From NCBI GenBank assembly GCA_945870025.1, contig CAMBQN010000003.1, positions 1 to 64,000 of the forward strand: a stretch of DNA of 64,000 nucleotides. Direction: 5' to 3'. The first letter of the stretch is position 1; every line of letters starts with the position of its first letter. This document shows positions 1 to 64,000 of the stretch, piece after piece. Source of the DNA: Akkermansia muciniphila (GTDB lineage Bacteria > Verrucomicrobiota > Kiritimatiellia > RFP12 > JAAYNR01). The position numbers and the translations under genes are program-made. The notes beneath the pieces are model-generated. The model had not been told where the DNA came from. It made no database searches and saw nothing but the letters and a program-made list of their open reading frames with translations.

Positions 1-142
1 CAAATCGACTGAAGCGACGACGGATTCTAATGTTGGTGCATACAAGTGCTGTTAACCCCGGAGCAAAAACATGAAAATGAAAACCACCCCTAACGGGCGG
101 ATCGGGAGAATGTTGTCTCTTGACTCCGGCACTGGAATGAGT

Positions 143-252
143 GTCCCCGAGATCCTGCCGGTCCCCGAGATCCTGTGTTCAGTGTTCAGTGTTCAGGTTT
201 CATAGACACAGATTCACTGTCCCCGCGGCCCCCTAGTCCCCGCGGCCCCCTA
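143..252. repeat. Intergenic repeat cluster: 2x GTCCCCGAGATCCTG (143-157, 161-175), 3 heptamers GTTCAGT/GTTCAGT/GTTCAGG (177-197), 2x exact GTCCCCGCGGCCCCCTA (219-252)
   Basis: Direct reading of exact tandem/direct repeats. Confidence 0.85.
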
Positions 253-258
253 AAAGCA

Positions 259-294
259 AAAACCCTCGCATTTCGTAGGAAATACGAGGGTTTT
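259..294. terminator. Rho-independent terminator downstream of tRNA-Pro
   Basis: AAAACCCTCGcATTTC-GTAG-GAAATaCGAGGGTTTT, 15-bp stem with one mismatch and 4-nt loop, A/T tract on both sides. Confidence 0.75.
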
Positions 295-307
295 ATCGAC
301 CAAGAAC

Positions 308-384
308 TGGTCGGGGAGGGGGGATTTGAACCCCCGACTTTTTGGTCCCGAACCAAACGCGCTACCAGGCTGCGCTACTCCCCG
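308..384 (-). tRNA. tRNA-Pro (anticodon CGG), CCA encoded
   Basis: Reverse complement CGGGGAGTAGCGCAGCCTGGTAGCGCGTTTGGTTCGGGACCAAA...GGTTCAAATCC...CTCCCCGACCA folds as a cloverleaf; anticodon loop TTCGGGA. Confidence 0.95.
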
Positions 385-497
385 ATGACCGTGTGAGGTC
401 AAGAAGTCATGTACAATAGCCGAAACCGGCGGTTACGTCAAAAAGAATCTTTAACTCGTTGACCCGCTCGCCTTCTGCCTTTACAATCATCGGCGTC

Positions 498-1478
498 ATG
501 GATTTCCCCGTTTATTCGCTGATTTTCAAACCGGTCTACAAGAACTATGTCTGGGGCGGCGCCCGCATCGGGTCGGCGTTCGGCCGCCGGGACGTGCCGC
601 CGGTCTGTGCCGAATCGTGGGAGCTGTCGGCGCATGCCGACGGTCTGAGCCGCGTCACCACCGGCCCGCTCGCCGGACTCTCCCTCGCGGATCTGACCCT
701 GTGCCACGGTGCCGCGCTGGTCGGTGCCCGCGCCCCCAATCCCACCCGCTTCCCCTTACTCTTCAAGCTGATCGATGCCCGTGAACGGCTCAGCGTGCAG
801 GTCCACCCCACGGCCGCGAACGCGGCACGGCTGGGCGGCGACCCCAAGACAGAGATGTGGATGGTTCTGGACAGCACACCCGGCGCGTCGATTCATGTCG
901 GACTGAAACCCGGCGTCGGCCCGGACGATCTGCGCCACGCCCTCGAAACGAAACAGGCGGGCGGCTGCCTGAACACGCTGGCCGTCCGCGCCGGCGATGC
1001 CATCCTGATTCCCGGCGGACAGGTCCACGCGATCGGCGCCGGCTGTCTGATCTATGAGGTCCAACAAAATTCAAACACCACCTACCGCCTCTATGACTGG
1101 GACCGCCTCGGCAGCGACGGCCAACCCCGTCCTCTCCATATCGCGGAGGCGCTGGCGGTGATTGACTGGACGCTCCCCGCGCCGAAACTGATCCGCACGG
1201 GTGCCGACGGGACGGCGATCAACGTCTGGCACGACGTCCTGTCCAGCCCGTTCTTCCGCATGCGCCGCATCCGCCTCGAAAAAACCGAGACGGTGATCCG
1301 CGACAGCGGGAGCTTTCAGGCGCTTTTTGTCAGCTCCGGCACGGCCTCCGCCACCGTCGAAGGCGTGACCGCCGCCCTCCCGTGTGGCACGAGCTGCCTG
1401 ATTCCGGCGGCGGCTTCCGGCTGCACGATCACTCCCCATGACACCGCAACCCTGTTACTGACTACGTTACCCTTATGA
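498..1478 (+). CDS. manA: Mannose-6-phosphate isomerase, class I
   Basis: FKPVYKNYVWGG, VQVHPT, GKTEMW-like and GGQVHAIGAGCLIYEVQQNSNTTYRLYDW motifs; start set at MDFPVYSL. Confidence 0.9.
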   Translation: MDFPVYSLIFKPVYKNYVWGGARIGSAFGRRDVPPVCAESWELSAHADGLSRVTTGPLAGLSLADLTLCHGAALVGARAPNPTRFPLLFKLIDARERLSVQVHPTAANAARLGGDPKTEMWMVLDSTPGASIHVGLKPGVGPDDLRHALETKQAGGCLNTLAVRAGDAILIPGGQVHAIGAGCLIYEVQQNSNTTYRLYDWDRLGSDGQPRPLHIAEALAVIDWTLPAPKLIRTGADGTAINVWHDVLSSPFFRMRRIRLEKTETVIRDSGSFQALFVSSGTASATVEGVTAALPCGTSCLIPAAASGCTITPHDTATLLLTTLPL

Positions 1479-2263
1479 TCAAATCATCCTATGAAATCGC
1501 GCGGCCGTTCGGCATTCCGATCCGGCTGGATATGTCGCTAATCATTCTGCTGTTCTTTTTCGTCAGCGACTCGGGTTCTCCGTTTTACGGACTGGCCGCA
1601 GGTGTCGCGCTGCTGCTTTCGATCACGCTGCATGAACTGGGCCACAGCCTCGTGGCCATGGCCTTCGGGTGCCGGGTGCGCGACATCACGCTGATGATGA
1701 TGGGCGGCTGCGCGACGCTCCTGAACATGCCGCGCAAAGCCTGGCAAGAGTTTCTGGTCGCCGCAGCCGGGCCAGCGGTCAGCCTGTCGCTAGGCTTCTC
1801 CGGATTGTGGATGGTCCACCACATCCCCTTTTCTGATTCTGTGGCTGGCTTCATCTACAACCAGATCGGATGGCTCAACATCGTGCTCGGCATTTTCAAC
1901 CTGCTGCCCGCCTTTCCGATGGACGGCGGACGAATCTTGCGCGCGATCTTGCAGCAATTTTTCATGTCGCGCCTCAAGGCCACATGGATCGCCGTGCGCG
2001 TCGGCCAGCTCGTGGCGTTGCTGATGGCGGTTTCGGTGGGGTATTCCTTTCTGAGCGGGAACGCACATGGGTTCATGCTGATTCGTCTGCTCATCGCCTA
2101 TTTCATCTACCGCGCGGCGGGGCAGGAGTATCAAGCGGTTCTCGCCGAGTCGCGGCAGAATGGCCCGTTCGACGGCTTCAACGGGCCGCCCGGCGACGAG
2201 GTGCGCATCTCGCCGCCGCCCTACCGCTCAGGCCGCGAATGGACCGATATCAAACGACTGTGA
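1475..2263 (+). CDS. Site-2 protease family (M50) membrane metalloprotease
   Basis: HELGHSLVAMAFG zinc motif and NLLPAFPMDGGRILRA. Confidence 0.88.
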   Translation: MIKSSYEIARPFGIPIRLDMSLIILLFFFVSDSGSPFYGLAAGVALLLSITLHELGHSLVAMAFGCRVRDITLMMMGGCATLLNMPRKAWQEFLVAAAGPAVSLSLGFSGLWMVHHIPFSDSVAGFIYNQIGWLNIVLGIFNLLPAFPMDGGRILRAILQQFFMSRLKATWIAVRVGQLVALLMAVSVGYSFLSGNAHGFMLIRLLIAYFIYRAAGQEYQAVLAESRQNGPFDGFNGPPGDEVRISPPPYRSGREWTDIKRL

Positions 2264-2267
2264 TGAA

Positions 2268-3410
2268 ATGCCGCACCCCCGATTTGCATATAACGCGCTG
2301 ACCCTGCGCAAAGCCTACTCGGGCGTGGAAAACACGATTCACGGGTTTATCCGCGCGTGGGCGGCGCACGGTCCTGAGGTGTTGCGTGTCTACGCGCCTG
2401 TCCGGACGCCGTTGCCCGTGCCGGAGTCGTCGCAGGTTGACGTGTGCGCGGTCCGCCTTCCGACCTCCTCGCGGCTGGCGCGGATCGTCTGGGAACATAC
2501 GCGGCTGCCGCGCCGTCTGCGGCAGGACCAGGCCGCGCTGCTGCACGCGCCCGCCTATATCGCGCCGATGGCCTCGCCGTGTCCGGTGGTGCTAACCGTT
2601 CACGATCTTCACGTGTTAACCCATCCAGACTGCTGCACTTTCGAAAACCGACTTTACTACCGTCTCTTCCTCCCCCGCTCGATTCGCCGGGCCGCAGCGA
2701 TCATCGTCTACTCGGAACACATCCGCCGGATCGTCGCGGCGCGCTATCCGGAGCAGGCGAATCGCATCGCGCTGATCCCGCCCGGCGTCGATCCCGATCT
2801 GGCGCCCGTCAGCGACCCGGCACGACTCGATGCCGTGCGCGCCGCCTGGCGTCTGCCCGGCCGGTTCATCCTGTTTGTCGGCGATCTCGCCCCACGCAAA
2901 AACCTCCCCCGTCTGCTGGAGGCCTTCGCGCGCCTGATCGCCGAACAGCCTGACCGGAGCGATCTGCATCTGGTGCTCGCCGGGGAGGGGGGACGGAACC
3001 GTGTCCCGATGGACGCCCTGTGTGCGCGGCTTGGAGTGGCTGATCGCGTTCACGCGCTCGGCTATGTGCCGCGCGCCGATCTCCCGGCGCTGTACAGCCT
3101 GGCGGCGGTGCTGGCGTTTCCTTCGCTCGACGAGGGATTCGGACTCCCCGCGCTCGAAGCGCTGGCCTGCGGCTGTCCCGTGGTTTGCACGCCGGGCGGC
3201 GCGTCCGAGATTTGCGGTCCGGCGGCGGCGTGCTGCGATCCGCTCGACACCGCCTCGATCACCCGCGCGCTGGCGAGGCAACTGGATGATCCCCTGCCCC
3301 GTCCGGCTCGCGCCGAAGCCGGGTTCGCCCGGCTCGCCCGTTACGCGTGGCCCACCTGCGTGGCCGCAACAGCCGCACTGTATCGCGACGTGTGTGCGCG
3401 CAACGGTTAG
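2268..3410 (+). CDS. Glycosyltransferase family 4 (GT-B)
   Basis: FILFVGDLAPRKNLPRLLEAF, PSLDEGFGLPALEALACGCPVV. Confidence 0.9.
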   Translation: MPHPRFAYNALTLRKAYSGVENTIHGFIRAWAAHGPEVLRVYAPVRTPLPVPESSQVDVCAVRLPTSSRLARIVWEHTRLPRRLRQDQAALLHAPAYIAPMASPCPVVLTVHDLHVLTHPDCCTFENRLYYRLFLPRSIRRAAAIIVYSEHIRRIVAARYPEQANRIALIPPGVDPDLAPVSDPARLDAVRAAWRLPGRFILFVGDLAPRKNLPRLLEAFARLIAEQPDRSDLHLVLAGEGGRNRVPMDALCARLGVADRVHALGYVPRADLPALYSLAAVLAFPSLDEGFGLPALEALACGCPVVCTPGGASEICGPAAACCDPLDTASITRALARQLDDPLPRPARAEAGFARLARYAWPTCVAATAALYRDVCARNG

Positions 3411-3577
3411 GCGTTGTCAATAAATAACATTTACAAGATGAAGTCTCTTGCAGAATGGCCGCGAAAGAACGCAAAGAACGCAAAACAGGGAGTTTCTTTG
3501 TGTTCCTTGCGTTCTTTTGCGGCAACTCCGGGGGGGTGCACGAGGTTCAACTGTATAGGTTATTTGTTAACAGCGCC
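3410..3577. mobile_element. MITE-like hairpin element A (168 bp)
   Basis: 26-bp terminal inverted repeats (3410-3435 vs 3552-3577, 21/26) enclosing a 27-bp inverted repeat of GAACGCAAA units (3458-3484 vs 3497-3523, 24/27). Confidence 0.65.
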
Positions 3578-3594
3578 TTAGCGCATGCAGCGGC

Positions 3595-3925
3595 GAATGA
3601 CACTTGCTTAAGGGGCTGTTTTCGGGGTCGGGGTCGGTATCGGTATCGGGGTCGATTTCTCCCGTCCTGTATTCACCATGGTCCTCATGCACAGCATACC
3701 CTCGCTGGCCGAGTTTCGTGAGCATCTGTCCAGTTTCTCGTGGCCAAACGCCATTCCGATCTTTTTTTCGACCCCGATACCGATACCGACCCCGACCCCG
3801 ATTTTATCCGCTTTTCTTTGTCTTTCTCTTTCCGGCCAACGCCGGCAATCAGGCTAAAAATACGCGCGTGTTATTTAGCCTGCATTGCCTTGTTTGGCTT
3901 CTTTCACTCAACGCCTCAAAGCAAG
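3595..3925. mobile_element. Hairpin element B with hexamer arms
   Basis: Left end GAATGACACTTGCTTAAGG shared with element L; inverted arms GGGGTCGGTATCGGTATCGGGGTCG / CGACCCCGATACCGATACCGACCCCGACCCCGA; core homologous to element D; right end approximate. Confidence 0.55.
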
Positions 3926-3946
3926 CATTTTGAATCGATCTTCATA

Positions 3947-4894
3947 TCAGGTGAAGAAATAGCGAGTAAGGTGAAAAAAGACAGGGGCCGCAAAACAAAT
4001 AGAATCAATCCGATCCATGACGCCACCGTGTCCTTCAATGACCGTGCCATAGTCCTTAACGCCACGGTCGCGTTTGATGGCTGACATAACCAAGCCTCCA
4101 GCAAAGCCCATCAATGTGATCGCCAGCGACATTCCTGCGGATTGAAGAGGCGTAAAGGGCGTCGCCCACCATAGCCCGGCGCCTATCAAGGTTGCTGTCG
4201 TAATGCCGCCCAAGAACCCTTCCCATGTCTTGTTCGGGCTAATGTTCGGCGCAATCTTATTCCGGCCAAGCGTCTTCCCCCAGACGTATTGCAGGACATC
4301 GCTGATCTGGACCACCAGAACGAAAAAGAAGAGCAGTTTGCCGTTTTGCCCCTCGTATCCGGGAATCCCGAGAAAAATGATAGCCGGCGCGTGACTTACA
4401 CAGTACACACATACCATCAAACCCCATTGGATTTTTGCCGTACGCTCTAGGAAACGGTCACAATCGCCGCCTAACACACTCCGAATCGGCACGAACAGAA
4501 AAGCGTAGACTGGAATCATGATGGCAAAAAGCCCATACCAACCGGTCGCCACGAGCCAGTATTGCAGGGGCGTGATAACAAAAAAGACCCAGAACAACGT
4601 CCGGTGATCGCCGGCCTTGGTCGGCGTGAGCGTGATGAACTCCCTCAACGCCAGGAATGACGTCAGTCCGAACAGGATGACTGAGCCAATGCCCCCGGTC
4701 ATCATGGCCAACCCGAAAACGGCCACCATCATCCACCATGCCTTAATCCGAGCGTTCAGGTTTTGAACGGTCTTCAAGCCCTCGCCGCCCCGCATCCGTG
4801 TCCGCAAAAATTGGCCAACCACCGTGGCGCCAACCAGCAACGCCAGCACGCCGCCCACCAACCAAAGAGTCTCGGTATCGATTTTCATGTTCAT
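3947..4894 (-). CDS. cdsA: Phosphatidate cytidylyltransferase
   Basis: Multi-TM protein with SPNKTWEGFLGG signature and DRIDS near C-terminus. Confidence 0.9.
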   Translation of the reverse strand: MNMKIDTETLWLVGGVLALLVGATVVGQFLRTRMRGGEGLKTVQNLNARIKAWWMMVAVFGLAMMTGGIGSVILFGLTSFLALREFITLTPTKAGDHRTLFWVFFVITPLQYWLVATGWYGLFAIMIPVYAFLFVPIRSVLGGDCDRFLERTAKIQWGLMVCVYCVSHAPAIIFLGIPGYEGQNGKLLFFFVLVVQISDVLQYVWGKTLGRNKIAPNISPNKTWEGFLGGITTATLIGAGLWWATPFTPLQSAGMSLAITLMGFAGGLVMSAIKRDRGVKDYGTVIEGHGGVMDRIDSICFAAPVFFHLTRYFFT

Positions 4895-5493
4895 AGATCA
4901 CGCAGTTTCACGATATTTCGCCACGCTCGTTTAAGGAAAGCCGGCTTCGACTCCCCGTCCAGCAACTGAATCGGCGTGCCAAACGTCACACTGCCCAGCA
5001 GCGGGACCGGCAATACCTCACCCTTTGGCAAGATGCGATTGAGACTCTCCATGAAAACCGGCACCAATTCAACAGCCGGGCGCTTCAGCGCCAAATGGTA
5101 CAGTCCGCTCTTGAACGGCATGGGATCCGGCCCGGAGAAGCGTCCGCCCTCTGGAAAGATGATGATTGAACCCGTCTCATCCATGGCTTCAATAATCTGG
5201 CGGATGGGATTGTCATGGGCCGTCGGCCTCTTCCGCTCGATAAGAATCGCATGAAACACCTTCTCCGCTAGGTGCCGCCGAAGCCTTCCTGCCGCCCAAT
5301 AATCACGCGCGGCCACCGGTCTGGTCAACACTCGGACCTCAGGCGGCAGAACGGCCCACAGCACCAGAGCGTCCAGATTACTGGTGTGATTTGCAAAGTA
5401 GATCCTCTGCTTTGTGTCGGGCTCACAGTCCACCCACCGGACGTTCGCCCCACTGATCGTTCTCGCCAATAGCGCCAGCAGCTCCGCCGTCAT
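4891..5493 (-). CDS. 1-acyl-sn-glycerol-3-phosphate acyltransferase (PlsC family)
   Basis: NHTSNLD (HX4D-like) and FPEGGRFSG motifs; overlaps the neighbouring gene by 4 bp. Confidence 0.85.
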   Translation of the reverse strand: MTAELLALLARTISGANVRWVDCEPDTKQRIYFANHTSNLDALVLWAVLPPEVRVLTRPVAARDYWAAGRLRRHLAEKVFHAILIERKRPTAHDNPIRQIIEAMDETGSIIIFPEGGRFSGPDPMPFKSGLYHLALKRPAVELVPVFMESLNRILPKGEVLPVPLLGSVTFGTPIQLLDGESKPAFLKRAWRNIVKLRDL

Positions 5494-6149
5494 TTGGACT
5501 CTAACTCCTTCGCAATTCGACGAATACGTCGTGCGATCGTAACCAAGCATCCGGCGCTGATGACGCCCAGCGACGGATGGACGAGGTTGACTGGAGTGCT
5601 CGAAAATTCCAGCACTGCCATAACCACGCAGACTAATGTCAAAAGCGCCATGCGTTGGGGTTTCGCCATGGGTCCGATGAAATATTGAGCGGCTCCGGCC
5701 GATCCACCGAGTGCGCGGACATAGGCGGTAATAATGCTCAGCACCGCCGCCAGCCATCCCAGTGCATGCAGATACGCCGAGACTGGCAGGGCATAACTCG
5801 CGCCAACCAAGATCACGGCGTCGGAAAATCGATCCGGAAGTTCGTTGTATAGTTCGCCGGACTTCGTCTTGAAGCCGCCTTCGACGGCTACCATGCCATC
5901 GAAGAGATTACAAAGCAGGCGCAATTGAATAAAAACCCCAGCAGCAAGAAACAGCAGTCCCCTCCCAGAATGTTGTGTCATTAATCCTGCCACGACGAAT
6001 GCAACGCAAGCCATGCATGCGCTCACGAAACTCAGGATAGAAATCACGTTGGGCCGCAATCCGCACATCGCCAGCCACCGTGCCGTGGATTGTGCCCATT
6101 TCGTATCCCGAGAACTCAGCGGACGTCGCGTTATGTGCGCTTTTGTCAT
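5490..6149 (-). CDS. CDP-alcohol phosphatidyltransferase family
   Basis: Multi-TM protein with LLCNLFDGMVA...GELYNELPDRFSD (DG-AR-G-D-D-like CDP-OH-P motif, partly diverged). Confidence 0.85.
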   Translation of the reverse strand: MTKAHITRRPLSSRDTKWAQSTARWLAMCGLRPNVISILSFVSACMACVAFVVAGLMTQHSGRGLLFLAAGVFIQLRLLCNLFDGMVAVEGGFKTKSGELYNELPDRFSDAVILVGASYALPVSAYLHALGWLAAVLSIITAYVRALGGSAGAAQYFIGPMAKPQRMALLTLVCVVMAVLEFSSTPVNLVHPSLGVISAGCLVTIARRIRRIAKELESK

Positions 6150-6176
6150 AATTAATGCCTGGCTAACGTTCGCCCC

Positions 6177-7202
6177 TCATATTGATTTCAAGGCTTCAAA
6201 AACCGCAATCACAACCTTAGACATCCGCTTGTAGTCCAGGCGATCGGCCGTGTCGCCACTCGTATGATACTCCCTGTTTCTGTAGAACGCCGTATCGGTG
6301 ATCATGAGCGCATCGAGGCCGAGAGGCCAGTAGTTGCTATGATCCGAGAAATCAATGCCCGGAAAGAAGGCTGGAGCCCGAATGGAGTACACGGGAAGGT
6401 CTGTCGCTCCCTTCATTCCCATCTTCACGTTCTTGACCCACCGGCCTTGGTCCCAGCGCCCGACGACGGCGATGAAGTTTCCTCTGCTTGGGTAGATCAG
6501 CTTTAGCAACAGTGAGGGGTATGACTGTGAACCCTTCGTGTTGTTAAAGTACCCGACCATCTCCAGCACGATCACGCCAACGATCTCATCCTTCTCGGCG
6601 GAGATGCTTTCTGCATGGACAGCGCTCCCCATCAGTGGCGTTCGGAAGAATGGTGGTTCCTCAAGAACATACGCGACAAGCTCTATCTCCCTTTCCGGGG
6701 GGGTTCTCCCCAGCAGATAACTGAGTTCTATAAGAGCAGCCACGCCACTTGCATTGTCATCCGCACCTGGTGTATCGCCACAGGCGTCGTAGTGCGCGCC
6801 TACAACAAGCTTGGATCCGTTCCCAACTCCGAATCGCGCGATCACATTGCGGTACTGTCGCCCGTGGGCTGGGACGGTTTGGAACTGTACAACAGCGCCG
6901 GCTTTCGTGAAGTGATCGCCGATATAGTCTGCACAGGTGCTCAGGTTGGCCTCGTTCTCCCAGTCTCTTGGATAGAACGTCTCGCTAAGCATTATCACGT
7001 GTGACCGCAACCGATCTGGAGCTACGGACGCCGACGAAAGTCGATTATTGCGGAACGAAGGCTGGGATATGAGACACCCAGTCACAGTGACGACGATCGC
7101 AACGGTGAACAGGATTCGCGTGGTAGATAGTAGGATGCGTCTTTTCATTTCTTTCGGGCGAACGTCAGCCGTCATGTTGAGGCGCGTTAGCGCCGATAAC
7201 AT
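6177..7202 (-). CDS. M28 family zinc peptidase, putative lipoprotein
   Basis: VVGAHYDACGDTPGADDNASGVAALIELSYLL; lipobox-like VTGC; start may be 7148 or 7175. Confidence 0.85.
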   Translation of the reverse strand: MLSALTRLNMTADVRPKEMKRRILLSTTRILFTVAIVVTVTGCLISQPSFRNNRLSSASVAPDRLRSHVIMLSETFYPRDWENEANLSTCADYIGDHFTKAGAVVQFQTVPAHGRQYRNVIARFGVGNGSKLVVGAHYDACGDTPGADDNASGVAALIELSYLLGRTPPEREIELVAYVLEEPPFFRTPLMGSAVHAESISAEKDEIVGVIVLEMVGYFNNTKGSQSYPSLLLKLIYPSRGNFIAVVGRWDQGRWVKNVKMGMKGATDLPVYSIRAPAFFPGIDFSDHSNYWPLGLDALMITDTAFYRNREYHTSGDTADRLDYKRMSKVVIAVFEALKSI

Positions 7203-7219
7203 GGACGGCTTGGTTCGGA

Positions 7220-7507
7220 CTATGCAGTCTTCGCGTGGGCATGTCGAAGTTCTTCCTCAACCTTCTCGGCGAGGAAGACCTTGAGCAGCGATTGGTAGGG
7301 CACGTCTCGCTTGTTTGCCAGCATCTTCAGGCCGACGAGGATGGACTCCGGCAGCCGCAGGGAGATCGACTTGGTAGATGGTTTCAGATTCGGGAAGACG
7401 GCCCGTTTTGCCTTGGACCAGTCGAGATACTCCGTGGAATCGTGCGTCGCCCAGAAATCCCGCTCTTCGTCCTCGTTCTTAAATGCTGGAATTCGCTTCT
7501 TGGTCAT
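7220..7507 (-). CDS. CopG/BrnA-like antitoxin
   Basis: FWATHDSTEYLDWSKAKRAVFPNLKPSTKSISLRLPESIL, 4-bp overlap with the upstream toxin gene. Confidence 0.85.
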   Translation of the reverse strand: MTKKRIPAFKNEDEERDFWATHDSTEYLDWSKAKRAVFPNLKPSTKSISLRLPESILVGLKMLANKRDVPYQSLLKVFLAEKVEEELRHAHAKTA

Positions 7508-7803
7508 GATCTGTAAACCCTCCGTTCCTTGCGGCTCATGTCGCGAGCCGATACCACCCTCAGATGGCGGCCACGCATCGTGAATGCAACGAACAACTCT
7601 CGACCGTCGTTCGTTTGCCCCAGCGCATAGAACCGCCTTTCTGTGCCGGAATGACCCTGATCGTCACCCCAGAGAAGCGGGGTGTTGAAGAACACCTGCT
7701 CCGCCTCCAGAGGCGCTACGCCATGCCGCTTCCAGTTCTTCTCGCCGTTTCCTCCCGTCCAGTCGAAGCCTTCGAAGTCCGAAGCCGACACCATGTCTTT
7801 CAT
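7504..7803 (-). CDS. BrnT family toxin
   Basis: GEKNWKRHGVAPLEAEQVF...GRHLRVVSARDMSRKERRVY. Confidence 0.82.
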   Translation of the reverse strand: MKDMVSASDFEGFDWTGGNGEKNWKRHGVAPLEAEQVFFNTPLLWGDDQGHSGTERRFYALGQTNDGRELFVAFTMRGRHLRVVSARDMSRKERRVYRS

Positions 7804-7902
7804 GGGAATATCGTATATGATGTCTGTATACGCGTCAAGATCGATTCAGACCCGTCGCCATGCGTTCTGTGTCGGCCGAATCGGGAATAGGGGGGAGCCC
7901 CG

Positions 7903-7950
7903 CAAGGGACGGGCCTTCCATCAGTCCAAGGGACGGGCCTTCCATCAGTC
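7903..7950. repeat. Two exact 24-bp direct repeats CAAGGGACGGGCCTTCCATCAGTC
   Basis: 7903-7926 and 7927-7950 identical. Confidence 0.95.
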
Positions 7951-7963
7951 TCGACAAAGTCTT

Positions 7964-8232
7964 GCGACGAAGCGTAGACGACAACGCGTGGGACGAAGAA
8001 AGCGATGAAGGGTGGCGTGGCAGGGATAGGAGCAGCAGGTATGGCAGAGTACTTGGGCCACGAGAGACTGAACGTCTACCAGAAAGGCATGCCGTTCGCG
8101 TCCATGCGCAAGACGCTGCTGGACGACCTGCCCCGGTGGGTTGCGGCATGCTCAGACAACTCTCAAAGGCGGTCAGGGATGACATCTAGTTCCCACACGT
8201 CGTCGCACGCTTTGTCGTCTACGCTTCGTCGC
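7964..8232. mobile_element. Inverted-repeat-bounded cassette C carrying a four-helix-bundle gene fragment
   Basis: 33-bp inverted repeats 7964-7996 vs 8200-8232, 31/33 identical. Confidence 0.6.
8041..8190 (+). pseudogene. Truncated four helix bundle (S23/IVP-like) protein gene
   Basis: MAEYLGHERLNVYQKGMPFASMRKTLLDDLPRWVAACSDN resembles the N-terminus of this family; the downstream conserved region (DQLDRASTSI..NIAEG) is missing. Confidence 0.6.
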
Positions 8233-8336
8233 ACACGTTGACTTGCACCCCACTCGTTACGTGCCATGCCCGGCACACACGGCGGCACTGAGGCGCGGTA
8301 TTCCATCGCCTTCCGCCGGTGGTTGGCGGTTGCCGG

Positions 8337-8628
8337 TCACTGCTTCTTTCGGGGTCGGGGTCGGAATCGGTATCGGGGTCGATTTCTGCCGTTCTCTATT
8401 CGCCCGGTTCCTCGCAAACTGCATACCCTAGCTGGCCGAGTTTCTCGTGGCCAAACGCCATTCCGATCTTTTTTTCGACCCCGATACCGATACCGACCCC
8501 GATTTTATCCGCTTTCTTTGTCTTTCTCTTTCCGCCAATCCTAATCCTAATCCTAATCCTAATCCTAATCTACTGGTGTAGAATGGATTACGATTACGAT
8601 TATGATCGGAAACATCGCCAAAGTAAGC
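8337..8628. mobile_element. Hairpin element D: element-B-like core followed by a (AATCCT)n hairpin
   Basis: GGGGTCGG arms homologous to element B; (AATCCT)5 at 8537-8570; loop TCTACTGGTG and right end GATTACGATTATGATCGGAA.CATCGC shared with element L. Confidence 0.55.
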
Positions 8629-8632
8629 GCCA

Positions 8633-9364
8633 TTACATGCAGAGTCCGCCATCCACGGAGAGCACCTGGCCCGTGATGTAGGCGGCGTGCGGCGACAGGA
8701 AGAAGCGGATGACCGCGGCGACCTCGGCGGGTTCGCCGAAGCGGCTCAGGGGAATGGCGACGAGCTGTTTGGCGCGGCGGGTTTCGGGCGTGTCGGCGGT
8801 CATATCGGTCGCGATGACCCCGGGCGCCACGGCGTTGACGGTGATGCCGGACGGGGCCAGCTCGCGGGCGACGGACTTGGTCAGGCCGAGCAGTCCAGCC
8901 TTCGATGCACTGTAAGCCGCGCGCATGAGGTCGCCGAGGAGGGCGGCGTCGGACGAGACATAGACGATGCGTCCGCTCCGCTGGCGCATCATGCCACGGA
9001 TCACGGCCTTGGTGCAATAGAAGGCGCCGTCGAGATTGGTCGCGAGGACGGCGCGCCAATCCTCCGCCGCCGTCATGGCGGTGAACTGCGTGCGGATCAC
9101 GCCGGCGTTGCAGACCAGCCCGGTGATCGGGCCGAGCGCGGTTTCGACGGTCTTGACCAGCGCGGCGGCCTGTGCGGCGTCGGAGACATCGGCACAGAAG
9201 GTCTGGGCGCTACCGCCCATGGCGCGAATCCCGACCGCAACCGCCTCGGCCTCTTCGGCGCGCGACCGGTAATGGACGGCCACGGTCCATCCATCGGCGG
9301 CCAGGGCCAAAGCTGTGGCGCGGCCGATGCCGCGGGATGAACCGGTAATGAGGCAGAGTGGCAT
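8633..9364 (-). CDS. fabG: SDR family oxidoreductase, 3-oxoacyl-ACP reductase (FabG-like)
   Basis: TGSSRGIGRATA, YSASKAGLLGLTKSVARELA, PGVIATDMT, TGQVLSVDGG. Confidence 0.88.
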   Translation of the reverse strand: MPLCLITGSSRGIGRATALALAADGWTVAVHYRSRAEEAEAVAVGIRAMGGSAQTFCADVSDAAQAAALVKTVETALGPITGLVCNAGVIRTQFTAMTAAEDWRAVLATNLDGAFYCTKAVIRGMMRQRSGRIVYVSSDAALLGDLMRAAYSASKAGLLGLTKSVARELAPSGITVNAVAPGVIATDMTADTPETRRAKQLVAIPLSRFGEPAEVAAVIRFFLSPHAAYITGQVLSVDGGLCM

Positions 9365-9393
9365 AACGGGTCCGGGTTTTGGCAATGCGGGTG

Positions 9394-9879
9394 TCAGGTT
9401 TTGAGATAAGGCGCCAGTGCGGCCTCGTCCACGACCTCGACGCCGGTCTCGATCTGGACGCGGGCGAGGTCGATGCCGTGCTGCTGCGCCAAGCGGCGGG
9501 CCTTGGGGGTTGCCCGCACGCGCCCTGCAGCAGGTTCGGCGGCGGCAGCGGCGGCAGCGGCGGCGGGCGACGCGCCGGTGGAGGCCCGGTACGCGGCGAG
9601 GAGGGCGGCGTTATCGGCCTCGGCATCCGGATCGGAATCACCCGGGTCGCCGATGACCCCGATGACATAGCCCGCAGGGACCACGCTTCGGGGGGCCGCC
9701 AGGATGGCGAGCAGGGTTCCGGAGGCGGGCGCCTCCAAGTCAAAGGCGGCCTTGTCGGTGGTCAGTTCGCCAATCGTCTCACCCGCAACAACGCCCTCGC
9801 CAGGCTGCTTATGCCAAGCGGTGACGGTTACATCAATGGTGTTGGCGTCTAGCTGCGGAACCCGGATGCGCGTGGTCAT
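9394..9879 (-). CDS. Stand-alone lipoyl/E3-binding-domain protein (E2-like N-terminus, no acyltransferase domain)
   Basis: GETIGELTTDKAAFDLEAPASGTL lipoyl domain, Ala-rich linker, VRATPKARRLAQQHGIDLARV peripheral-subunit-binding domain, then stop. Confidence 0.8.
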   Translation of the reverse strand: MTTRIRVPQLDANTIDVTVTAWHKQPGEGVVAGETIGELTTDKAAFDLEAPASGTLLAILAAPRSVVPAGYVIGVIGDPGDSDPDAEADNAALLAAYRASTGASPAAAAAAAAAEPAAGRVRATPKARRLAQQHGIDLARVQIETGVEVVDEAALAPYLKT

Positions 9880-9890
9880 AGGCTATTTCC

Positions 9891-12800
9891 TTATTCGTCT
9901 TCCACTTCAGCAGGCAGTTTGTCAGAAAGCGGCACCGGCGGCACGGGAATCATGTAGATCGGCGAGCGGTTGCCGGCGCGGTCGCTGACGCGGACATCGA
10001 GCCACACGGTGTTGGGCGGCCGGGTCACGCGGGAGGGGCGGAATGCGAGGTGTGCCGACCGGCCCCCCTCCCAGCTCAGGCCCTCGATGCCCGACACGTC
10101 ATACGCGCGGAAGCGGACGACGTTCGTCTCGCCATACGGCGCGAGGACCGCCGCGCTCCGTATCTGGAACGTGCGTATGCTCTTTTCCGGAAACGCGAGC
10201 ACGATCTCGCGGAGGTCCGGAACGGTGTCGACACCGGCCTCGGCCCGGAGGACGTCATGGATATTGACCAGCACATTCTGCCACTCGCCAGCCTTCCACG
10301 TGAGCGTGCCGCAGACGAAGGGATGGGGCGAGCCGGGCGCCGGGAGCTGCTGTATGTAGGCGCCCAGTGCTTTCGGCTTAGTCGCCTTTTCGGGCACGGC
10401 CCTCGGCACCAGGCGGATTTCAACTACGGGCGGCGGATTGGTATCGCCGACCAGCGTGCGGATGCTAAAGCCGAACCATCCCCGTTTGCTGGTATCCAAT
10501 CCGGGGTTGGTTCCGTAAGCACGGCGCAATTGAGTAGACCCGTTATTTTGGGTCTTGAATTCAAACACGACCGATCCGTCTTCGTTCGTCTTGCCCGGGC
10601 CTGCACCCACTTGATTGAAAAACTGGGAAAGGTTGACGAAGCTCGTCTGCCAGGACTCGATGTTTTCTGACGGGAGGAGACTGAGGACGGTGGGCGGCGT
10701 CTTGTCGTTGGTCGTGTCAATGGTGATCGGGATATCATAACGGGGAAGGGTGTTGCCCGCAACATCGCTGACGCCGCTGATGGATAGCGTGAGACTATCG
10801 CCCGGCTTGCTGGCCTGCACCTGGCGGCGCAGCAGCCAGGGCCAGTCAATCTCAAGCTGGACGCGCGCGGGAGAGAATGAAGCACGCCCGTTGTCCGTGG
10901 AGAGCGCAAGGTCCGCACCTTTGCTCGTAAGCTTCATATTGCGCAGGAAAGGCGTGGCGCTTCCACCCTCGATGGTGACGTTCAGACAGGTCTTGTTGTA
11001 ACGGTCGGTGGCAACGACGGCATGGGTGATCACGGGGGGCGTGCGATCCAGCAGGAACGGCATGTCGGCGACAGGTGAGACCTGTCCCGCCGCGTCACGC
11101 CCCCGAATCACGAGGTGGTGGATGCCTTCGGGCAGCACGTCCGTAGCGGGGGTTGTCACCATAGCGTTCGTGGCGTTCAGCCAGCGGACGGCCGCCTGTT
11201 CGGCGGCATCGCGCAGCGCCCACGGTTGCGGGCCTTGTGCGAGCGCGTACTGGACGGTCGAAAAATCGTCATCCGCGTCGTCGTACACCGCGCGGAAAGC
11301 CAGAATTCGCCCGGGGCCGACGGCCGGCCCGAACGCGAGGTCGTCGATCAGCAGCGATGTGTAAAGTCCGGTCTGATCCCGACCGTGACGTGACCCGACA
11401 CGCAGGTCGCCAGCGCGGAAGTCCAGTCCCGCCGTCAGGGGCACCTCGTTGGATACGACCAGCGGCGAACCGAGCCACGTCTGCCAGGTGTCATTCGTTG
11501 CGGCCAGGCCGCCGAGGGTGACGGGAAGCCCCCAGTTTTCGGTGAAGCGCATCTGGCTCCGTCCCGCCACGAGCGAGACGCGGGCCATCGCTTCGGCGCG
11601 ATACGTCAATTGGATCAGCGGAGTGACAAGCGGGTCGTAGGCAGGCGCGAGGCTGGTATCGAGTCGCGCCGCGGTGCCGCGGTTGGCGATCTTGAGCACC
11701 GTGCCATGGCCGGCGCCGCCACGCATCAGGCTCACAGCGGCGCTCCCCGCGAAGGGCGCGATATCACAGGGGCGGTCGTCAAAGGTGGTCAGCCGGCCCT
11801 CAGGCAATTCCAATGCGAGGAGGACGGGCGGGGTTCCGGGGGTTGGCGGTGGAGCGAGTGTCTGTCGGAACGTACGGCCGTCGGCCAGTTCGACGCGCAC
11901 GACCGGTTGCCGGTTCTTCAGGTTACGCGGCAGAAAAATGCGGGTGACGGCATTTCCAAACGTAAAGGTCGTCGCCTGGTCGTCGATCCAGACCGCACGG
12001 GGCGGCAGGAGGGGGCTGTTCCAAGGCGTGGGCGCGGCCAGCGTGACGGTGTCGGGTTCGTCGGGATCGCGCTGCGCGATGAGATCAAACGAGGCGTCGG
12101 ACGGAACCGCCCATTCGAGGCTCGCCACCGCCGGGGAAACCTCCCGTGGCAGCGCGAGGACGTTGAGCTGTCCCGGAGGGAAATCGGCGATGGTGGCGGC
12201 CAGTTGATCCGAGACATCGCGCGCGGCGATTCCGCTCACATCGGGCCGGCCACGGAAGACCGGACGGAAATTGCGCACGGCATACCAGGCGCCCGGGGCG
12301 TTGCCCAGCAACCCCTGTTGCACATCGCTGGGCTGGAGATTGCCGAGACCGTCGAGGCGGACGTCGAGTCCTGAGCTCAGCACCTCACAAGGAAGCCACG
12401 CATAGACGGACGTCCAGACCGGCCCGTCGGGCGACGGCGACGGAGGGACCGCTCCGGACCGACCAGCGATCCGCCGCGGGCCGCGGGTCTCGTCGGAACC
12501 GGTGATCACGAAAGACCAAGGCTGAGTGACCGCAAAACTGTTGCTCGTTCCTTTTCCGGAGCTGAATTCGAGATTGAAGGCGGCATCGGCCGAACGGGCC
12601 AAATCGAAGCGCCACCCCAGCAGCCGGCTCGCCGCAATCGACGGGAGGGCGTTGGAGACCAGGAAGGTTCCGCCGCCGTGGTGCGCGGTGACGCGCATCT
12701 CGGAACCCTTCGCTCCGCGGCGGAAACGGACCACGGGGCGTGAAACCGGATCATCCGCGATCCAATAGGCTTCGGTAAGCGCATCGGGAGGCAGGCCGCA

Positions 12801-15641
12801 TACGGCGGTCCGGGACGGTGGCACCTCATCCGTGCCGTTGGAGACAACATCAACCGGAACCGCGCGCGGATCGATCTCGCGGCAGGCGAACGGCCGCGGC
12901 CGGATCGTTTCGGCCGCGATGCGGACCCGGGCGACCATCATCGAATTACGAAAAGTCCAAAGGCCGAACGACCCGCTGAGCAGGGGTTCGGGATCGGTAA
13001 ACTCGAGGGCAGGAAGATTGTCAAAAATCAACTGCACCCGGTCGGCCACGCGGCGGAGGCGCACGCCGTACCACGCGCCATGGACATCGCGCCCATTGCC
13101 GAGATTCTTCAACAACGGCTCGTAACCGCCCAGTCTGAGATTGCCGTCGCGGATTCGAGGCACCAGATAGCTGGCGCTGTTGGTGACCATCACGCCGTTG
13201 CGGAAGAGGCGCGTGTTATTTTGCGAGCTGTCGGGATTCCACCCCGTGACCGTTGCCGTGTAGCCATCGCCCGTGGCGCCCCGTTTGGAGAGGACGGTCA
13301 GGTTGATGTCACCGCACCGGTCATACCAGTTATGCCGCAGGCCCGCATAGATTTCGGCGCAGAAGTCGCCCGAAAAATCGTATTTCGACCACAGTGCCGC
13401 GAGCGAATCGCCATTCTCGCCGTTCATGTGGGACCAAGTGGGTTCGCACTGGAAGCGATTGACCACCTCCCATACGCCGCCATTGATCGTCCAGTTCTGG
13501 AGCGATTCGTTGAAGAGGGTGTCAAAGACGTTTTCACGACGGACGAGGGATTGGTGAAGCGCGGCCTCGTCAAAGCCCTCGCTACGGACGCGGCGTCCCC
13601 CGTCGGCAGGCTGCGGGAGATGGGCGGTTGCCAGCAAGCGAGAGTCGTCTCCGAGCCAGAACACATGGTCTTCAAGTCCCACGGTGTAGAGCCGGTTCGA
13701 GACATTGCCGTCGCCGCTTTGAAGCGGGACATTCGTGACCGAGACGCTGAACTGCGGCTCATCACCCAGAGCGGGGATGATGCCCAGAATCTGACCGTCT
13801 CGGATTTCGAGCCGGCAGACGGCATTGGACCCCGACTCGTCGGTTGCCAAATGGATCACCGATGGCGCGGCGGTGACAGGCATGCGGAGGCGGAGGCGGC
13901 GAATCATGTCGCCGCGCAGCCACGTGACCTGTTCACGCGAGGTGTGCCATTGCCCCTCGGGGGACGCCCAGTGCCGCATGAAGGGATCCTTGACATACTG
14001 CATGTTCTTTTCAAACCGATCCGCGAAGGCGGTCGAGCGGGTCGTATATTCCGGGAGGGTAGTCGAAACCCCGCGACCGCCCGACACGGTAATCGCGCCC
14101 AATCCGCCGAGCGGCAGGTCGGTACGGTGAAAGAGAACCTGGCGGTCGTCGGCAAAGGCCCGCAACTCCCCCGTTTGCAGGGCATCGAGCGTGAGGCGGA
14201 TGTCTCGTCCGCGATTCAGAGGTTGCGTCATGCGGTCCACGGCGACGGCGTTGGTCCCCTCTTGCCGCAGCAGGGTGAACACCCGGTTCGTGGCGGTCAC
14301 CAGACAGGTGAAGCGCCAGGCCGGTGCCGTGGGGGTGCCGTTGCCGACCATCAGTCCGAGGATTGCGGGCTCGGCGCGCGCCTCGCACAGGAATCGGACG
14401 GAGAGGCGGTGCGGTGCGTCAGTGTCGGATCCAAAGAGCGACATCCGTTCGCCGCGGCCCGCGAAGTCGAGGTTTGCGGGGCGCGGCAGGCGGCCTTCGG
14501 CGCCCCTTCCGCGCAATTTGACCTCGCCGACGGTCTGGCGGGTGGCGGCGGCGAAAGCCTCGGCGCAGTCAAAGGGATACTCCTCGTGGGATACGGCTGA
14601 AAAATCGTCAAACCGCGTGCCTTCCTCCGTACACGCGATGAGGCCGTAGCGTCCTCCCGGCGGCAGATCGGGGCACGGGCGGCGCAACAGCTCAATCCCG
14701 TCGGCGAAGATCTGCAGACGGTCGTCAAATATCACGGCCTCGAGTTGGAGCCACTGACCCGGCGTCAGGTCGGTCTGGAACGCATTGAGCACCCGCCGCG
14801 CCGACCCGCGGGCGATTGATCCGCGCCACAGTTCGATCACCAGATGCTCACTCACGGGATCGGTGCGCGCGGTGAGTCCGTGGCAATCGCCCGCTTCAGT
14901 CGCGAGAAAAACGATGCCGTTGACCCCGGCGTTGTGCTGCACCGAGGCCCGCACCGAATACGAATCGCGGAACGTCTCGCCCGCGAGGATCACGGCGGAG
15001 GTGCCGGTTCCGAGGAGACTGTAGAAGTTCGGACTGCGGACGGGCGTAGGCATGCGCCCGCCACGAAGTTTACCGACCTGCGAGGCCAGATGGTTGGTCA
15101 CGGCGTGAAGCGACCACGTTCCTTGGATCGTCTCCCACATCCCCGAAAGTTTCTCCCCCTCGGGAACCATGAAGGCGTCGTCAAAGCGAAACGCACCCAG
15201 CCGCTGGGTGTAGCTGTCACGTTCAGCCTCGACGGGTAATGCCGATGCCTCGACGGCGAGTGACACGCTGTTCGTCCCGCGTTCGCGAAAACGGGCGACC
15301 GGCGCATCCGCCACATAAAGCGTCCACGCGCGCGGCTGGCGCTTGAAGGAAAGCCAGACGAGGTTGGTGGCGATCGGCGGCGGCGGTTGAAGAAACAGAA
15401 CATCGGCCGACTTGTCCGCGCGGGTCGCGCCAGGGGTGATCCGCACCACGTTGGTCACCCCGTCATGCGCAATCTGCACCGCCAGACCCGCATTCGACCA
15501 GCGGCACAGCACCGCTCCCAGTTCCTTGCGATCGGCCAGCGTGAACTGGGTCTCAAACGCGACGGCATTGGCCATCGCACAGCAAAGAACGGCGACAATG
15601 GCAACGACATACCTAGTGCTTACAAAAAATGTACGCATCAA
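9891..15641 (-). CDS. Very large secreted protein (1916 aa) with repeated LamG/DUF1080-like beta-sandwich domains
   Basis: N-terminal signal peptide; recurring LQIFADGIELL..GGRYGLIACTEEGTRFDDFSAV / LRAFADDRQVLF..GGLGAITVSGG / VQLIFDNLPAL..SGSFGLWTFRNS patterns. Confidence 0.75.
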   Translation of the reverse strand: MMRTFFVSTRYVVAIVAVLCCAMANAVAFETQFTLADRKELGAVLCRWSNAGLAVQIAHDGVTNVVRITPGATRADKSADVLFLQPPPPIATNLVWLSFKRQPRAWTLYVADAPVARFRERGTNSVSLAVEASALPVEAERDSYTQRLGAFRFDDAFMVPEGEKLSGMWETIQGTWSLHAVTNHLASQVGKLRGGRMPTPVRSPNFYSLLGTGTSAVILAGETFRDSYSVRASVQHNAGVNGIVFLATEAGDCHGLTARTDPVSEHLVIELWRGSIARGSARRVLNAFQTDLTPGQWLQLEAVIFDDRLQIFADGIELLRRPCPDLPPGGRYGLIACTEEGTRFDDFSAVSHEEYPFDCAEAFAAATRQTVGEVKLRGRGAEGRLPRPANLDFAGRGERMSLFGSDTDAPHRLSVRFLCEARAEPAILGLMVGNGTPTAPAWRFTCLVTATNRVFTLLRQEGTNAVAVDRMTQPLNRGRDIRLTLDALQTGELRAFADDRQVLFHRTDLPLGGLGAITVSGGRGVSTTLPEYTTRSTAFADRFEKNMQYVKDPFMRHWASPEGQWHTSREQVTWLRGDMIRRLRLRMPVTAAPSVIHLATDESGSNAVCRLEIRDGQILGIIPALGDEPQFSVSVTNVPLQSGDGNVSNRLYTVGLEDHVFWLGDDSRLLATAHLPQPADGGRRVRSEGFDEAALHQSLVRRENVFDTLFNESLQNWTINGGVWEVVNRFQCEPTWSHMNGENGDSLAALWSKYDFSGDFCAEIYAGLRHNWYDRCGDINLTVLSKRGATGDGYTATVTGWNPDSSQNNTRLFRNGVMVTNSASYLVPRIRDGNLRLGGYEPLLKNLGNGRDVHGAWYGVRLRRVADRVQLIFDNLPALEFTDPEPLLSGSFGLWTFRNSMMVARVRIAAETIRPRPFACREIDPRAVPVDVVSNGTDEVPPSRTAVCGLPPDALTEAYWIADDPVSRPVVRFRRGAKGSEMRVTAHHGGGTFLVSNALPSIAASRLLGWRFDLARSADAAFNLEFSSGKGTSNSFAVTQPWSFVITGSDETRGPRRIAGRSGAVPPSPSPDGPVWTSVYAWLPCEVLSSGLDVRLDGLGNLQPSDVQQGLLGNAPGAWYAVRNFRPVFRGRPDVSGIAARDVSDQLAATIADFPPGQLNVLALPREVSPAVASLEWAVPSDASFDLIAQRDPDEPDTVTLAAPTPWNSPLLPPRAVWIDDQATTFTFGNAVTRIFLPRNLKNRQPVVRVELADGRTFRQTLAPPPTPGTPPVLLALELPEGRLTTFDDRPCDIAPFAGSAAVSLMRGGAGHGTVLKIANRGTAARLDTSLAPAYDPLVTPLIQLTYRAEAMARVSLVAGRSQMRFTENWGLPVTLGGLAATNDTWQTWLGSPLVVSNEVPLTAGLDFRAGDLRVGSRHGRDQTGLYTSLLIDDLAFGPAVGPGRILAFRAVYDDADDDFSTVQYALAQGPQPWALRDAAEQAAVRWLNATNAMVTTPATDVLPEGIHHLVIRGRDAAGQVSPVADMPFLLDRTPPVITHAVVATDRYNKTCLNVTIEGGSATPFLRNMKLTSKGADLALSTDNGRASFSPARVQLEIDWPWLLRRQVQASKPGDSLTLSISGVSDVAGNTLPRYDIPITIDTTNDKTPPTVLSLLPSENIESWQTSFVNLSQFFNQVGAGPGKTNEDGSVVFEFKTQNNGSTQLRRAYGTNPGLDTSKRGWFGFSIRTLVGDTNPPPVVEIRLVPRAVPEKATKPKALGAYIQQLPAPGSPHPFVCGTLTWKAGEWQNVLVNIHDVLRAEAGVDTVPDLREIVLAFPEKSIRTFQIRSAAVLAPYGETNVVRFRAYDVSGIEGLSWEGGRSAHLAFRPSRVTRPPNTVWLDVRVSDRAGNRSPIYMIPVPPVPLSDKLPAEVEDE

Positions 15642-15652
15642 AAGCCCCCTGG

Positions 15653-15768
15653 GCGCTTGCAGAACCCCTGCAAGCGCGGATTTCAGGTTTCAGGTTTCAG
15701 GTTTCAGTGTTCAGGCTTCAGGAAGACGCAACAACGTGTGTTTCTTCCTGAAACCCGAAACCTGAACA
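15653..15768. repeat. Heptamer hairpin element E
   Basis: Perfect 10-bp stem-loop GCGCTTGCAG-AACCC-CTGCAAGCGC; six heptamers NTTCAGK 15681-15722; opposing CCTGAAA/CCCGAAA/CCTGAAC 15747-15767. Confidence 0.75.
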
Positions 15769-15845
15769 CTCCGCTTACAAAAATTGTGACCGCGTATAGC
15801 ATAGCAAAAAACGTGCCACCGGGGGAAGGCTGTTCAGCCATCGCC

Positions 15846-15992
15846 CAGCCATTCTAATAATGATGAGGCGATTGAGTCATCGGGATCGGGGTCGGTATCG
15901 GAATCGGGGTCGAATTTCCGTTGGTTTTATCGATACCGATACCGATACCGACCCCGACGCCGATGGGCCCCTCTCCATAATTAGAATTGCTG
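15846..15992. mobile_element. MITE-like hexamer element F (147 bp) with 17-bp TIRs and 9-bp TSD
   Basis: TIR CAGCCATTCTAATAATG vs reverse complement CAGCAATTCTAATTATG (15/17); flanking direct repeats GCCATCGCC at 15837-15845 and 15993-16001; internal opposing NNTCGG hexamers. Confidence 0.75.
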
Positions 15993-16006
15993 GCCATCGC
16001 CATTCA

Positions 16007-17647
16007 TCACTTCGTCTCGTAGAAATCGAATAACACGGGCTTCGGCTTGATCGCGGGGGTAGTGGCGGGCTCGGACCATGCGATGGTGCCATCCGCGCCG
16101 ACAAAGCCCGCGCCGACCGCCAGGTTGGCGCCATAAAAGTCCGGTTCGGCCGTATAGACCATCACATCAGGGATCCGGTCGTAGCGGTGGTTGTCGGAGA
16201 TAGTCGCGCCCCACGGAATGCCGCACTGGACCACTGCGGTGCGGTTGGTGTTGAATGGGTTGGGGGCGGTGAACCAAAGTCCATGGTCCGCGCGGGGGAA
16301 GACGCGCGCGCCGATTCGGAAAGTCTCGGGTGTCCAGGAAACGCCGTTTTTCCTGAAGATGCGGCGGATCAGAAAACTTGACTCCGGCTCGCCGAAGACA
16401 AAGAGATTCAGATCGTCGGTCTGCTGAGCGCTCAGAAGCGGTTCCAGCGCCGTGCGGGGCTTGCCATGCGCGAAACGCAGCCATTCATCAGCCCGGGCAT
16501 CCAGACGGCGTTGAGCATAGAAATCCATCGCGCCATCGGTCCCGCCGACCAAGATAAAGGGCTGCTGCAACGCATTCTGCAAACGGCTGCCCGTTTCGCC
16601 CACGCGCACGCGGGAAACCACCGTGCGGGCGTTGGTGACCGTAAGGTTGAGATCCAACCAGGCCGTGCCAACGGCGTTGGTCAGCATCTCCACCGGCGTG
16701 CCGTGGTCGCCCAAGGGATCAGCAATGAAGCGGGCATTTGGATTGTGCGGCGCAACCTTGTCAAAAATCGCCTGGCCCTGGTCAAAGCTGACCAAACTGT
16801 CATCCTGGCCATGAACCGCCAGGATGGGCGTTGTTTTCAACTGATGCGTCCACGCGGAAGCAAACTGAACATCGACCAACCGGCGCTGCCACGGTGGCAG
16901 TTCTTCGGGTTTCAGCTTGTGCCACACGTAGAAATCACCGCGTCCCGCGAGCACCATCACCGCGTTGAAACGTTGCGGATGTCGGGCGGCGATACACCAC
17001 GCGCCCAGTCCGCCCATCGAATAGCCGATGAGCACGACGCGGCTGGGATCGGTGCCGTAACGCACCTGCATCTCGTCCATCACGCGCAGCACGTCCTGCT
17101 CGCCGATCCCCTGAAAATCGGTGTTTCCTCGCCCGAAGGGGGCCACGATGCACGCGCCCGTTCGATCTGCAACACGAATCAAGGTTTCAGGAAAAAAAGG
17201 AAGGTTGAAACGGTCGGAAACCGGGGAGTAGCCGTGAAGAAAGATCAGCAGCGGAGCGGCTTTTCCCGGCGTCCAGTTTGGGGGCAGATAGCGGACGAAT
17301 GGCTGGGCCGAATCGTCAACCGAACTGATATAGGCGTCGACTTGGATTCCCAGAGGCCACGCGGGAGCATCGTTCCCGGACAGATTCCGCAGCGCATCGT
17401 TGAGGGTGGCGTTTTCGTTGGCGCTCGCGATCGACAGGTCTCGCCAGGAATTGTGATAGACGCGCTCCAGCAGCTCGATCCGGGCGACATGGAGGCGGAC
17501 TCGCGCCGCCTCCCACGCGCGCCAGTCCGATGCGGCCTGAAGGGGCAAGGCCCCCAGCAACAGCACGCCCAGCCGCGCCGCCACGAAGGCCGCGCAGAGG
17601 CGGCTCGTGCGCGCGTGCACCACAGGCCTAGTAGGTCCACCGGTCAT
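16007..17647 (-). CDS. Secreted alpha/beta hydrolase (esterase / prolyl-oligopeptidase-like)
   Basis: Signal peptide; LLIFLHGYSPVSD, GYSMGGLGAWCIA nucleophile elbow, VHGQDDSLVS, GDHGTPVEM. Confidence 0.82.
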   Translation of the reverse strand: MTGGPTRPVVHARTSRLCAAFVAARLGVLLLGALPLQAASDWRAWEAARVRLHVARIELLERVYHNSWRDLSIASANENATLNDALRNLSGNDAPAWPLGIQVDAYISSVDDSAQPFVRYLPPNWTPGKAAPLLIFLHGYSPVSDRFNLPFFPETLIRVADRTGACIVAPFGRGNTDFQGIGEQDVLRVMDEMQVRYGTDPSRVVLIGYSMGGLGAWCIAARHPQRFNAVMVLAGRGDFYVWHKLKPEELPPWQRRLVDVQFASAWTHQLKTTPILAVHGQDDSLVSFDQGQAIFDKVAPHNPNARFIADPLGDHGTPVEMLTNAVGTAWLDLNLTVTNARTVVSRVRVGETGSRLQNALQQPFILVGGTDGAMDFYAQRRLDARADEWLRFAHGKPRTALEPLLSAQQTDDLNLFVFGEPESSFLIRRIFRKNGVSWTPETFRIGARVFPRADHGLWFTAPNPFNTNRTAVVQCGIPWGATISDNHRYDRIPDVMVYTAEPDFYGANLAVGAGFVGADGTIAWSEPATTPAIKPKPVLFDFYETK

Positions 17648-17883
17648 TGGACGACGATGGCCTTGTCCGACTCCAACTCGCCTAACTTATTCATGCGGAG
17701 TTCTCCCTTTTACCCGGTTGCCCTGCGATGCATGAATGATCCGCAACGCTGCGGACATCCGTTGCGTTGAAGTATACCACGCCGGAACCGCGCGCTAAAA
17801 CCGTTTTTATTTTTTGATTGTTTTTTTGTCCGTATGATGGCATGTTTCTCTCTGGCGAATCCCAGAGGAGAACGAATCATACG

Positions 17884-19809
17884 ATGTCAACGAACGTAGC
17901 CGACGCGCTTGAGGGGTGGAACAGTGTCCGGAGTGCCGAACTGTATTCGGTGGCGGCCTGGGGCAATGGCTATTTCAGTGTCACGCCAGACGGCTTTGCC
18001 GCCGTCCGCCTGCGGAATTCCTCGGGCGAGGTGTCGGTGAAGCTCTATGACGTCGTGCAGGGGCTGACCGAGCGCGGCCTCACCTGTCCCTTGCTGCTCC
18101 GCTTTTCCGACCTGCTGGGTGATCGCATCCGTATCCTGAACGAGTCATTCGCCAAAGCCATCGCCGACTACGGCTACAAGGGGTGTTACCGCGGCGTCTA
18201 TCCGATCAAGGTCAATCAGCAGCAGCAGGCGGTCTCGGATGTGACGACCTTCGGACGCCCATGGCATCACGGCCTCGAAGCGGGATCCAAGGCTGAGTTG
18301 TGCGCCGCGCTGGCCTTCATGCGAGACCCCGAAGCCTATATCATCTGCAATGGGTACAAGGATACCGAATTCATTGATCTGGCCCTCTCCTCCCTCAAGA
18401 TGGGGCTGCAGACGATCCTCGTCCTCGAAACCCCCGGCGAGCTGGATCTGATCCGTGACCGAGCCGCCGAACTCGGCGTCCGCCCCCGCATCGGCGTGCG
18501 CGTCAAGCTCTCGGCCCGCGTCGGCGGCAAATGGGCCGAATCGGGCGGCGACCGTTCGGTTTTTGGCTTGAGTCCCTCCCAGGTGATCGAGGTGGTTGAC
18601 GCCCTCCGCAGCCACGACATGCTCGACTGCCTCGAAATGCTCCATTATCATCTCGGTTCGCAGGTGCCCAACATCCGCGACATCCGCGCCTCCATCGCCG
18701 AGGCCGCCCGGTTCTACGTCGGACTCGTTGCCGAGGGCGCCCGCATGGGCATCCTCGACATCGGCGGCGGTCTGGCGATCGATTACGACGGCTCGCACAC
18801 CAATTTTCCGTCGTCGGCCAATTACGACATTCAGGAATATTGCGCCGATGTGGTCGAGGGGGCGATGCACGCCTGCAACGAAGCCAGCATCCCCCACCCC
18901 ATCCTGATCTCCGAATCGGGGCGCGCGCTGGTCGGCTATTACTCCGTCCTGTTGATCAATGTGATCGATACCGCCCGGTTCGAAGTTCCCGAACTGCCCC
19001 AGACCCTTCCCGATGTGATTCCCGAACCCCTGGCCAACCTCCTCGAGGTCGCCCGCTCGCTGCGCGCCAAGAACCTTCAGGAGTACTTCCATGATGCGGT
19101 CTTCTACCGCGACGAGATCCACTCCGCCTTCCAGCACGGCGACATCTCCCTGCGCACCCGCGCCCTCGCCGACCAGATCTTCTGGCACATCCTCACGCGC
19201 ATCGCGGCGGAAGTCCGGAAGATGAAGGCCGTGCCCCAGGAGTTGCGCGGTCTCGAAGCGGCGCTGGCCGATGTCTATTACTGCAACTTCTCGGTCTTCC
19301 AGTCGGTGCCCGACGCCTGGGCCGTCGATCAGCTCTTCCCCATCATGCCGATCCACCGCCTGCGCGAGAAGCCGACGCGCCTCGGGTTCATCTCCGACAT
19401 CACCTGCGACTGCGATGGCAAGATCGATGCCTTCATCGATCCGCACGATGTCAAGAGCGCCTTGCCCCTCCATGCCGTCTCCCGCGGCGAGGAGTATCTC
19501 CTGGGCATCTTCCTCGTCGGCGCGTATCAAGAGACCCTCGGCGACCTCCACAACCTCTTCGGCGACACCAATGTCGTCTCCATCCGCGTCGACGAGGATG
19601 GCGAGATCGAATACACTCAGGAATTGCGCGGCGATTCCGTGGGCGATGTGCTCTCCTACGTCGAATACAATCCCGGCACGCTGATGGAGCAATTCCGCGC
19701 CCTGGCCGAGGACGCGGTCAAACAGAAGAAGATCTCCCCCGCCGACCGCCGCACCATCCTCACCGCCTACGAAAACTCGATCCGGGGCTACACGTATTTC
19801 GAGAGCTGA
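17884..19809 (+). CDS. speA: Biosynthetic arginine decarboxylase
   Basis: YPIKVNQQQQAVSDV PLP-lysine region, GLEAGSKAEL, SESGRALVGYYSVL, QSVPDAWAVDQLFPIMPIHRL. Confidence 0.95.
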   Translation: MSTNVADALEGWNSVRSAELYSVAAWGNGYFSVTPDGFAAVRLRNSSGEVSVKLYDVVQGLTERGLTCPLLLRFSDLLGDRIRILNESFAKAIADYGYKGCYRGVYPIKVNQQQQAVSDVTTFGRPWHHGLEAGSKAELCAALAFMRDPEAYIICNGYKDTEFIDLALSSLKMGLQTILVLETPGELDLIRDRAAELGVRPRIGVRVKLSARVGGKWAESGGDRSVFGLSPSQVIEVVDALRSHDMLDCLEMLHYHLGSQVPNIRDIRASIAEAARFYVGLVAEGARMGILDIGGGLAIDYDGSHTNFPSSANYDIQEYCADVVEGAMHACNEASIPHPILISESGRALVGYYSVLLINVIDTARFEVPELPQTLPDVIPEPLANLLEVARSLRAKNLQEYFHDAVFYRDEIHSAFQHGDISLRTRALADQIFWHILTRIAAEVRKMKAVPQELRGLEAALADVYYCNFSVFQSVPDAWAVDQLFPIMPIHRLREKPTRLGFISDITCDCDGKIDAFIDPHDVKSALPLHAVSRGEEYLLGIFLVGAYQETLGDLHNLFGDTNVVSIRVDEDGEIEYTQELRGDSVGDVLSYVEYNPGTLMEQFRALAEDAVKQKKISPADRRTILTAYENSIRGYTYFES

Positions 19810-19868
19810 TGGCGCGCTCCGGAGCCCGGGGTCCCGGCCCGCCCGGCAGCCCCTGCGGGAGTTACGCT

Positions 19869-21221
19869 ATGTTTGATGCCGATTCGCCGCTCTATCGCGC
19901 CGCCATCGCCGTCGCCGCCCGCCTCCGCGAGGCGGGCTGGCCGACCCTCTTTGCCGGCGGCTGTGTGCGCGACGCTCTGCTGGGCCGGGCGATCAAGGAT
20001 ATCGACATCGCCACCGCCGCGCCGCCCGATACGGTCGAGACGCTCTTCCCCAGAACCGTCGCCGTGGGCAAGTCGTTCGGCGTGATTGTCGTACTCACCG
20101 ACACCGCCGCATTCGAGGTCGCCACCTTCCGTTCCGATGGCGCGTATTCCGACGGACGCCGGCCCGACGCGATCCGCTTCACCACCGCCGCCGAGGACGC
20201 CTCCCGTCGTGATTTCACGATCAACGGACTCTTCTACGATCCCGCCGATGGCACGGTCTCGGACTTCGTCAACGGCCGCGCCGACCTCGCCGCGCGCGTG
20301 ATCCGCGCCATCGGCGATCCCTCCGCGCGCTTCCGCGAAGACCACCTCCGGCTGCTGCGCGCCGTCCGCTTTGCCGCCGTCCTCGATTTTGCCATTGAAC
20401 CGGCCACGGCGGTCGCCCTCCGCGCCTGCGCTCCTCTGCTCGCCTCGGTCAGCGGTGAACGGGTCGGCGTCGAACTCACACGCATCCTGTGCGAAGCCTC
20501 CCGGCCGTCACGGGCGCTCGACCTGCTGCGTGAGACCGGCCTCCTCGGCGTCGTGCTCCCCGAAGTCGCCGCCTATCACGGCTGCCCGCAACCGCCCCGG
20601 TACCATCCCGAAGGCGACGTCTGGGCGCACACCTGCCTGATGCTCGACGCCCTGCCCACACCGCGCGATGCCGATCTGGCCTGGGCCGTTCTGCTTCACG
20701 ATGTGGGCAAGCCGCCCACTCGCCAAAGCCTCCCCGATCCCGCGATGGACGGCGCTCTGTGCCACCGCTTCCCCTGCCACGCGCCGCACGGCGCCGGCGT
20801 GGCCGCCGCGATCCTCGCGCGGTTACGGCAGCCGACCGCGCGCGTCGAGGCCGTTTCCGACGCGGTCCGCCGCCACATGGCCTTCGTGGATATTGGCGCG
20901 ATGCGCCCTGCGACCCGGCGGCGCCTGATCGGTTCGCCCGGTTTTGACCTGCTGCTCGAACTTCACCGCCTCGACCTGACCTTCAGCACCGGCGATCTGA
21001 CAACCCATGAATTGGCCCGCGCCTCCCGCGACGCCTTCGTCAACGAACCGGTCCTTCCCGAACCGTGGATTCGCGGTCGCGACCTGATCGCCCGCGGCCA
21101 CCGCCCCGGACCGGAACTCGGCCAGTTGCTGGAACGTCTCTACGACGCCCAGCTTGAGGGCGCCTATCCCGACCGCGAGTCGCTCTTGGCATCGGCACCC
21201 GCCCCGATCGCCTACTCCTGA
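19869..21221 (+). CDS. CCA tRNA nucleotidyltransferase / poly(A) polymerase family
   Basis: LFAGGCVRDALLGRAIKDIDIATAAPPD, RRDFTINGLFYDP, HD motif VLLHDVGKPPT. Confidence 0.92.
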   Translation: MFDADSPLYRAAIAVAARLREAGWPTLFAGGCVRDALLGRAIKDIDIATAAPPDTVETLFPRTVAVGKSFGVIVVLTDTAAFEVATFRSDGAYSDGRRPDAIRFTTAAEDASRRDFTINGLFYDPADGTVSDFVNGRADLAARVIRAIGDPSARFREDHLRLLRAVRFAAVLDFAIEPATAVALRACAPLLASVSGERVGVELTRILCEASRPSRALDLLRETGLLGVVLPEVAAYHGCPQPPRYHPEGDVWAHTCLMLDALPTPRDADLAWAVLLHDVGKPPTRQSLPDPAMDGALCHRFPCHAPHGAGVAAAILARLRQPTARVEAVSDAVRRHMAFVDIGAMRPATRRRLIGSPGFDLLLELHRLDLTFSTGDLTTHELARASRDAFVNEPVLPEPWIRGRDLIARGHRPGPELGQLLERLYDAQLEGAYPDRESLLASAPAPIAYS

Positions 21222-22282
21222 GCCCGGCGTACGGTGCGAAAGCCGATGGCGGCGAAGGTTTCTTCCGGATTGGACCAACCACGTCTCGCTACTCGGACGT
21301 CGGATTCCTCCCATGAACCCCCACGGAGTACGCGCCCTTTCCCTTCCCAACTGGATGTCGGTCCGTACGGGTTGGATGCGTAGTCCGACAAATAGGGGCC
21401 ATAATAATCCCAGCACCACTCCCACACATTGCCAGACACATCGTAAAGCCCGTATCCGTTCGCGCCAAACACAGCAACTGGGCAAGTGTTCGTACCCGCG
21501 TAGTTGGCGTTTGTGGAAGCAATGATGTCTCCCCAGGGATACTGCCGACCGGCAGGACCTCCCCGTGCCGCCCGCTCCCACTCCGCCTCGGTCGGCAACC
21601 GATAGCCATTCGCTGACCAGTCGCAAACGGCTTCCGGTCCATACGTCGCCTCGCGATACACGGCTCCGCCGACGGTGTGGTAGCAGGGCGTGAGCCCCGC
21701 CTGTTCACTCCGCGCATTGCACCACGCGACCGCCTCATACCAGGTGACCGTGTGAACCGGCTGGTTAGTCGCATTGCCGTCTCCTTTTGGAGGATAGAGG
21801 TCGTAGCCGTTTGTAATCGCCCAGTTTCGCACATTCTGCCACAGTGCCCAGGTCACCTCGGTCTGATCCATGTAGAGCGCGCTCGTGTAGACCATGTGGA
21901 CCGGCACCTCATCGTTTCCACCTTCTGCGAACGCATCCCCCATCTGGAAAACCCCGGCTGGGATAAAAGCCATGCCTGCGGGCGTCGCGGGGTCGAACAC
22001 GCGGAGGGAGACCGCAGTGTTGGTTGCCGTGTGCCGGACGAAATCGACCCAGTTGCTGGATCCTGTGAGTGTCACCGCTCGTTGCACGGTGCAGGTCACT
22101 CCTGCCGTCGCGGCGTTGCTCCAGACGAGTGTCCCGCCGGCGGAAAGAGCCGTGATCGCCGTGTTGGTCGGCGAGACCATACGGAAGAAGACCGCGCCGC
22201 CGACCGCCACCCGCGCACACGCGAATGTCACACAGACGAATAGCGCCGCCTGCCGCAAGCGTCGTCCTTTCGTTGTCGTCAT
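21212..22282 (-). CDS. Secreted formylglycine-generating-enzyme (SUMF1) family protein
   Basis: MAFIPAGVFQMGD, YRLPTEAEWERAARGG, YDVSGNVWEWCWDYYG, VLRGGSW. Confidence 0.92.
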   Translation of the reverse strand: MTTTKGRRLRQAALFVCVTFACARVAVGGAVFFRMVSPTNTAITALSAGGTLVWSNAATAGVTCTVQRAVTLTGSSNWVDFVRHTATNTAVSLRVFDPATPAGMAFIPAGVFQMGDAFAEGGNDEVPVHMVYTSALYMDQTEVTWALWQNVRNWAITNGYDLYPPKGDGNATNQPVHTVTWYEAVAWCNARSEQAGLTPCYHTVGGAVYREATYGPEAVCDWSANGYRLPTEAEWERAARGGPAGRQYPWGDIIASTNANYAGTNTCPVAVFGANGYGLYDVSGNVWEWCWDYYGPYLSDYASNPYGPTSSWEGKGRVLRGGSWEESDVRVARRGWSNPEETFAAIGFRTVRRAQE

Positions 22283-22331
22283 GGCTTCCTCCTTTGCGGA
22301 ACGGGGACCCTGCAAGGGATGCGATGGCGGT

Positions 22332-23723
22332 TCAGGGCTGCCGCGCCGCGCGCTCCTGCTGCGCATTGCGGCGGAGATGCAGCACGTCCTTAAACACCAG
22401 CAGCACCATCAGCCCGATCAGCAGCACGGCAAAACCGGTGACCAGCACGTTGATCACCCGGGGGTGAGGCTTGCGCCGGGTGATCATCTCCCAGAGCGAA
22501 AAGACGATATGCCCGCCGTCGAGCACCGGCAGCGGCAGCAGGTTGATGATCGCGAGGTTAATGCAGATCATCCGCAGGAAGCCCATGCTGCTGAGCACAC
22601 TCTCTTGCACAATCCGCCACATCATCGCCATGATGATCACCGGCCCGCCGATCGCGCCAGCCACCCGTTTCCGCTCGCCGCTGACCTTGGGTGCAATCAG
22701 CGCCTTCAACACGCGAACCACCTGCATCGCGTCACTGCGGATCTGCCGCCACGGCGCGCGGTATTGCATCCACATCGCCGACTCGGCGGCGTTATCGACG
22801 CTGACGCCGATCAGACTCAAGCCTGCCGCGTTCAGTATGGGTGTGACCGTGAGGGTCAGGTCTCGTCCGCCGCGCAGCACGCCCAATTGCACCGGCCGCG
22901 CACCGGCGGCCCCCATCCGCATGACGAAATCAGAGCTGTTATGCACCGGTGCCCCGTCCAAGGTCACCACCACATCCTTGGCAAGCATCCCAGCCGCCTG
23001 CGCGGGGCTGTCGGCCAGCACCTCCTGGATCTGGCATTTGCCATCCCAGTACACACCGGCAATTCCGCGGATATCGGGCGATAGGTTGGTCACCGCGACG
23101 CGGACCTTTCGCACGGCGCCGTCGGCGGCAGCCCGGACCGAGAGTTCAACGCCGGTATCCATACCGCCCACTAGGTGACACTCGACGAGGTAATCACTCC
23201 ACGTGGTCACGCGTTGGCCACCGACCTGCTCGATCACATCACCCGGTCGCAGCCCGGCAACCCAAGCGGACGTTTCCGGTTCGACCGTGCCGATCCGCGT
23301 GCTGACCACGCCCGTCACCGATCCCGGCGCAAACCAGATGATCCACGCGAGCACAATCGCCAGCAGCACGTTGCCCGCCGGACCGGCGACCGACACGACG
23401 ATCCGCTTCCACGGCGGCATGTCGGTCAACTTTTCCGCAGCCACCCCGTCGCCCCCCTGAATCGCCTCCATGCCCGACGGATCGAGCTGCGGCAGCGCCA
23501 CGTAACCGCCGACCGGGAAAACGTTGATGCGGTACTCGGTTTGCCCGACCCGCCGCTTCCACAACGCGGGGCCGAACCCGATCGCAAAGGCATCCACACG
23601 GAAACCCAGCAACTTGGCCGACAAGAAATGGCCGAATTCGTGGATGAAAATCGCGAGCCCAAAGAGAAGCGCCACGATCACCCCTGCCCAAACGCCCTGC
23701 ACCACCATCAGAAAAGTGTCCAT
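22332..23723 (-). CDS. rseP: RIP metalloprotease RseP
   Basis: FIHEFGHFLSAKLLG, PDZ domains, NLLPLPVLDGGHIVF. Confidence 0.93.
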   Translation of the reverse strand: MDTFLMVVQGVWAGVIVALLFGLAIFIHEFGHFLSAKLLGFRVDAFAIGFGPALWKRRVGQTEYRINVFPVGGYVALPQLDPSGMEAIQGGDGVAAEKLTDMPPWKRIVVSVAGPAGNVLLAIVLAWIIWFAPGSVTGVVSTRIGTVEPETSAWVAGLRPGDVIEQVGGQRVTTWSDYLVECHLVGGMDTGVELSVRAAADGAVRKVRVAVTNLSPDIRGIAGVYWDGKCQIQEVLADSPAQAAGMLAKDVVVTLDGAPVHNSSDFVMRMGAAGARPVQLGVLRGGRDLTLTVTPILNAAGLSLIGVSVDNAAESAMWMQYRAPWRQIRSDAMQVVRVLKALIAPKVSGERKRVAGAIGGPVIIMAMMWRIVQESVLSSMGFLRMICINLAIINLLPLPVLDGGHIVFSLWEMITRRKPHPRVINVLVTGFAVLLIGLMVLLVFKDVLHLRRNAQQERAARQP

Positions 23724-23736
23724 GTGTGTATCCGTT

Positions 23737-24945
23737 TCACTGTTCGGTCATTGCTGCAATCACCCCTGCGGACTCCCGACGCGCCCAGGCGTCGGCGGCG
23801 AGCACCGCATCCAACGTGTCGTCGGGGGCGGCGTCATGCCGTCCCAAAACCTCTTCAACTGTTCTGGCGATTCCGCTGAAGGAAATCCGCCCCTCTAGAA
23901 AAGCGGCCACCGCCACCTCGTTGGCGCCATTCAGAACCGCGGGGCAGGTGCCTCCGCGCAGCGCCGCCTGGCGCGCCAGCGCCAGACAACGAAACCGATT
24001 CTCATCCGGGCCGTGGAAGGTCAGGCCCCCCAGCGCCGTTAAATCCAGTTCGGGCAGATCGGTGGCGACCCGATCGGGCCAGGTGAGCGCGTACTGGATG
24101 GCAAAACGCATGTCGGGCGGCGAAAGTTGCGCCAGCACCGAGCGGTCGGCGAACTCCACCAGCGAATGGACGATGCTCTGCGGATGCACGAGCACCTCCA
24201 CCCGATCCACGGGGATGTTGAAAAGCCAGTGCGCCTCGATCACTTCCAGCCCCTTGTTCATCATCGTCGCCGAATCGATCGTCACCTTCCGCCCCATGCG
24301 CCAGCGGGGATGGTTGAGCGCGTCGGCCACCGTGACCCGGTCAAAATCAATTTCCGGCGAGGCGGCGAACGGGCCGCCCGACGCGGTCAGGACCAGCCGC
24401 CGCACCCGCGTCTCGGCGAACCGCGACGGATCGGCGCCTGCTGCTCGGACGCACGCCGCCTCGCCGCTCACCGACTGCAGACACTGAAAAACGGCGCTGT
24501 GTTCGCTGTCGATCGGCAGCAGCCGCACGCCGCACGCCTCCCGGCGGCGCATCACGAGCGCCCCCGCCGCGACCAGCACCTCCTTGGTCGCCAAAGCCAC
24601 ATCCTTGCCCGATTCCATGGCCGCGAGCGTCGGACGGAGTCCGGCCATCCCTACCAGCGCGCACAGCGCGATGTCGGCCTCGGCGGTGCGCGCCAGCTCC
24701 TCGACGCCCGCCTCGCCGTCGATCACGTCCAGTTCCGGCGCCAGACGCCGCGCCGTGATCGCCGCAACCGGATCGGCCAGGGCCACCCGCCGCACGCCGA
24801 ACTCCCGCGCCTGCGCCACCAACCGCGCCGCATTGGAACGCGCGGCCAGTCCCGTCACACGCACACAGCCGGGGAGCGCCGCCGCCACCCGCAGCGCGCT
24901 CTCGCCAATCGATCCCGTGCTTCCCAATAGGACTATTGACTTCAT
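23737..24945 (-). CDS. dxr: 1-deoxy-D-xylulose-5-phosphate reductoisomerase
   Basis: LLGSTGSIGESAL, LATKEVLVAAGALV, LTASGGPFA, ATMMNKGLEVIEAHWLF. Confidence 0.96.
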   Translation of the reverse strand: MKSIVLLGSTGSIGESALRVAAALPGCVRVTGLAARSNAARLVAQAREFGVRRVALADPVAAITARRLAPELDVIDGEAGVEELARTAEADIALCALVGMAGLRPTLAAMESGKDVALATKEVLVAAGALVMRRREACGVRLLPIDSEHSAVFQCLQSVSGEAACVRAAGADPSRFAETRVRRLVLTASGGPFAASPEIDFDRVTVADALNHPRWRMGRKVTIDSATMMNKGLEVIEAHWLFNIPVDRVEVLVHPQSIVHSLVEFADRSVLAQLSPPDMRFAIQYALTWPDRVATDLPELDLTALGGLTFHGPDENRFRCLALARQAALRGGTCPAVLNGANEVAVAAFLEGRISFSGIARTVEEVLGRHDAAPDDTLDAVLAADAWARRESAGVIAAMTEQ

Positions 24946-25823
24946 GCGTGGAACCAGGAGAAATAGAAGAACACGACGGCGGGGGCGAACACGAGGCTGT
25001 CAAACACATCCAGCACGCCGCCGATCCCCGGCAGATAGCCCCCGGAGTCCTTGGCGTCAACGGCCCGCTTGAACAGCGACTCGATCAGATCGCCCAACAC
25101 CCCCACCACGCCCAGCACCAGTCCGAGCACCACGGCATGACACAGGGAGACCTGAGCGAACGGGCCAGCCGGTATGGATGAAAAATGTTTGGCCGCCTCA
25201 ACTGCACCCACGCTGCTGGCGACGGCAACGACCATGCCGCCCACGAACCCTTCCCACGACTTTTTGGGCGAGACCCGCGGAAACATCCGGTGCCGCCCGA
25301 ATGCGATGCCGCACGCATAGGCACCCGCATCGCACATTTTCAGCACCAGCGCCGTGTAAAACGCCAGAAAAACACCCTCCCGCGTGATCTCAAAAGGCCC
25401 CGTGGATCCCCATTGCGCCAGCCTCAGAAAAAACGAGAGCATGAACGGGAGGTAACAAAACCCCAGCGCCGTCACCGCTGCATTGCGCAACGGGTCCTTG
25501 GCCTTGGGATCCAGCAGAAGCTGCGTCAGCAGTCCGAAGAACATCAGCGCCAAAAGGAGGCTTTCGTAGGGAAAGCCGCGAGGCAGGCCATTCTCGATGT
25601 GCAGCGGCAAGGCATACAGCACGCCGATCCAGACCATTCCGCCTAAAATCCCCAGCGTCTTCGAAACCGCCATCCCGCCACGCTCGCACAGCCGGTAAAA
25701 CTCATAGAGCGTCAGTCCGGCAAAAAGCTGGAGCACGACGAACAACGCCCAGCCGGGTAGGTAACGCAACACGCCGACCCAGAAACAGGCTACGGCCACA
25801 CCGGTAATAATTCGTTTGATCAT
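24942..25823 (-). CDS. cdsA: Phosphatidate cytidylyltransferase (second copy)
   Basis: SPKKSWEGFVGG...KDSGGYLPGIGGVLDVFDSLVFAP. Confidence 0.94.
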   Translation of the reverse strand: MIKRIITGVAVACFWVGVLRYLPGWALFVVLQLFAGLTLYEFYRLCERGGMAVSKTLGILGGMVWIGVLYALPLHIENGLPRGFPYESLLLALMFFGLLTQLLLDPKAKDPLRNAAVTALGFCYLPFMLSFFLRLAQWGSTGPFEITREGVFLAFYTALVLKMCDAGAYACGIAFGRHRMFPRVSPKKSWEGFVGGMVVAVASSVGAVEAAKHFSSIPAGPFAQVSLCHAVVLGLVLGVVGVLGDLIESLFKRAVDAKDSGGYLPGIGGVLDVFDSLVFAPAVVFFYFSWFHA

Positions 25824-26569
25824 GTGTTTCTACCCTCTGGAAGCGCGTCGCCTCCGCCAATTCCACCGAAGCGCCGATCCCGCTCCGCATAAGCCTCCAG
25901 AGCAGCGCGAAAATCGTCCGCGCCAAAATCGGGCCACAGCACCGGCGTCACCACCAGCTCGCTGTAGGCCGCCTGCCACAGCAGAAAATTGCTCAGCCGG
26001 AACTCACCGCTCGTGCGGACGATCAAGTCGGGATCGGGGATGTCCGGCGCATAGAGATGCGCCGCGACTGTCGCCTCGCTGATCGAATCGGGCTTGAGCG
26101 TCCCGGCAGCGACCTCCTCGGCGATCCGCCGTGCCGCCTGCGCCAGCTCCGACCGGCCGCTGTAGCTCAGCGCCAGGATCAGGGTGCCACCGTCATAGCC
26201 CGCCGTCGCCGCCTCGACCCGTGTAATCTGTCGAACGACTGCCGCCGGCAAGTCGGCCCGGCGTCCGATCACCCGCAGCCGCACCCGATGCTCGTGCAGC
26301 TCGCGTTCGTTATTTCTGAGGAACACCATCAGCAGTTTCATCAGCCCGGCCACCTCGAGCGCCGGCCGGCTCCAGTTTTCGGTGCTGAAGGCATACAGCG
26401 TGAGGTAGCGGATGCCCCAGTCGCGACAGTAGCCCATCACGCGGCGGACCGCATCCGCGCCCGCCTCATGGCCTTTCAGCCGCGGCAAGCCGCGGGCCCG
26501 CGCCCATCGGCCGTTGCCGTCCATGATGAACGCCACATGGAGCGGGATTTTAGGTAGTTTCTCGGCCAT
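25820..26569 (-). CDS. uppS: Isoprenyl transferase (undecaprenyl diphosphate synthase)
   Basis: AFIMDGNGRWARARGLPRLKGHEAG, LTLYAFSTENWSRP, PDLIVRTSGEFRLSNFLLWQAAYSE. Confidence 0.96.
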   Translation of the reverse strand: MAEKLPKIPLHVAFIMDGNGRWARARGLPRLKGHEAGADAVRRVMGYCRDWGIRYLTLYAFSTENWSRPALEVAGLMKLLMVFLRNNERELHEHRVRLRVIGRRADLPAAVVRQITRVEAATAGYDGGTLILALSYSGRSELAQAARRIAEEVAAGTLKPDSISEATVAAHLYAPDIPDPDLIVRTSGEFRLSNFLLWQAAYSELVVTPVLWPDFGADDFRAALEAYAERDRRFGGIGGGDALPEGRNT

Positions 26570-26578
26570 GCTCCGCCT

Positions 26579-28012
<1,434 letters not shown>

Positions 28013-29395
28013 TTAGAGGCCGAGCTTGCCCATCTTGTAGCGAAGGATGCGGCGGGTGGTGCCAAGGCTTTCAGCGGCGCGCGTCTGCACGCCGTCGGCC
28101 CGGCGCAGGGCCTCGGTGATGATCCGGCGTTCGCAGGCGCTGACAGCCTCTTCGAGTTTCAACCCGCCTGCATCCGACGGCGCGGCGGCGGCGGCTGTCT
28201 CTGCGGCGGGCTCCGGTTGCGGCTCTCCGGCGTGGAACTCCTCCGGCAGCCGACGCACGGCGATCTCCGGCTCGCGGCCGTGGAGGACCAGCGCCCGTTC
28301 GACGACGTTGCGCAGCTCGCGCACATTCCCGGGCCAGTCGTAGGCGCACAACCGGCGCAGGGCCTCCGCGTCGAATCCACGGGTTTCGGCATGCAGGGCG
28401 GGGCCGAGCCGGGCCAGGAAATGCGCGAGGAGCAGCGGAATGTCGTCGCGCCGTTCGCGCAGCGGCGGCAGCCGCACCTGCACCACGTTGAGGCGGTAGA
28501 AGAGATCTTCGCGAAAGCGTCCCGTGGCAGCTTCCCGCCTCAGGTCGCGGGCCGTGGCCGCGACGATGCGGGCGTTGGTGCGGAGCAGCCGGGTTCCGCC
28601 GACACGCATGAATTCCCGTTCCTGCAGTACGCGCAGCAGCTTCACCTGCGTGACGGTCGTCATCTCCCCGATCTCGTCAAAAAACAGCGTCCCCGAGCCG
28701 GCCAGGTCGAACCGGCCCGGCTTCTGACGGTCGGCGCCCGTGAAGGCCCCCTTCTCGTGTCCGAACAGCTCACTCTCCAGCAGGTTTTCGGGAAGGGCGG
28801 CGCAATGGACGGCGACGAACGGCTCATCCCGGCGGGGGCTTTGCGCGTGCAGCAGACGGGCGGCGAGTTCCTTGCCCGTCCCGCTCTCCCCCTGGATCAG
28901 CACTGTGGCGTCGGTCACCGCCGCCTGTCGCAATTGCTCAATGGAGACGGCAAAGGCGGGGCTGCAGCCGATGATCTCCTGTGTCGGAAAGGCGGCCGAC
29001 AGCTCGGTCTCCAGGACGGCGACCTGGCGGTGGAGCCGCTTGGTTTCGATCGCCCGCCGCACCACATGGCGGATGTTCGCCACGTCGAAGGGCTTGCCGA
29101 CGAAATCAACGGCCCCCTGGCGGATGGCCTCGACGACGGGTGGGATGGCGGTCGAGGCGCTGACCATGATGACGGGCATCTCGGGATGGTCGGCGTGTAT
29201 CTGGCGCAGGAAGTCGAGCCCGGAACGGCCGGGCATCACGACATCCAGCAGGACCAGATCCACGTGTTCGCGCGACAAAATCGCCTGCGCCTCTTCCGCC
29301 GTTTCGGCCGGCAGCACGGCATAGTCGTTCGCAAAGATCAGCCGCAACGCCTCGCGGCTGCCCCGTTCGTCGTCAACGATCAGCAGTTTCAGCAT
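28013..29395 (-). CDS. Sigma-54-dependent response regulator (NtrC family)
   Basis: Receiver [11 protein letters not shown]+ [33 protein letters not shown]-terminal Fis-type HTH. Confidence 0.93.
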
Positions 29396-31379
29396 GGCTA
29401 ATGCGTCCCTCCAGCGGCAGGGTGATCGTCACGGTGGTCCCGTTTTCATTGGTATCCACGTCAACCCAGCCGCCGTGATCGACGACGGCCCGCCGCGCCA
29501 GCGGCAATCCCAGCCCCAGCCCGCGTGGCTTGGTCGTGCAGAACGGCGAAAAGAGTTTGTCCCGCACCTCCGCAGCGACGCCCGGGCCGTTGTCGGACAC
29601 GGCGAAGATCAGGGTTCGGGTCGGGTCGGCGCCGTTGCAGCGAACCTGCAGGGAGATGCGGGGCGAGGCGCGGCCGCCGACCGCCTCGTGCGCATTGATC
29701 AGCACGTGGGCCAGACCGTCGATCAGCGCCTCGGCGTCGGCGTCTATCAACGGCAATCCCGCCTCTACCTCCCGGATCCCTTCGAACGTGCCGGGCGCGG
29801 CCCGCTGCGTGGCAAGCGCACAGGCGCGCGTCGCAATCTCGCCCGGCGCAATTTTGCGGAAGACCAGTTGGGGCGGATGGGCGAATGTATTGATCTGGGT
29901 GATGATGGCGTTCAGTCGGCCGACTTCACCGGTCACGATGCTGAAAAACTGCTGGCGGAATTCGGGGTCTGTGTAGCGGTCCGGGAGGAGCTGCGCGAAG
30001 GTGCTGATGGCGACGAGCGGATTGCGCACCTCATGCGACATGGCGGCGGCGAGGTCGTTCCAGAAAGCGTGACGTTCCAGCTCCTCCTGCTTTTCGCGCA
30101 GCAGGCGCTCGTGGGTGATGTCCGTCAGCAGCAGCATGGCGCCCCAGCATGCGTCATTCGCGCCGATGCGCTGGGCGACGGCCCGCAGGGTGCGGCGGCT
30201 CGCGGGATCGGTCCAGATGGCGGGCGCGGCGTCTGCGCCGTTCCGGATCGTCCGCAGGGCCAGATCGGCGATGCGGCTGCCCGATTGCTCCACGGGGCGG
30301 TTGACCGTCTCCGCAGCGGTCACGCCCAGCAGGTGCTCGGCCTCACGGTTGAACCAGCGCACCGTTCCATCCCCAGCAACGGCCAGAATGCCCACGGGAA
30401 GGGCTTCCAGCAGATTTTCGGCCAGCGTTTTCTGGACGGCCAGTTCCTCGACCAGCAGCGCGTTTTCAAGCAGGGTGGCGACCTGCTCGCCGATGACGGC
30501 CAGGTCGGAGAAATCGTGCGACGCAAACGGGATGCCGGTGACGCGGTGGCCGACCGCGATCCAGCCCAGCAGACCCCGTTTACCGATCAGCGGCACGATC
30601 ACCTCCGCGCCGGCGCTGTCGAGCGCGCGCCGCAGCATCTGCTGGTCGCGCAGGTCGGCGACATGGTCGAGATTGGCACGGCAGACCAGATGCGCGTGCC
30701 GGTCCAGCCAGCGCACGAGCGGATCGGCGGGGTCAAACGCGGGCGCATCGGCTCCATCCGGGCAGCGGATGCCCGCCCTCAGACGATAGGACGAATCTTC
30801 GTCCAGCCGGACCACGACGCCCACCCGGGCGAATCGGCCGACGACGGCGATGCCTTCGACCAACTGTTCCAGAAGCTTCTGATGATCGCGGAAATGACGC
30901 GAGGCGCGCCACAATTCATGGAGCGGCGCGAGGTTCAGCGCCGGCTCGGCGGCGGCAGGATACGGGTCCGGCGGGCGGCCGGCGCGCGGTTGCCGCTCCA
31001 AGGCCAGATCCTCGCGGGCCTGACGCAGGAGGATGGCGTGGCGCAAGGTTCGCCGCAACTGGGCCGCAGGCGCGTCGAGCGGCTCCGCAGCAAAGATGTC
31101 GGCATCGCGACAGGTCAGGAACGCCTCGGAATCCGGCAGGCCGATGGCGATCATGCACCCGCGTGATTCCGGGAGGGCGGCGGCGAGCACCGCCTCGGTC
31201 TCGGGGTGCCTCAGATCGAGCACCAGAACCGTGGGGCCGATCCGCTGTTCGGCACGCGTCAGCTCGGAACGGTCCGCCACGGCGAGAATGTTGGCCAATC
31301 CGCCCGCAGCTCGTGCGAGACGGTCGGCCAGATTCGGGGCGCGCGTGAGTAGCAAGCACACGGGGGCAGGTGTCGTCAT
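29373..31379 (-). CDS. PAS/GAF sensor histidine kinase
   Basis: AMSHEVRNPLVAISTFAQLLPDRY H-box, DNGPGVAAEVRDKLFSPFCTTKPRGLGLGLPLA. Confidence 0.9.
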   Translation of the reverse strand: MTTPAPVCLLLTRAPNLADRLARAAGGLANILAVADRSELTRAEQRIGPTVLVLDLRHPETEAVLAAALPESRGCMIAIGLPDSEAFLTCRDADIFAAEPLDAPAAQLRRTLRHAILLRQAREDLALERQPRAGRPPDPYPAAAEPALNLAPLHELWRASRHFRDHQKLLEQLVEGIAVVGRFARVGVVVRLDEDSSYRLRAGIRCPDGADAPAFDPADPLVRWLDRHAHLVCRANLDHVADLRDQQMLRRALDSAGAEVIVPLIGKRGLLGWIAVGHRVTGIPFASHDFSDLAVIGEQVATLLENALLVEELAVQKTLAENLLEALPVGILAVAGDGTVRWFNREAEHLLGVTAAETVNRPVEQSGSRIADLALRTIRNGADAAPAIWTDPASRRTLRAVAQRIGANDACWGAMLLLTDITHERLLREKQEELERHAFWNDLAAAMSHEVRNPLVAISTFAQLLPDRYTDPEFRQQFFSIVTGEVGRLNAIITQINTFAHPPQLVFRKIAPGEIATRACALATQRAAPGTFEGIREVEAGLPLIDADAEALIDGLAHVLINAHEAVGGRASPRISLQVRCNGADPTRTLIFAVSDNGPGVAAEVRDKLFSPFCTTKPRGLGLGLPLARRAVVDHGGWVDVDTNENGTTVTITLPLEGRISHAETADR

Positions 31380-33907
31380 GCCTTTCCTTTCGCTTCAGTA
31401 TCGCCACTGAGGGGGCCTGAGCCAAGCAGGGGCAGCAGCACGTGGAAGCAGGCGCCTGCACCGGGTATGCTCTCCACGTCGATCATGCCCTGGTGTTCGA
31501 TCACGATTCCGTGAGCGACCGACAGACCCAGACCGGTACCGGTGGGCTTGGTCGTGAAGAACGGATCAAAAATCTGCGCCTTGTCCTCCGGTGAAATGCC
31601 GCGGCCGGTGTCCTGCACCCGCACCTCGATCCACGCATCCGCCCGTGTCCCGGCGTGATCCCAGCGAGGATCGGGTCTTGTGACGACCTGCGTAGTCACC
31701 GTCAGCGTGCCGCCACGCTCCATCGCGTCCATGCCATTCAGGAACAAGTTGATGAACACCTGGCTCAGCAGCCCCTGATCGCCCAGCAAATGGTCGTTTT
31801 CGGCCTCGTAACGGCGTACGAACACCAGTCCTCGCGCCTTAATCTGCTGGGCGACCAGCGTGCCGGCTGCATCGAGCATGGCGTGCAGCGTGAGCGGATT
31901 CAGCGTCGGCTTGACCGGTCGGGAGAAGTTGAGAAGCTGCGAGACGATCGCGTTGATCCGTTCGACCTCGTTGCCGAGCAGCGGCACGAAGGTGTTGCGA
32001 AAGTCCGGGTCGTCGTAATGGTCGGGAAGGAGCTGGATGAACGTCTTGAGTCCGACGAGCGGGTTCTTGATCTCGTGGGCCATGCCGGCCGCCATCGTGC
32101 CGATGCTCGCCAGCCGGTCGCTGCGCCGGATCTGTTCTTCCAGCTTCCGGATGGCGGAGGTGTCTTGAACGACCAGCAACGCGCCCGCCGAGGACCCGGC
32201 GGGGCCGCTGAAAACGGCGGTGGAGAAGCGAATCGCCTGTTCGCGGGGCGACTGCGGATACAGCCGTATATCCTGATCGCGCACACCCCGGCCCGAATCG
32301 AGGCAGGCGCGCAGATGGTCCCAGATCGGCGCGGGCAGAACGTCAGCGGCGGATCTGCCGATGACCTCCCCGTCCGGGGCCAGTCGCAGAATGCGTTGCG
32401 CCTCGCGGTTGCAGACGGTGACCTGCCGGTCGGCGCCGACGGCGACGACGCCGGTCACCAGGTTGTCGAGCAGCACCTCGTTGTAGATGCGTGCGTCCTG
32501 AAGCCGCGTGTACAGCGTGGCGTTCTCGATCGCGAACCCCAACTGATCCCCGAGGAACGCCATCGCGTCCTCTTCGCGCTGGCCGAAAATCCGGCCGTTC
32601 TGACGACGGCCGAGGAGGAGAAATCCCGCCAGGCCGTTCTTGGATTTGAGCGCGACCGCCACCTCGACGTCCAACCGGGCGAGGACGCGTTCGGCCTGCA
32701 TCTCCAACGACGTGTTGCCGCCGCGCCGCAGCACGTCGCGGATCAGGGGGTAGCGCTCCGCCCGCAAGGCGTGCACCAGCGGATCGGTTTCGCCGATGAA
32801 CTCATCCCAATCCCCGCCTCGGCTCGGATGCTGCACGTAGCGTGAACCATCATGGAGGTACACGCAAATACGGGAGACGCCGAGCGCGTTCTGCAGCAAC
32901 CGGCTGAAATCGGCGAACAATGCGTCAACCGTGGTAATGGACCGGGCCAGATCACCCCCCTCGCGCACCAGTTGGGACAACGCATCATGGTCTCTCTCGA
33001 ACAATAGACTGGCCTGGCGCCTGAGGAACGCATTCGCCGGCGTGAGACTCAGCGCGACGGCGATGGCGGCAACCACATGGGCCGCATTACGCAGCGACTC
33101 ATCAGTTCCATAAAAGGGGAGGATCCGAACCAGGCGGAACACCACGGTGTACAAGACCGCCAGAGCACACGCCACCAGTGCCCAGATGATCGCGCGCCGC
33201 AGAAATTCGCCCACGCCCATGATGTGACGGGTGGCGATCCCGTAGGCCATCGCGCTGTGCCAGATGACCACGGTGAAGGGCGTGAACCGCGCACTTTGCG
33301 ACGATCCGGTGAACAGGGGAATCACAAGCACCAGCAAGACGCCGGGAACAAACGAAAACAGCGATCCATACGCCAGGATCTGCATTTCCATCCGGTACAC
33401 GCCTTCTGCCCGAGCCAGCGACCGGAAGAAACTCCAGACCAGCGCCACCACGGCGACTATCCATAAACCGACAAAGAGGCCGAACCCCGGCCCGTAGAGA
33501 GGCTCTCCGATCGCGTTTCCGCCGACCGACAACCGCGCGCCAGCCAGAAAGAAGCGGGTCTGGGACAAGACGGCGGCGCCAACTACCGTCGCCGCCAACA
33601 GCCACGAACGGCGCAGCAAACGGACGAGCGTTGTCGTGGGCTGGGCAGCGGCTGCACGCAACAGATGGAACAACAAGGGGATGAAAACGCTCGTGGCGCA
33701 GGCCTGGCGGATCCAGAACTCCAGCCACGCCTCGCTTGTCGTGATAGAGCCAAAGTACTGACAGGACAACCAGAGGGCGAACACCAGGGAGAGAATGAGG
33801 AAAACACGGTTGGCCAGTCGGCCCACATTGGTCATGAACACGATCACGCCGATCAGCAGGTTGATCGCGATCACGACAGGCAGCGCAATGATGAACAGGT
33901 TCGTCAT
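31376..33907 (-). CDS. Membrane-bound sensor histidine kinase (multi-TM N-terminus, GAF, PAS)
   Basis: N-terminal TM helices; AGMAHEIKNPLVGLKTFIQLLPDHY H-box; DTGRGISPEDKAQIFDPFFTTKPTGTGLGLSVAHGI. Confidence 0.9.
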   Translation of the reverse strand: MTNLFIIALPVVIAINLLIGVIVFMTNVGRLANRVFLILSLVFALWLSCQYFGSITTSEAWLEFWIRQACATSVFIPLLFHLLRAAAAQPTTTLVRLLRRSWLLAATVVGAAVLSQTRFFLAGARLSVGGNAIGEPLYGPGFGLFVGLWIVAVVALVWSFFRSLARAEGVYRMEMQILAYGSLFSFVPGVLLVLVIPLFTGSSQSARFTPFTVVIWHSAMAYGIATRHIMGVGEFLRRAIIWALVACALAVLYTVVFRLVRILPFYGTDESLRNAAHVVAAIAVALSLTPANAFLRRQASLLFERDHDALSQLVREGGDLARSITTVDALFADFSRLLQNALGVSRICVYLHDGSRYVQHPSRGGDWDEFIGETDPLVHALRAERYPLIRDVLRRGGNTSLEMQAERVLARLDVEVAVALKSKNGLAGFLLLGRRQNGRIFGQREEDAMAFLGDQLGFAIENATLYTRLQDARIYNEVLLDNLVTGVVAVGADRQVTVCNREAQRILRLAPDGEVIGRSAADVLPAPIWDHLRACLDSGRGVRDQDIRLYPQSPREQAIRFSTAVFSGPAGSSAGALLVVQDTSAIRKLEEQIRRSDRLASIGTMAAGMAHEIKNPLVGLKTFIQLLPDHYDDPDFRNTFVPLLGNEVERINAIVSQLLNFSRPVKPTLNPLTLHAMLDAAGTLVAQQIKARGLVFVRRYEAENDHLLGDQGLLSQVFINLFLNGMDAMERGGTLTVTTQVVTRPDPRWDHAGTRADAWIEVRVQDTGRGISPEDKAQIFDPFFTTKPTGTGLGLSVAHGIVIEHQGMIDVESIPGAGACFHVLLPLLGSGPLSGDTEAKGKA

Positions 33908-35160
33908 GGCGGCGGTCTCCTCACCACGAGCGTGGTGTTGCCGCCTCCCATGCCATGGACGTTGATCAACGCGTGTTCGATCCGCATCCGCCGCGCCTGG
34001 GGCACGTAGTCGAGATCGCAGGCCGGATCGGGCGTCCGGTAATTCGCCGTCGGCGGGACCCAATTGTCGCGCATCGCGAGCGCGCAGGCGATGATCTCCA
34101 GCGGACCGGCCGACGCCAGCGGGTTGCCGGTGACGCCCTTGATGGATGAAACCGGAATGTGGTAGGCGCGGGATCCCAGCACGTTGCGGATCATGGCTGT
34201 CTCGACGCGATCAATCACGACATCGCTCGGCCCATGCGCACACACGTAATCAATCGCCCCGGCATCGAGCCGCGCATTGGCCATAGCCAGAGACATGCAC
34301 ACCCCCAGGCCCTCAGCCGTCGGCGCGCCAAACGTATCGGCATACGATGCCCCGCCGCAGATCTCCATCCACGCGCGAGCGCCACGCCCACGCGCGTGGG
34401 CCAGACTCTCCAGCACCAGGATGCCTGAACCTTCGCCCAACACACCGCCATCACGATCACGGTCAAAGGGCCGGCTGGCGCGCTGGGGGTCCTCGTTGCG
34501 GCAGGAGAGCATCTTGCTCGTGCAGAATGCGGAACAGGTGGTCGCGCAGATCGACGCATCCGTGCCTCCTGCGATCGCAATGTCCGTTCGCCCCGTGCGA
34601 ATCGCCTCGACTGCGTTCGAGACCGCATCCGCACCGGCCTTGCACGCTGCCGCCACGGTCTGATACGAAATCCGTGTGCCAATATATTCCGCCAATGTTG
34701 TGGCGACGCAATGGGGTTGTGTCGCCCAAACCACCCAGGGGCGCACGTGGTTCGGATGACCCTTGTACACGTTGTGCGCCGCCTCCTCGACCACCTCGAT
34801 TGCACTTGTGCTGACCCCAATGCACACGTTCACCTGACGTATGGACTTCGCCAGACTTCCGGTGCTTAGTCCCGCATCGGTCAGCGCCATATCCAAAGCC
34901 GCCAATGCAAAATGCGCTTGCCGTGGTATGCGCTTCCACTTGATGCCCGCCGGCAAATGGATGCTCGGGTCAAACCCCTTCACCTCTGCCGCGATGCGAA
35001 TGGGCAAGTGGGAGGCATCGAACAAGGTGATGGGACCGACTCCCGATCGACCTTCGACGAGCGTTTGCCAGAACGCATCGACACCGATGCCATTGGCGGC
35101 CACCACTCCGATTCCGGTGACAACGACACGTCGATCATCATTGTGATACACATTGCTCAT
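33904..35160 (-). CDS. Beta-ketoacyl synthase-like protein with apparent Cys-His-Asn triad
   Basis: TVAAACKAGADAV nucleophile, VCAHGPSDVVID, SSIKGVTGNPLASAGPLE (Asn where FabF-type enzymes have His); 4-bp overlap with the downstream kinase gene. Confidence 0.85.
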   Translation of the reverse strand: MSNVYHNDDRRVVVTGIGVVAANGIGVDAFWQTLVEGRSGVGPITLFDASHLPIRIAAEVKGFDPSIHLPAGIKWKRIPRQAHFALAALDMALTDAGLSTGSLAKSIRQVNVCIGVSTSAIEVVEEAAHNVYKGHPNHVRPWVVWATQPHCVATTLAEYIGTRISYQTVAAACKAGADAVSNAVEAIRTGRTDIAIAGGTDASICATTCSAFCTSKMLSCRNEDPQRASRPFDRDRDGGVLGEGSGILVLESLAHARGRGARAWMEICGGASYADTFGAPTAEGLGVCMSLAMANARLDAGAIDYVCAHGPSDVVIDRVETAMIRNVLGSRAYHIPVSSIKGVTGNPLASAGPLEIIACALAMRDNWVPPTANYRTPDPACDLDYVPQARRMRIEHALINVHGMGGGNTTLVVRRPPP

Positions 35161-35206
35161 GAAAGGATGGGGAGTAGTTTCGCACCAAAGCCTGGCGATT
35201 GTCCAA

Positions 35207-35218
35207 TACAATATTGTA
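35207..35218. promoter_or_regulatory. Perfect 12-bp palindrome TACAATATTGTA upstream of the ketoacyl synthase operon
   Basis: Perfect dyad 47 bp upstream of the start codon at 35160. Confidence 0.4.
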
Positions 35219-35276
35219 CACGTTTGGAGATGATTTCCCGTGGTAAGCTCAAGCGTGTACATTATTGAACACCGCG

Positions 35277-35408
35277 CGTCTCGTTCTCATTATGGCATCC
35301 GCTATCGGAATCCAAATCGGGATCGGGACCGAAATCGATGAAAAATCGATGAAATCGGCCCCGATAGCGATTTCGACGGTACGGATGCGCTCATATAGAG
35401 AATTGCTG
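35277..35408. repeat. Degenerate hexamer hairpin element G (related to element F)
   Basis: NNATCG-type units around 35298-35340 and 35360-35380; GGCATCCG / CGGATGCG inverted repeat; right end AGAATTGCTG shared with F. Confidence 0.5.
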
Positions 35409-35426
35409 CCCACCCGCAGACGCCGG

Positions 35427-35442
35427 TGGCACGAATGGTGCT
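35427..35442 (+). promoter_or_regulatory. Putative sigma-54 (-24/-12) promoter of fadL-like gene
   Basis: TGGCACGAATGGTGCT, GG-N10-GC spacing, close match to TGGCACG-N4-TTGCW. Confidence 0.65.
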
Positions 35443-35502
35443 AAGCGTTCATGCGTCGGCAATCGGATTCAGAAGTTTTATAGCAAGCCAAGCGAATGGA
35501 GG

Positions 35503-36747
35503 ATGACCTTAATGAAACGGTATTCTGTGATCTACTTCGCACTGGCCCTGATAGGGCTTGGGGTTCTGAGCGTTCGGGCGGATGGTTTCCGCAATCCGCC
35601 CGACACGGCGGCGGCGCTTGGAAAATCGGGCAAGCACATCGTCTGGGTTGACGATGCCTCGGCGATCTTTTACAACCCGGCCAATCTCACTGAGGTCGCG
35701 TCACGGCAGGTGCAGATCTCGTCCCTGCTCGGCTATAGCCACGCCGACTATAGCGGTCAACTCGGACAAACCGAAACCGAGTCGCCGTGGTGCGTGTTAC
35801 CCGGATTCGCCATCGCCTGGCCGCTGCCGAAAAACAGCGATCTGACGCTGGGATTCGGCGTCCACGTCCCCTTCGGACGCCAGACACGGTGGGATGCCGA
35901 CGGTGATCTCCGTTACGCGGCGCCCGTATTCAGCAGCATGTCCGTGATGGATTTCTCGCCCGCCCTGGCCTGGCGCGTCTCCGACTCCGTCTCGATCGGC
36001 GCCGGTCTCGATCTGTACTACGGGCGTCTGCAATTGCGCCAATTGCTCCCGTTCAGCCCCGGTAGCCGCATCGCCGCCGAGGCGGACGGACTCGCCGCAG
36101 GCGCCAATGCCGGCATCACTTGGCGCATCACGCCCAGCCAACGCCTCGCCCTAACCTGCCGCTCGCCGTTCGACTTGAAATTCAGGGGCGAAATGAAGAC
36201 GGACGAAATCCCCGTTTTTTTGCCGTCGGTCCCCACAAGCGACATCGAGACCACATTCAAGTACCCGACCATCGTGGCGCTCGGTTATGGCGTGCGCCTC
36301 ACAGACACCCTGCGTGTCGAGGCGAACGCCGAGTGGCTGCAGTTCTCGCGTTTCAAGACGATGGCGATTGACGCGGGCGCCAATAACCCGCTGGCTGGCA
36401 TTCTGGGACTCTCCAGCACCCCGCAAAATTGGAATGACACGTGGACGTTCGGCGTGGGCGCCGACTGGCGCTTCGTTCCCGACTGGACGCTGCGCGCGGG
36501 CTACCTCCACCTGCAAAGCCCGATACCGAACCAGACGTTCGCGCCGATGGCGCTGGACGTTGACCAGTCGATCGTCAGCATCGGTCTCGGCTACCAGACC
36601 GGACGCCATGCCATTGATATCGCCTACGCCCTCGGCCTTTTCAATAAGCGCCGGATCGGCGACGACAATCAGAACCCACTCTATAGGCAGGGCACGTATA
36701 CCTTTGAAGGCCATCTCGCCGCGTTGACCTACACGTATGCCTTTTGA
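35503..36747 (+). CDS. OmpP1/FadL family outer-membrane transporter
   Basis: Signal peptide; ADGFRNPPDTAAALGKSG...DDASAIFYNPANLTEV; repeated beta-strands, C-terminal aromatic ...LTYTYAF. Confidence 0.88.
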   Translation: MTLMKRYSVIYFALALIGLGVLSVRADGFRNPPDTAAALGKSGKHIVWVDDASAIFYNPANLTEVASRQVQISSLLGYSHADYSGQLGQTETESPWCVLPGFAIAWPLPKNSDLTLGFGVHVPFGRQTRWDADGDLRYAAPVFSSMSVMDFSPALAWRVSDSVSIGAGLDLYYGRLQLRQLLPFSPGSRIAAEADGLAAGANAGITWRITPSQRLALTCRSPFDLKFRGEMKTDEIPVFLPSVPTSDIETTFKYPTIVALGYGVRLTDTLRVEANAEWLQFSRFKTMAIDAGANNPLAGILGLSSTPQNWNDTWTFGVGADWRFVPDWTLRAGYLHLQSPIPNQTFAPMALDVDQSIVSIGLGYQTGRHAIDIAYALGLFNKRRIGDDNQNPLYRQGTYTFEGHLAALTYTYAF

Positions 36748-36823
36748 CCTCCAATCCGGAAACTGGCATGCTCGACCCTTCGAGATTTTGTTGCGTTCTT
36801 TTGGATATAATCAGGAGGCCCAC

Positions 36824-38011
36824 ATGAATCACGACGAACCTGTTCAGAATGATGATGCGCGTCCGACCATTCTCGTGATTGACGACGAGCTCGGACCGCG
36901 CGAGAGCCTGCGCTTCCTGCTCAAGGACGCTTACCACGTGTGGTGCGCGGATTCGGTCGAACGCGGTCTGGCTCTCTTGCGCCAACACACGCCGGATACC
37001 GTGATCATGGACATCCGCATGCCCGGCTGCAACGGAATCGAAGGGCTCCGCGAAATCCGCAAGCTGGATTCCGATCTAGCCGTGATCCTGCTCACCGGCT
37101 TCGCAGCCCTCGGCACGGCGCAGGAAGCAATCCGCCACGAGGCGAACGACTACATGGAGAAACCCTTTGACGCGGCGGAAATGCGCCGTGCGGTTCAGCG
37201 CCATGTCGAACAGACCCGGCTGCGCCGCAAACGCGACAAGCTTCTGAGTGATGCGGACGCATTGGAGCGGCGCATCCGCGAACTCGAGGGCAAGGGCTGG
37301 CTGGCCGAATTGGGGCAGGTCTCCGCTGAGTTTGTCCATGACCTGCGTAACACCCTCACCGTGGCCAGCGGGTCCTCAAGCCTGCTGCGGATGGAGTTCG
37401 AAGGTTTGCCGCAACAGCAGGCCGACGCGCAGCCGGAGACCGGCCACTATCTGGACAAGCTGGAGAATTCGATGAAGCAGTGCGTCGACATGCTCGACTC
37501 GTGGCAGCGCCTGATCCGCCAGACCCCCCAGCAGCAGACACCGTTTCCTTTTCACGAGTTCGTCGGCGCCTGTGTCGAAAACGCCCGACCCGCCGCAGAC
37601 GCCGCCCATGCCAAGATTGCGTGCGAGACTTCGGGATGCGACACCCCCATCATCGGCGACCGCGTGCAACTTGCGCGCGTGCTGGCCAATCTCATCTTTA
37701 ATGCGATCCACGCCCTGCCGCCCGACCACGGGCTGATCCGCGTCCGCTCGGAAATCCTCGACACCTCCGTCCGCGTCAGCGTGGCGGACAACGGATGCGG
37801 TATTTCCGAGCAGAACCTGCAGCACATCTTCACGGCGAACTTCACCACCCGCCACGCCCTGGGCGGCATGGGGCTGGGCTTGTTCATCGCACAAAAGGTC
37901 GCCCAAGCGCACAACGGCACGCTAACCGTCGAAAGCGCCGTCAACCGGGGGACGACGTTCACCCTGGTTCTCCCGCGTGCCGCGCAGGTCAAGGACGACG
38001 GCGCGGCCTGA
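36824..38011 (+). CDS. Receiver-histidine kinase protein (N-terminal receiver, C-terminal HATPase)
   Basis: ILVIDDELGPRES..VIMDIRMPG..EKPFDAAEM; EFVHDLRNTLTVASG; DNGCGISEQNLQHIF; GGMGLGLFIAQKVAQAH. Confidence 0.9.
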   Translation: MNHDEPVQNDDARPTILVIDDELGPRESLRFLLKDAYHVWCADSVERGLALLRQHTPDTVIMDIRMPGCNGIEGLREIRKLDSDLAVILLTGFAALGTAQEAIRHEANDYMEKPFDAAEMRRAVQRHVEQTRLRRKRDKLLSDADALERRIRELEGKGWLAELGQVSAEFVHDLRNTLTVASGSSSLLRMEFEGLPQQQADAQPETGHYLDKLENSMKQCVDMLDSWQRLIRQTPQQQTPFPFHEFVGACVENARPAADAAHAKIACETSGCDTPIIGDRVQLARVLANLIFNAIHALPPDHGLIRVRSEILDTSVRVSVADNGCGISEQNLQHIFTANFTTRHALGGMGLGLFIAQKVAQAHNGTLTVESAVNRGTTFTLVLPRAAQVKDDGAA

Positions 38012-38744
38012 AGGGCAACGGAAAAAGTGCCCAGACGTCGTCCGCATACCGCCGGTAGTCCGCGCCGAACAATTCGCGCAGGAAGCGTTCCTCGTAATAC
38101 CCACGCGCCACCTCCAGCGGGATGAAAACCAGCACGCCGAAGAGCAGGGCGCCCCAGGCGCCCAGAAACAGTGGTATCCCGACGATCTCCAGACAGGCTC
38201 CGAAATAGAGCGGATGCCGCATGAGCCGGTAGGGGCCCTCGCGCACCAGATGCCGTTCGCCTTCGGTATCCGAGACATCTACATGCCACTGGTGCCGCAA
38301 CATGTGGAACGCCCAATACCGCCATGTAACCCCCGCCACGTAAATCGCCAGGCCGGTCGCGAAGAGACCGGGAGGCGGCGCATGCTGACGCAGCAGAAAC
38401 TCGGCAACCGCTCCGCCCAGCGTCAGCGGGTACGCATAGCCCACGGCAATCGCCGTCCAGTCCCGCCCCGCTCCGTCCCGGACTCGCCCAAGCCCCTGCC
38501 GCACGTACATGGCCCAGACGCGCTCCGCACACACCGCGATGAAAAGGAGCACGCCCACCGCTTTGCCCGAAAACCCCGGTGTGACCGGAAACAGCGCCAC
38601 CGGCAACAGCACCACCAGAGCGACCAGAACCGTCACACCGTGAAACAGGAGCACACAATGTCGGGGCGCCCGGACCGCATCCACAGTAGCCGCCACAGGA
38701 CTTGTTTCGGTGTGTTTCATCCACTTCTCTTTCGTGCGTGTCAC
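37989..38744 (-). CDS. Isoprenylcysteine carboxyl methyltransferase (ICMT/PEMT)-like membrane methyltransferase
   Basis: LVREGPYRLMRHPLYFGACLEIVG...ARGYYEERFLRELFGADYRRY. Confidence 0.82.
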   Translation of the reverse strand: MTRTKEKWMKHTETSPVAATVDAVRAPRHCVLLFHGVTVLVALVVLLPVALFPVTPGFSGKAVGVLLFIAVCAERVWAMYVRQGLGRVRDGAGRDWTAIAVGYAYPLTLGGAVAEFLLRQHAPPPGLFATGLAIYVAGVTWRYWAFHMLRHQWHVDVSDTEGERHLVREGPYRLMRHPLYFGACLEIVGIPLFLGAWGALLFGVLVFIPLEVARGYYEERFLRELFGADYRRYADDVWALFPLPFRPRRRP

Positions 38745-38888
38745 CCAGTCGCCGTTGCATTCGCGCAGACCGTTCCGGCAGACGCCGTCGGACTGCCGGA
38801 CATTCCCCTGTGTTCAAATGCAACTGTGTTCAGATCATCGCTCATTCTGCCGTCGCTGTCAAACGATCTTGACGCAGGCTGCATCGCA

Positions 38889-38940
38889 GGCATCCGTATC
38901 TGTCGGGCATCCGTATCTGTCGAGGCATCCGTATCTTGAC
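38889..38940. repeat. Three direct repeats of a 17-mer GGCATCCGTATCTGTCG upstream of the radical SAM gene
   Basis: 38889-38905, 38906-38922 (identical), 38924-38940 (diverged 3' end). Confidence 0.9.
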
Positions 38941-39025
38941 GGCTTCAATCCCTTCTGATAAGTTTCATCTCACACGATCTATTTCGGAGTCACTCATGGA
39001 CGCGCGTTCGGGAGAATAAAGTCCG

Positions 39026-40441
39026 ATGAAATCATACAGACTGCAGTTGATCAAGCCCGCCCAATTGGTGAACGGCAAACCCCTCAAACTTGAAAAAGCC
39101 CTCACCCCGACGCGCGCCCTCCCCTACCTGGCCGCCTTGACGCCCGGAAACTTCGACATCCTCATCACGGATGATAGCCTCGATGAGATCGACTACGATG
39201 CTAAGGTGGATCTCGTCGGCATCACGACGCTCATTTCGCAGGTGCCGCGGGCGATCCAGATCGCCGATCAATTCCGTTCACGCGGGGTGAAGGTGATCAT
39301 GGGCGGCGTCGGCGCGAGCGCCGTGCCAGACCTCGTGCTGCCGCATGTGGACTGCCTCGTCATCGGCGAAGCCGAGAACGTCTGGGATGGCGTCCTGGCC
39401 GATTTCGCCGCAGGACGCCTGCAGCACCGCTATCAGGCAGCCGCGTTCTGCTCCATGGATAACCTCCCTGTGTCGCGCTTCGATCTGCTGAAGACCTCGG
39501 CGTTTGTCCGCCCCGGTCGCGCCATTTCAAAAAGCGCCCTGCCGCGCATCCCCATCGAGACGTCGCGCGGATGTCCGCATGGGTGCGCCTTTTGTTCCGT
39601 CACCCAATATTTCGGCCGCACGATGCGCTTCCGGCCGATCGAACACGTCATCGCCGAAATGCGCCACTATCCCGGTGCCTATTTCTTTCTTGTCGACGAC
39701 AACGTCGCCGCCGACCGGCCGCGCGCCAAGGAGCTGTTCCGGGCCATGATTCCGCTGAAAAACCGCTGGATCGGCCAGTTCAGCTCGCTCGCCGCAGCAG
39801 ACCCCGAGCTGCTCGATCTCGCCCGGCAATCGGGGTGCATCAACGCATTCGTAGGGGTGGAGAGCTTTCACGCCGACAGCCTCAACTCGGTGGGCAAACG
39901 GCACAACGTCGGCAAGGATTTCGGCAAGATGCTGGCCGCCTTCCGTTCGGCCGGGATCGACCTGAACGTCAGCCTGATCGTGGGCTTCGACACCGACACG
40001 CCCCAGACCATCCGCGAAACCACGGACATCGCCATCGCGTTGAAGGTGCACCTGATGACCCTGTTTATTCTGACCCCGATCCCGGGCACCCAGCTTCACG
40101 CGCAGCTCGATCAGGAGGGGCGCATCCTGCACCGGGACTACTCCCTCTACGACGGCACGCACGCCGTCTTCAGACCGCGGAACATGGATGCCGCTGAACT
40201 GGAAACCCTCTACTGGGAGTCGTTCGCCCGCTTTTATTCGATTGGCAATATCGCCCGGCGCTTTTCGAACGTGGTGCGCTGGCCCCTGAATCATCCGGTG
40301 ACACCGGTCATCTACACCGGCATGGGCAACCGGTTTTACCGGAAGACGATTCAACAGCGCATGCATCCCCTGTGCGGCGGCAGCGTGGTCCGTGCGCCGC
40401 TCGCACACAAAGCCAATCCGCAGGCCGGAATTCCCCGTTAA
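39026..40441 (+). CDS. B12-binding domain radical SAM protein
   Basis: ETSRGCPHGCAFCSVTQYFG (CxxxCxxC), N-terminal cobalamin-binding-like fold (LVGITT..GGVGAS..VIGEAE). Confidence 0.9.
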   Translation: MKSYRLQLIKPAQLVNGKPLKLEKALTPTRALPYLAALTPGNFDILITDDSLDEIDYDAKVDLVGITTLISQVPRAIQIADQFRSRGVKVIMGGVGASAVPDLVLPHVDCLVIGEAENVWDGVLADFAAGRLQHRYQAAAFCSMDNLPVSRFDLLKTSAFVRPGRAISKSALPRIPIETSRGCPHGCAFCSVTQYFGRTMRFRPIEHVIAEMRHYPGAYFFLVDDNVAADRPRAKELFRAMIPLKNRWIGQFSSLAAADPELLDLARQSGCINAFVGVESFHADSLNSVGKRHNVGKDFGKMLAAFRSAGIDLNVSLIVGFDTDTPQTIRETTDIAIALKVHLMTLFILTPIPGTQLHAQLDQEGRILHRDYSLYDGTHAVFRPRNMDAAELETLYWESFARFYSIGNIARRFSNVVRWPLNHPVTPVIYTGMGNRFYRKTIQQRMHPLCGGSVVRAPLAHKANPQAGIPR

Positions 40442-40491
40442 TTTCCCCGCCGGGCGAAGCGCGTGAAAAAACTCCGTTTTGCGCGCGACGG

Positions 40492-40519
40492 ATTCAGGGT
40501 TCAGCGTTCCGGGTTCAGC
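40492..40519. repeat. Four heptamers ATTCAGG/GTTCAGC/GTTCCGG/GTTCAGC
   Basis: Contiguous 7-bp periodic units of NTTCAGN type. Confidence 0.8.
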
Positions 40520-40565
40520 GGGCTCATTATTCTGGGGCACGAACAATTAGGCCATGTGCCCGCTT

Positions 40566-43085
40566 TTACGGCCCGAGTCGCAGCGGCGGAAGGATGCGGC
40601 CGAGGAGTTCGTCGTCGACGGCGAAACAGGCAAACCCCTTGAGGGGGCGGGCGCGCACGGCCAGAATCTGTTCGGCAGTGGCGAAAGCGTCGAGTTGGCT
40701 TTCGTCGGCCCCGGTGCCGATGCCGGCGATCAGGTGCGTGGCGGGATCGGGGGTTTCGCGGATGCAGGCGTCGAGCATTTCGGCGAATGCGGCCGCGCTT
40801 TCGGTGTAGGCCATGGGGCAGACGGTGTCGAGGGTGTTGTCGCGCAGCCAGCCCGGCCAGTCCTGGCCGCGCATCCGGGCGGCGGCGGGCGATGGGAAGA
40901 CCGCTGCCGAGAGGATGATGGCGGGATTGATCGCGCGGACGGTTTCGGCTGCGGCTCGGACGAAACGGGTTATTTCCTGTTGGCGGAACGTCTGGAAGGC
41001 GTCGGCCAGCGAGCCGCCGGCCAGTACGTCGTTTGGCCAGTTCGTGACGCGCGCGCCGGTCTGTTTCTCAAAGGCCTTCCGGGTTGCGGGCGCGAAGCAC
41101 CCCTGCATCTCGGGATAACGGACGTAGTCGAGGTGGATGCCCGCGATCCCCTGCCGGGCGAGTTCGGCGAGACCCGTGAGGAGCAGCGCGTGGTTCTCGG
41201 GGAGCGAGGGGCAGAGCCAAGGCAGTTCGCGGCCCTGCGCATCGCGCATGAGCCGGCCTGCGGCGGAGAGATCGGCCCGGCGGGACTCGTCGATGCCGTC
41301 GAGCGCCCAGCAGGTGACCCAGGCGTGCAGGGCGATGCCGTGCCGCCTGGCAGCGGCCGAGAGAGACGCCACGGCGTCGGCTCCCGCCGTTCGTCCGGAT
41401 GACGACACTGGCGCGGCGACGTTCGGGTTGATCTGTGTCTGACCGGCGCGCTGCATGTGCGAATAGACCGTGTTGACGCCCCGCTGGGATAATTCCGTGA
41501 ACAGCCCGTCCCATCCCCGAGGATGGCGGCCGGAGCCGTTTTCCCACACGCCATGGACCTCGACGGCGCGGGGTGCCGGTCCGGACATAAGCGCGGCGGT
41601 GGCGCGCGCATCGCGGATCTCGGCTGCCAACTGAGCGACGCGGGCGGGTTGACGGGCGGCCCGCGCCGCCTGCATCCGAACGAGGGTTTGCGCCTGCTGG
41701 TCGGCGTCGGGATGGGGGGCGGTCTGGGCGGTGTGGATGGTCTCGGCGCTGCAGACATCGCCCAGAGCGGGGAGGAGTTCCATCACGAGTGCGCCGAGAA
41801 AGGCCGACGCGGCGGCGGAAGCGAGCGGCGGGGTATGAGCGAACCAAGCGCCCCGCTCGGAGAGCACGCAGGCGGGGAGGTCGGTGACACGTCCGGCGGC
41901 ATCGGTCCAAGTGGCGATGGTGCGGGCGGTGTGGAGATTGCCGGGAATGGGGTAGGGCGGCAGGATGCTGGTGGTCACATGCGGGACGCGCGCGGGGAGC
42001 GGCAGGCCGGCTGCGGGTGCAGGCGCCCAGGCGGTCCATTGACGGCCGCCATCGGCTCCGCGCCAGGGGTCGATGCGGATTCCAAGCGTACGGGCCAGAT
42101 CGGACGCCGCATTGTAAAACACGATCACTTTGCCGCCAGATGTGATAAACCGGTTGAGGGAGCGGATCTGACGCTCTTGCAGGGAGGGACTCCACGGCAG
42201 CAAGACGAGTTTGAACGGCACCAGCGCGTCGTCAAAACGGTCATTGATGATGGTATGCGGGATGCCGGCGCGGGTGAGCGCCGCCGTCGTGCGAGCGGTG
42301 AGGAGGCGGGCAAAGCCGCTCTCGCCCGGGGCGGTTGCGTCGCTCGCCTGTATGATGGCGACGACATCGCGCCGTGTCGAGACGGCGTGGAGGGTGAGCA
42401 ACACGGGGCGCGCCGCCTGTTTCCAGAGCGAAAGTCTGAGCGTCTGGGCCCGATTCCACGCGCCCGGGGAGGACTCGGCGCAGAACGCCTCACGCGGGAA
42501 AGCCAGCGTGAGGCGGTTGGTCGATGAAGGAGGGGATCCCTCGGCGGAAAACCACCCGGCGCCGCTCTTGAGGTGCATCGAGACGGCGCGAAGGGCGCCT
42601 GGGTCGGCGCAGGTCAGATCGACGAGGAGCGTGGTGGGTTCACCGCGGATGCGTGGCAGCGGGATATCCCAATAGATGCGGTCGACACCGGTTTGGAACG
42701 GCGCGGCGAAGAGGATGCCGGTCGGGGTCATGACGGGGGCGGGGGCTTCGGGGGTGTTTCCCGATATGACGGGAAGGGCGGGATAAGGGGGCAGGAGGGG
42801 GATGACGACGGGTAGGTCGGCGGCTGGGGCGGGGCCAGCGGATAGTAGGATCGCGACCGCCAGAGCGGCGAGGCGTGTGAACCTAGAAAGAGCAGATAAT
42901 CGCAAAGCACGCAGAGGCGCCTGCAAAACCTCCTTCGTCGGTTCTGCCAGCGCAGGTTTCAGAAGCCAGTATTCAGTATTCAGAATGGGAACCCTCTCAC
43001 TGGCAACGCGTACTATTATTCTGACTCCTGACTTCTGACTGCTGACTGCTGGCTTCTGACTTCTCTCTTCCGATCCTATTCCCAC
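40566..43085 (-). CDS. Secreted glycoside hydrolase of the GHL10/family 10-like type with N-terminal accessory domains
   Basis: Signal-peptide-like LAALAVAILLSAGPAPA; HGVWENGSGRHPRGWDGLFTELSQRGVNTVYSH; GIAGIHLDYVRYPEM; start uncertain (43085 GTG or an internal non-ATG start near 42926). Confidence 0.8.
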   Translation of the reverse strand: MGIGSEERSQKPAVSSQKSGVRIIVRVASERVPILNTEYWLLKPALAEPTKEVLQAPLRALRLSALSRFTRLAALAVAILLSAGPAPAADLPVVIPLLPPYPALPVISGNTPEAPAPVMTPTGILFAAPFQTGVDRIYWDIPLPRIRGEPTTLLVDLTCADPGALRAVSMHLKSGAGWFSAEGSPPSSTNRLTLAFPREAFCAESSPGAWNRAQTLRLSLWKQAARPVLLTLHAVSTRRDVVAIIQASDATAPGESGFARLLTARTTAALTRAGIPHTIINDRFDDALVPFKLVLLPWSPSLQERQIRSLNRFITSGGKVIVFYNAASDLARTLGIRIDPWRGADGGRQWTAWAPAPAAGLPLPARVPHVTTSILPPYPIPGNLHTARTIATWTDAAGRVTDLPACVLSERGAWFAHTPPLASAAASAFLGALVMELLPALGDVCSAETIHTAQTAPHPDADQQAQTLVRMQAARAARQPARVAQLAAEIRDARATAALMSGPAPRAVEVHGVWENGSGRHPRGWDGLFTELSQRGVNTVYSHMQRAGQTQINPNVAAPVSSSGRTAGADAVASLSAAARRHGIALHAWVTCWALDGIDESRRADLSAAGRLMRDAQGRELPWLCPSLPENHALLLTGLAELARQGIAGIHLDYVRYPEMQGCFAPATRKAFEKQTGARVTNWPNDVLAGGSLADAFQTFRQQEITRFVRAAAETVRAINPAIILSAAVFPSPAAARMRGQDWPGWLRDNTLDTVCPMAYTESAAAFAEMLDACIRETPDPATHLIAGIGTGADESQLDAFATAEQILAVRARPLKGFACFAVDDELLGRILPPLRLGP
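42957..43062. repeat. Heptamer hairpin element J
   Basis: 4 heptamers TTTCAGA..ATTCAGA (42957-42984) vs 6 heptamers CTGRCTN (43021-43062); perfect CAGAAGCCAG/CTGGCTTCTG inverted repeat 42960-42969/43049-43058; upstream head resembles that of element E. Confidence 0.75.
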
Positions 43086-43396
43086 ACATAAGCGGCGGCG
43101 TCTTTGGGCGTCGGGATTTCGCCTTCCTTGCGCGGCGTGAACTGACGGAACGCGGGGACATACGGCGCTTCCTCCAGTTTAGGAGTCGGATTGGGGGCGG
43201 GCGGCGACAACGGCACGAACGGGTCATTGATGCGGATCGGCCGGTTGTCGTCTATCTCCACGCTGTCCGGGTTCAACAAGGTGGTTGGCGGGCGGCGCCG
43301 GTGGAAGATGCTTTTATAAAAAGCGGCTAGAAGAAAAAACATCCCCAGCACACCGGCGATAATGCTGACGTCTGAGAAGGGAATGGCTCCGATCAT
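43076..43396 (-). CDS. Small single-TM hypothetical protein
   Basis: One N-terminal TM helix, Pro-rich tail; embedded in a tight operon. Confidence 0.65.
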   Translation of the reverse strand: MIGAIPFSDVSIIAGVLGMFFLLAAFYKSIFHRRRPPTTLLNPDSVEIDDNRPIRINDPFVPLSPPAPNPTPKLEEAPYVPAFRQFTPRKEGEIPTPKDAAAYVWE

Positions 43397-44259
43397 GGAG
43401 TTGCCTCCGGTGTGTCGGTTGTCTGTTGGGCGAATGCGGCCAGACCGGTGTCGTGCGAGGCCTGTTCGGCGATCTCGGGGTTGATTTGCGACGCTTGGGC
43501 GGCAAAGCCGAGCATCAAGGCGGTATCGCAGATGTTGTTGATGCTGCGGGGGATTCCCATGGAATAGCGGTAGATCGTGTCAAGCGCTTCGCGCGAGAAC
43601 GACCAGATATCGCCGCCGACGGCGCGCATGTGGTGTTGCACATACTCGGTGGTTTGTTCGGGTGAAAGCGGCGTGAGTTTCCAGTCGAGCTGGATGCGGC
43701 GGCGGAGGGATTCAAAGCCCTTGATGGATTCACGCAGTGCTTCGGTGCCGGCCAGAATGGTGGTAAAGAGGGGCGTTTCGGTACGGTTCCCCGTGGCGGG
43801 GATGCGGAGGTTGCTCAGGTAGTGAGCGAGATAAAACCCGTCGCCCGATGCCAGGAAATGGGCTTCATCGATCATCAGCAGGTGGCGTGAGAGGTTGCGG
43901 CTGTTGTTGGACTGGCAGTATGACTGCAGGAGCATGAGCGCCTCGGGCAGGGTCTGGACCGGATCTGCGATGCTCAGACTGCGGAGGATGTGGCGGGCCA
44001 TCGGCAGGGCGCCGTCCGGAATCGCGTCGATGCGGATCGTGGGAATCTTGATATTCTGGGCGTGTCGGAACAGTTGCTCGAGTGTGAGTGACTTGCCGAT
44101 GCCGTACGGGCCTGTGAGCATGCCGGCCATGTGTCCCTGGTCGACGAGGTAGAGAAGGCGTGCCAACCCCTCCTGATGCTGCTCGGTCAGGAACATCAGG
44201 CGGTCATTAACCACGTTGAGGAACGGCGCTTCGCGCAGATTCCAGTATTGTGTATACAT
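43393..44259 (-). CDS. ExeA/GspA-like AAA ATPase
   Basis: MYTQYWNLREAPFLNV, Walker A GPYGIGKSLT, Walker B LLMIDEAHFL. Confidence 0.88.
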   Translation of the reverse strand: MYTQYWNLREAPFLNVVNDRLMFLTEQHQEGLARLLYLVDQGHMAGMLTGPYGIGKSLTLEQLFRHAQNIKIPTIRIDAIPDGALPMARHILRSLSIADPVQTLPEALMLLQSYCQSNNSRNLSRHLLMIDEAHFLASGDGFYLAHYLSNLRIPATGNRTETPLFTTILAGTEALRESIKGFESLRRRIQLDWKLTPLSPEQTTEYVQHHMRAVGGDIWSFSREALDTIYRYSMGIPRSINNICDTALMLGFAAQASQINPEIAEQASHDTGLAAFAQQTTDTPEATP

Positions 44260-44265
44260 GGCGGG

Positions 44266-45117
44266 TTACCTTTGATCGGGCATTCGCACGACCGATGAGA
44301 ACGCGATTGGCTTTTTAGGGGAGGCCGGTGCCGCTGGCTTGGCCGGCGGCTGCGTCGAAGCCCGGTTGCCGACCGATGCCGCCGGGCCGGGGGGGGGTAC
44401 CGGGGAAGAGGTCTGGTCCGCCGGGAGGACAAACCCCTTGCCGCTGTGGATTGCGAACGGCATCGGTGTTGACAGGTTCTGAATTTCCCCGAGATACTTG
44501 GAAACGCGCATGACCCGGTCGGCCTGGTTGGTATGGTCGAGGGTGATCGAGACGGGGCAGAGATCGTCGAGTTTGTTTTTCAACAGAAAAGCGGCGTTGG
44601 AGACCGGCTTGGGGAGGGTCAGCAGAACCGTGGCGCCGATCCGGTCGAGGGCATGGACAAACGAGTAGAGGTGTTGGACGAGACGCGAGATCGGTTGGAT
44701 TGCCAGCCAGGGAAGAACGGTGTCGAGAACCACACGCCGGATCGATTGCGACTCGATTGTTTCCTGCAGTTCCTCGAAGGCCTGCGGGGGGAGCAGGATA
44801 TTGTGGCTGGAGGCATTCTCGGTGATCAACGAGGCGTATTCCAGCAGCACAAGCTGTCCGGATGCGACGGCGTCGGCGAAGGGCATGCCGAAGCTCTCCG
44901 AGACAATCAGCGCATCCGCCGCGCGGTAGCCCGACAGCAGCAAGGCCCGGTCACCTTCGACAAGCGCCTGATGGATAAAGTGCAGACCGAGGATGGACTT
45001 GCCGCTTCCGGCTCGTCCGCAACACAAGACTTGCCGGTTGCGGTAAACGCCACCGAACACGTCATCGAACAACGGTATGCCCAACCGGGTTTTATCAATC
45101 ACGCAAACCTCATGCAA
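44266..45117 (-). CDS. KaiC-like RecA-superfamily ATPase
   Basis: GIPLFDDVFGGVYRNRQVLCCGRAGSGKSILGLHFI; VVLDTVLPWL. Confidence 0.85.
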   Translation of the reverse strand: MHEVCVIDKTRLGIPLFDDVFGGVYRNRQVLCCGRAGSGKSILGLHFIHQALVEGDRALLLSGYRAADALIVSESFGMPFADAVASGQLVLLEYASLITENASSHNILLPPQAFEELQETIESQSIRRVVLDTVLPWLAIQPISRLVQHLYSFVHALDRIGATVLLTLPKPVSNAAFLLKNKLDDLCPVSITLDHTNQADRVMRVSKYLGEIQNLSTPMPFAIHSGKGFVLPADQTSSPVPPPGPAASVGNRASTQPPAKPAAPASPKKPIAFSSVVRMPDQR

Positions 45118-45120
45118 ACC

Positions 45121-45513
45121 TCATGCAACGCTTCCGAACGTACGGGCTTCAGTTTCACAAAACGCCTTTTTAAGAATGCTGCGGATGAAGGCCAACTCGA
45201 AGGGTTTGGACAGAAAGGTAGTGATGCCGCAGGCGGTCGCGCACTCGCTCCACGCCTGTGAGTGGTTGCCGGAGATCAGCACGACCGGACGGGTGCCGGC
45301 TGTCTGAGCGAGTTGACGGATCCACTCCTCGGCCGACGGGGAATCGGGGAGGAGGATGTCGGCGATGACAAGCTGGCAGTCGGGTCTGGCGAGCTTTTCA
45401 ATGCCTTCGGCGCTCGTTGCCGCAGTCACGGTTTCGTGACCCAGCCGCTGTATGAGCGCCGTCAGATAATCGCGAATGCCGGGTTCATCATCAATAATCA
45501 AAACGGTTCCCAT
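45121..45513 (-). CDS. Single-domain response regulator
   Basis: VLIIDDEPGIRDY..VIADILLP..FLSKPFELAF; no output domain. Confidence 0.9.
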   Translation of the reverse strand: MGTVLIIDDEPGIRDYLTALIQRLGHETVTAATSAEGIEKLARPDCQLVIADILLPDSPSAEEWIRQLAQTAGTRPVVLISGNHSQAWSECATACGITTFLSKPFELAFIRSILKKAFCETEARTFGSVA

Positions 45514-45636
45514 TTGGACACACCCTTCGTTCTCGCCTCATTTACACAATGCCGGAGCCGCGCATGCGGCACCCCGTCCTCCCCGAGCAGTGGCGTCATT
45601 ATGGCAAACTAAGCCCTTGCGGTCAAAGTAAAAAAA

Positions 45637-45652
45637 TGGCATACTTCGGGCT
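45637..45652 (+). promoter_or_regulatory. Weak sigma-54-like promoter upstream of the polysaccharide synthase
   Basis: TGGCATACTTCGGGCT has GG-N10-GC spacing but a weak -12 box. Confidence 0.3.
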
Positions 45653-45674
45653 ACGGTTTGACGGCGGTCGTACT

Positions 45675-47165
45675 ATGCAACCCAACGAAGCGAATAAAGC
45701 GAATACAACGTGGATATCGGACCGGCGTGTAGGCGGCAGACGGTGTCGGTGCCCTCCGTGCGCGCTCTCCGTGTATGTGGTTGACACGCCGGCCCCGGTG
45801 ACATGCCCCTATTGTCAGACGAGCTTGACAGTCGAGGAGGTGGGCAGGCCGCTGGCCGCCGAATCGCCGGTGCCGACGGCGGACGAGGTGCGCGCGCGGT
45901 TGACGAACCTGTACCATCAGCCGCCCAAGCTGGCCGTCGTTCTGATCAGTCTTGTGGCCGTGTTTCTGCTGGCGGCGGCGGTTTTCCTGCAGATTCGGAA
46001 CGCCGAGAACTACTGGTATCAGCCGCTGGTCAGCATTTACTCGATGCTGGCGGGGATCTTTGTCGTGTCGCGGTTTATCATCGCCGCCTTCTACGTGCCG
46101 CCGCAGGATGTCGGCTACGAGCCGACGATCACCGTGCTGATCCCCTGCATGAACGAGGAGGCGGTGATCCGGCAGACGATCGAGCGGATTTTCTCCTCGG
46201 GCTATCCCTCTGGCAAGTTGGAGGTCGTGTGTGTCAACGACGGGTCCAACGACGGCACCCTTAAGGAGATGCTGGATGCCCAGACGCGGCACCCGAATCT
46301 GGTGGTCGTTGACTTCGAGAAGAACCGCGGGTTGTGCCATGCGTGGGCGGTGTCGACGCTGATCGCCCGCGGGGAATTCATGGTGTGCGTCGATTCCGAC
46401 ACCTTTATTTTTCCGGGATCGCTGCGCAAGCTGGTTCAGGCGTTCGTGGATCCCTCCGTCGGCGGCGTTTCGGGGCACTGCGATGTGGAGAACGCGGGAA
46501 CCAACCTGCTCACGCAGATGCAGGATGTCCGCTATTACTTCTCCTACAAGATCATGAAGGCGGCCGAGAGCGTGTTTGGGGCGGTGAGCTGTCTGCCCGG
46601 CTGTTTCTCGGCCTATCGGCGGGTGTGCGTGTTGCACGTGCTGGATCCGTGGTTGAACGCCACGGTCTGGGGGATGCACGGCAATTATGCGGATGACCGG
46701 TCGCTGACGAACAAGATCCTGAAGGATTTCAAGATCATTTACGACGACGAAGCGCTGGCGACCACGATTGCGCCCGACAATTGGGGGCAGTACACGCGTC
46801 AGCAGTTGCGCTGGGTGCGTTCGTACTTGCGAGAGATCTGGGGCACGGGCAAATACATATGGCGCAAGCATCCGGTGCCGGCCCTGTCGTGGTACGCGAT
46901 GATGTGGATGCCCCTCGTGGAGCCGGTTGTCATGATCCAGGCGCTGGTGTTGGGCCCGATTCTGGCGGGCACGGTGACGGCGTCATACATGATCGGCGTG
47001 CTGGCCATCACGCTGGTGTGGTCGTTGCACTTCTGGGCGCAAACGGGGCGGCGCTGGTGGTGGGGGGGCATCGTCTTCACCCTCTCCTACATTTTGTTTT
47101 ACAGTTGGCAAATCTACTGGGCGTTTCTCACGCTCAGAGGAAAAAAGTGGGGGACGCGCGGATGA
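45675..47165 (+). CDS. Membrane GT2 polysaccharide synthase (PgaC/HasA-like) with N-terminal zinc ribbon
   Basis: CPPC-X14-CPYC; VNDGSNDGT, DSDTF, GHCDVENAGTN, QQLRW; multiple TM helices. Confidence 0.9.
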   Translation: MQPNEANKANTTWISDRRVGGRRCRCPPCALSVYVVDTPAPVTCPYCQTSLTVEEVGRPLAAESPVPTADEVRARLTNLYHQPPKLAVVLISLVAVFLLAAAVFLQIRNAENYWYQPLVSIYSMLAGIFVVSRFIIAAFYVPPQDVGYEPTITVLIPCMNEEAVIRQTIERIFSSGYPSGKLEVVCVNDGSNDGTLKEMLDAQTRHPNLVVVDFEKNRGLCHAWAVSTLIARGEFMVCVDSDTFIFPGSLRKLVQAFVDPSVGGVSGHCDVENAGTNLLTQMQDVRYYFSYKIMKAAESVFGAVSCLPGCFSAYRRVCVLHVLDPWLNATVWGMHGNYADDRSLTNKILKDFKIIYDDEALATTIAPDNWGQYTRQQLRWVRSYLREIWGTGKYIWRKHPVPALSWYAMMWMPLVEPVVMIQALVLGPILAGTVTASYMIGVLAITLVWSLHFWAQTGRRWWWGGIVFTLSYILFYSWQIYWAFLTLRGKKWGTRG

Positions 47166-50100
47166 ACACACCGGAAACGAATACATCGGAACCGGGCAGG
47201 TCGGCGGCGCCCGTGCAACAGGCTGAGGGCGCCCGTGCAACAGGCTGGCGGCGCCCGGCCCCGATGTCGAAGGATTCCAACACGCGGGCGTGGCTGATCT
47301 TCCTCGCCGTCGTGTGCCTAGGCGCGGCACTGTGGGCGCCTCTGCGCGTGTTTTATTACCAGCATCGCTACCAGCCCATCGTGGACGCCCGGCCCCGAGA
47401 CGCGGCGTGTTTCGTGGCAGTCGCGTATCCGGGCGTTTCCGAGGACCCCCCTGCAGGCTCGCAGGACATCACGCCGGCCGCATTCGAAGCGCAGATCAAA
47501 ATCCTCCGCGACCGCGGCTACACCCCGATTGAACTGAAAGACGTGCAGGCGTTCTACGACGCGGGAAAGCCGTTGCCGCGCAAGGCAATCCTGACGACGT
47601 TCTCCCAGACGCGCAAGACCTCCTATTTCGAGGTTCGGCAATTGCTGCGCGTCCTCCGCTGGAAGGCGGTCATGGGGGTCTGCACATCGCCGATCCACGC
47701 CCGCGACCCGCAGTCGCTTCTCTGGCCCTATCTGCGGGATATGCTCAATCCGGGTCCCTGGGAACTGGCGGGCGAGTCTCAGAATGGGTATCATTTCGTG
47801 CCCGCGTTCTCGGACGGCAGTACGGGGCCGTTTTTCTCGACCCCCCAATGGCTGCCAGAATCCAATCGGCTTGAATACCCCGAGGAGTTTCGGGCGCGGA
47901 TCCGGGGTGACCATGAGGCCTTTCTCTCCGAATTTGCGCGCGAGACCCAGCAGAAGCCGCTGGCGTTCTTCTTCCCGTACGGCGACTACGGTCAATTTGA
48001 CGAGCGTGCCCAGTTCGTCAGGTTGAGCAACCTGTATCAGGTGGGTGAGAAGTATCCGCTGGGCTTTACGCTTGGCAATCTGGCCTTGAACACCCGGTTG
48101 ACCGACCGTCGCCGCCTGAACCGCCTGCTGGTCGATCCGCAGTGGACAGCCGAAGAGCTGGCCAACCGGCTTGATGCGTTCTGGCCCATGGAGATGACGA
48201 TCGATACCCGCCTGCATGTCTTTTCGCGCGAATCGGTGATCCGCGAATGGGGCGGGCTGAAACTCCTCGACCAAGGGTTTTCCCTGTATGCGATTCCGTC
48301 CGAAAACCCGGTGTACGATGAGCGTCTGGATGAGCGGAAGCGGACGGCGACAAGCGGATCGCGCGTCTGGCTCGCCGGAAGCGATACGTTCATGAACGGT
48401 CATTTCGTCGTGCGCTTCCATTTGGCGCACGGCCGGTTTGGCGTATACCTCCGCGCCGTTCCGGGGCATGAGCATCTTTATTTCCTGGTGGACGAAAACG
48501 GACAGGTGGGCGTGCGCCAAAAGCTGCCGGATCTGGATGAAGTCACGCTGGCATCGGAAGACGCCCCGATCGAGCAGGACACCAACCACGAGCTGGTTAT
48601 CACGCTCAAGGGCAACCTCCTGTACGCGCGCCTGGACGACAAATCCCTGTTTGACGGGCCCGTGCTGCTGCGCGAGACCCCGCGCCCTGGAATGCTGGGT
48701 TTGAGCGTCTGGGAACGGATCCCCGGTGTTGCGGCGGCCGACGTAATTGACGCGCGCATCCTCGCGCGCCGGGAGGCGATCGTGAACTGGACGCCCCATA
48801 CGGCGCGGGACGTCAGCTACCTGACCCGCTGGCTGAGCGAGCACTGTTTCCGCTTCTCGATCCTGTCGCCACCCTGGATCGACATCTTCGAGGGTTCGCC
48901 CCAGAAGTTTCCGATTTGGGATCAGGAGGCCCTCGATCTGCTGGCGCGCACCAATCAAACACGGATTTATCCGTATATCCAAATCCGGCAGTCTTCCGTG
49001 CTGATGCCGGCCTCGGCCGATGCGATCCTCGACGATCTGGTGATGCTCACGGGTGTGTCGGGTCTGTTCATCGACGCGACCGCCGTTCGGACTGAAGAGG
49101 TGAATGCGCTGGTAAACTGGCTGTTACGGTTGCAGGAGGGGATGGAAAAAGCGGGCTTCCGGTTGGCGATCAAACTGCCGCAGACGATCGAGTCGCTGCC
49201 GTCCGCCGGCAACATGCTCAAGCTGTTTCCCAACGCGCTGCTGGTCGGCGATTTCAAACAACCCCCATTCGGATTGACGGCCGACCGTGTGGTGAGCATC
49301 GACTCGGTCTCGCCGCCGACGAGCGATGAAACCCTGGCGCTCTACTACCAAATCTCAAATCTGGCGACGAACTACGAGGGCGTGTCCGCCGAAGTGACGC
49401 ACGAGGCGTTGCGCCAGAGTGGGTTTGATGCATTTGCCGCCGGTGATTATGAAGGCGCGATCGCGATCTGGGGCCAATGGTTTAAAGCGGACCCGCGGAG
49501 CGCCGAAGCGATCGGACTGATCGGCGACGCCCAGATGCGGATGAACGCCCTGGATCTGGCACTCCAGTCATACACGCGCAGTCTGGAACTCAACCCCGGC
49601 GAAATGAATCTGGTGGTGCGGCGGGCGCGGCTTTTGGAGACGATGAAGCGGATGGACGAGTCCGTGGCCGCGCTGAACATGTATTCCCGAACGTTTCCCG
49701 ACTCGCCGGCCATCATTGTCGCGCAGGCCCACTGGATGTCCCGCAACGGGCAACGCGATCGGGCGCGCGAGTTGATGCGCGATCTGGTCAAGCGGTTTCC
49801 CGACGAGATCGAATCCCGGCTGGTCTTGCAGACGTTGCTCGATCAGCCGGCGGAACGGTACGCCAACACCCGCGAACTGCTCGATATGTGCGAGGGCCAG
49901 GAAACCCAGCACTTCGCGTTCGGCAAGGAACTGGGCGCCGTCGAGTTGCTGGCGATTCCCGAGGCGAGCGTCTTCTTCAACTTCATCCGCCGCACGGCGG
50001 CCCACTCGCCCAACAAGCAGACGCGCGAGTTGTACCGGAGTTTTCTGCCGCTTACCAACAGCGTCGTGGAAGATTTCTCAACCGGAAAACTCTCCGATAA

Positions 50101-51424
50101 CTGGTTCTATCTCGGCGGCCTGCGGCCCCTCGACCGCGGGCGTTACGAACTGAAGGCGTCGACCGACCTGGCCGAGGCGTTTCTCCGACTCAAGAAATCG
50201 GAACTGCTGCGGGACGGGTTTCTGGAGGTGCAGTTGGACGAATCGGTGGGTTATTTCTGGATCTATGCCAGGCGCAGCACCCGGTCGATGGTCCGTTTCG
50301 GTTTTGACAATGAGGGCTTTATTCACATCCAAAGCTGGTTGAACGGGGCTTTGACCAGCTATGAAAACCGGCCGTGGATGCGGCCGCCGGGGATGCTTTC
50401 CCTGCGGTTGGAGGTGCACGGCGACGGGGCCATGGGTTATATCAACGATCAACCGACTTTTGCGACGCCGCTGATCATCCCGCCCGAGGTCGCTTACGGC
50501 TGGTGGAGCATCGCGCCGTTCTCGCCCGATTACGGGGTGGCGCGCGCCCGCATTTCGAGCATTCACTGCGGGCCGCTGGCACCGGTTCTGGTGATGCTGC
50601 CACCTCTGAACGACGCCCGGATGAACGACGCGCTGGACTGGGTCCGGCCCCGGGTGCGGAACATCTCGGCCTTGTGCCCGGTCACCTTCCTGCAAAACCC
50701 CGACGGCACGATCGGTTCCGTCCCGCAGACCGCATTCTCGCTGACGCGGATGTTCGCCACCTACCACCGCCTCCGCCTGATGCCGGTGCTGGACATGTCC
50801 TATTTTTCGGACATCGAACCGGCCAGGATCATTGAGCTGATCCAGAAACATCAGCTTGCCGGCCTGATCGTCCGCATCCGCATTCTCCCCGACGAAGCGT
50901 GGTTCAAGAAACTGGAGCGCGAGATGGAACGGACCACGGCCGATCTGATTGTGATCCGGAACGAGCGCACCTTCTGGCCCATACCGGGCACGGGCGAGGC
51001 GGAACTGCCCCTGGATGGCGAACGCAAGCGTCTGAAGAGGCTGCCAACCTCGCTGGTGCGGGAGATCCCGCGCGGCAGTCTACTGCTGCCCCCCATCGCG
51101 GCAACCTGGACGATTCGGGCGCAACCGTATCAGGACTGGATGACCGAGACCAACCGCATCGACGTGGTCGGGGCGGAACTGCGGCTCTTTGTCGTCCCGA
51201 ACTCGATCATCGGCACCAACACCGCACAGGTGGTCGCGGCCGCGCACAAAGCGTTGCAGGAGGAGGCGCTGGCCGACGCCCGGCAGCCGGTCCGGGAGGA
51301 GGATATCAAGAATGACACAACACCGACGATCCCGCAACGAATCGAAGTGCCGTCCGCCGTCCCGGAAGCGGCTGCGGAAGCCGGACTGCGGTTGAATGAT
51401 CCTAAAAGGAGCAGTGAGCAGTGA
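47162..51424 (+). CDS. Giant membrane-anchored PgaB-like protein: degenerate polysaccharide-deacetylase domain, LamG-like domains, hydrolase-like TIM-barrel region, TPRs
   Basis: TM anchor WLIFLAVVCLGAALWA; TTFSQTRKTSYFEV in the TFDDG position; FFFPYGDYGQ; TPR ...AEAIGLIGDAQMRMNALDLALQSYTRSLELNP; 4-bp overlap with the synthase gene. Confidence 0.8.
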   Translation: MNTPETNTSEPGRSAAPVQQAEGARATGWRRPAPMSKDSNTRAWLIFLAVVCLGAALWAPLRVFYYQHRYQPIVDARPRDAACFVAVAYPGVSEDPPAGSQDITPAAFEAQIKILRDRGYTPIELKDVQAFYDAGKPLPRKAILTTFSQTRKTSYFEVRQLLRVLRWKAVMGVCTSPIHARDPQSLLWPYLRDMLNPGPWELAGESQNGYHFVPAFSDGSTGPFFSTPQWLPESNRLEYPEEFRARIRGDHEAFLSEFARETQQKPLAFFFPYGDYGQFDERAQFVRLSNLYQVGEKYPLGFTLGNLALNTRLTDRRRLNRLLVDPQWTAEELANRLDAFWPMEMTIDTRLHVFSRESVIREWGGLKLLDQGFSLYAIPSENPVYDERLDERKRTATSGSRVWLAGSDTFMNGHFVVRFHLAHGRFGVYLRAVPGHEHLYFLVDENGQVGVRQKLPDLDEVTLASEDAPIEQDTNHELVITLKGNLLYARLDDKSLFDGPVLLRETPRPGMLGLSVWERIPGVAAADVIDARILARREAIVNWTPHTARDVSYLTRWLSEHCFRFSILSPPWIDIFEGSPQKFPIWDQEALDLLARTNQTRIYPYIQIRQSSVLMPASADAILDDLVMLTGVSGLFIDATAVRTEEVNALVNWLLRLQEGMEKAGFRLAIKLPQTIESLPSAGNMLKLFPNALLVGDFKQPPFGLTADRVVSIDSVSPPTSDETLALYYQISNLATNYEGVSAEVTHEALRQSGFDAFAAGDYEGAIAIWGQWFKADPRSAEAIGLIGDAQMRMNALDLALQSYTRSLELNPGEMNLVVRRARLLETMKRMDESVAALNMYSRTFPDSPAIIVAQAHWMSRNGQRDRARELMRDLVKRFPDEIESRLVLQTLLDQPAERYANTRELLDMCEGQETQHFAFGKELGAVELLAIPEASVFFNFIRRTAAHSPNKQTRELYRSFLPLTNSVVEDFSTGKLSDNWFYLGGLRPLDRGRYELKASTDLAEAFLRLKKSELLRDGFLEVQLDESVGYFWIYARRSTRSMVRFGFDNEGFIHIQSWLNGALTSYENRPWMRPPGMLSLRLEVHGDGAMGYINDQPTFATPLIIPPEVAYGWWSIAPFSPDYGVARARISSIHCGPLAPVLVMLPPLNDARMNDALDWVRPRVRNISALCPVTFLQNPDGTIGSVPQTAFSLTRMFATYHRLRLMPVLDMSYFSDIEPARIIELIQKHQLAGLIVRIRILPDEAWFKKLEREMERTTADLIVIRNERTFWPIPGTGEAELPLDGERKRLKRLPTSLVREIPRGSLLLPPIAATWTIRAQPYQDWMTETNRIDVVGAELRLFVVPNSIIGTNTAQVVAAAHKALQEEALADARQPVREEDIKNDTTPTIPQRIEVPSAVPEAAAEAGLRLNDPKRSSEQ

Positions 51425-51570
51425 ACCGTGAACAGTGGGCTTCGCACCAAATGGTTATGCACATGTCATTGGCCTTCAACCGATCACCGACCACCGATCA
51501 CTGTTCACTGTTCACTGTTCACCGATCACTGTTCACCGATCACCGATCACCGATAACGGCTCCTTTTAGG
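51401..51570. mobile_element. Heptamer hairpin element K (170 bp) with perfect 12-bp terminal inverted repeats
   Basis: CCTAAAAGGAGC (51401-51412) / GCTCCTTTTAGG (51559-51570); 4 heptamers 51410-51437 opposing 11 heptamers CYGWYCA/CCGATAA 51480-51556. Confidence 0.75.
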
Positions 51571-51595
51571 TTTTAAGGACGAACGAGGACAAACC

Positions 51596-53071
51596 ATGCT
51601 GTTTCCCACAACCGTTTTTGCCGTTTTCTTTCTGATTGTCTGTTACACCCACTGGGCGCTGACCGAGCGGCCCAAGACCCGCAAAGTCTTTTTGTTGGCG
51701 GCCAGCCTCTTTTTTTACGGTTATTGGAGTTGGACGTTTGCGTTGATGCTGCTGGCCTCGGCGTGCATCAACCACGGGATGGCGGTTATGATTGACGCAT
51801 TGCAGGATCACAGGCTCCGGCGCCGGGTGATGATCGGCACGGTCGGTTTCAATCTCGGCATTCTGGCCCTCTTCAAGTACACCGGATTTCTGTACAAGCA
51901 GTTGTTCACGCCGCTGGCCGTGCCGTTGTGCCACTGGCTGGGGGCGACGGAGCATCTGGTCGAGATGCAGGAGCGCGTGCTGCCGTTCATTGACCAGATC
52001 GTCCTTCCCGTCGGGATCTCGTTTTACACCTTTCAAGCGCTCAGCTACGTGGTCGACGTGTACTGGCGAAAGGTCGAGATCGCCCGCTCGACCCTTGATT
52101 TCGCCAATTATCTGGCGTTTTTTCCGCAACTGGTCGCCGGACCCATTGTCCGGGCCAGCGATCTGCTCCCCCAGATGGGGGTGTTCCCCGGCCGGGAGAC
52201 CGGGATCGACACGGGGCGCGCAGCAATCCTGATCTTGGGCGGGTTGTTCAAAAAAATGGTGGTGGCGAACTGGCTGGCCGAGAATCTGGCCGACCCGGTG
52301 TTTGCGCAGCCCGATGCCTTCGCGTCGGGAGCGGACATCCTGATCGGCATTTATGCGTATGCCATCCAAATCTATTGCGACTTTTCAGCCTACTCCGACA
52401 TTGCCATCGGGTGTGCGATCTTGATGGGATTCCATTTCCCAATCAACTTCAACGCGCCGTATTTCGGCGTGACCCTGCAGGATTTCTGGCGACGGTGGCA
52501 CATCTCCCTGTCGACCTGGTTGCGGGATTACCTGTACATTCCCCTGGGAGGCTCGCGGGCGGGTGCGAGCCGCACCTGGTGCAACCTGCTGCTCACGTTC
52601 GTGCTGGGGGGTCTGTGGCACGGAGCCGCCTGGACGTTTGTGCTGTGGGGGGCGTTTCATGGCGGTTATCTGGCGCTGGAGCGCGTCGTGCGCCGCGCGT
52701 GCGGACTCTCCGAAAAGCCGGCGGAACACCCGCACCGGGTCTTGGCGTTCCTGGGGCGGATCTGGATCTTCCATGTCGTGTGCTTTTCGTGGATCCTGTT
52801 CCGATCACCGGACCTGACGGCGTGCGGCGAGATGGTGCGGGGCCTGGGCCGGTGGGAGGTCGCGCCCACCCTCTGGACGGCGCGCGCACTGCTGGTGCTG
52901 CTTGTGGGGTTCTCTCTCCAAGGCCTGGACGGCGACCGCATGCAAGGCGTGTGGCGGCGCTTCAACGCCCTGCCCGTCATCGCGCAGGGCGCGCTTGCCG
53001 CCGTTGCGCTGACGATCATCCTGGCTCTGGGGCCGGTCGGCGTGGCCCCGTTTATCTATTTTCAGTTCTAG
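51596..53071 (+). CDS. MBOAT-family O-acyltransferase (AlgI-like)
   Basis: LPVGISFYTFQALSYVVDVYW, FFPQLVAGPIVRA, DFWRRWHISLSTWLRDYLYIPLGG, GLWHGAAWTFVLWGAFHG catalytic His. Confidence 0.95.
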   Translation: MLFPTTVFAVFFLIVCYTHWALTERPKTRKVFLLAASLFFYGYWSWTFALMLLASACINHGMAVMIDALQDHRLRRRVMIGTVGFNLGILALFKYTGFLYKQLFTPLAVPLCHWLGATEHLVEMQERVLPFIDQIVLPVGISFYTFQALSYVVDVYWRKVEIARSTLDFANYLAFFPQLVAGPIVRASDLLPQMGVFPGRETGIDTGRAAILILGGLFKKMVVANWLAENLADPVFAQPDAFASGADILIGIYAYAIQIYCDFSAYSDIAIGCAILMGFHFPINFNAPYFGVTLQDFWRRWHISLSTWLRDYLYIPLGGSRAGASRTWCNLLLTFVLGGLWHGAAWTFVLWGAFHGGYLALERVVRRACGLSEKPAEHPHRVLAFLGRIWIFHVVCFSWILFRSPDLTACGEMVRGLGRWEVAPTLWTARALLVLLVGFSLQGLDGDRMQGVWRRFNALPVIAQGALAAVALTIILALGPVGVAPFIYFQF

Positions 53072-53086
53072 GCGAAACAGGAAGGT

Positions 53087-53389
53087 GTGCGTATGGATGT
53101 GCAGATTGAAGAAAAGGAAGGAGCCGGTGCGTCTCCCCGCCATTCGTCCGTCCCCCGGGCGTTGTTTTTTGTAGGTGTTTTCTATGGCGTTATGCTAATC
53201 TTGAACGGCGTTTCGATGCGGGAGAGTGCCGCATTGCTCGAATACGGCTGGCAGCGGGATGCACTGTGTCGGCTGAACCGTCCGTGCGAGGCGGTCTCAC
53301 GGAGCACGCGCGCGTTCCTTTTTCGCGAGGAATTGCGAAAAACGGTTGGTCGGTGGTTGAACACGGCTCACGCGAAAGAAGGAGAATAA
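53087..53389 (+). CDS. Small membrane protein between AlgI-like and SGNH genes
   Basis: Single TM helix ALFFVGVFYGVMLILNGV; fits between neighbours (next ATG 3 bp after its stop). Confidence 0.7.
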   Translation: MRMDVQIEEKEGAGASPRHSSVPRALFFVGVFYGVMLILNGVSMRESAALLEYGWQRDALCRLNRPCEAVSRSTRAFLFREELRKTVGRWLNTAHAKEGE

Positions 53390-53391
53390 GC

Positions 53392-54117
53392 ATGCAGACA
53401 GTCCGGATACTGGGGCTTTGGGCCATTCTGGCGGCATCCGGGGCGGGGGCGCAGCAGGCGGTGACGCCCGCCATGGCCGGCGCTGCGGAGCGAACGGCGC
53501 GCGCGCCGGTGCTGATGGTTGGCGATTCGATGATGCGACTGCTGTCCGTTGCGTTTGAAAAGGAATTCCGCAAGCAGGGCATCGAGGCGGCCTCATTCGC
53601 CTCGCTGGGGTCGGGATTGGTTCGGCTCGACGCCTTTGACTGGTATGCCAAGATCCGCGAGCTGATGGACACGCACAAGCCGGGCACGGTGATTGTGGTG
53701 TTGGGGACCAATGACGACCAGCCCCTGCTGGATGAGAATGACCAGACGATTAACAAAGGCACGGACGCGTGGAATCGGGAATATTCAAAGCGGTTGGGAA
53801 AAATCATGGACACTTTCCTCGAACACGGGGCGCTGCGAGTGATCTGGCTGTTGCAGCCCGACATGAAGCAGGCGACTCACCAGCGCTATGCCGACCGTCT
53901 CAATGCGCTGATCACCGCTGAGGCCGGCACGCGACCGGCGGTCCTCTTGTTTGATAGCCGCGCCGTTCTCTGCCGCAGGCCCGGTGCGCCGTATTCGGCG
54001 ACCTTGGTCGGGAAGGACGGGCAAATGATCCAGGTGCGCGACTCGGACGGTGTCCATCTCTCGCGCGACGGCGCCGAACGCCTGGCGGCGGCCGTTGTCG
54101 CAGCCCACTGGAAGTGA
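53392..54117 (+). CDS. Secreted SGNH/GDSL-like hydrolase
   Basis: VLMVGDSMMRLLS, VVLGTNDDQPL, DSDGVHLSRDGAERLA; signal peptide. Confidence 0.87.
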   Translation: MQTVRILGLWAILAASGAGAQQAVTPAMAGAAERTARAPVLMVGDSMMRLLSVAFEKEFRKQGIEAASFASLGSGLVRLDAFDWYAKIRELMDTHKPGTVIVVLGTNDDQPLLDENDQTINKGTDAWNREYSKRLGKIMDTFLEHGALRVIWLLQPDMKQATHQRYADRLNALITAEAGTRPAVLLFDSRAVLCRRPGAPYSATLVGKDGQMIQVRDSDGVHLSRDGAERLAAAVVAAHWK

Positions 54118-54160
54118 GGGGTTACCGCGCGTTTTCAGGCAAGGATCATCTGGGGGCACA

Positions 54161-57100
54161 ATGGAACAAATAATTCTGCTTGCAGGAAGTCGGCGTGAGT
54201 GCGTCGTTTCCGGTCGCGCGATTCGGTGGCTGTGCTTGCTGTTCTGCCTGGGCGCGCGCGTGCTCGTGGCCAACGCGCCCTTCCTCGATCCGGTTATCGC
54301 ACCGGTCACGCGCGCGCTGATTGATGCGGCGATTAAAGAGGCCCAGACGTCGGGGGACGTCGACGTGTCGACCCCCCGCGCGCTTTTATACAAGGGCCTC
54401 ATGCTGTTTCAGAAGGAGGACTATCTCGCGGCCATCCCGTATCTCGAGGAAGCGCTGCGCCAGGATCCCACGTTGATGGGGGCCTGGGAGGCGCTGGGCT
54501 GGGCCTATTGGCGGACCGATCAGAAGGAAAAAGCGGTGCGGCATTTCGAGGCGTTCCGCCGCCTGATGCCGAATCAGGCGCTTCCATACAGTATGCTGGC
54601 TCAATACGGCATTCTGATACAGGACTGGAAGATGGCCGACGCGAACTTTCGCAAGGCGCTGGAGATCAATCCCGATCAGTATGACCTGCGAAACTGGTAT
54701 GCGCAGAATATGATGCGGATGGGCAGGGACTTGGAGGCCGAGCAGCTTTTGAAGCAGTTGATACAGGAAGATCCTGATCGCGTGGACATCATGATCACGC
54801 TGGCGCAATTGCTTTATTTTCAGCAACGATACGAAGACTCTGCCGAGTTGTGGACGCGTGTGTTAAAGCAACTCCCCGATAACGCCAATTTTATGGTCGA
54901 ACTGGCGCGGATCCAGATGGTTCTGGGCAATCTGGAAGAGGCGGATCAGCTTTGTATCGCTGCCCTGGAACGCGAACCCGATTTGTATCCGGCGCTCATG
55001 CTGCGGGCGGATCTTGCCGATATCGGCGACATGGCCGGAGCCAGCGTGGAACGGCTGGAGGCTGTGATCCGGGCCACTCGCGACGCGCCCATGCGCGCCA
55101 AATTGCGCGAACGGTTGGCCACACGTTGCCATGCGTTCAACGACCGGCAACCGGGTGCGTTCCCCCCCTCTTACATCCTCGACCAATTGGCCCAGGCGGT
55201 CCAGGAAGATCCGAAAAACATGTATTTGGCGCTCACCTATGCCGAGTATTGCCTGATTTTCAAGCAGTATCACGAGGCGCGCAAGTGGGCGCGGCTCGTG
55301 CTAGAGGCGTTCAACCGCCACAACGTGCGCGCCAAAGAGGTCTATTTTGAATGCGCACTGGGCGAGGGTCTTTACGACGAGGCGGAACAAATCCTGGATG
55401 ATCTGTATTCTGCCTATGACCCGAGCGACCCGATGCGAAAATATCACCAGGCGCGTGTGGACCTCTTCCGTGGGCGTTATGTGGAGGCGATGGCGTGCCT
55501 CGACGAGATGGAGGCACAAGCCGAGAAGGGGACGGTGCTCACCCTGTTGTACCACGGCCTCACCGAGAGCGACTGGCTGCCGCGCACGTCGGTGCGGCGG
55601 CTTTATGAGCACCTCTTCGCCCTCAAGCAGGCCGGGTTCACCTTTGTTTCTCCGACGGACATCCCTGCCCTTATCGGCGCGAAGAACGGCGTGTCGCCGG
55701 CCGAAGACGCGGCGCGGGATGAAGCGGATGACGCGAATGACGCGCGTGAGGCGGTGCCGCTGCCCGCGCGGCTCATCGACTCCCTCCGCTATTCATTTAC
55801 CGGTGAGCGGAAGTTCAAGCGCGTGTCGCCCCAGAAACAGATGCGCGAGAAATACCGGTCGCCGGGCAAGAACGTGGCCGTCACATTTGACGACGGTCTC
55901 CGCAGTTCGTTCGACCTGGGCACGCCGGTCGCCGAGGACTTGGGGGTTCCGTTCGGCATGTTTGTGATCACGTGGCGGGCGGACTATGATCCCTCCGTTA
56001 CGTCGTGGGATGAGATGCGGAAATATGCGGCTTCGGGCTCGTGGGTGATCGGCAGCCACTTGCATGACGCGCATGCGGATGTCGCCGTCTCGTCCGACAC
56101 CAACCACCTGGCCCGGGCCCTTCCCAACCGCATCTGGATGCCGGCCAAGAATCGGTTGGAATCGATGAACGAATGGGACAGGCGGATGCGTCAGAATTTC
56201 CGGATCAGCCGCAAAATCATCGACGAGAAGTTGGGGGACGCGGCCAGCACGCTGGCGATGGTCGCCTATCCGTACGGCGACATCGGGCAGGAAGGGACGT
56301 GCAACCTGTCGACGTTGCGCAACCCCGTGCAGACCCTATTGGCAGAAGCCGCCCGCAATTATCAGTTGGGGTTTGCCCTCGACCGCAACGGCTATACGAC
56401 TACCGGGGACAGCAGCCTGCTTGTGCGGCGGTATGAGCCGGCGTGGTACGACGAGGGGGCGGATGTCGTGCGCCATGCCTATCAGAACCATCCGTTGTTC
56501 ATGGCGCGCGCGCTGCGCATCGAGTTGGCCAAGGTGATGGGCAAGCCGCATGTCGCCGAGGCGATGCTGAAACTGCTCCGCCGCGACGGCTACCCCGAAG
56601 ATCTGATCCGCAAGATGGACTTCGCCAACACGGCCCATTTCCGAAATCGCTCGCAACGCGCCGAGAAGGCGTTGTACGGTTCGGCTGCCTTCCCCTCACC
56701 GGTTTCGGCCGGTTCCGTTCAGAGTTCCGTTCAGAGTTCCTCGGAGGGCGTTTACACGGTCGCTGCGGACGGCACGCGCTCCACGCCTGCTGATGACGGC
56801 TCGTGGTACAAGCCGTCTGACGTGTCCGTCGGCGCGCATGTTTACAATTCGCAGGCGAATAACGAATATGAAGTAACCCGGGAGGGCGTGCGCGGCGGGT
56901 TCAATCTCAACCCGCGCACCTGGCTGGGCGCCGAGTATACCCATAGCACGATCACGCAGCAGCCGAGGCCGATCCGCACGCTGACAGACCCCCTCGATCT
57001 GACTCTGGACTACACCTGGGAGAACAGCGCGATCAACCCCGATATCCTCATCGGCGCCAAAGCCAGCCGGGAAGACATTCGCCTGCGATCTTCTCACCGC

Positions 57101-57835
57101 TTTGATTCCGGCTCGACGCTGGCGGCTTCGATCGGTTTGGCGCGCTTCCGCCTGGAGCAGAACGAGGAGTGGGAGTATTCGGTGTATTATGGGGATTGGG
57201 AAGCGAGAGAGACCGATTCGAGCAAGCTGATTGGCGATCTGACGTATAGCTGGTTCCCTTCCGAAAAAGTGGCCATGAGCGCGTATTTTGCGCATGATAT
57301 TCTGCCGGTGGCCTATCGATTGGTGCCGTCCGACACCTTGGGGCTGAATGCAGGCTGGAAGGTGTCCGACACGTGGGACTCCCACTTGCGCAGCCAGTAT
57401 TCGTTGTATGGGGATGACAACGCGATGTACCAGTTTGCGGTCGATTCGTTCTGGGATGTCGCGCCCGAACTCAATCTCTCGTTCGGATTGGAATACGCGA
57501 TGGCCTCGACCAGCGATTACAACCCGTACTATTGGACGCCTTATTGGGACGAACGGGTGAGCGCGATCTTCCGGTACGCTCAGGCGTGGCCCGGTTATGC
57601 GTTCAACATTGACATGATCTTCGGACATCAGCGCGAAGGCGCGCGTCCGCAAGAGTACAATGAATGGGGCGTCTTCTACGGTGACGCGACCGAATGGGAG
57701 AACGCCTGGGGCATGGCATCGACTTACCGTCAGCAGCTCAAGAAACACTGGGACCTGATGCTCGACGTCCGGACGATGTTCCTGCGTAGCTACGCAGACC
57801 ACAGCTTCTACCTAAGCCTCGATTATACGTTCTGA
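54161..57835 (+). CDS. TPR - polysaccharide deacetylase - outer-membrane beta-barrel fusion (PgaA/PgaB-like modules in one chain)
   Basis: N-terminal TPRs; KNVAVTFDDGLRSSFDLG and IGSHLHDAHAD deacetylase motifs, VAYPYGDIG; C-terminal amphipathic beta-strands ending LSLDYTF. Confidence 0.85.
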   Translation: MEQIILLAGSRRECVVSGRAIRWLCLLFCLGARVLVANAPFLDPVIAPVTRALIDAAIKEAQTSGDVDVSTPRALLYKGLMLFQKEDYLAAIPYLEEALRQDPTLMGAWEALGWAYWRTDQKEKAVRHFEAFRRLMPNQALPYSMLAQYGILIQDWKMADANFRKALEINPDQYDLRNWYAQNMMRMGRDLEAEQLLKQLIQEDPDRVDIMITLAQLLYFQQRYEDSAELWTRVLKQLPDNANFMVELARIQMVLGNLEEADQLCIAALEREPDLYPALMLRADLADIGDMAGASVERLEAVIRATRDAPMRAKLRERLATRCHAFNDRQPGAFPPSYILDQLAQAVQEDPKNMYLALTYAEYCLIFKQYHEARKWARLVLEAFNRHNVRAKEVYFECALGEGLYDEAEQILDDLYSAYDPSDPMRKYHQARVDLFRGRYVEAMACLDEMEAQAEKGTVLTLLYHGLTESDWLPRTSVRRLYEHLFALKQAGFTFVSPTDIPALIGAKNGVSPAEDAARDEADDANDAREAVPLPARLIDSLRYSFTGERKFKRVSPQKQMREKYRSPGKNVAVTFDDGLRSSFDLGTPVAEDLGVPFGMFVITWRADYDPSVTSWDEMRKYAASGSWVIGSHLHDAHADVAVSSDTNHLARALPNRIWMPAKNRLESMNEWDRRMRQNFRISRKIIDEKLGDAASTLAMVAYPYGDIGQEGTCNLSTLRNPVQTLLAEAARNYQLGFALDRNGYTTTGDSSLLVRRYEPAWYDEGADVVRHAYQNHPLFMARALRIELAKVMGKPHVAEAMLKLLRRDGYPEDLIRKMDFANTAHFRNRSQRAEKALYGSAAFPSPVSAGSVQSSVQSSSEGVYTVAADGTRSTPADDGSWYKPSDVSVGAHVYNSQANNEYEVTREGVRGGFNLNPRTWLGAEYTHSTITQQPRPIRTLTDPLDLTLDYTWENSAINPDILIGAKASREDIRLRSSHRFDSGSTLAASIGLARFRLEQNEEWEYSVYYGDWEARETDSSKLIGDLTYSWFPSEKVAMSAYFAHDILPVAYRLVPSDTLGLNAGWKVSDTWDSHLRSQYSLYGDDNAMYQFAVDSFWDVAPELNLSFGLEYAMASTSDYNPYYWTPYWDERVSAIFRYAQAWPGYAFNIDMIFGHQREGARPQEYNEWGVFYGDATEWENAWGMASTYRQQLKKHWDLMLDVRTMFLRSYADHSFYLSLDYTF

Positions 57836-58031
57836 AGACGCTAACCGATTACGCCGATAACCTAGAGTCTCCTTGCCACACCCACCGTGAGTTGGTATCC
57901 TGAAAACCGTTACAACAACGAGGGGTTCCCATGCGGTTGGGCTGGAATACAATCACACAGCGGGCGGTGCGATTTTCGCGGGAGTGGTCTGACGAGACCC
58001 GCGAGGGGGCCGAGGCCAAAAGGAAGCGCCG

Positions 58032-60590
58032 ATGATCTCCTGCGCCGACAGCATCAGCGACCGCGACATCAACCGCGGCTTGCGTCGCAGCATCATCGCC
58101 TCGTCCGTCTGCATGTTTTTCGCGGCGGTCTCCGGAGGCATTCCCTACGCGATGCTGCTGGATCGGCTGCAGGCCAGCGGCAAAGTCCAGGGCCTGGCGG
58201 CGATGGTCGGACAACTGGCCCTGGCCTCGATGCTGGTCAGCGCCATCTTCTCCGAGCGAATCAGCAGCCGTCGCGCCGTGTGGCGCTGGTGCCTGTTGGT
58301 CAGCCGCTGCCTGTGGTTCGTGCCACCCGTCCTCATCTGGCTTCGCCCGGAATCCTCGACCGCCGCCCTCATCATCGGCATCTCCTGCATCTCGGGGCTG
58401 ATCGGCAACATGGGAAGCGCCGTCTGGCAGAGCTGGATGGCCGATCTGATCCCGGAAAACGCCCGCAGCTCGTTCTGGAGCATGCGTCAGAGTTGGACGA
58501 TGCTCACCTTCCTCGTCAGCATGGGCCTCTCGGGCTGGATGCTCGATGCGTTTGATGCGGGCAATCCCAACGCCTCTACCCTGGGCTTTGCCTGTGTCTT
58601 TTTTCTGGCGGCTATTTCGGGCGTCGCCGACATTCTGATCCATTGGTCGGTCCCCGAGCGCCCGGCCAAGCCCTCCGCGAGCCCCATCCCGCTAGCGCGG
58701 CGTCTCCTCGTCCCGCTCCGCCACCCCAGTTTTCGCAACCTCGCCCTGGCTATGGGATTCTGGGCCCTCTCCTGCACCATCATCGGATCCTTCAGCGCGC
58801 TCTACCTGAAGCGCGTCATGCACGCCACCTACACCGAATTGTCGGTCGCCCCGATCGCCGGCGCCCTGAGTTGCATCCTCGCGGGAATCGTCGCCAGCTA
58901 CATCATTGATCGCGTGGGTCCCAAGACCATGGCGTCGGTGATGATCATCATCTGCCCCTGCTTCGGCCTCTTCTGGTTCCTGATCACGGATGATCCCGTC
59001 TCCTTCACGATCCCCCTGCTGCATCTGACCGTGGTCACCAAGCAGGCGATTGTGCTTCTGGGGTTTTCCACGTTTCTGTGCGCCGGCCTCTACTCGGTGA
59101 TCGGACTCTGCCATCTCAGCCTCGTCGCGGCGATCGCCCCCAAACGCGGACGCACCGTGGCGATGGCCGTGCAGTGGACGCTGATCGGGTTGATAGGCGC
59201 GATCGGTCCCTTGATCGGCGGATTCGTCATGGACGGCTGTGGCGACGGGTTCAACCTGCTGCTACGCGGTTCGACCCGGTTGAACTACATCCACATCCTC
59301 TGTTTGTGCCACGCAGCCGTCGCCTGGTTCATCGCGTTCCCTCTGTTCCGTTCGATCCGGGTTCGGCGCGAGCCGCTCAGTCTGCGCCGCGCCATCAGCC
59401 TGCTGGTCCCCGTCAATCCGCTCCGCTTCGCCTCCGGAATTTATTACGGCCGCATCATCAATCTCCCCGCGACACCCGAACGGCGGCTCCGGGCGGTCGA
59501 GGCGGTCGGCGACACCGGAGCCGAGATCGCCGTCACGGACCTCTGCGCCAAGCTCGACGATCCCTCGCTCGATGTCCGGGAGGCCGCCGTCGTGTCGCTC
59601 GGGCGCATCGGCTCGCGCGAGGCGATCACCCGCCTGCTGGCCGTGATCCGCGATCCGGAGAGCGATCTGACCGTCGGTGCCCTGCGGGCCTTGCGCGAGA
59701 CGCTGCGCGAGGCCCTCCGCGAAAAACCGATGTTCCATCCGATGGGCGCCCTGCTGCAGCAGCCCGACGACACGCCCGATTGGATTCCCATCGTTGCGGA
59801 TGGCGTTCGCCCGCTCCTTTTCCATCCGAACATCGAGGTCGTCCGCGAGGCATCCCGCGTCCTGGGCTGGACGCCCAATCCCGCCGCCCGCGACGCTCTG
59901 CTCGACATCCTACACACGACCCGCATCGAATCCATTGCGCTCGCCACTGCGGCCGCGCTCGGTCGGCAGGGCGATGTCACCGCCGTCTATGCGATCATCC
60001 CCCGCATGCGCGCCACCGCCAACGCCAACGCTGAAAAAGCCTTTGCCGTGGCCGCAGGCGACCTGCTCGGCGTGCCGGACGGCTTCTACAAAATGCTGAC
60101 CCGCGAGGAGCAGACCCATAATTCCGCGCTCGCCGACCTGGTCCGGCGCCTCACGGCAAACAGCGCCCGGCTGGAGGCTGACAAGCACGGCCGGTTCCTC
60201 TCCGAGATGGGACACGCCTTGGCCGGAATCGAAGATCACTACGAGGCGCGCAACCTGATGTCCTGCGCCGACACCGCCCTGCGCATCACCCGCCTCTTCG
60301 CCCAGCACCGGTATCAGATTGCCGAAAACCTGACCGTCTTCCGTTTCCTGCCCGAGCTTGAACGGCACGATACGCGTTTCGCGGCGGGCGCCTGGTTCAT
60401 CGCCCTGCTCTCCGGTGCCTTTGCCCGAGCCGACGCCCCGCCTGCGATGCACCCAGTCCGCTCGCTCGTCGAAATCCAGCTCGCCGTCTATGTCCTCTCC
60501 GCCTGGGCCGACGACCTCTTTCGAAAACCCCGGAGTACGTCGTCCCATATTATGACCATGCCAAACACCGAGGGAATGACACTTACTTAA
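58032..60590 (+). CDS. MFS-type transporter with C-terminal HEAT repeats
   Basis: 12-TM-like N-terminal region; C-terminal DPSLDVREAAVVSLGRIGSREAITRLLAVIRDPESDLTVGALRAL. Confidence 0.82.
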   Translation: MISCADSISDRDINRGLRRSIIASSVCMFFAAVSGGIPYAMLLDRLQASGKVQGLAAMVGQLALASMLVSAIFSERISSRRAVWRWCLLVSRCLWFVPPVLIWLRPESSTAALIIGISCISGLIGNMGSAVWQSWMADLIPENARSSFWSMRQSWTMLTFLVSMGLSGWMLDAFDAGNPNASTLGFACVFFLAAISGVADILIHWSVPERPAKPSASPIPLARRLLVPLRHPSFRNLALAMGFWALSCTIIGSFSALYLKRVMHATYTELSVAPIAGALSCILAGIVASYIIDRVGPKTMASVMIIICPCFGLFWFLITDDPVSFTIPLLHLTVVTKQAIVLLGFSTFLCAGLYSVIGLCHLSLVAAIAPKRGRTVAMAVQWTLIGLIGAIGPLIGGFVMDGCGDGFNLLLRGSTRLNYIHILCLCHAAVAWFIAFPLFRSIRVRREPLSLRRAISLLVPVNPLRFASGIYYGRIINLPATPERRLRAVEAVGDTGAEIAVTDLCAKLDDPSLDVREAAVVSLGRIGSREAITRLLAVIRDPESDLTVGALRALRETLREALREKPMFHPMGALLQQPDDTPDWIPIVADGVRPLLFHPNIEVVREASRVLGWTPNPAARDALLDILHTTRIESIALATAAALGRQGDVTAVYAIIPRMRATANANAEKAFAVAAGDLLGVPDGFYKMLTREEQTHNSALADLVRRLTANSARLEADKHGRFLSEMGHALAGIEDHYEARNLMSCADTALRITRLFAQHRYQIAENLTVFRFLPELERHDTRFAAGAWFIALLSGAFARADAPPAMHPVRSLVEIQLAVYVLSAWADDLFRKPRSTSSHIMTMPNTEGMTLT

Positions 60591-60700
60591 GGAACTATTG
60601 CCTTCTTAATCGTAATCCTAATCTTGATCTTAATCTACTGGTGGAGAACGAATTACGATTAGGATTACGATTATGATCGGAAGCATCGCTTAAGTTAGCG
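60575..60700. mobile_element. Hexamer hairpin element L (126 bp) flanked by 19-bp direct repeats
   Basis: CCATGCCAAACACCGAGGG at 60556-60574 and 60701-60719; ACTTACTTAAG / reverse complement GCTAACTTAAG ends; opposing TAATCN hexamers. Confidence 0.85.
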
Positions 60701-60728
60701 CCATGCCAAACACCGAGGGCCAGCCGCC

Positions 60729-62099
60729 ATGAATCCACCCACCCACGATTATTTCTCAGCCAACCGCGACCGCATCCTCGCCGCGTGGTGCGATCTGTTG
60801 CGCATTGAATCGGTCAGCGCCGACGCGTCGGCGCTGGCGCATTGCGCGCGGGCCGCGGCTTGGCTGAGGCGCTGGCTCAAGTCTGCCGGGTTTCAGGTCG
60901 AAGTGGTCCTGCCTCCGGATGGACGGCCCATCGTCTGGGCCGAACGCCCCGGCGTCCCATCCGCGCCCACGGTCCTGTTTTACGGCCACTACGACGTCCA
61001 GCCCGCAGACCCCATCGCCGCTTGGACGCACCCCCCTTTCGACCCGGTCTGCGTGGACGGTCGCATCTACGCCCGCGGCGCGGAGGACAACAAGGGGCAA
61101 CTTTTTGCCTTCCTTCAGGGCGTGGCCGCGCGGATCGACGCCGGCCTGCCGCTGCCCACGCTGCGGGTGCTCATCGAGGGCGAAGAGGAGTGCGGCAGCT
61201 CGTCGCTGCTGGCCTGCGCCCATGACCCGGCGTGGCGCCAACGTCTCGCGGCCGACACCCTCCTCGTCTGCGATACCAGCATGCACCCCTGCGGTCAGCC
61301 CGCGATCGTCGCCGGCCTCCGCGGCATGCAGACGCTGACCATCACTCTCCGCGGCCCATCGCATGACCTCCATTCGGGCTCTCACGGCGGCCTTGCCCCC
61401 AACCCCGCCCAGGGAATGGCCCGGCTCCTCGCCTCGCTCCACGACCCGCAGGGCCGCATCGCCGTCGCCGGATTCTTCGACGGCTGGGCCGCCCCCACCA
61501 CGAACGAATGCCGCCTGGCCGAAGCCGTCCCGTTTGACGCAGCGGCCTACACCAGCGAAACGGGCGCACCGCCCGAGGGCGGCGAACGGGCGATCCCGCC
61601 CATCCACCGGACCGCCTTTCACCCCACCCTTGAAGTCAACGGGGTTCACGCCGGCTACGGCGGGCCGGGTTGCAAAACGATTATCCCGTCCGAGGCGGTG
61701 GCCAAACTCAGCGCCCGTCTCTGTCCCGGCCAGACCCCATCCCGGACGATGGACGCGCTCACCGCCCACCTGCGCGCCCACTGTCCGCCCGGACTGACGC
61801 TCGAACTCTCCGACGTCCGCAGCGGATCACGCGGCTTCCGGTTACCTGTCGATTCGCCCCTCATCCGTCTGGCCACGGACGTGCTGACGCGCATCGACCC
61901 GCGCGGTCCCCTCTTCCTCTGGGAGGGCGCCTCGATCCCGATCATCGCCACTCTGCAGGAGGTGTCCGGCGCCGCTCCGCTCCTCGTCGGCTTCGGCCGC
62001 GAGGAAGACCGCATCCACGCCCCCAACGAATCGTTTGGCCTGGACCAGTTTCAGCAGGTCATGACCTATGCCGACACCATGCTCGGCGCGCTGGTGTAG
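60729..62099 (+). CDS. M20 family dipeptidase
   Basis: LFYGHYDVQPADP, GRIYARGAEDNKGQLFAFLQG, EGEEECGSSSL. Confidence 0.93.
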   Translation: MNPPTHDYFSANRDRILAAWCDLLRIESVSADASALAHCARAAAWLRRWLKSAGFQVEVVLPPDGRPIVWAERPGVPSAPTVLFYGHYDVQPADPIAAWTHPPFDPVCVDGRIYARGAEDNKGQLFAFLQGVAARIDAGLPLPTLRVLIEGEEECGSSSLLACAHDPAWRQRLAADTLLVCDTSMHPCGQPAIVAGLRGMQTLTITLRGPSHDLHSGSHGGLAPNPAQGMARLLASLHDPQGRIAVAGFFDGWAAPTTNECRLAEAVPFDAAAYTSETGAPPEGGERAIPPIHRTAFHPTLEVNGVHAGYGGPGCKTIIPSEAVAKLSARLCPGQTPSRTMDALTAHLRAHCPPGLTLELSDVRSGSRGFRLPVDSPLIRLATDVLTRIDPRGPLFLWEGASIPIIATLQEVSGAAPLLVGFGREEDRIHAPNESFGLDQFQQVMTYADTMLGALV

Positions 62100-62210
62100 G
62101 CCGATGACTCGCTTACGGCATCCCGCGGCGGGGCTTTGACCGTGGAGAGCGAAGTCGGGCAGTGGACGCGATTTCATCTCGACCTGCCGGTGGCGGAGAT
62201 GGTAAGCTGA
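62100..62210 (+). pseudogene. C-terminal relic of a histidine kinase HATPase domain
   Basis: In-frame SLTASRGGALTVESEVGQWTRFHLDLPVAEMVS* without the preceding kinase. Confidence 0.6.
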
Positions 62211-62337
62211 TCCACATTATCTTCGTCTTAAACGCCAACCGTCGGCCAAGCGGAAGGACTATCAATCGTATCACCGCTCTCGGCGATGAATTGCTGGGAG
62301 CCACGTGTGTTCTATACAACCGATTGAAATGGGCAAC

Positions 62338-64000
62338 ATGAAACCCAACATCGAACGTCCAACGTCAGGCATCGCGTGTCCAACGTCAAGCGTCAAGCGT
62401 CCAGCGTCCAGGGTCCTGGTCGTTGATGACGAAAAGAACATCCGTCTGATGTTCCGCGTCTTTCTTCAGGACGAGGGGTACGAGGTAGAGGTCGCCGAGG
62501 ACGCGAAGCAGGCCCAGGCGCTGCTGGCGAACGGCGTCTGGGATGTGGTCGTGGCCGACATCGTCCTGCCGGGGTTGTCCGGAGTGGAGTTGCTGAAAGC
62601 GATCCGCGCCGCGGCCCCGCCGGACGTGCAGGTGATCATGATAACCGGCGAGCCCACCGTGGAAACTGCGGCGGAAGCCATTCGGGCCGGTGCGTGTGAC
62701 TACCTGACCAAGCCCATTCCCAAGAATGCGATTCTGCGATCTGTGGCGACCGCCACGCATATCAAGCAGATTCTGGATGAGACGCGACTCCTTAAAGAAG
62801 CCAACCATCAGTATCAGCAGAATCTCGAGAAGTTGGTGGCCGAACGCACTCAGGCACTCCAGGAAGCGAATCAGCGGCTGGAAGTGGCCCTGGTCGAAAT
62901 TCAGCGATCCCAGGACGAGATCATCAAGCAGGAACGGCTCAACGCCCTCGGTCAGATGGTCAGCGGCATAGCCCACGACTTCAACAACGCCCTGACGCCG
63001 ATCGTGGGGATCTCGGAGATGCTTCTCACCGACCCCAACGTGCTGAGTGATCCCGATCAACTTCGGTCCGATATCAAGGTCATCCAGTCCGCCGCCGCCA
63101 CCGCCGTCGACATTGTGCGCCGGATACGCGAGTTCTACAGACCGGAAGACGCGCTGGGCACCACGAGCGTGAATCTGGGAAAATTGGTGAATCAAGTGAT
63201 CCTGCTCACCGAACCGGCCTGGAAGGTGCAGTCGCAAACCGAGGGCCACGAGATCCGCGTCGTAAACGACATCAAAGACTTTGCGTCCATCGCGGCCAAT
63301 GAACCCAGATTGCGCGAGGCGCTGGTCAACCTCGTGCTCAATGCCGTGGATGCCATGCCCCAAGGCGGAACGATTCGCTTCAGCGCCGAAGGCGATGCGG
63401 AGACCGTCACCCTGAGGGTCAGCGACACCGGCGTCGGCATGTCCGACGACGTGCGCAAGCGGTGCTTCGAGCCCTTTTTTACCACCAAGGGCAAGCGAGG
63501 CAGCGGCCTTGGACTGGCCGTGGTCTATGGCATTGTGATCCGGCACGGCGGCCAAATCACGGTTGAATCGGAGAAAAATAAGGGCACGAACTTTGCCATC
63601 CGGTTGCCGCTGGTGGCCCGGGAGACGGCCAAACCGGCGAACGCGACGAAGACCACCATTGGCGGGACCGCCCCGGTGCTCAAAGTGCTGGTGGTGGACG
63701 ACGAAGAGTGGGCGCGGGTGCTGGTCCAGCGATTCCTGACACTAAAAGGCCATACGGTACTGACCGCCGCATCGGGGCATGAAGCGCTGGAAACCCTCCG
63801 CCGGGAGCCGGTGGATCTGGTGATTACCGACCGCGCCATGCCCGATCTGAGCGGCGACCAGGTTGCCACGGAGATCAAACGACTCTCACCGGCAACGCCC
63901 GTCATCATGCTGACCGGCTTAGGCAACATCATGGACGTCCAGCGGGAGAAACCGGCCGGGGTGGACTATGTGATCGGGAAGCCCGTCACCCCCGATCAAC
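62338..64000 (+). CDS. Hybrid receiver-histidine kinase-receiver protein (truncated by window end)
   Basis: MKPNIERPTSGIACPTSSVKRPASRVLVVDDEKNIRLMF..; GIAHDFNNALTPIVG; GVGMSDDVRKRCFEPFFTTKGKRGSGLGLAVVYGI; second receiver VLVVDDEEWARVLVQRF; ORF open to position 64000. Confidence 0.88.
   Translation, partial: MKPNIERPTSGIACPTSSVKRPASRVLVVDDEKNIRLMFRVFLQDEGYEVEVAEDAKQAQALLANGVWDVVVADIVLPGLSGVELLKAIRAAAPPDVQVIMITGEPTVETAAEAIRAGACDYLTKPIPKNAILRSVATATHIKQILDETRLLKEANHQYQQNLEKLVAERTQALQEANQRLEVALVEIQRSQDEIIKQERLNALGQMVSGIAHDFNNALTPIVGISEMLLTDPNVLSDPDQLRSDIKVIQSAAATAVDIVRRIREFYRPEDALGTTSVNLGKLVNQVILLTEPAWKVQSQTEGHEIRVVNDIKDFASIAANEPRLREALVNLVLNAVDAMPQGGTIRFSAEGDAETVTLRVSDTGVGMSDDVRKRCFEPFFTTKGKRGSGLGLAVVYGIVIRHGGQITVESEKNKGTNFAIRLPLVARETAKPANATKTTIGGTAPVLKVLVVDDEEWARVLVQRFLTLKGHTVLTAASGHEALETLRREPVDLVITDRAMPDLSGDQVATEIKRLSPATPVIMLTGLGNIMDVQREKPAGVDYVIGKPVTPDQ
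62346..62415 (+). repeat. Ten-unit heptamer array inside the N-terminal coding region
   Basis: CAACATC GAACGTC CAACGTC AGGCATC GCGTGTC CAACGTC AAGCGTC AAGCGTC CAGCGTC CAGGGTC. Confidence 0.9.

Follow-up and report, generated by a model that had tools for sequence, protein, structure and literature searches.

A proposed exopolysaccharide export pore with a built-in PgaB-type deacetylase domain in Kiritimatiellota

The locus

The window, i.e., the whole stretch of 64,000 nucleotides analysed here, carries a forward-strand operon comprising the following genes:

45549-47165, + strand: GT2 processive synthase, PgaC/NodC/chitin-synthase-like (DxD and QxxRW present; syntenic in relatives)
47162-51424, + strand: PgaB-like protein with a dead CE4 domain, TPR and other domains (profile matches and alignment to E. 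coli PgaB)
51596-53071, + strand: MBOAT O-acyltransferase, AlgI/DltB-like (PF03062, E=1e-34; WRRWHISL and LWHG motifs)
53087-53389, + strand: small ORF (syntenic in several relatives)
53266-54117, + strand: SGNH/GDSL (DUF459, PatB-like) O-acetyltransferase partner (PF04311, E=2e-45; NF045704, E=3.5e-19)
54161-57835, + strand: TPR-CE4-barrel fusion protein, 1224 aa (single open frame; one-frame homologues in many MAGs)

This order, often including the small ORF, recurs in relatives with enough flanking sequence and is rearranged in some families. Homologues of the small ORF lie between the MBOAT and SGNH genes at loci L005, L015, L038, L077 and L089, and in the gap between the MBOAT and fusion genes at L071. 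The synthase scores 116 bits against the PgaC_IcaA model (cut-off 422.3) and 151.8 bits against NodC (cut-off 550; both NCBIfam), and by sequence it resembles GlcNAc polymerases. Its stop codon overlaps the probable start of the PgaB-like gene, an ATG at 47162; the mechanically assigned ORF start (46781) lies too far upstream. The overlap suggests translational coupling of the two genes. MBOAT and SGNH proteins form O-acetylation pairs in AlgI/AlgX and PatA/PatB, and the SGNH protein of the window carries the GDS, GTND and DGVH motifs. A GGGGG stretch precedes the ATG of the fusion gene by about 8 bases.

The separate PgaB-like protein aligns to E. coli PgaB across the CE4 domain only and scores 86.6 bits against the PgaB equivalog TIGR03938, below the cut-off of 321.9. 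Its CE4 motifs are degraded in the window (AYPGV, TFSQT, GESQNGYH), and every copy with readable motifs has other residues in place of the MT5 and metal histidines and lacks an intact DD pair. A search for the GH153 domain in this protein and in the operon detected none.

Architecture of the fusion protein

The product of 54161-57835, which we propose to be a fused PgaA/PgaB deacetylase on the basis of its sequence, consists of the following parts:

54161-54274, + strand: N-terminal signal region, MEQI...VLVANA (hydrophobic core, then VANA; predicted cleavage site)
54311-55528, + strand: TPR superhelix (Pfam TPR models to E=1.6e-27; AlphaFold helices at pLDDT ~85-93; Foldseek match to the OGT TPR)
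55529-56440, + strand: circularly permuted CE4 deacetylase domain (PF01522 above cut-off; alignment to E. coli PgaB and BpsB)
56441-56644, + strand: helical (TPR-like) hairpin between CE4 and linker (AlphaFold helices, mature chain 728-791)
56645-56815, + strand: disordered linker (pLDDT 26-44; identity 30%)
56816-57832, + strand: 16-stranded outer-membrane barrel (AlphaFold; Foldseek BcsC 9b8a, PgaA 4y25, PelB 9h80)

The original prediction, made from the sequence alone, had placed TPRs, a deacetylase and a barrel in a single polypeptide, and the single frame, HMMs, alignments and structure models all bear this out. The TPR assignment rests on TPR_19 (Pfam, residues ~72-450, with the E-value listed above), and the helical hairpin is the best-conserved segment of the protein with a mean pairwise identity of 64%. 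NCBIfam returns weak matches that include PgaB, IcaB, PgaA and BcsC, all far under their equivalog cut-offs.

Membership of the central domain in CE4 is indicated by its PF01522 (Polysacc_deac_1) match, which reaches 36.6 bits against a Pfam cut-off of 23.1. The domain spans residues ~457-760 in precursor numbering, slightly off the predicted range of 530-850. Its motifs, LLYHG at residue 462 (nucleotide 55544), TFDDG at 575 (55883), GSHLHDAH at 631 (56051) and AYPYGD at 702 (YPYGD at ~56267), follow the permuted order of PgaB and IcaB, and together with the alignments they assign the domain to the PgaB/IcaB subtype. TFDDG had been read correctly from the sequence; the predicted SHxHDxH-like motif is better written GS-H-LHDA-H, an H-x4-H arrangement that aligns with ASHTWNSHYG of E. 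coli PgaB (H184/H189). In alignments to E. coli PgaB and Bordetella BpsB, TFDDG and GSHLHDAH fall on catalytic and metal residues, and the counterparts of E. coli PgaB H55, D114, D115, H184 and H189 are all intact in the window, where the equivalence of LLYHG with H55 is based on position plus the IcaB alignment. We take H184 to belong to this catalytic and metal-binding set; H55, D114, D115 and H189 are the residues named for PgaB in PMC7112194. The proposed PgaB-type character is thus borne out by the permuted motifs and the metal set, but not at the level of the equivalog: TIGR03938 matches the fusion with E=5e-10 and 38.2 bits, far from its cut-off, and the C-terminal GH153 domain of PgaB is absent from the fusion chain. 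The fusion is also the sole PF01522 match in the window genome, which is 81% complete. Because the CE4 domain of the PgaB-like protein is dead, this makes the fusion the only candidate CE4 deacetylase of the pathway here.

For structural analysis, the mature chain was modelled with AlphaFold2 using 17 aligned sequences (pLDDT 74.4, pTM 0.57). In mature numbering, the model comprises a TPR superhelix (13-418), the CE4 domain (419-722), a helical segment (728-791), a disordered linker (791-847) and 16 β-strands (848-1185), which agrees with the C-terminal barrel expected from the sequence and its final residues, YLSLDYTF from residue 1217. Confidence is low at CE4 motif 2 and in the linker, and the placement of CE4 relative to the pore is thus only predicted. 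Modelled alone, the barrel again has 16 strands (pLDDT 80.5, pTM 0.78). Foldseek against the PDB then ranks two BcsC entries and PgaA 4y25 as the top three matches, with PelB at rank 6, so that all three exporters named in the original prediction are recovered; the TM-score to PgaA 4y25 is 0.70, normalised by target. The succession of TPRs and a 16-stranded barrel is that of the PgaA/BcsC/PelB porins, and we consider the models good evidence that the barrel would serve as an exopolysaccharide export pore. This relationship required a structural search: Pfam barrel models did not match the window protein, hhalign did not align the barrel significantly with E. coli PgaA, and a profile search of the barrel against the PDB yielded no match. 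Foldseek with the whole chain returned TPR matches only, and the PgaA equivalogs TIGR03939 (21.2 vs 366.65 bits) and NF007468 (25.1 vs 1043 bits) match the TPR part alone and below cut-off.

A conserved family with recurrent loss of the active site

A scan of a collection of 85,462 species with the single window protein, a query that reaches close relatives only, yielded 13 loci in MAGs labelled Lentisphaerae, Kiritimatiellae, Verrucomicrobia or uncultured bacterium. With a profile search, the fusion or clear relatives were found in 38 of 390 sampled Kiritimatiellota genomes, all belonging to the window's own class, and many of the matched genomes yield full-length copies in one frame. As judged from these sequences, the fusion forms a family conserved within the class and is not a one-off. 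Some loci contain TPR-CE4-barrel genes in tandem, two (L071, L074) or three (L072, L073) per locus. In others, a TPR-CE4 protein without a detectable barrel is encoded beside or near a full fusion (L083, 7521-9962; L085, 7516-10173; L090, 6846-10001).

Most of the sampled relatives have a degenerate or partial catalytic set. The complete set of five (HDDHH) is present in the window, in its nearest relatives (L004, L017, L005, L006, L007 and L015) and in L071, L088 and two of the three L072 copies. HDDH is kept and the last histidine lost in, e.g., L076, L080, L086 and the full-length L083 copy, the barrel-less neighbour of which has the complete HDDHH set. The site is clearly degenerate in, e.g., L008, L009, L010, L012, L014, L036, L037 and two of the three L073 copies; tandem copies within L072, L073 and L074 differ from each other in active-site integrity. 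On a tree of the TPR and barrel columns with CE4 excluded, a quick build with some long branches, well-supported branches force at least six switches between dead and not-dead states.

Among eight dead members, pairwise identity is 63% in CE4 and 64% in the TPR region. Since the dead-site CE4 is as conserved as the TPRs, the domain appears to remain constrained without catalysis, and since the active site of the porin is lost in many relatives, the fusion must do more than couple modification to secretion. Judged by this sequence record, the porin CE4 must have a further, non-catalytic role, which would most simply be to hold or align the polymer, or to dock partner proteins, at the pore. Genomes with a dead porin CE4 hold 7-11 other PF01522 matches, in a small and phylogenetically confounded sample.

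Proposed function and alternative readings

We propose that the operon encodes a PNAG-like, synthase-dependent exopolysaccharide exporter in which a PgaB-type deacetylase is built into the outer-membrane porin and has an additional non-catalytic role in polymer handling. Based on the sequences and models, we assign this reading a probability of about 0.72. The GT2 synthase would polymerise acetylated amino sugars into a chain that crosses the inner membrane, and the MBOAT and SGNH pair may O-acetylate it. By analogy with PgaA and PgaB, guidance of the chain would fall to the TPR superhelix together with the pseudo-deacetylase. The CE4 domain, positioned just ahead of the pore in this scheme, would strip N-acetyl groups from the chain on its way into the barrel; here the residues are observed, while the activity, the location at the pore mouth and the order of steps are predicted. 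In the window lineage, catalysis seems to have shifted from PgaB, with its dead CE4, to the porin. A natural PgaA/PgaB fusion is biologically sensible in light of the E. coli system, where binding to the porin-proximal TPR of PgaA makes the deacetylase domain of PgaB 2.3-fold more active, and the PgaA TPR groove also binds the polymer (PMC9384988). A broader evolutionary account describes a class-conserved exporter with a PgaB pseudoenzyme, in which catalysis moved into the pore and the pore enzyme then repeatedly became a non-catalytic module, with some genomes keeping active and inactive copies in tandem; on this account we are evenly divided.

The repeated loss or damage of the active site in a domain that stays conserved raises the alternative that CE4 is mainly structural or polymer-binding, with catalysis residual or absent even in the window lineage and other enzymes deacetylating in the group, and the additional PF01522 matches in dead-porin relatives fit such a division of labour. 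However, the window and its nearest relatives keep all five residues, and the window genome, within its 81% completeness, shows no second PF01522 protein. We therefore regard this alternative as unlikely, if the most serious of the competitors. Less probable again is that CE4 edits O-acetyl groups laid down by the MBOAT and SGNH proteins instead of acting as a PgaB-like N-deacetylase: the intact pair, syntenic in relatives, would supply the substrate, but the permuted PgaB/IcaB motif order, the H-x4-H metal site of PgaB and a synthase resembling GlcNAc polymerases point to N-deacetylation.

Doubts about a polysaccharide role or about the gene itself carry far less weight. TPRs followed by a barrel are also the plan of Slam proteins, and 12 of 17 family members have a weak TPR_Slam match, which would fit a Slam-like or other TPR-barrel secretion protein with no polysaccharide role. 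We rejected this very improbable reading on fold and operon, as the barrel matches three polysaccharide exporters, a CE4 domain lies inside the chain, and the gene shares its operon with the GT2 synthase and the PgaB-like, MBOAT and SGNH proteins. The MAG source of the sequences and the broken frames of L016 could indicate an assembly or frameshift artefact, but dozens of copies from independent assemblies show the identical one-frame architecture, which reduces this explanation to a negligible residue and led us to exclude chance or misassembly.

Relation to known systems

E. coli splits deacetylation and export between PgaB and PgaA, whereas the fusion of the little-studied Kiritimatiellota would join both. 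The two systems share a periplasmic TPR region with a 16-stranded barrel, a permuted CE4 with the H/D/D/H/H set and a GT2 synthase in the operon. They differ in that the CE4 of the fusion is part of the porin chain, where it separates TPR and barrel, and in the presence of a separate PgaB-like protein with a dead CE4 and no detected GH153. Unlike pga operons, the locus has MBOAT and SGNH genes added, PgaD was not seen, and scores for PgaA, PgaB and PgaC stay below the equivalog cut-offs. The barrel finds its top fold matches in BcsC and also matches PelB, but these proteins contain no enzyme domain in the chain, and the deacetylase PelA is separate. AlgI/AlgX, WssH/I and PatA/PatB likewise pair an MBOAT with an SGNH protein, a pair that is here combined with a PgaB-type CE4 pathway.

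The original prediction knew of no described example of such a fusion. For a PgaA-PgaB or TPR-CE4-barrel fusion our search of open-access papers agrees, as it found none. The joining of an enzyme to an export pore is, however, already precedented by its nearest counterpart, the BcsZ-BcsC fusion of Zymomonas (survey PMC7112194), in which a periplasmic polymer-processing enzyme is likewise attached to a TPR/barrel pore; in that case the enzyme is a cellulose hydrolase of a cellulose system, reported from Zymomonas only. The same survey records N-terminal GT-PgaB fusions, which also join a PgaB-type deacetylase to another pathway step, but this partner is the inner-membrane synthase and the operons are without a PgaA pore (PMC7112194). 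An EPS cluster of Pontiella (PMC7356697) was considered as a match and set aside as a different, sulfated-glycan cluster.

By uniting both activities, the fusion would set stoichiometry and order in one chain, and their coupling could be probed with point mutants and structural work on one polypeptide. The repeated active-site loss within a kept architecture offers evidence for polymer handling by a deacetylase fold apart from catalysis.

Genes flanking the operon

Directly 3' of the fusion gene, 58032-60590 (+ strand) encodes an MFS transporter fused to HEAT repeats, a gene that was not seen beside the fusion among the relatives examined. On the other side, the operon is flanked at 43393-45117 (- strand) by a KaiC-like ATPase and an ExeA-like/XrtA-associated AAA ATPase (TIGR03015, below cut-off), and a GHL10-type glycoside hydrolase-like protein is encoded nearby at 40566-43085 (- strand). 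The KaiC/ExeA-like pair also adjoins the fusion gene in L008, L009, L010, L039, L040, L077, L078 and L089, and KaiC alone is visible near it in L012, L014 and L075.
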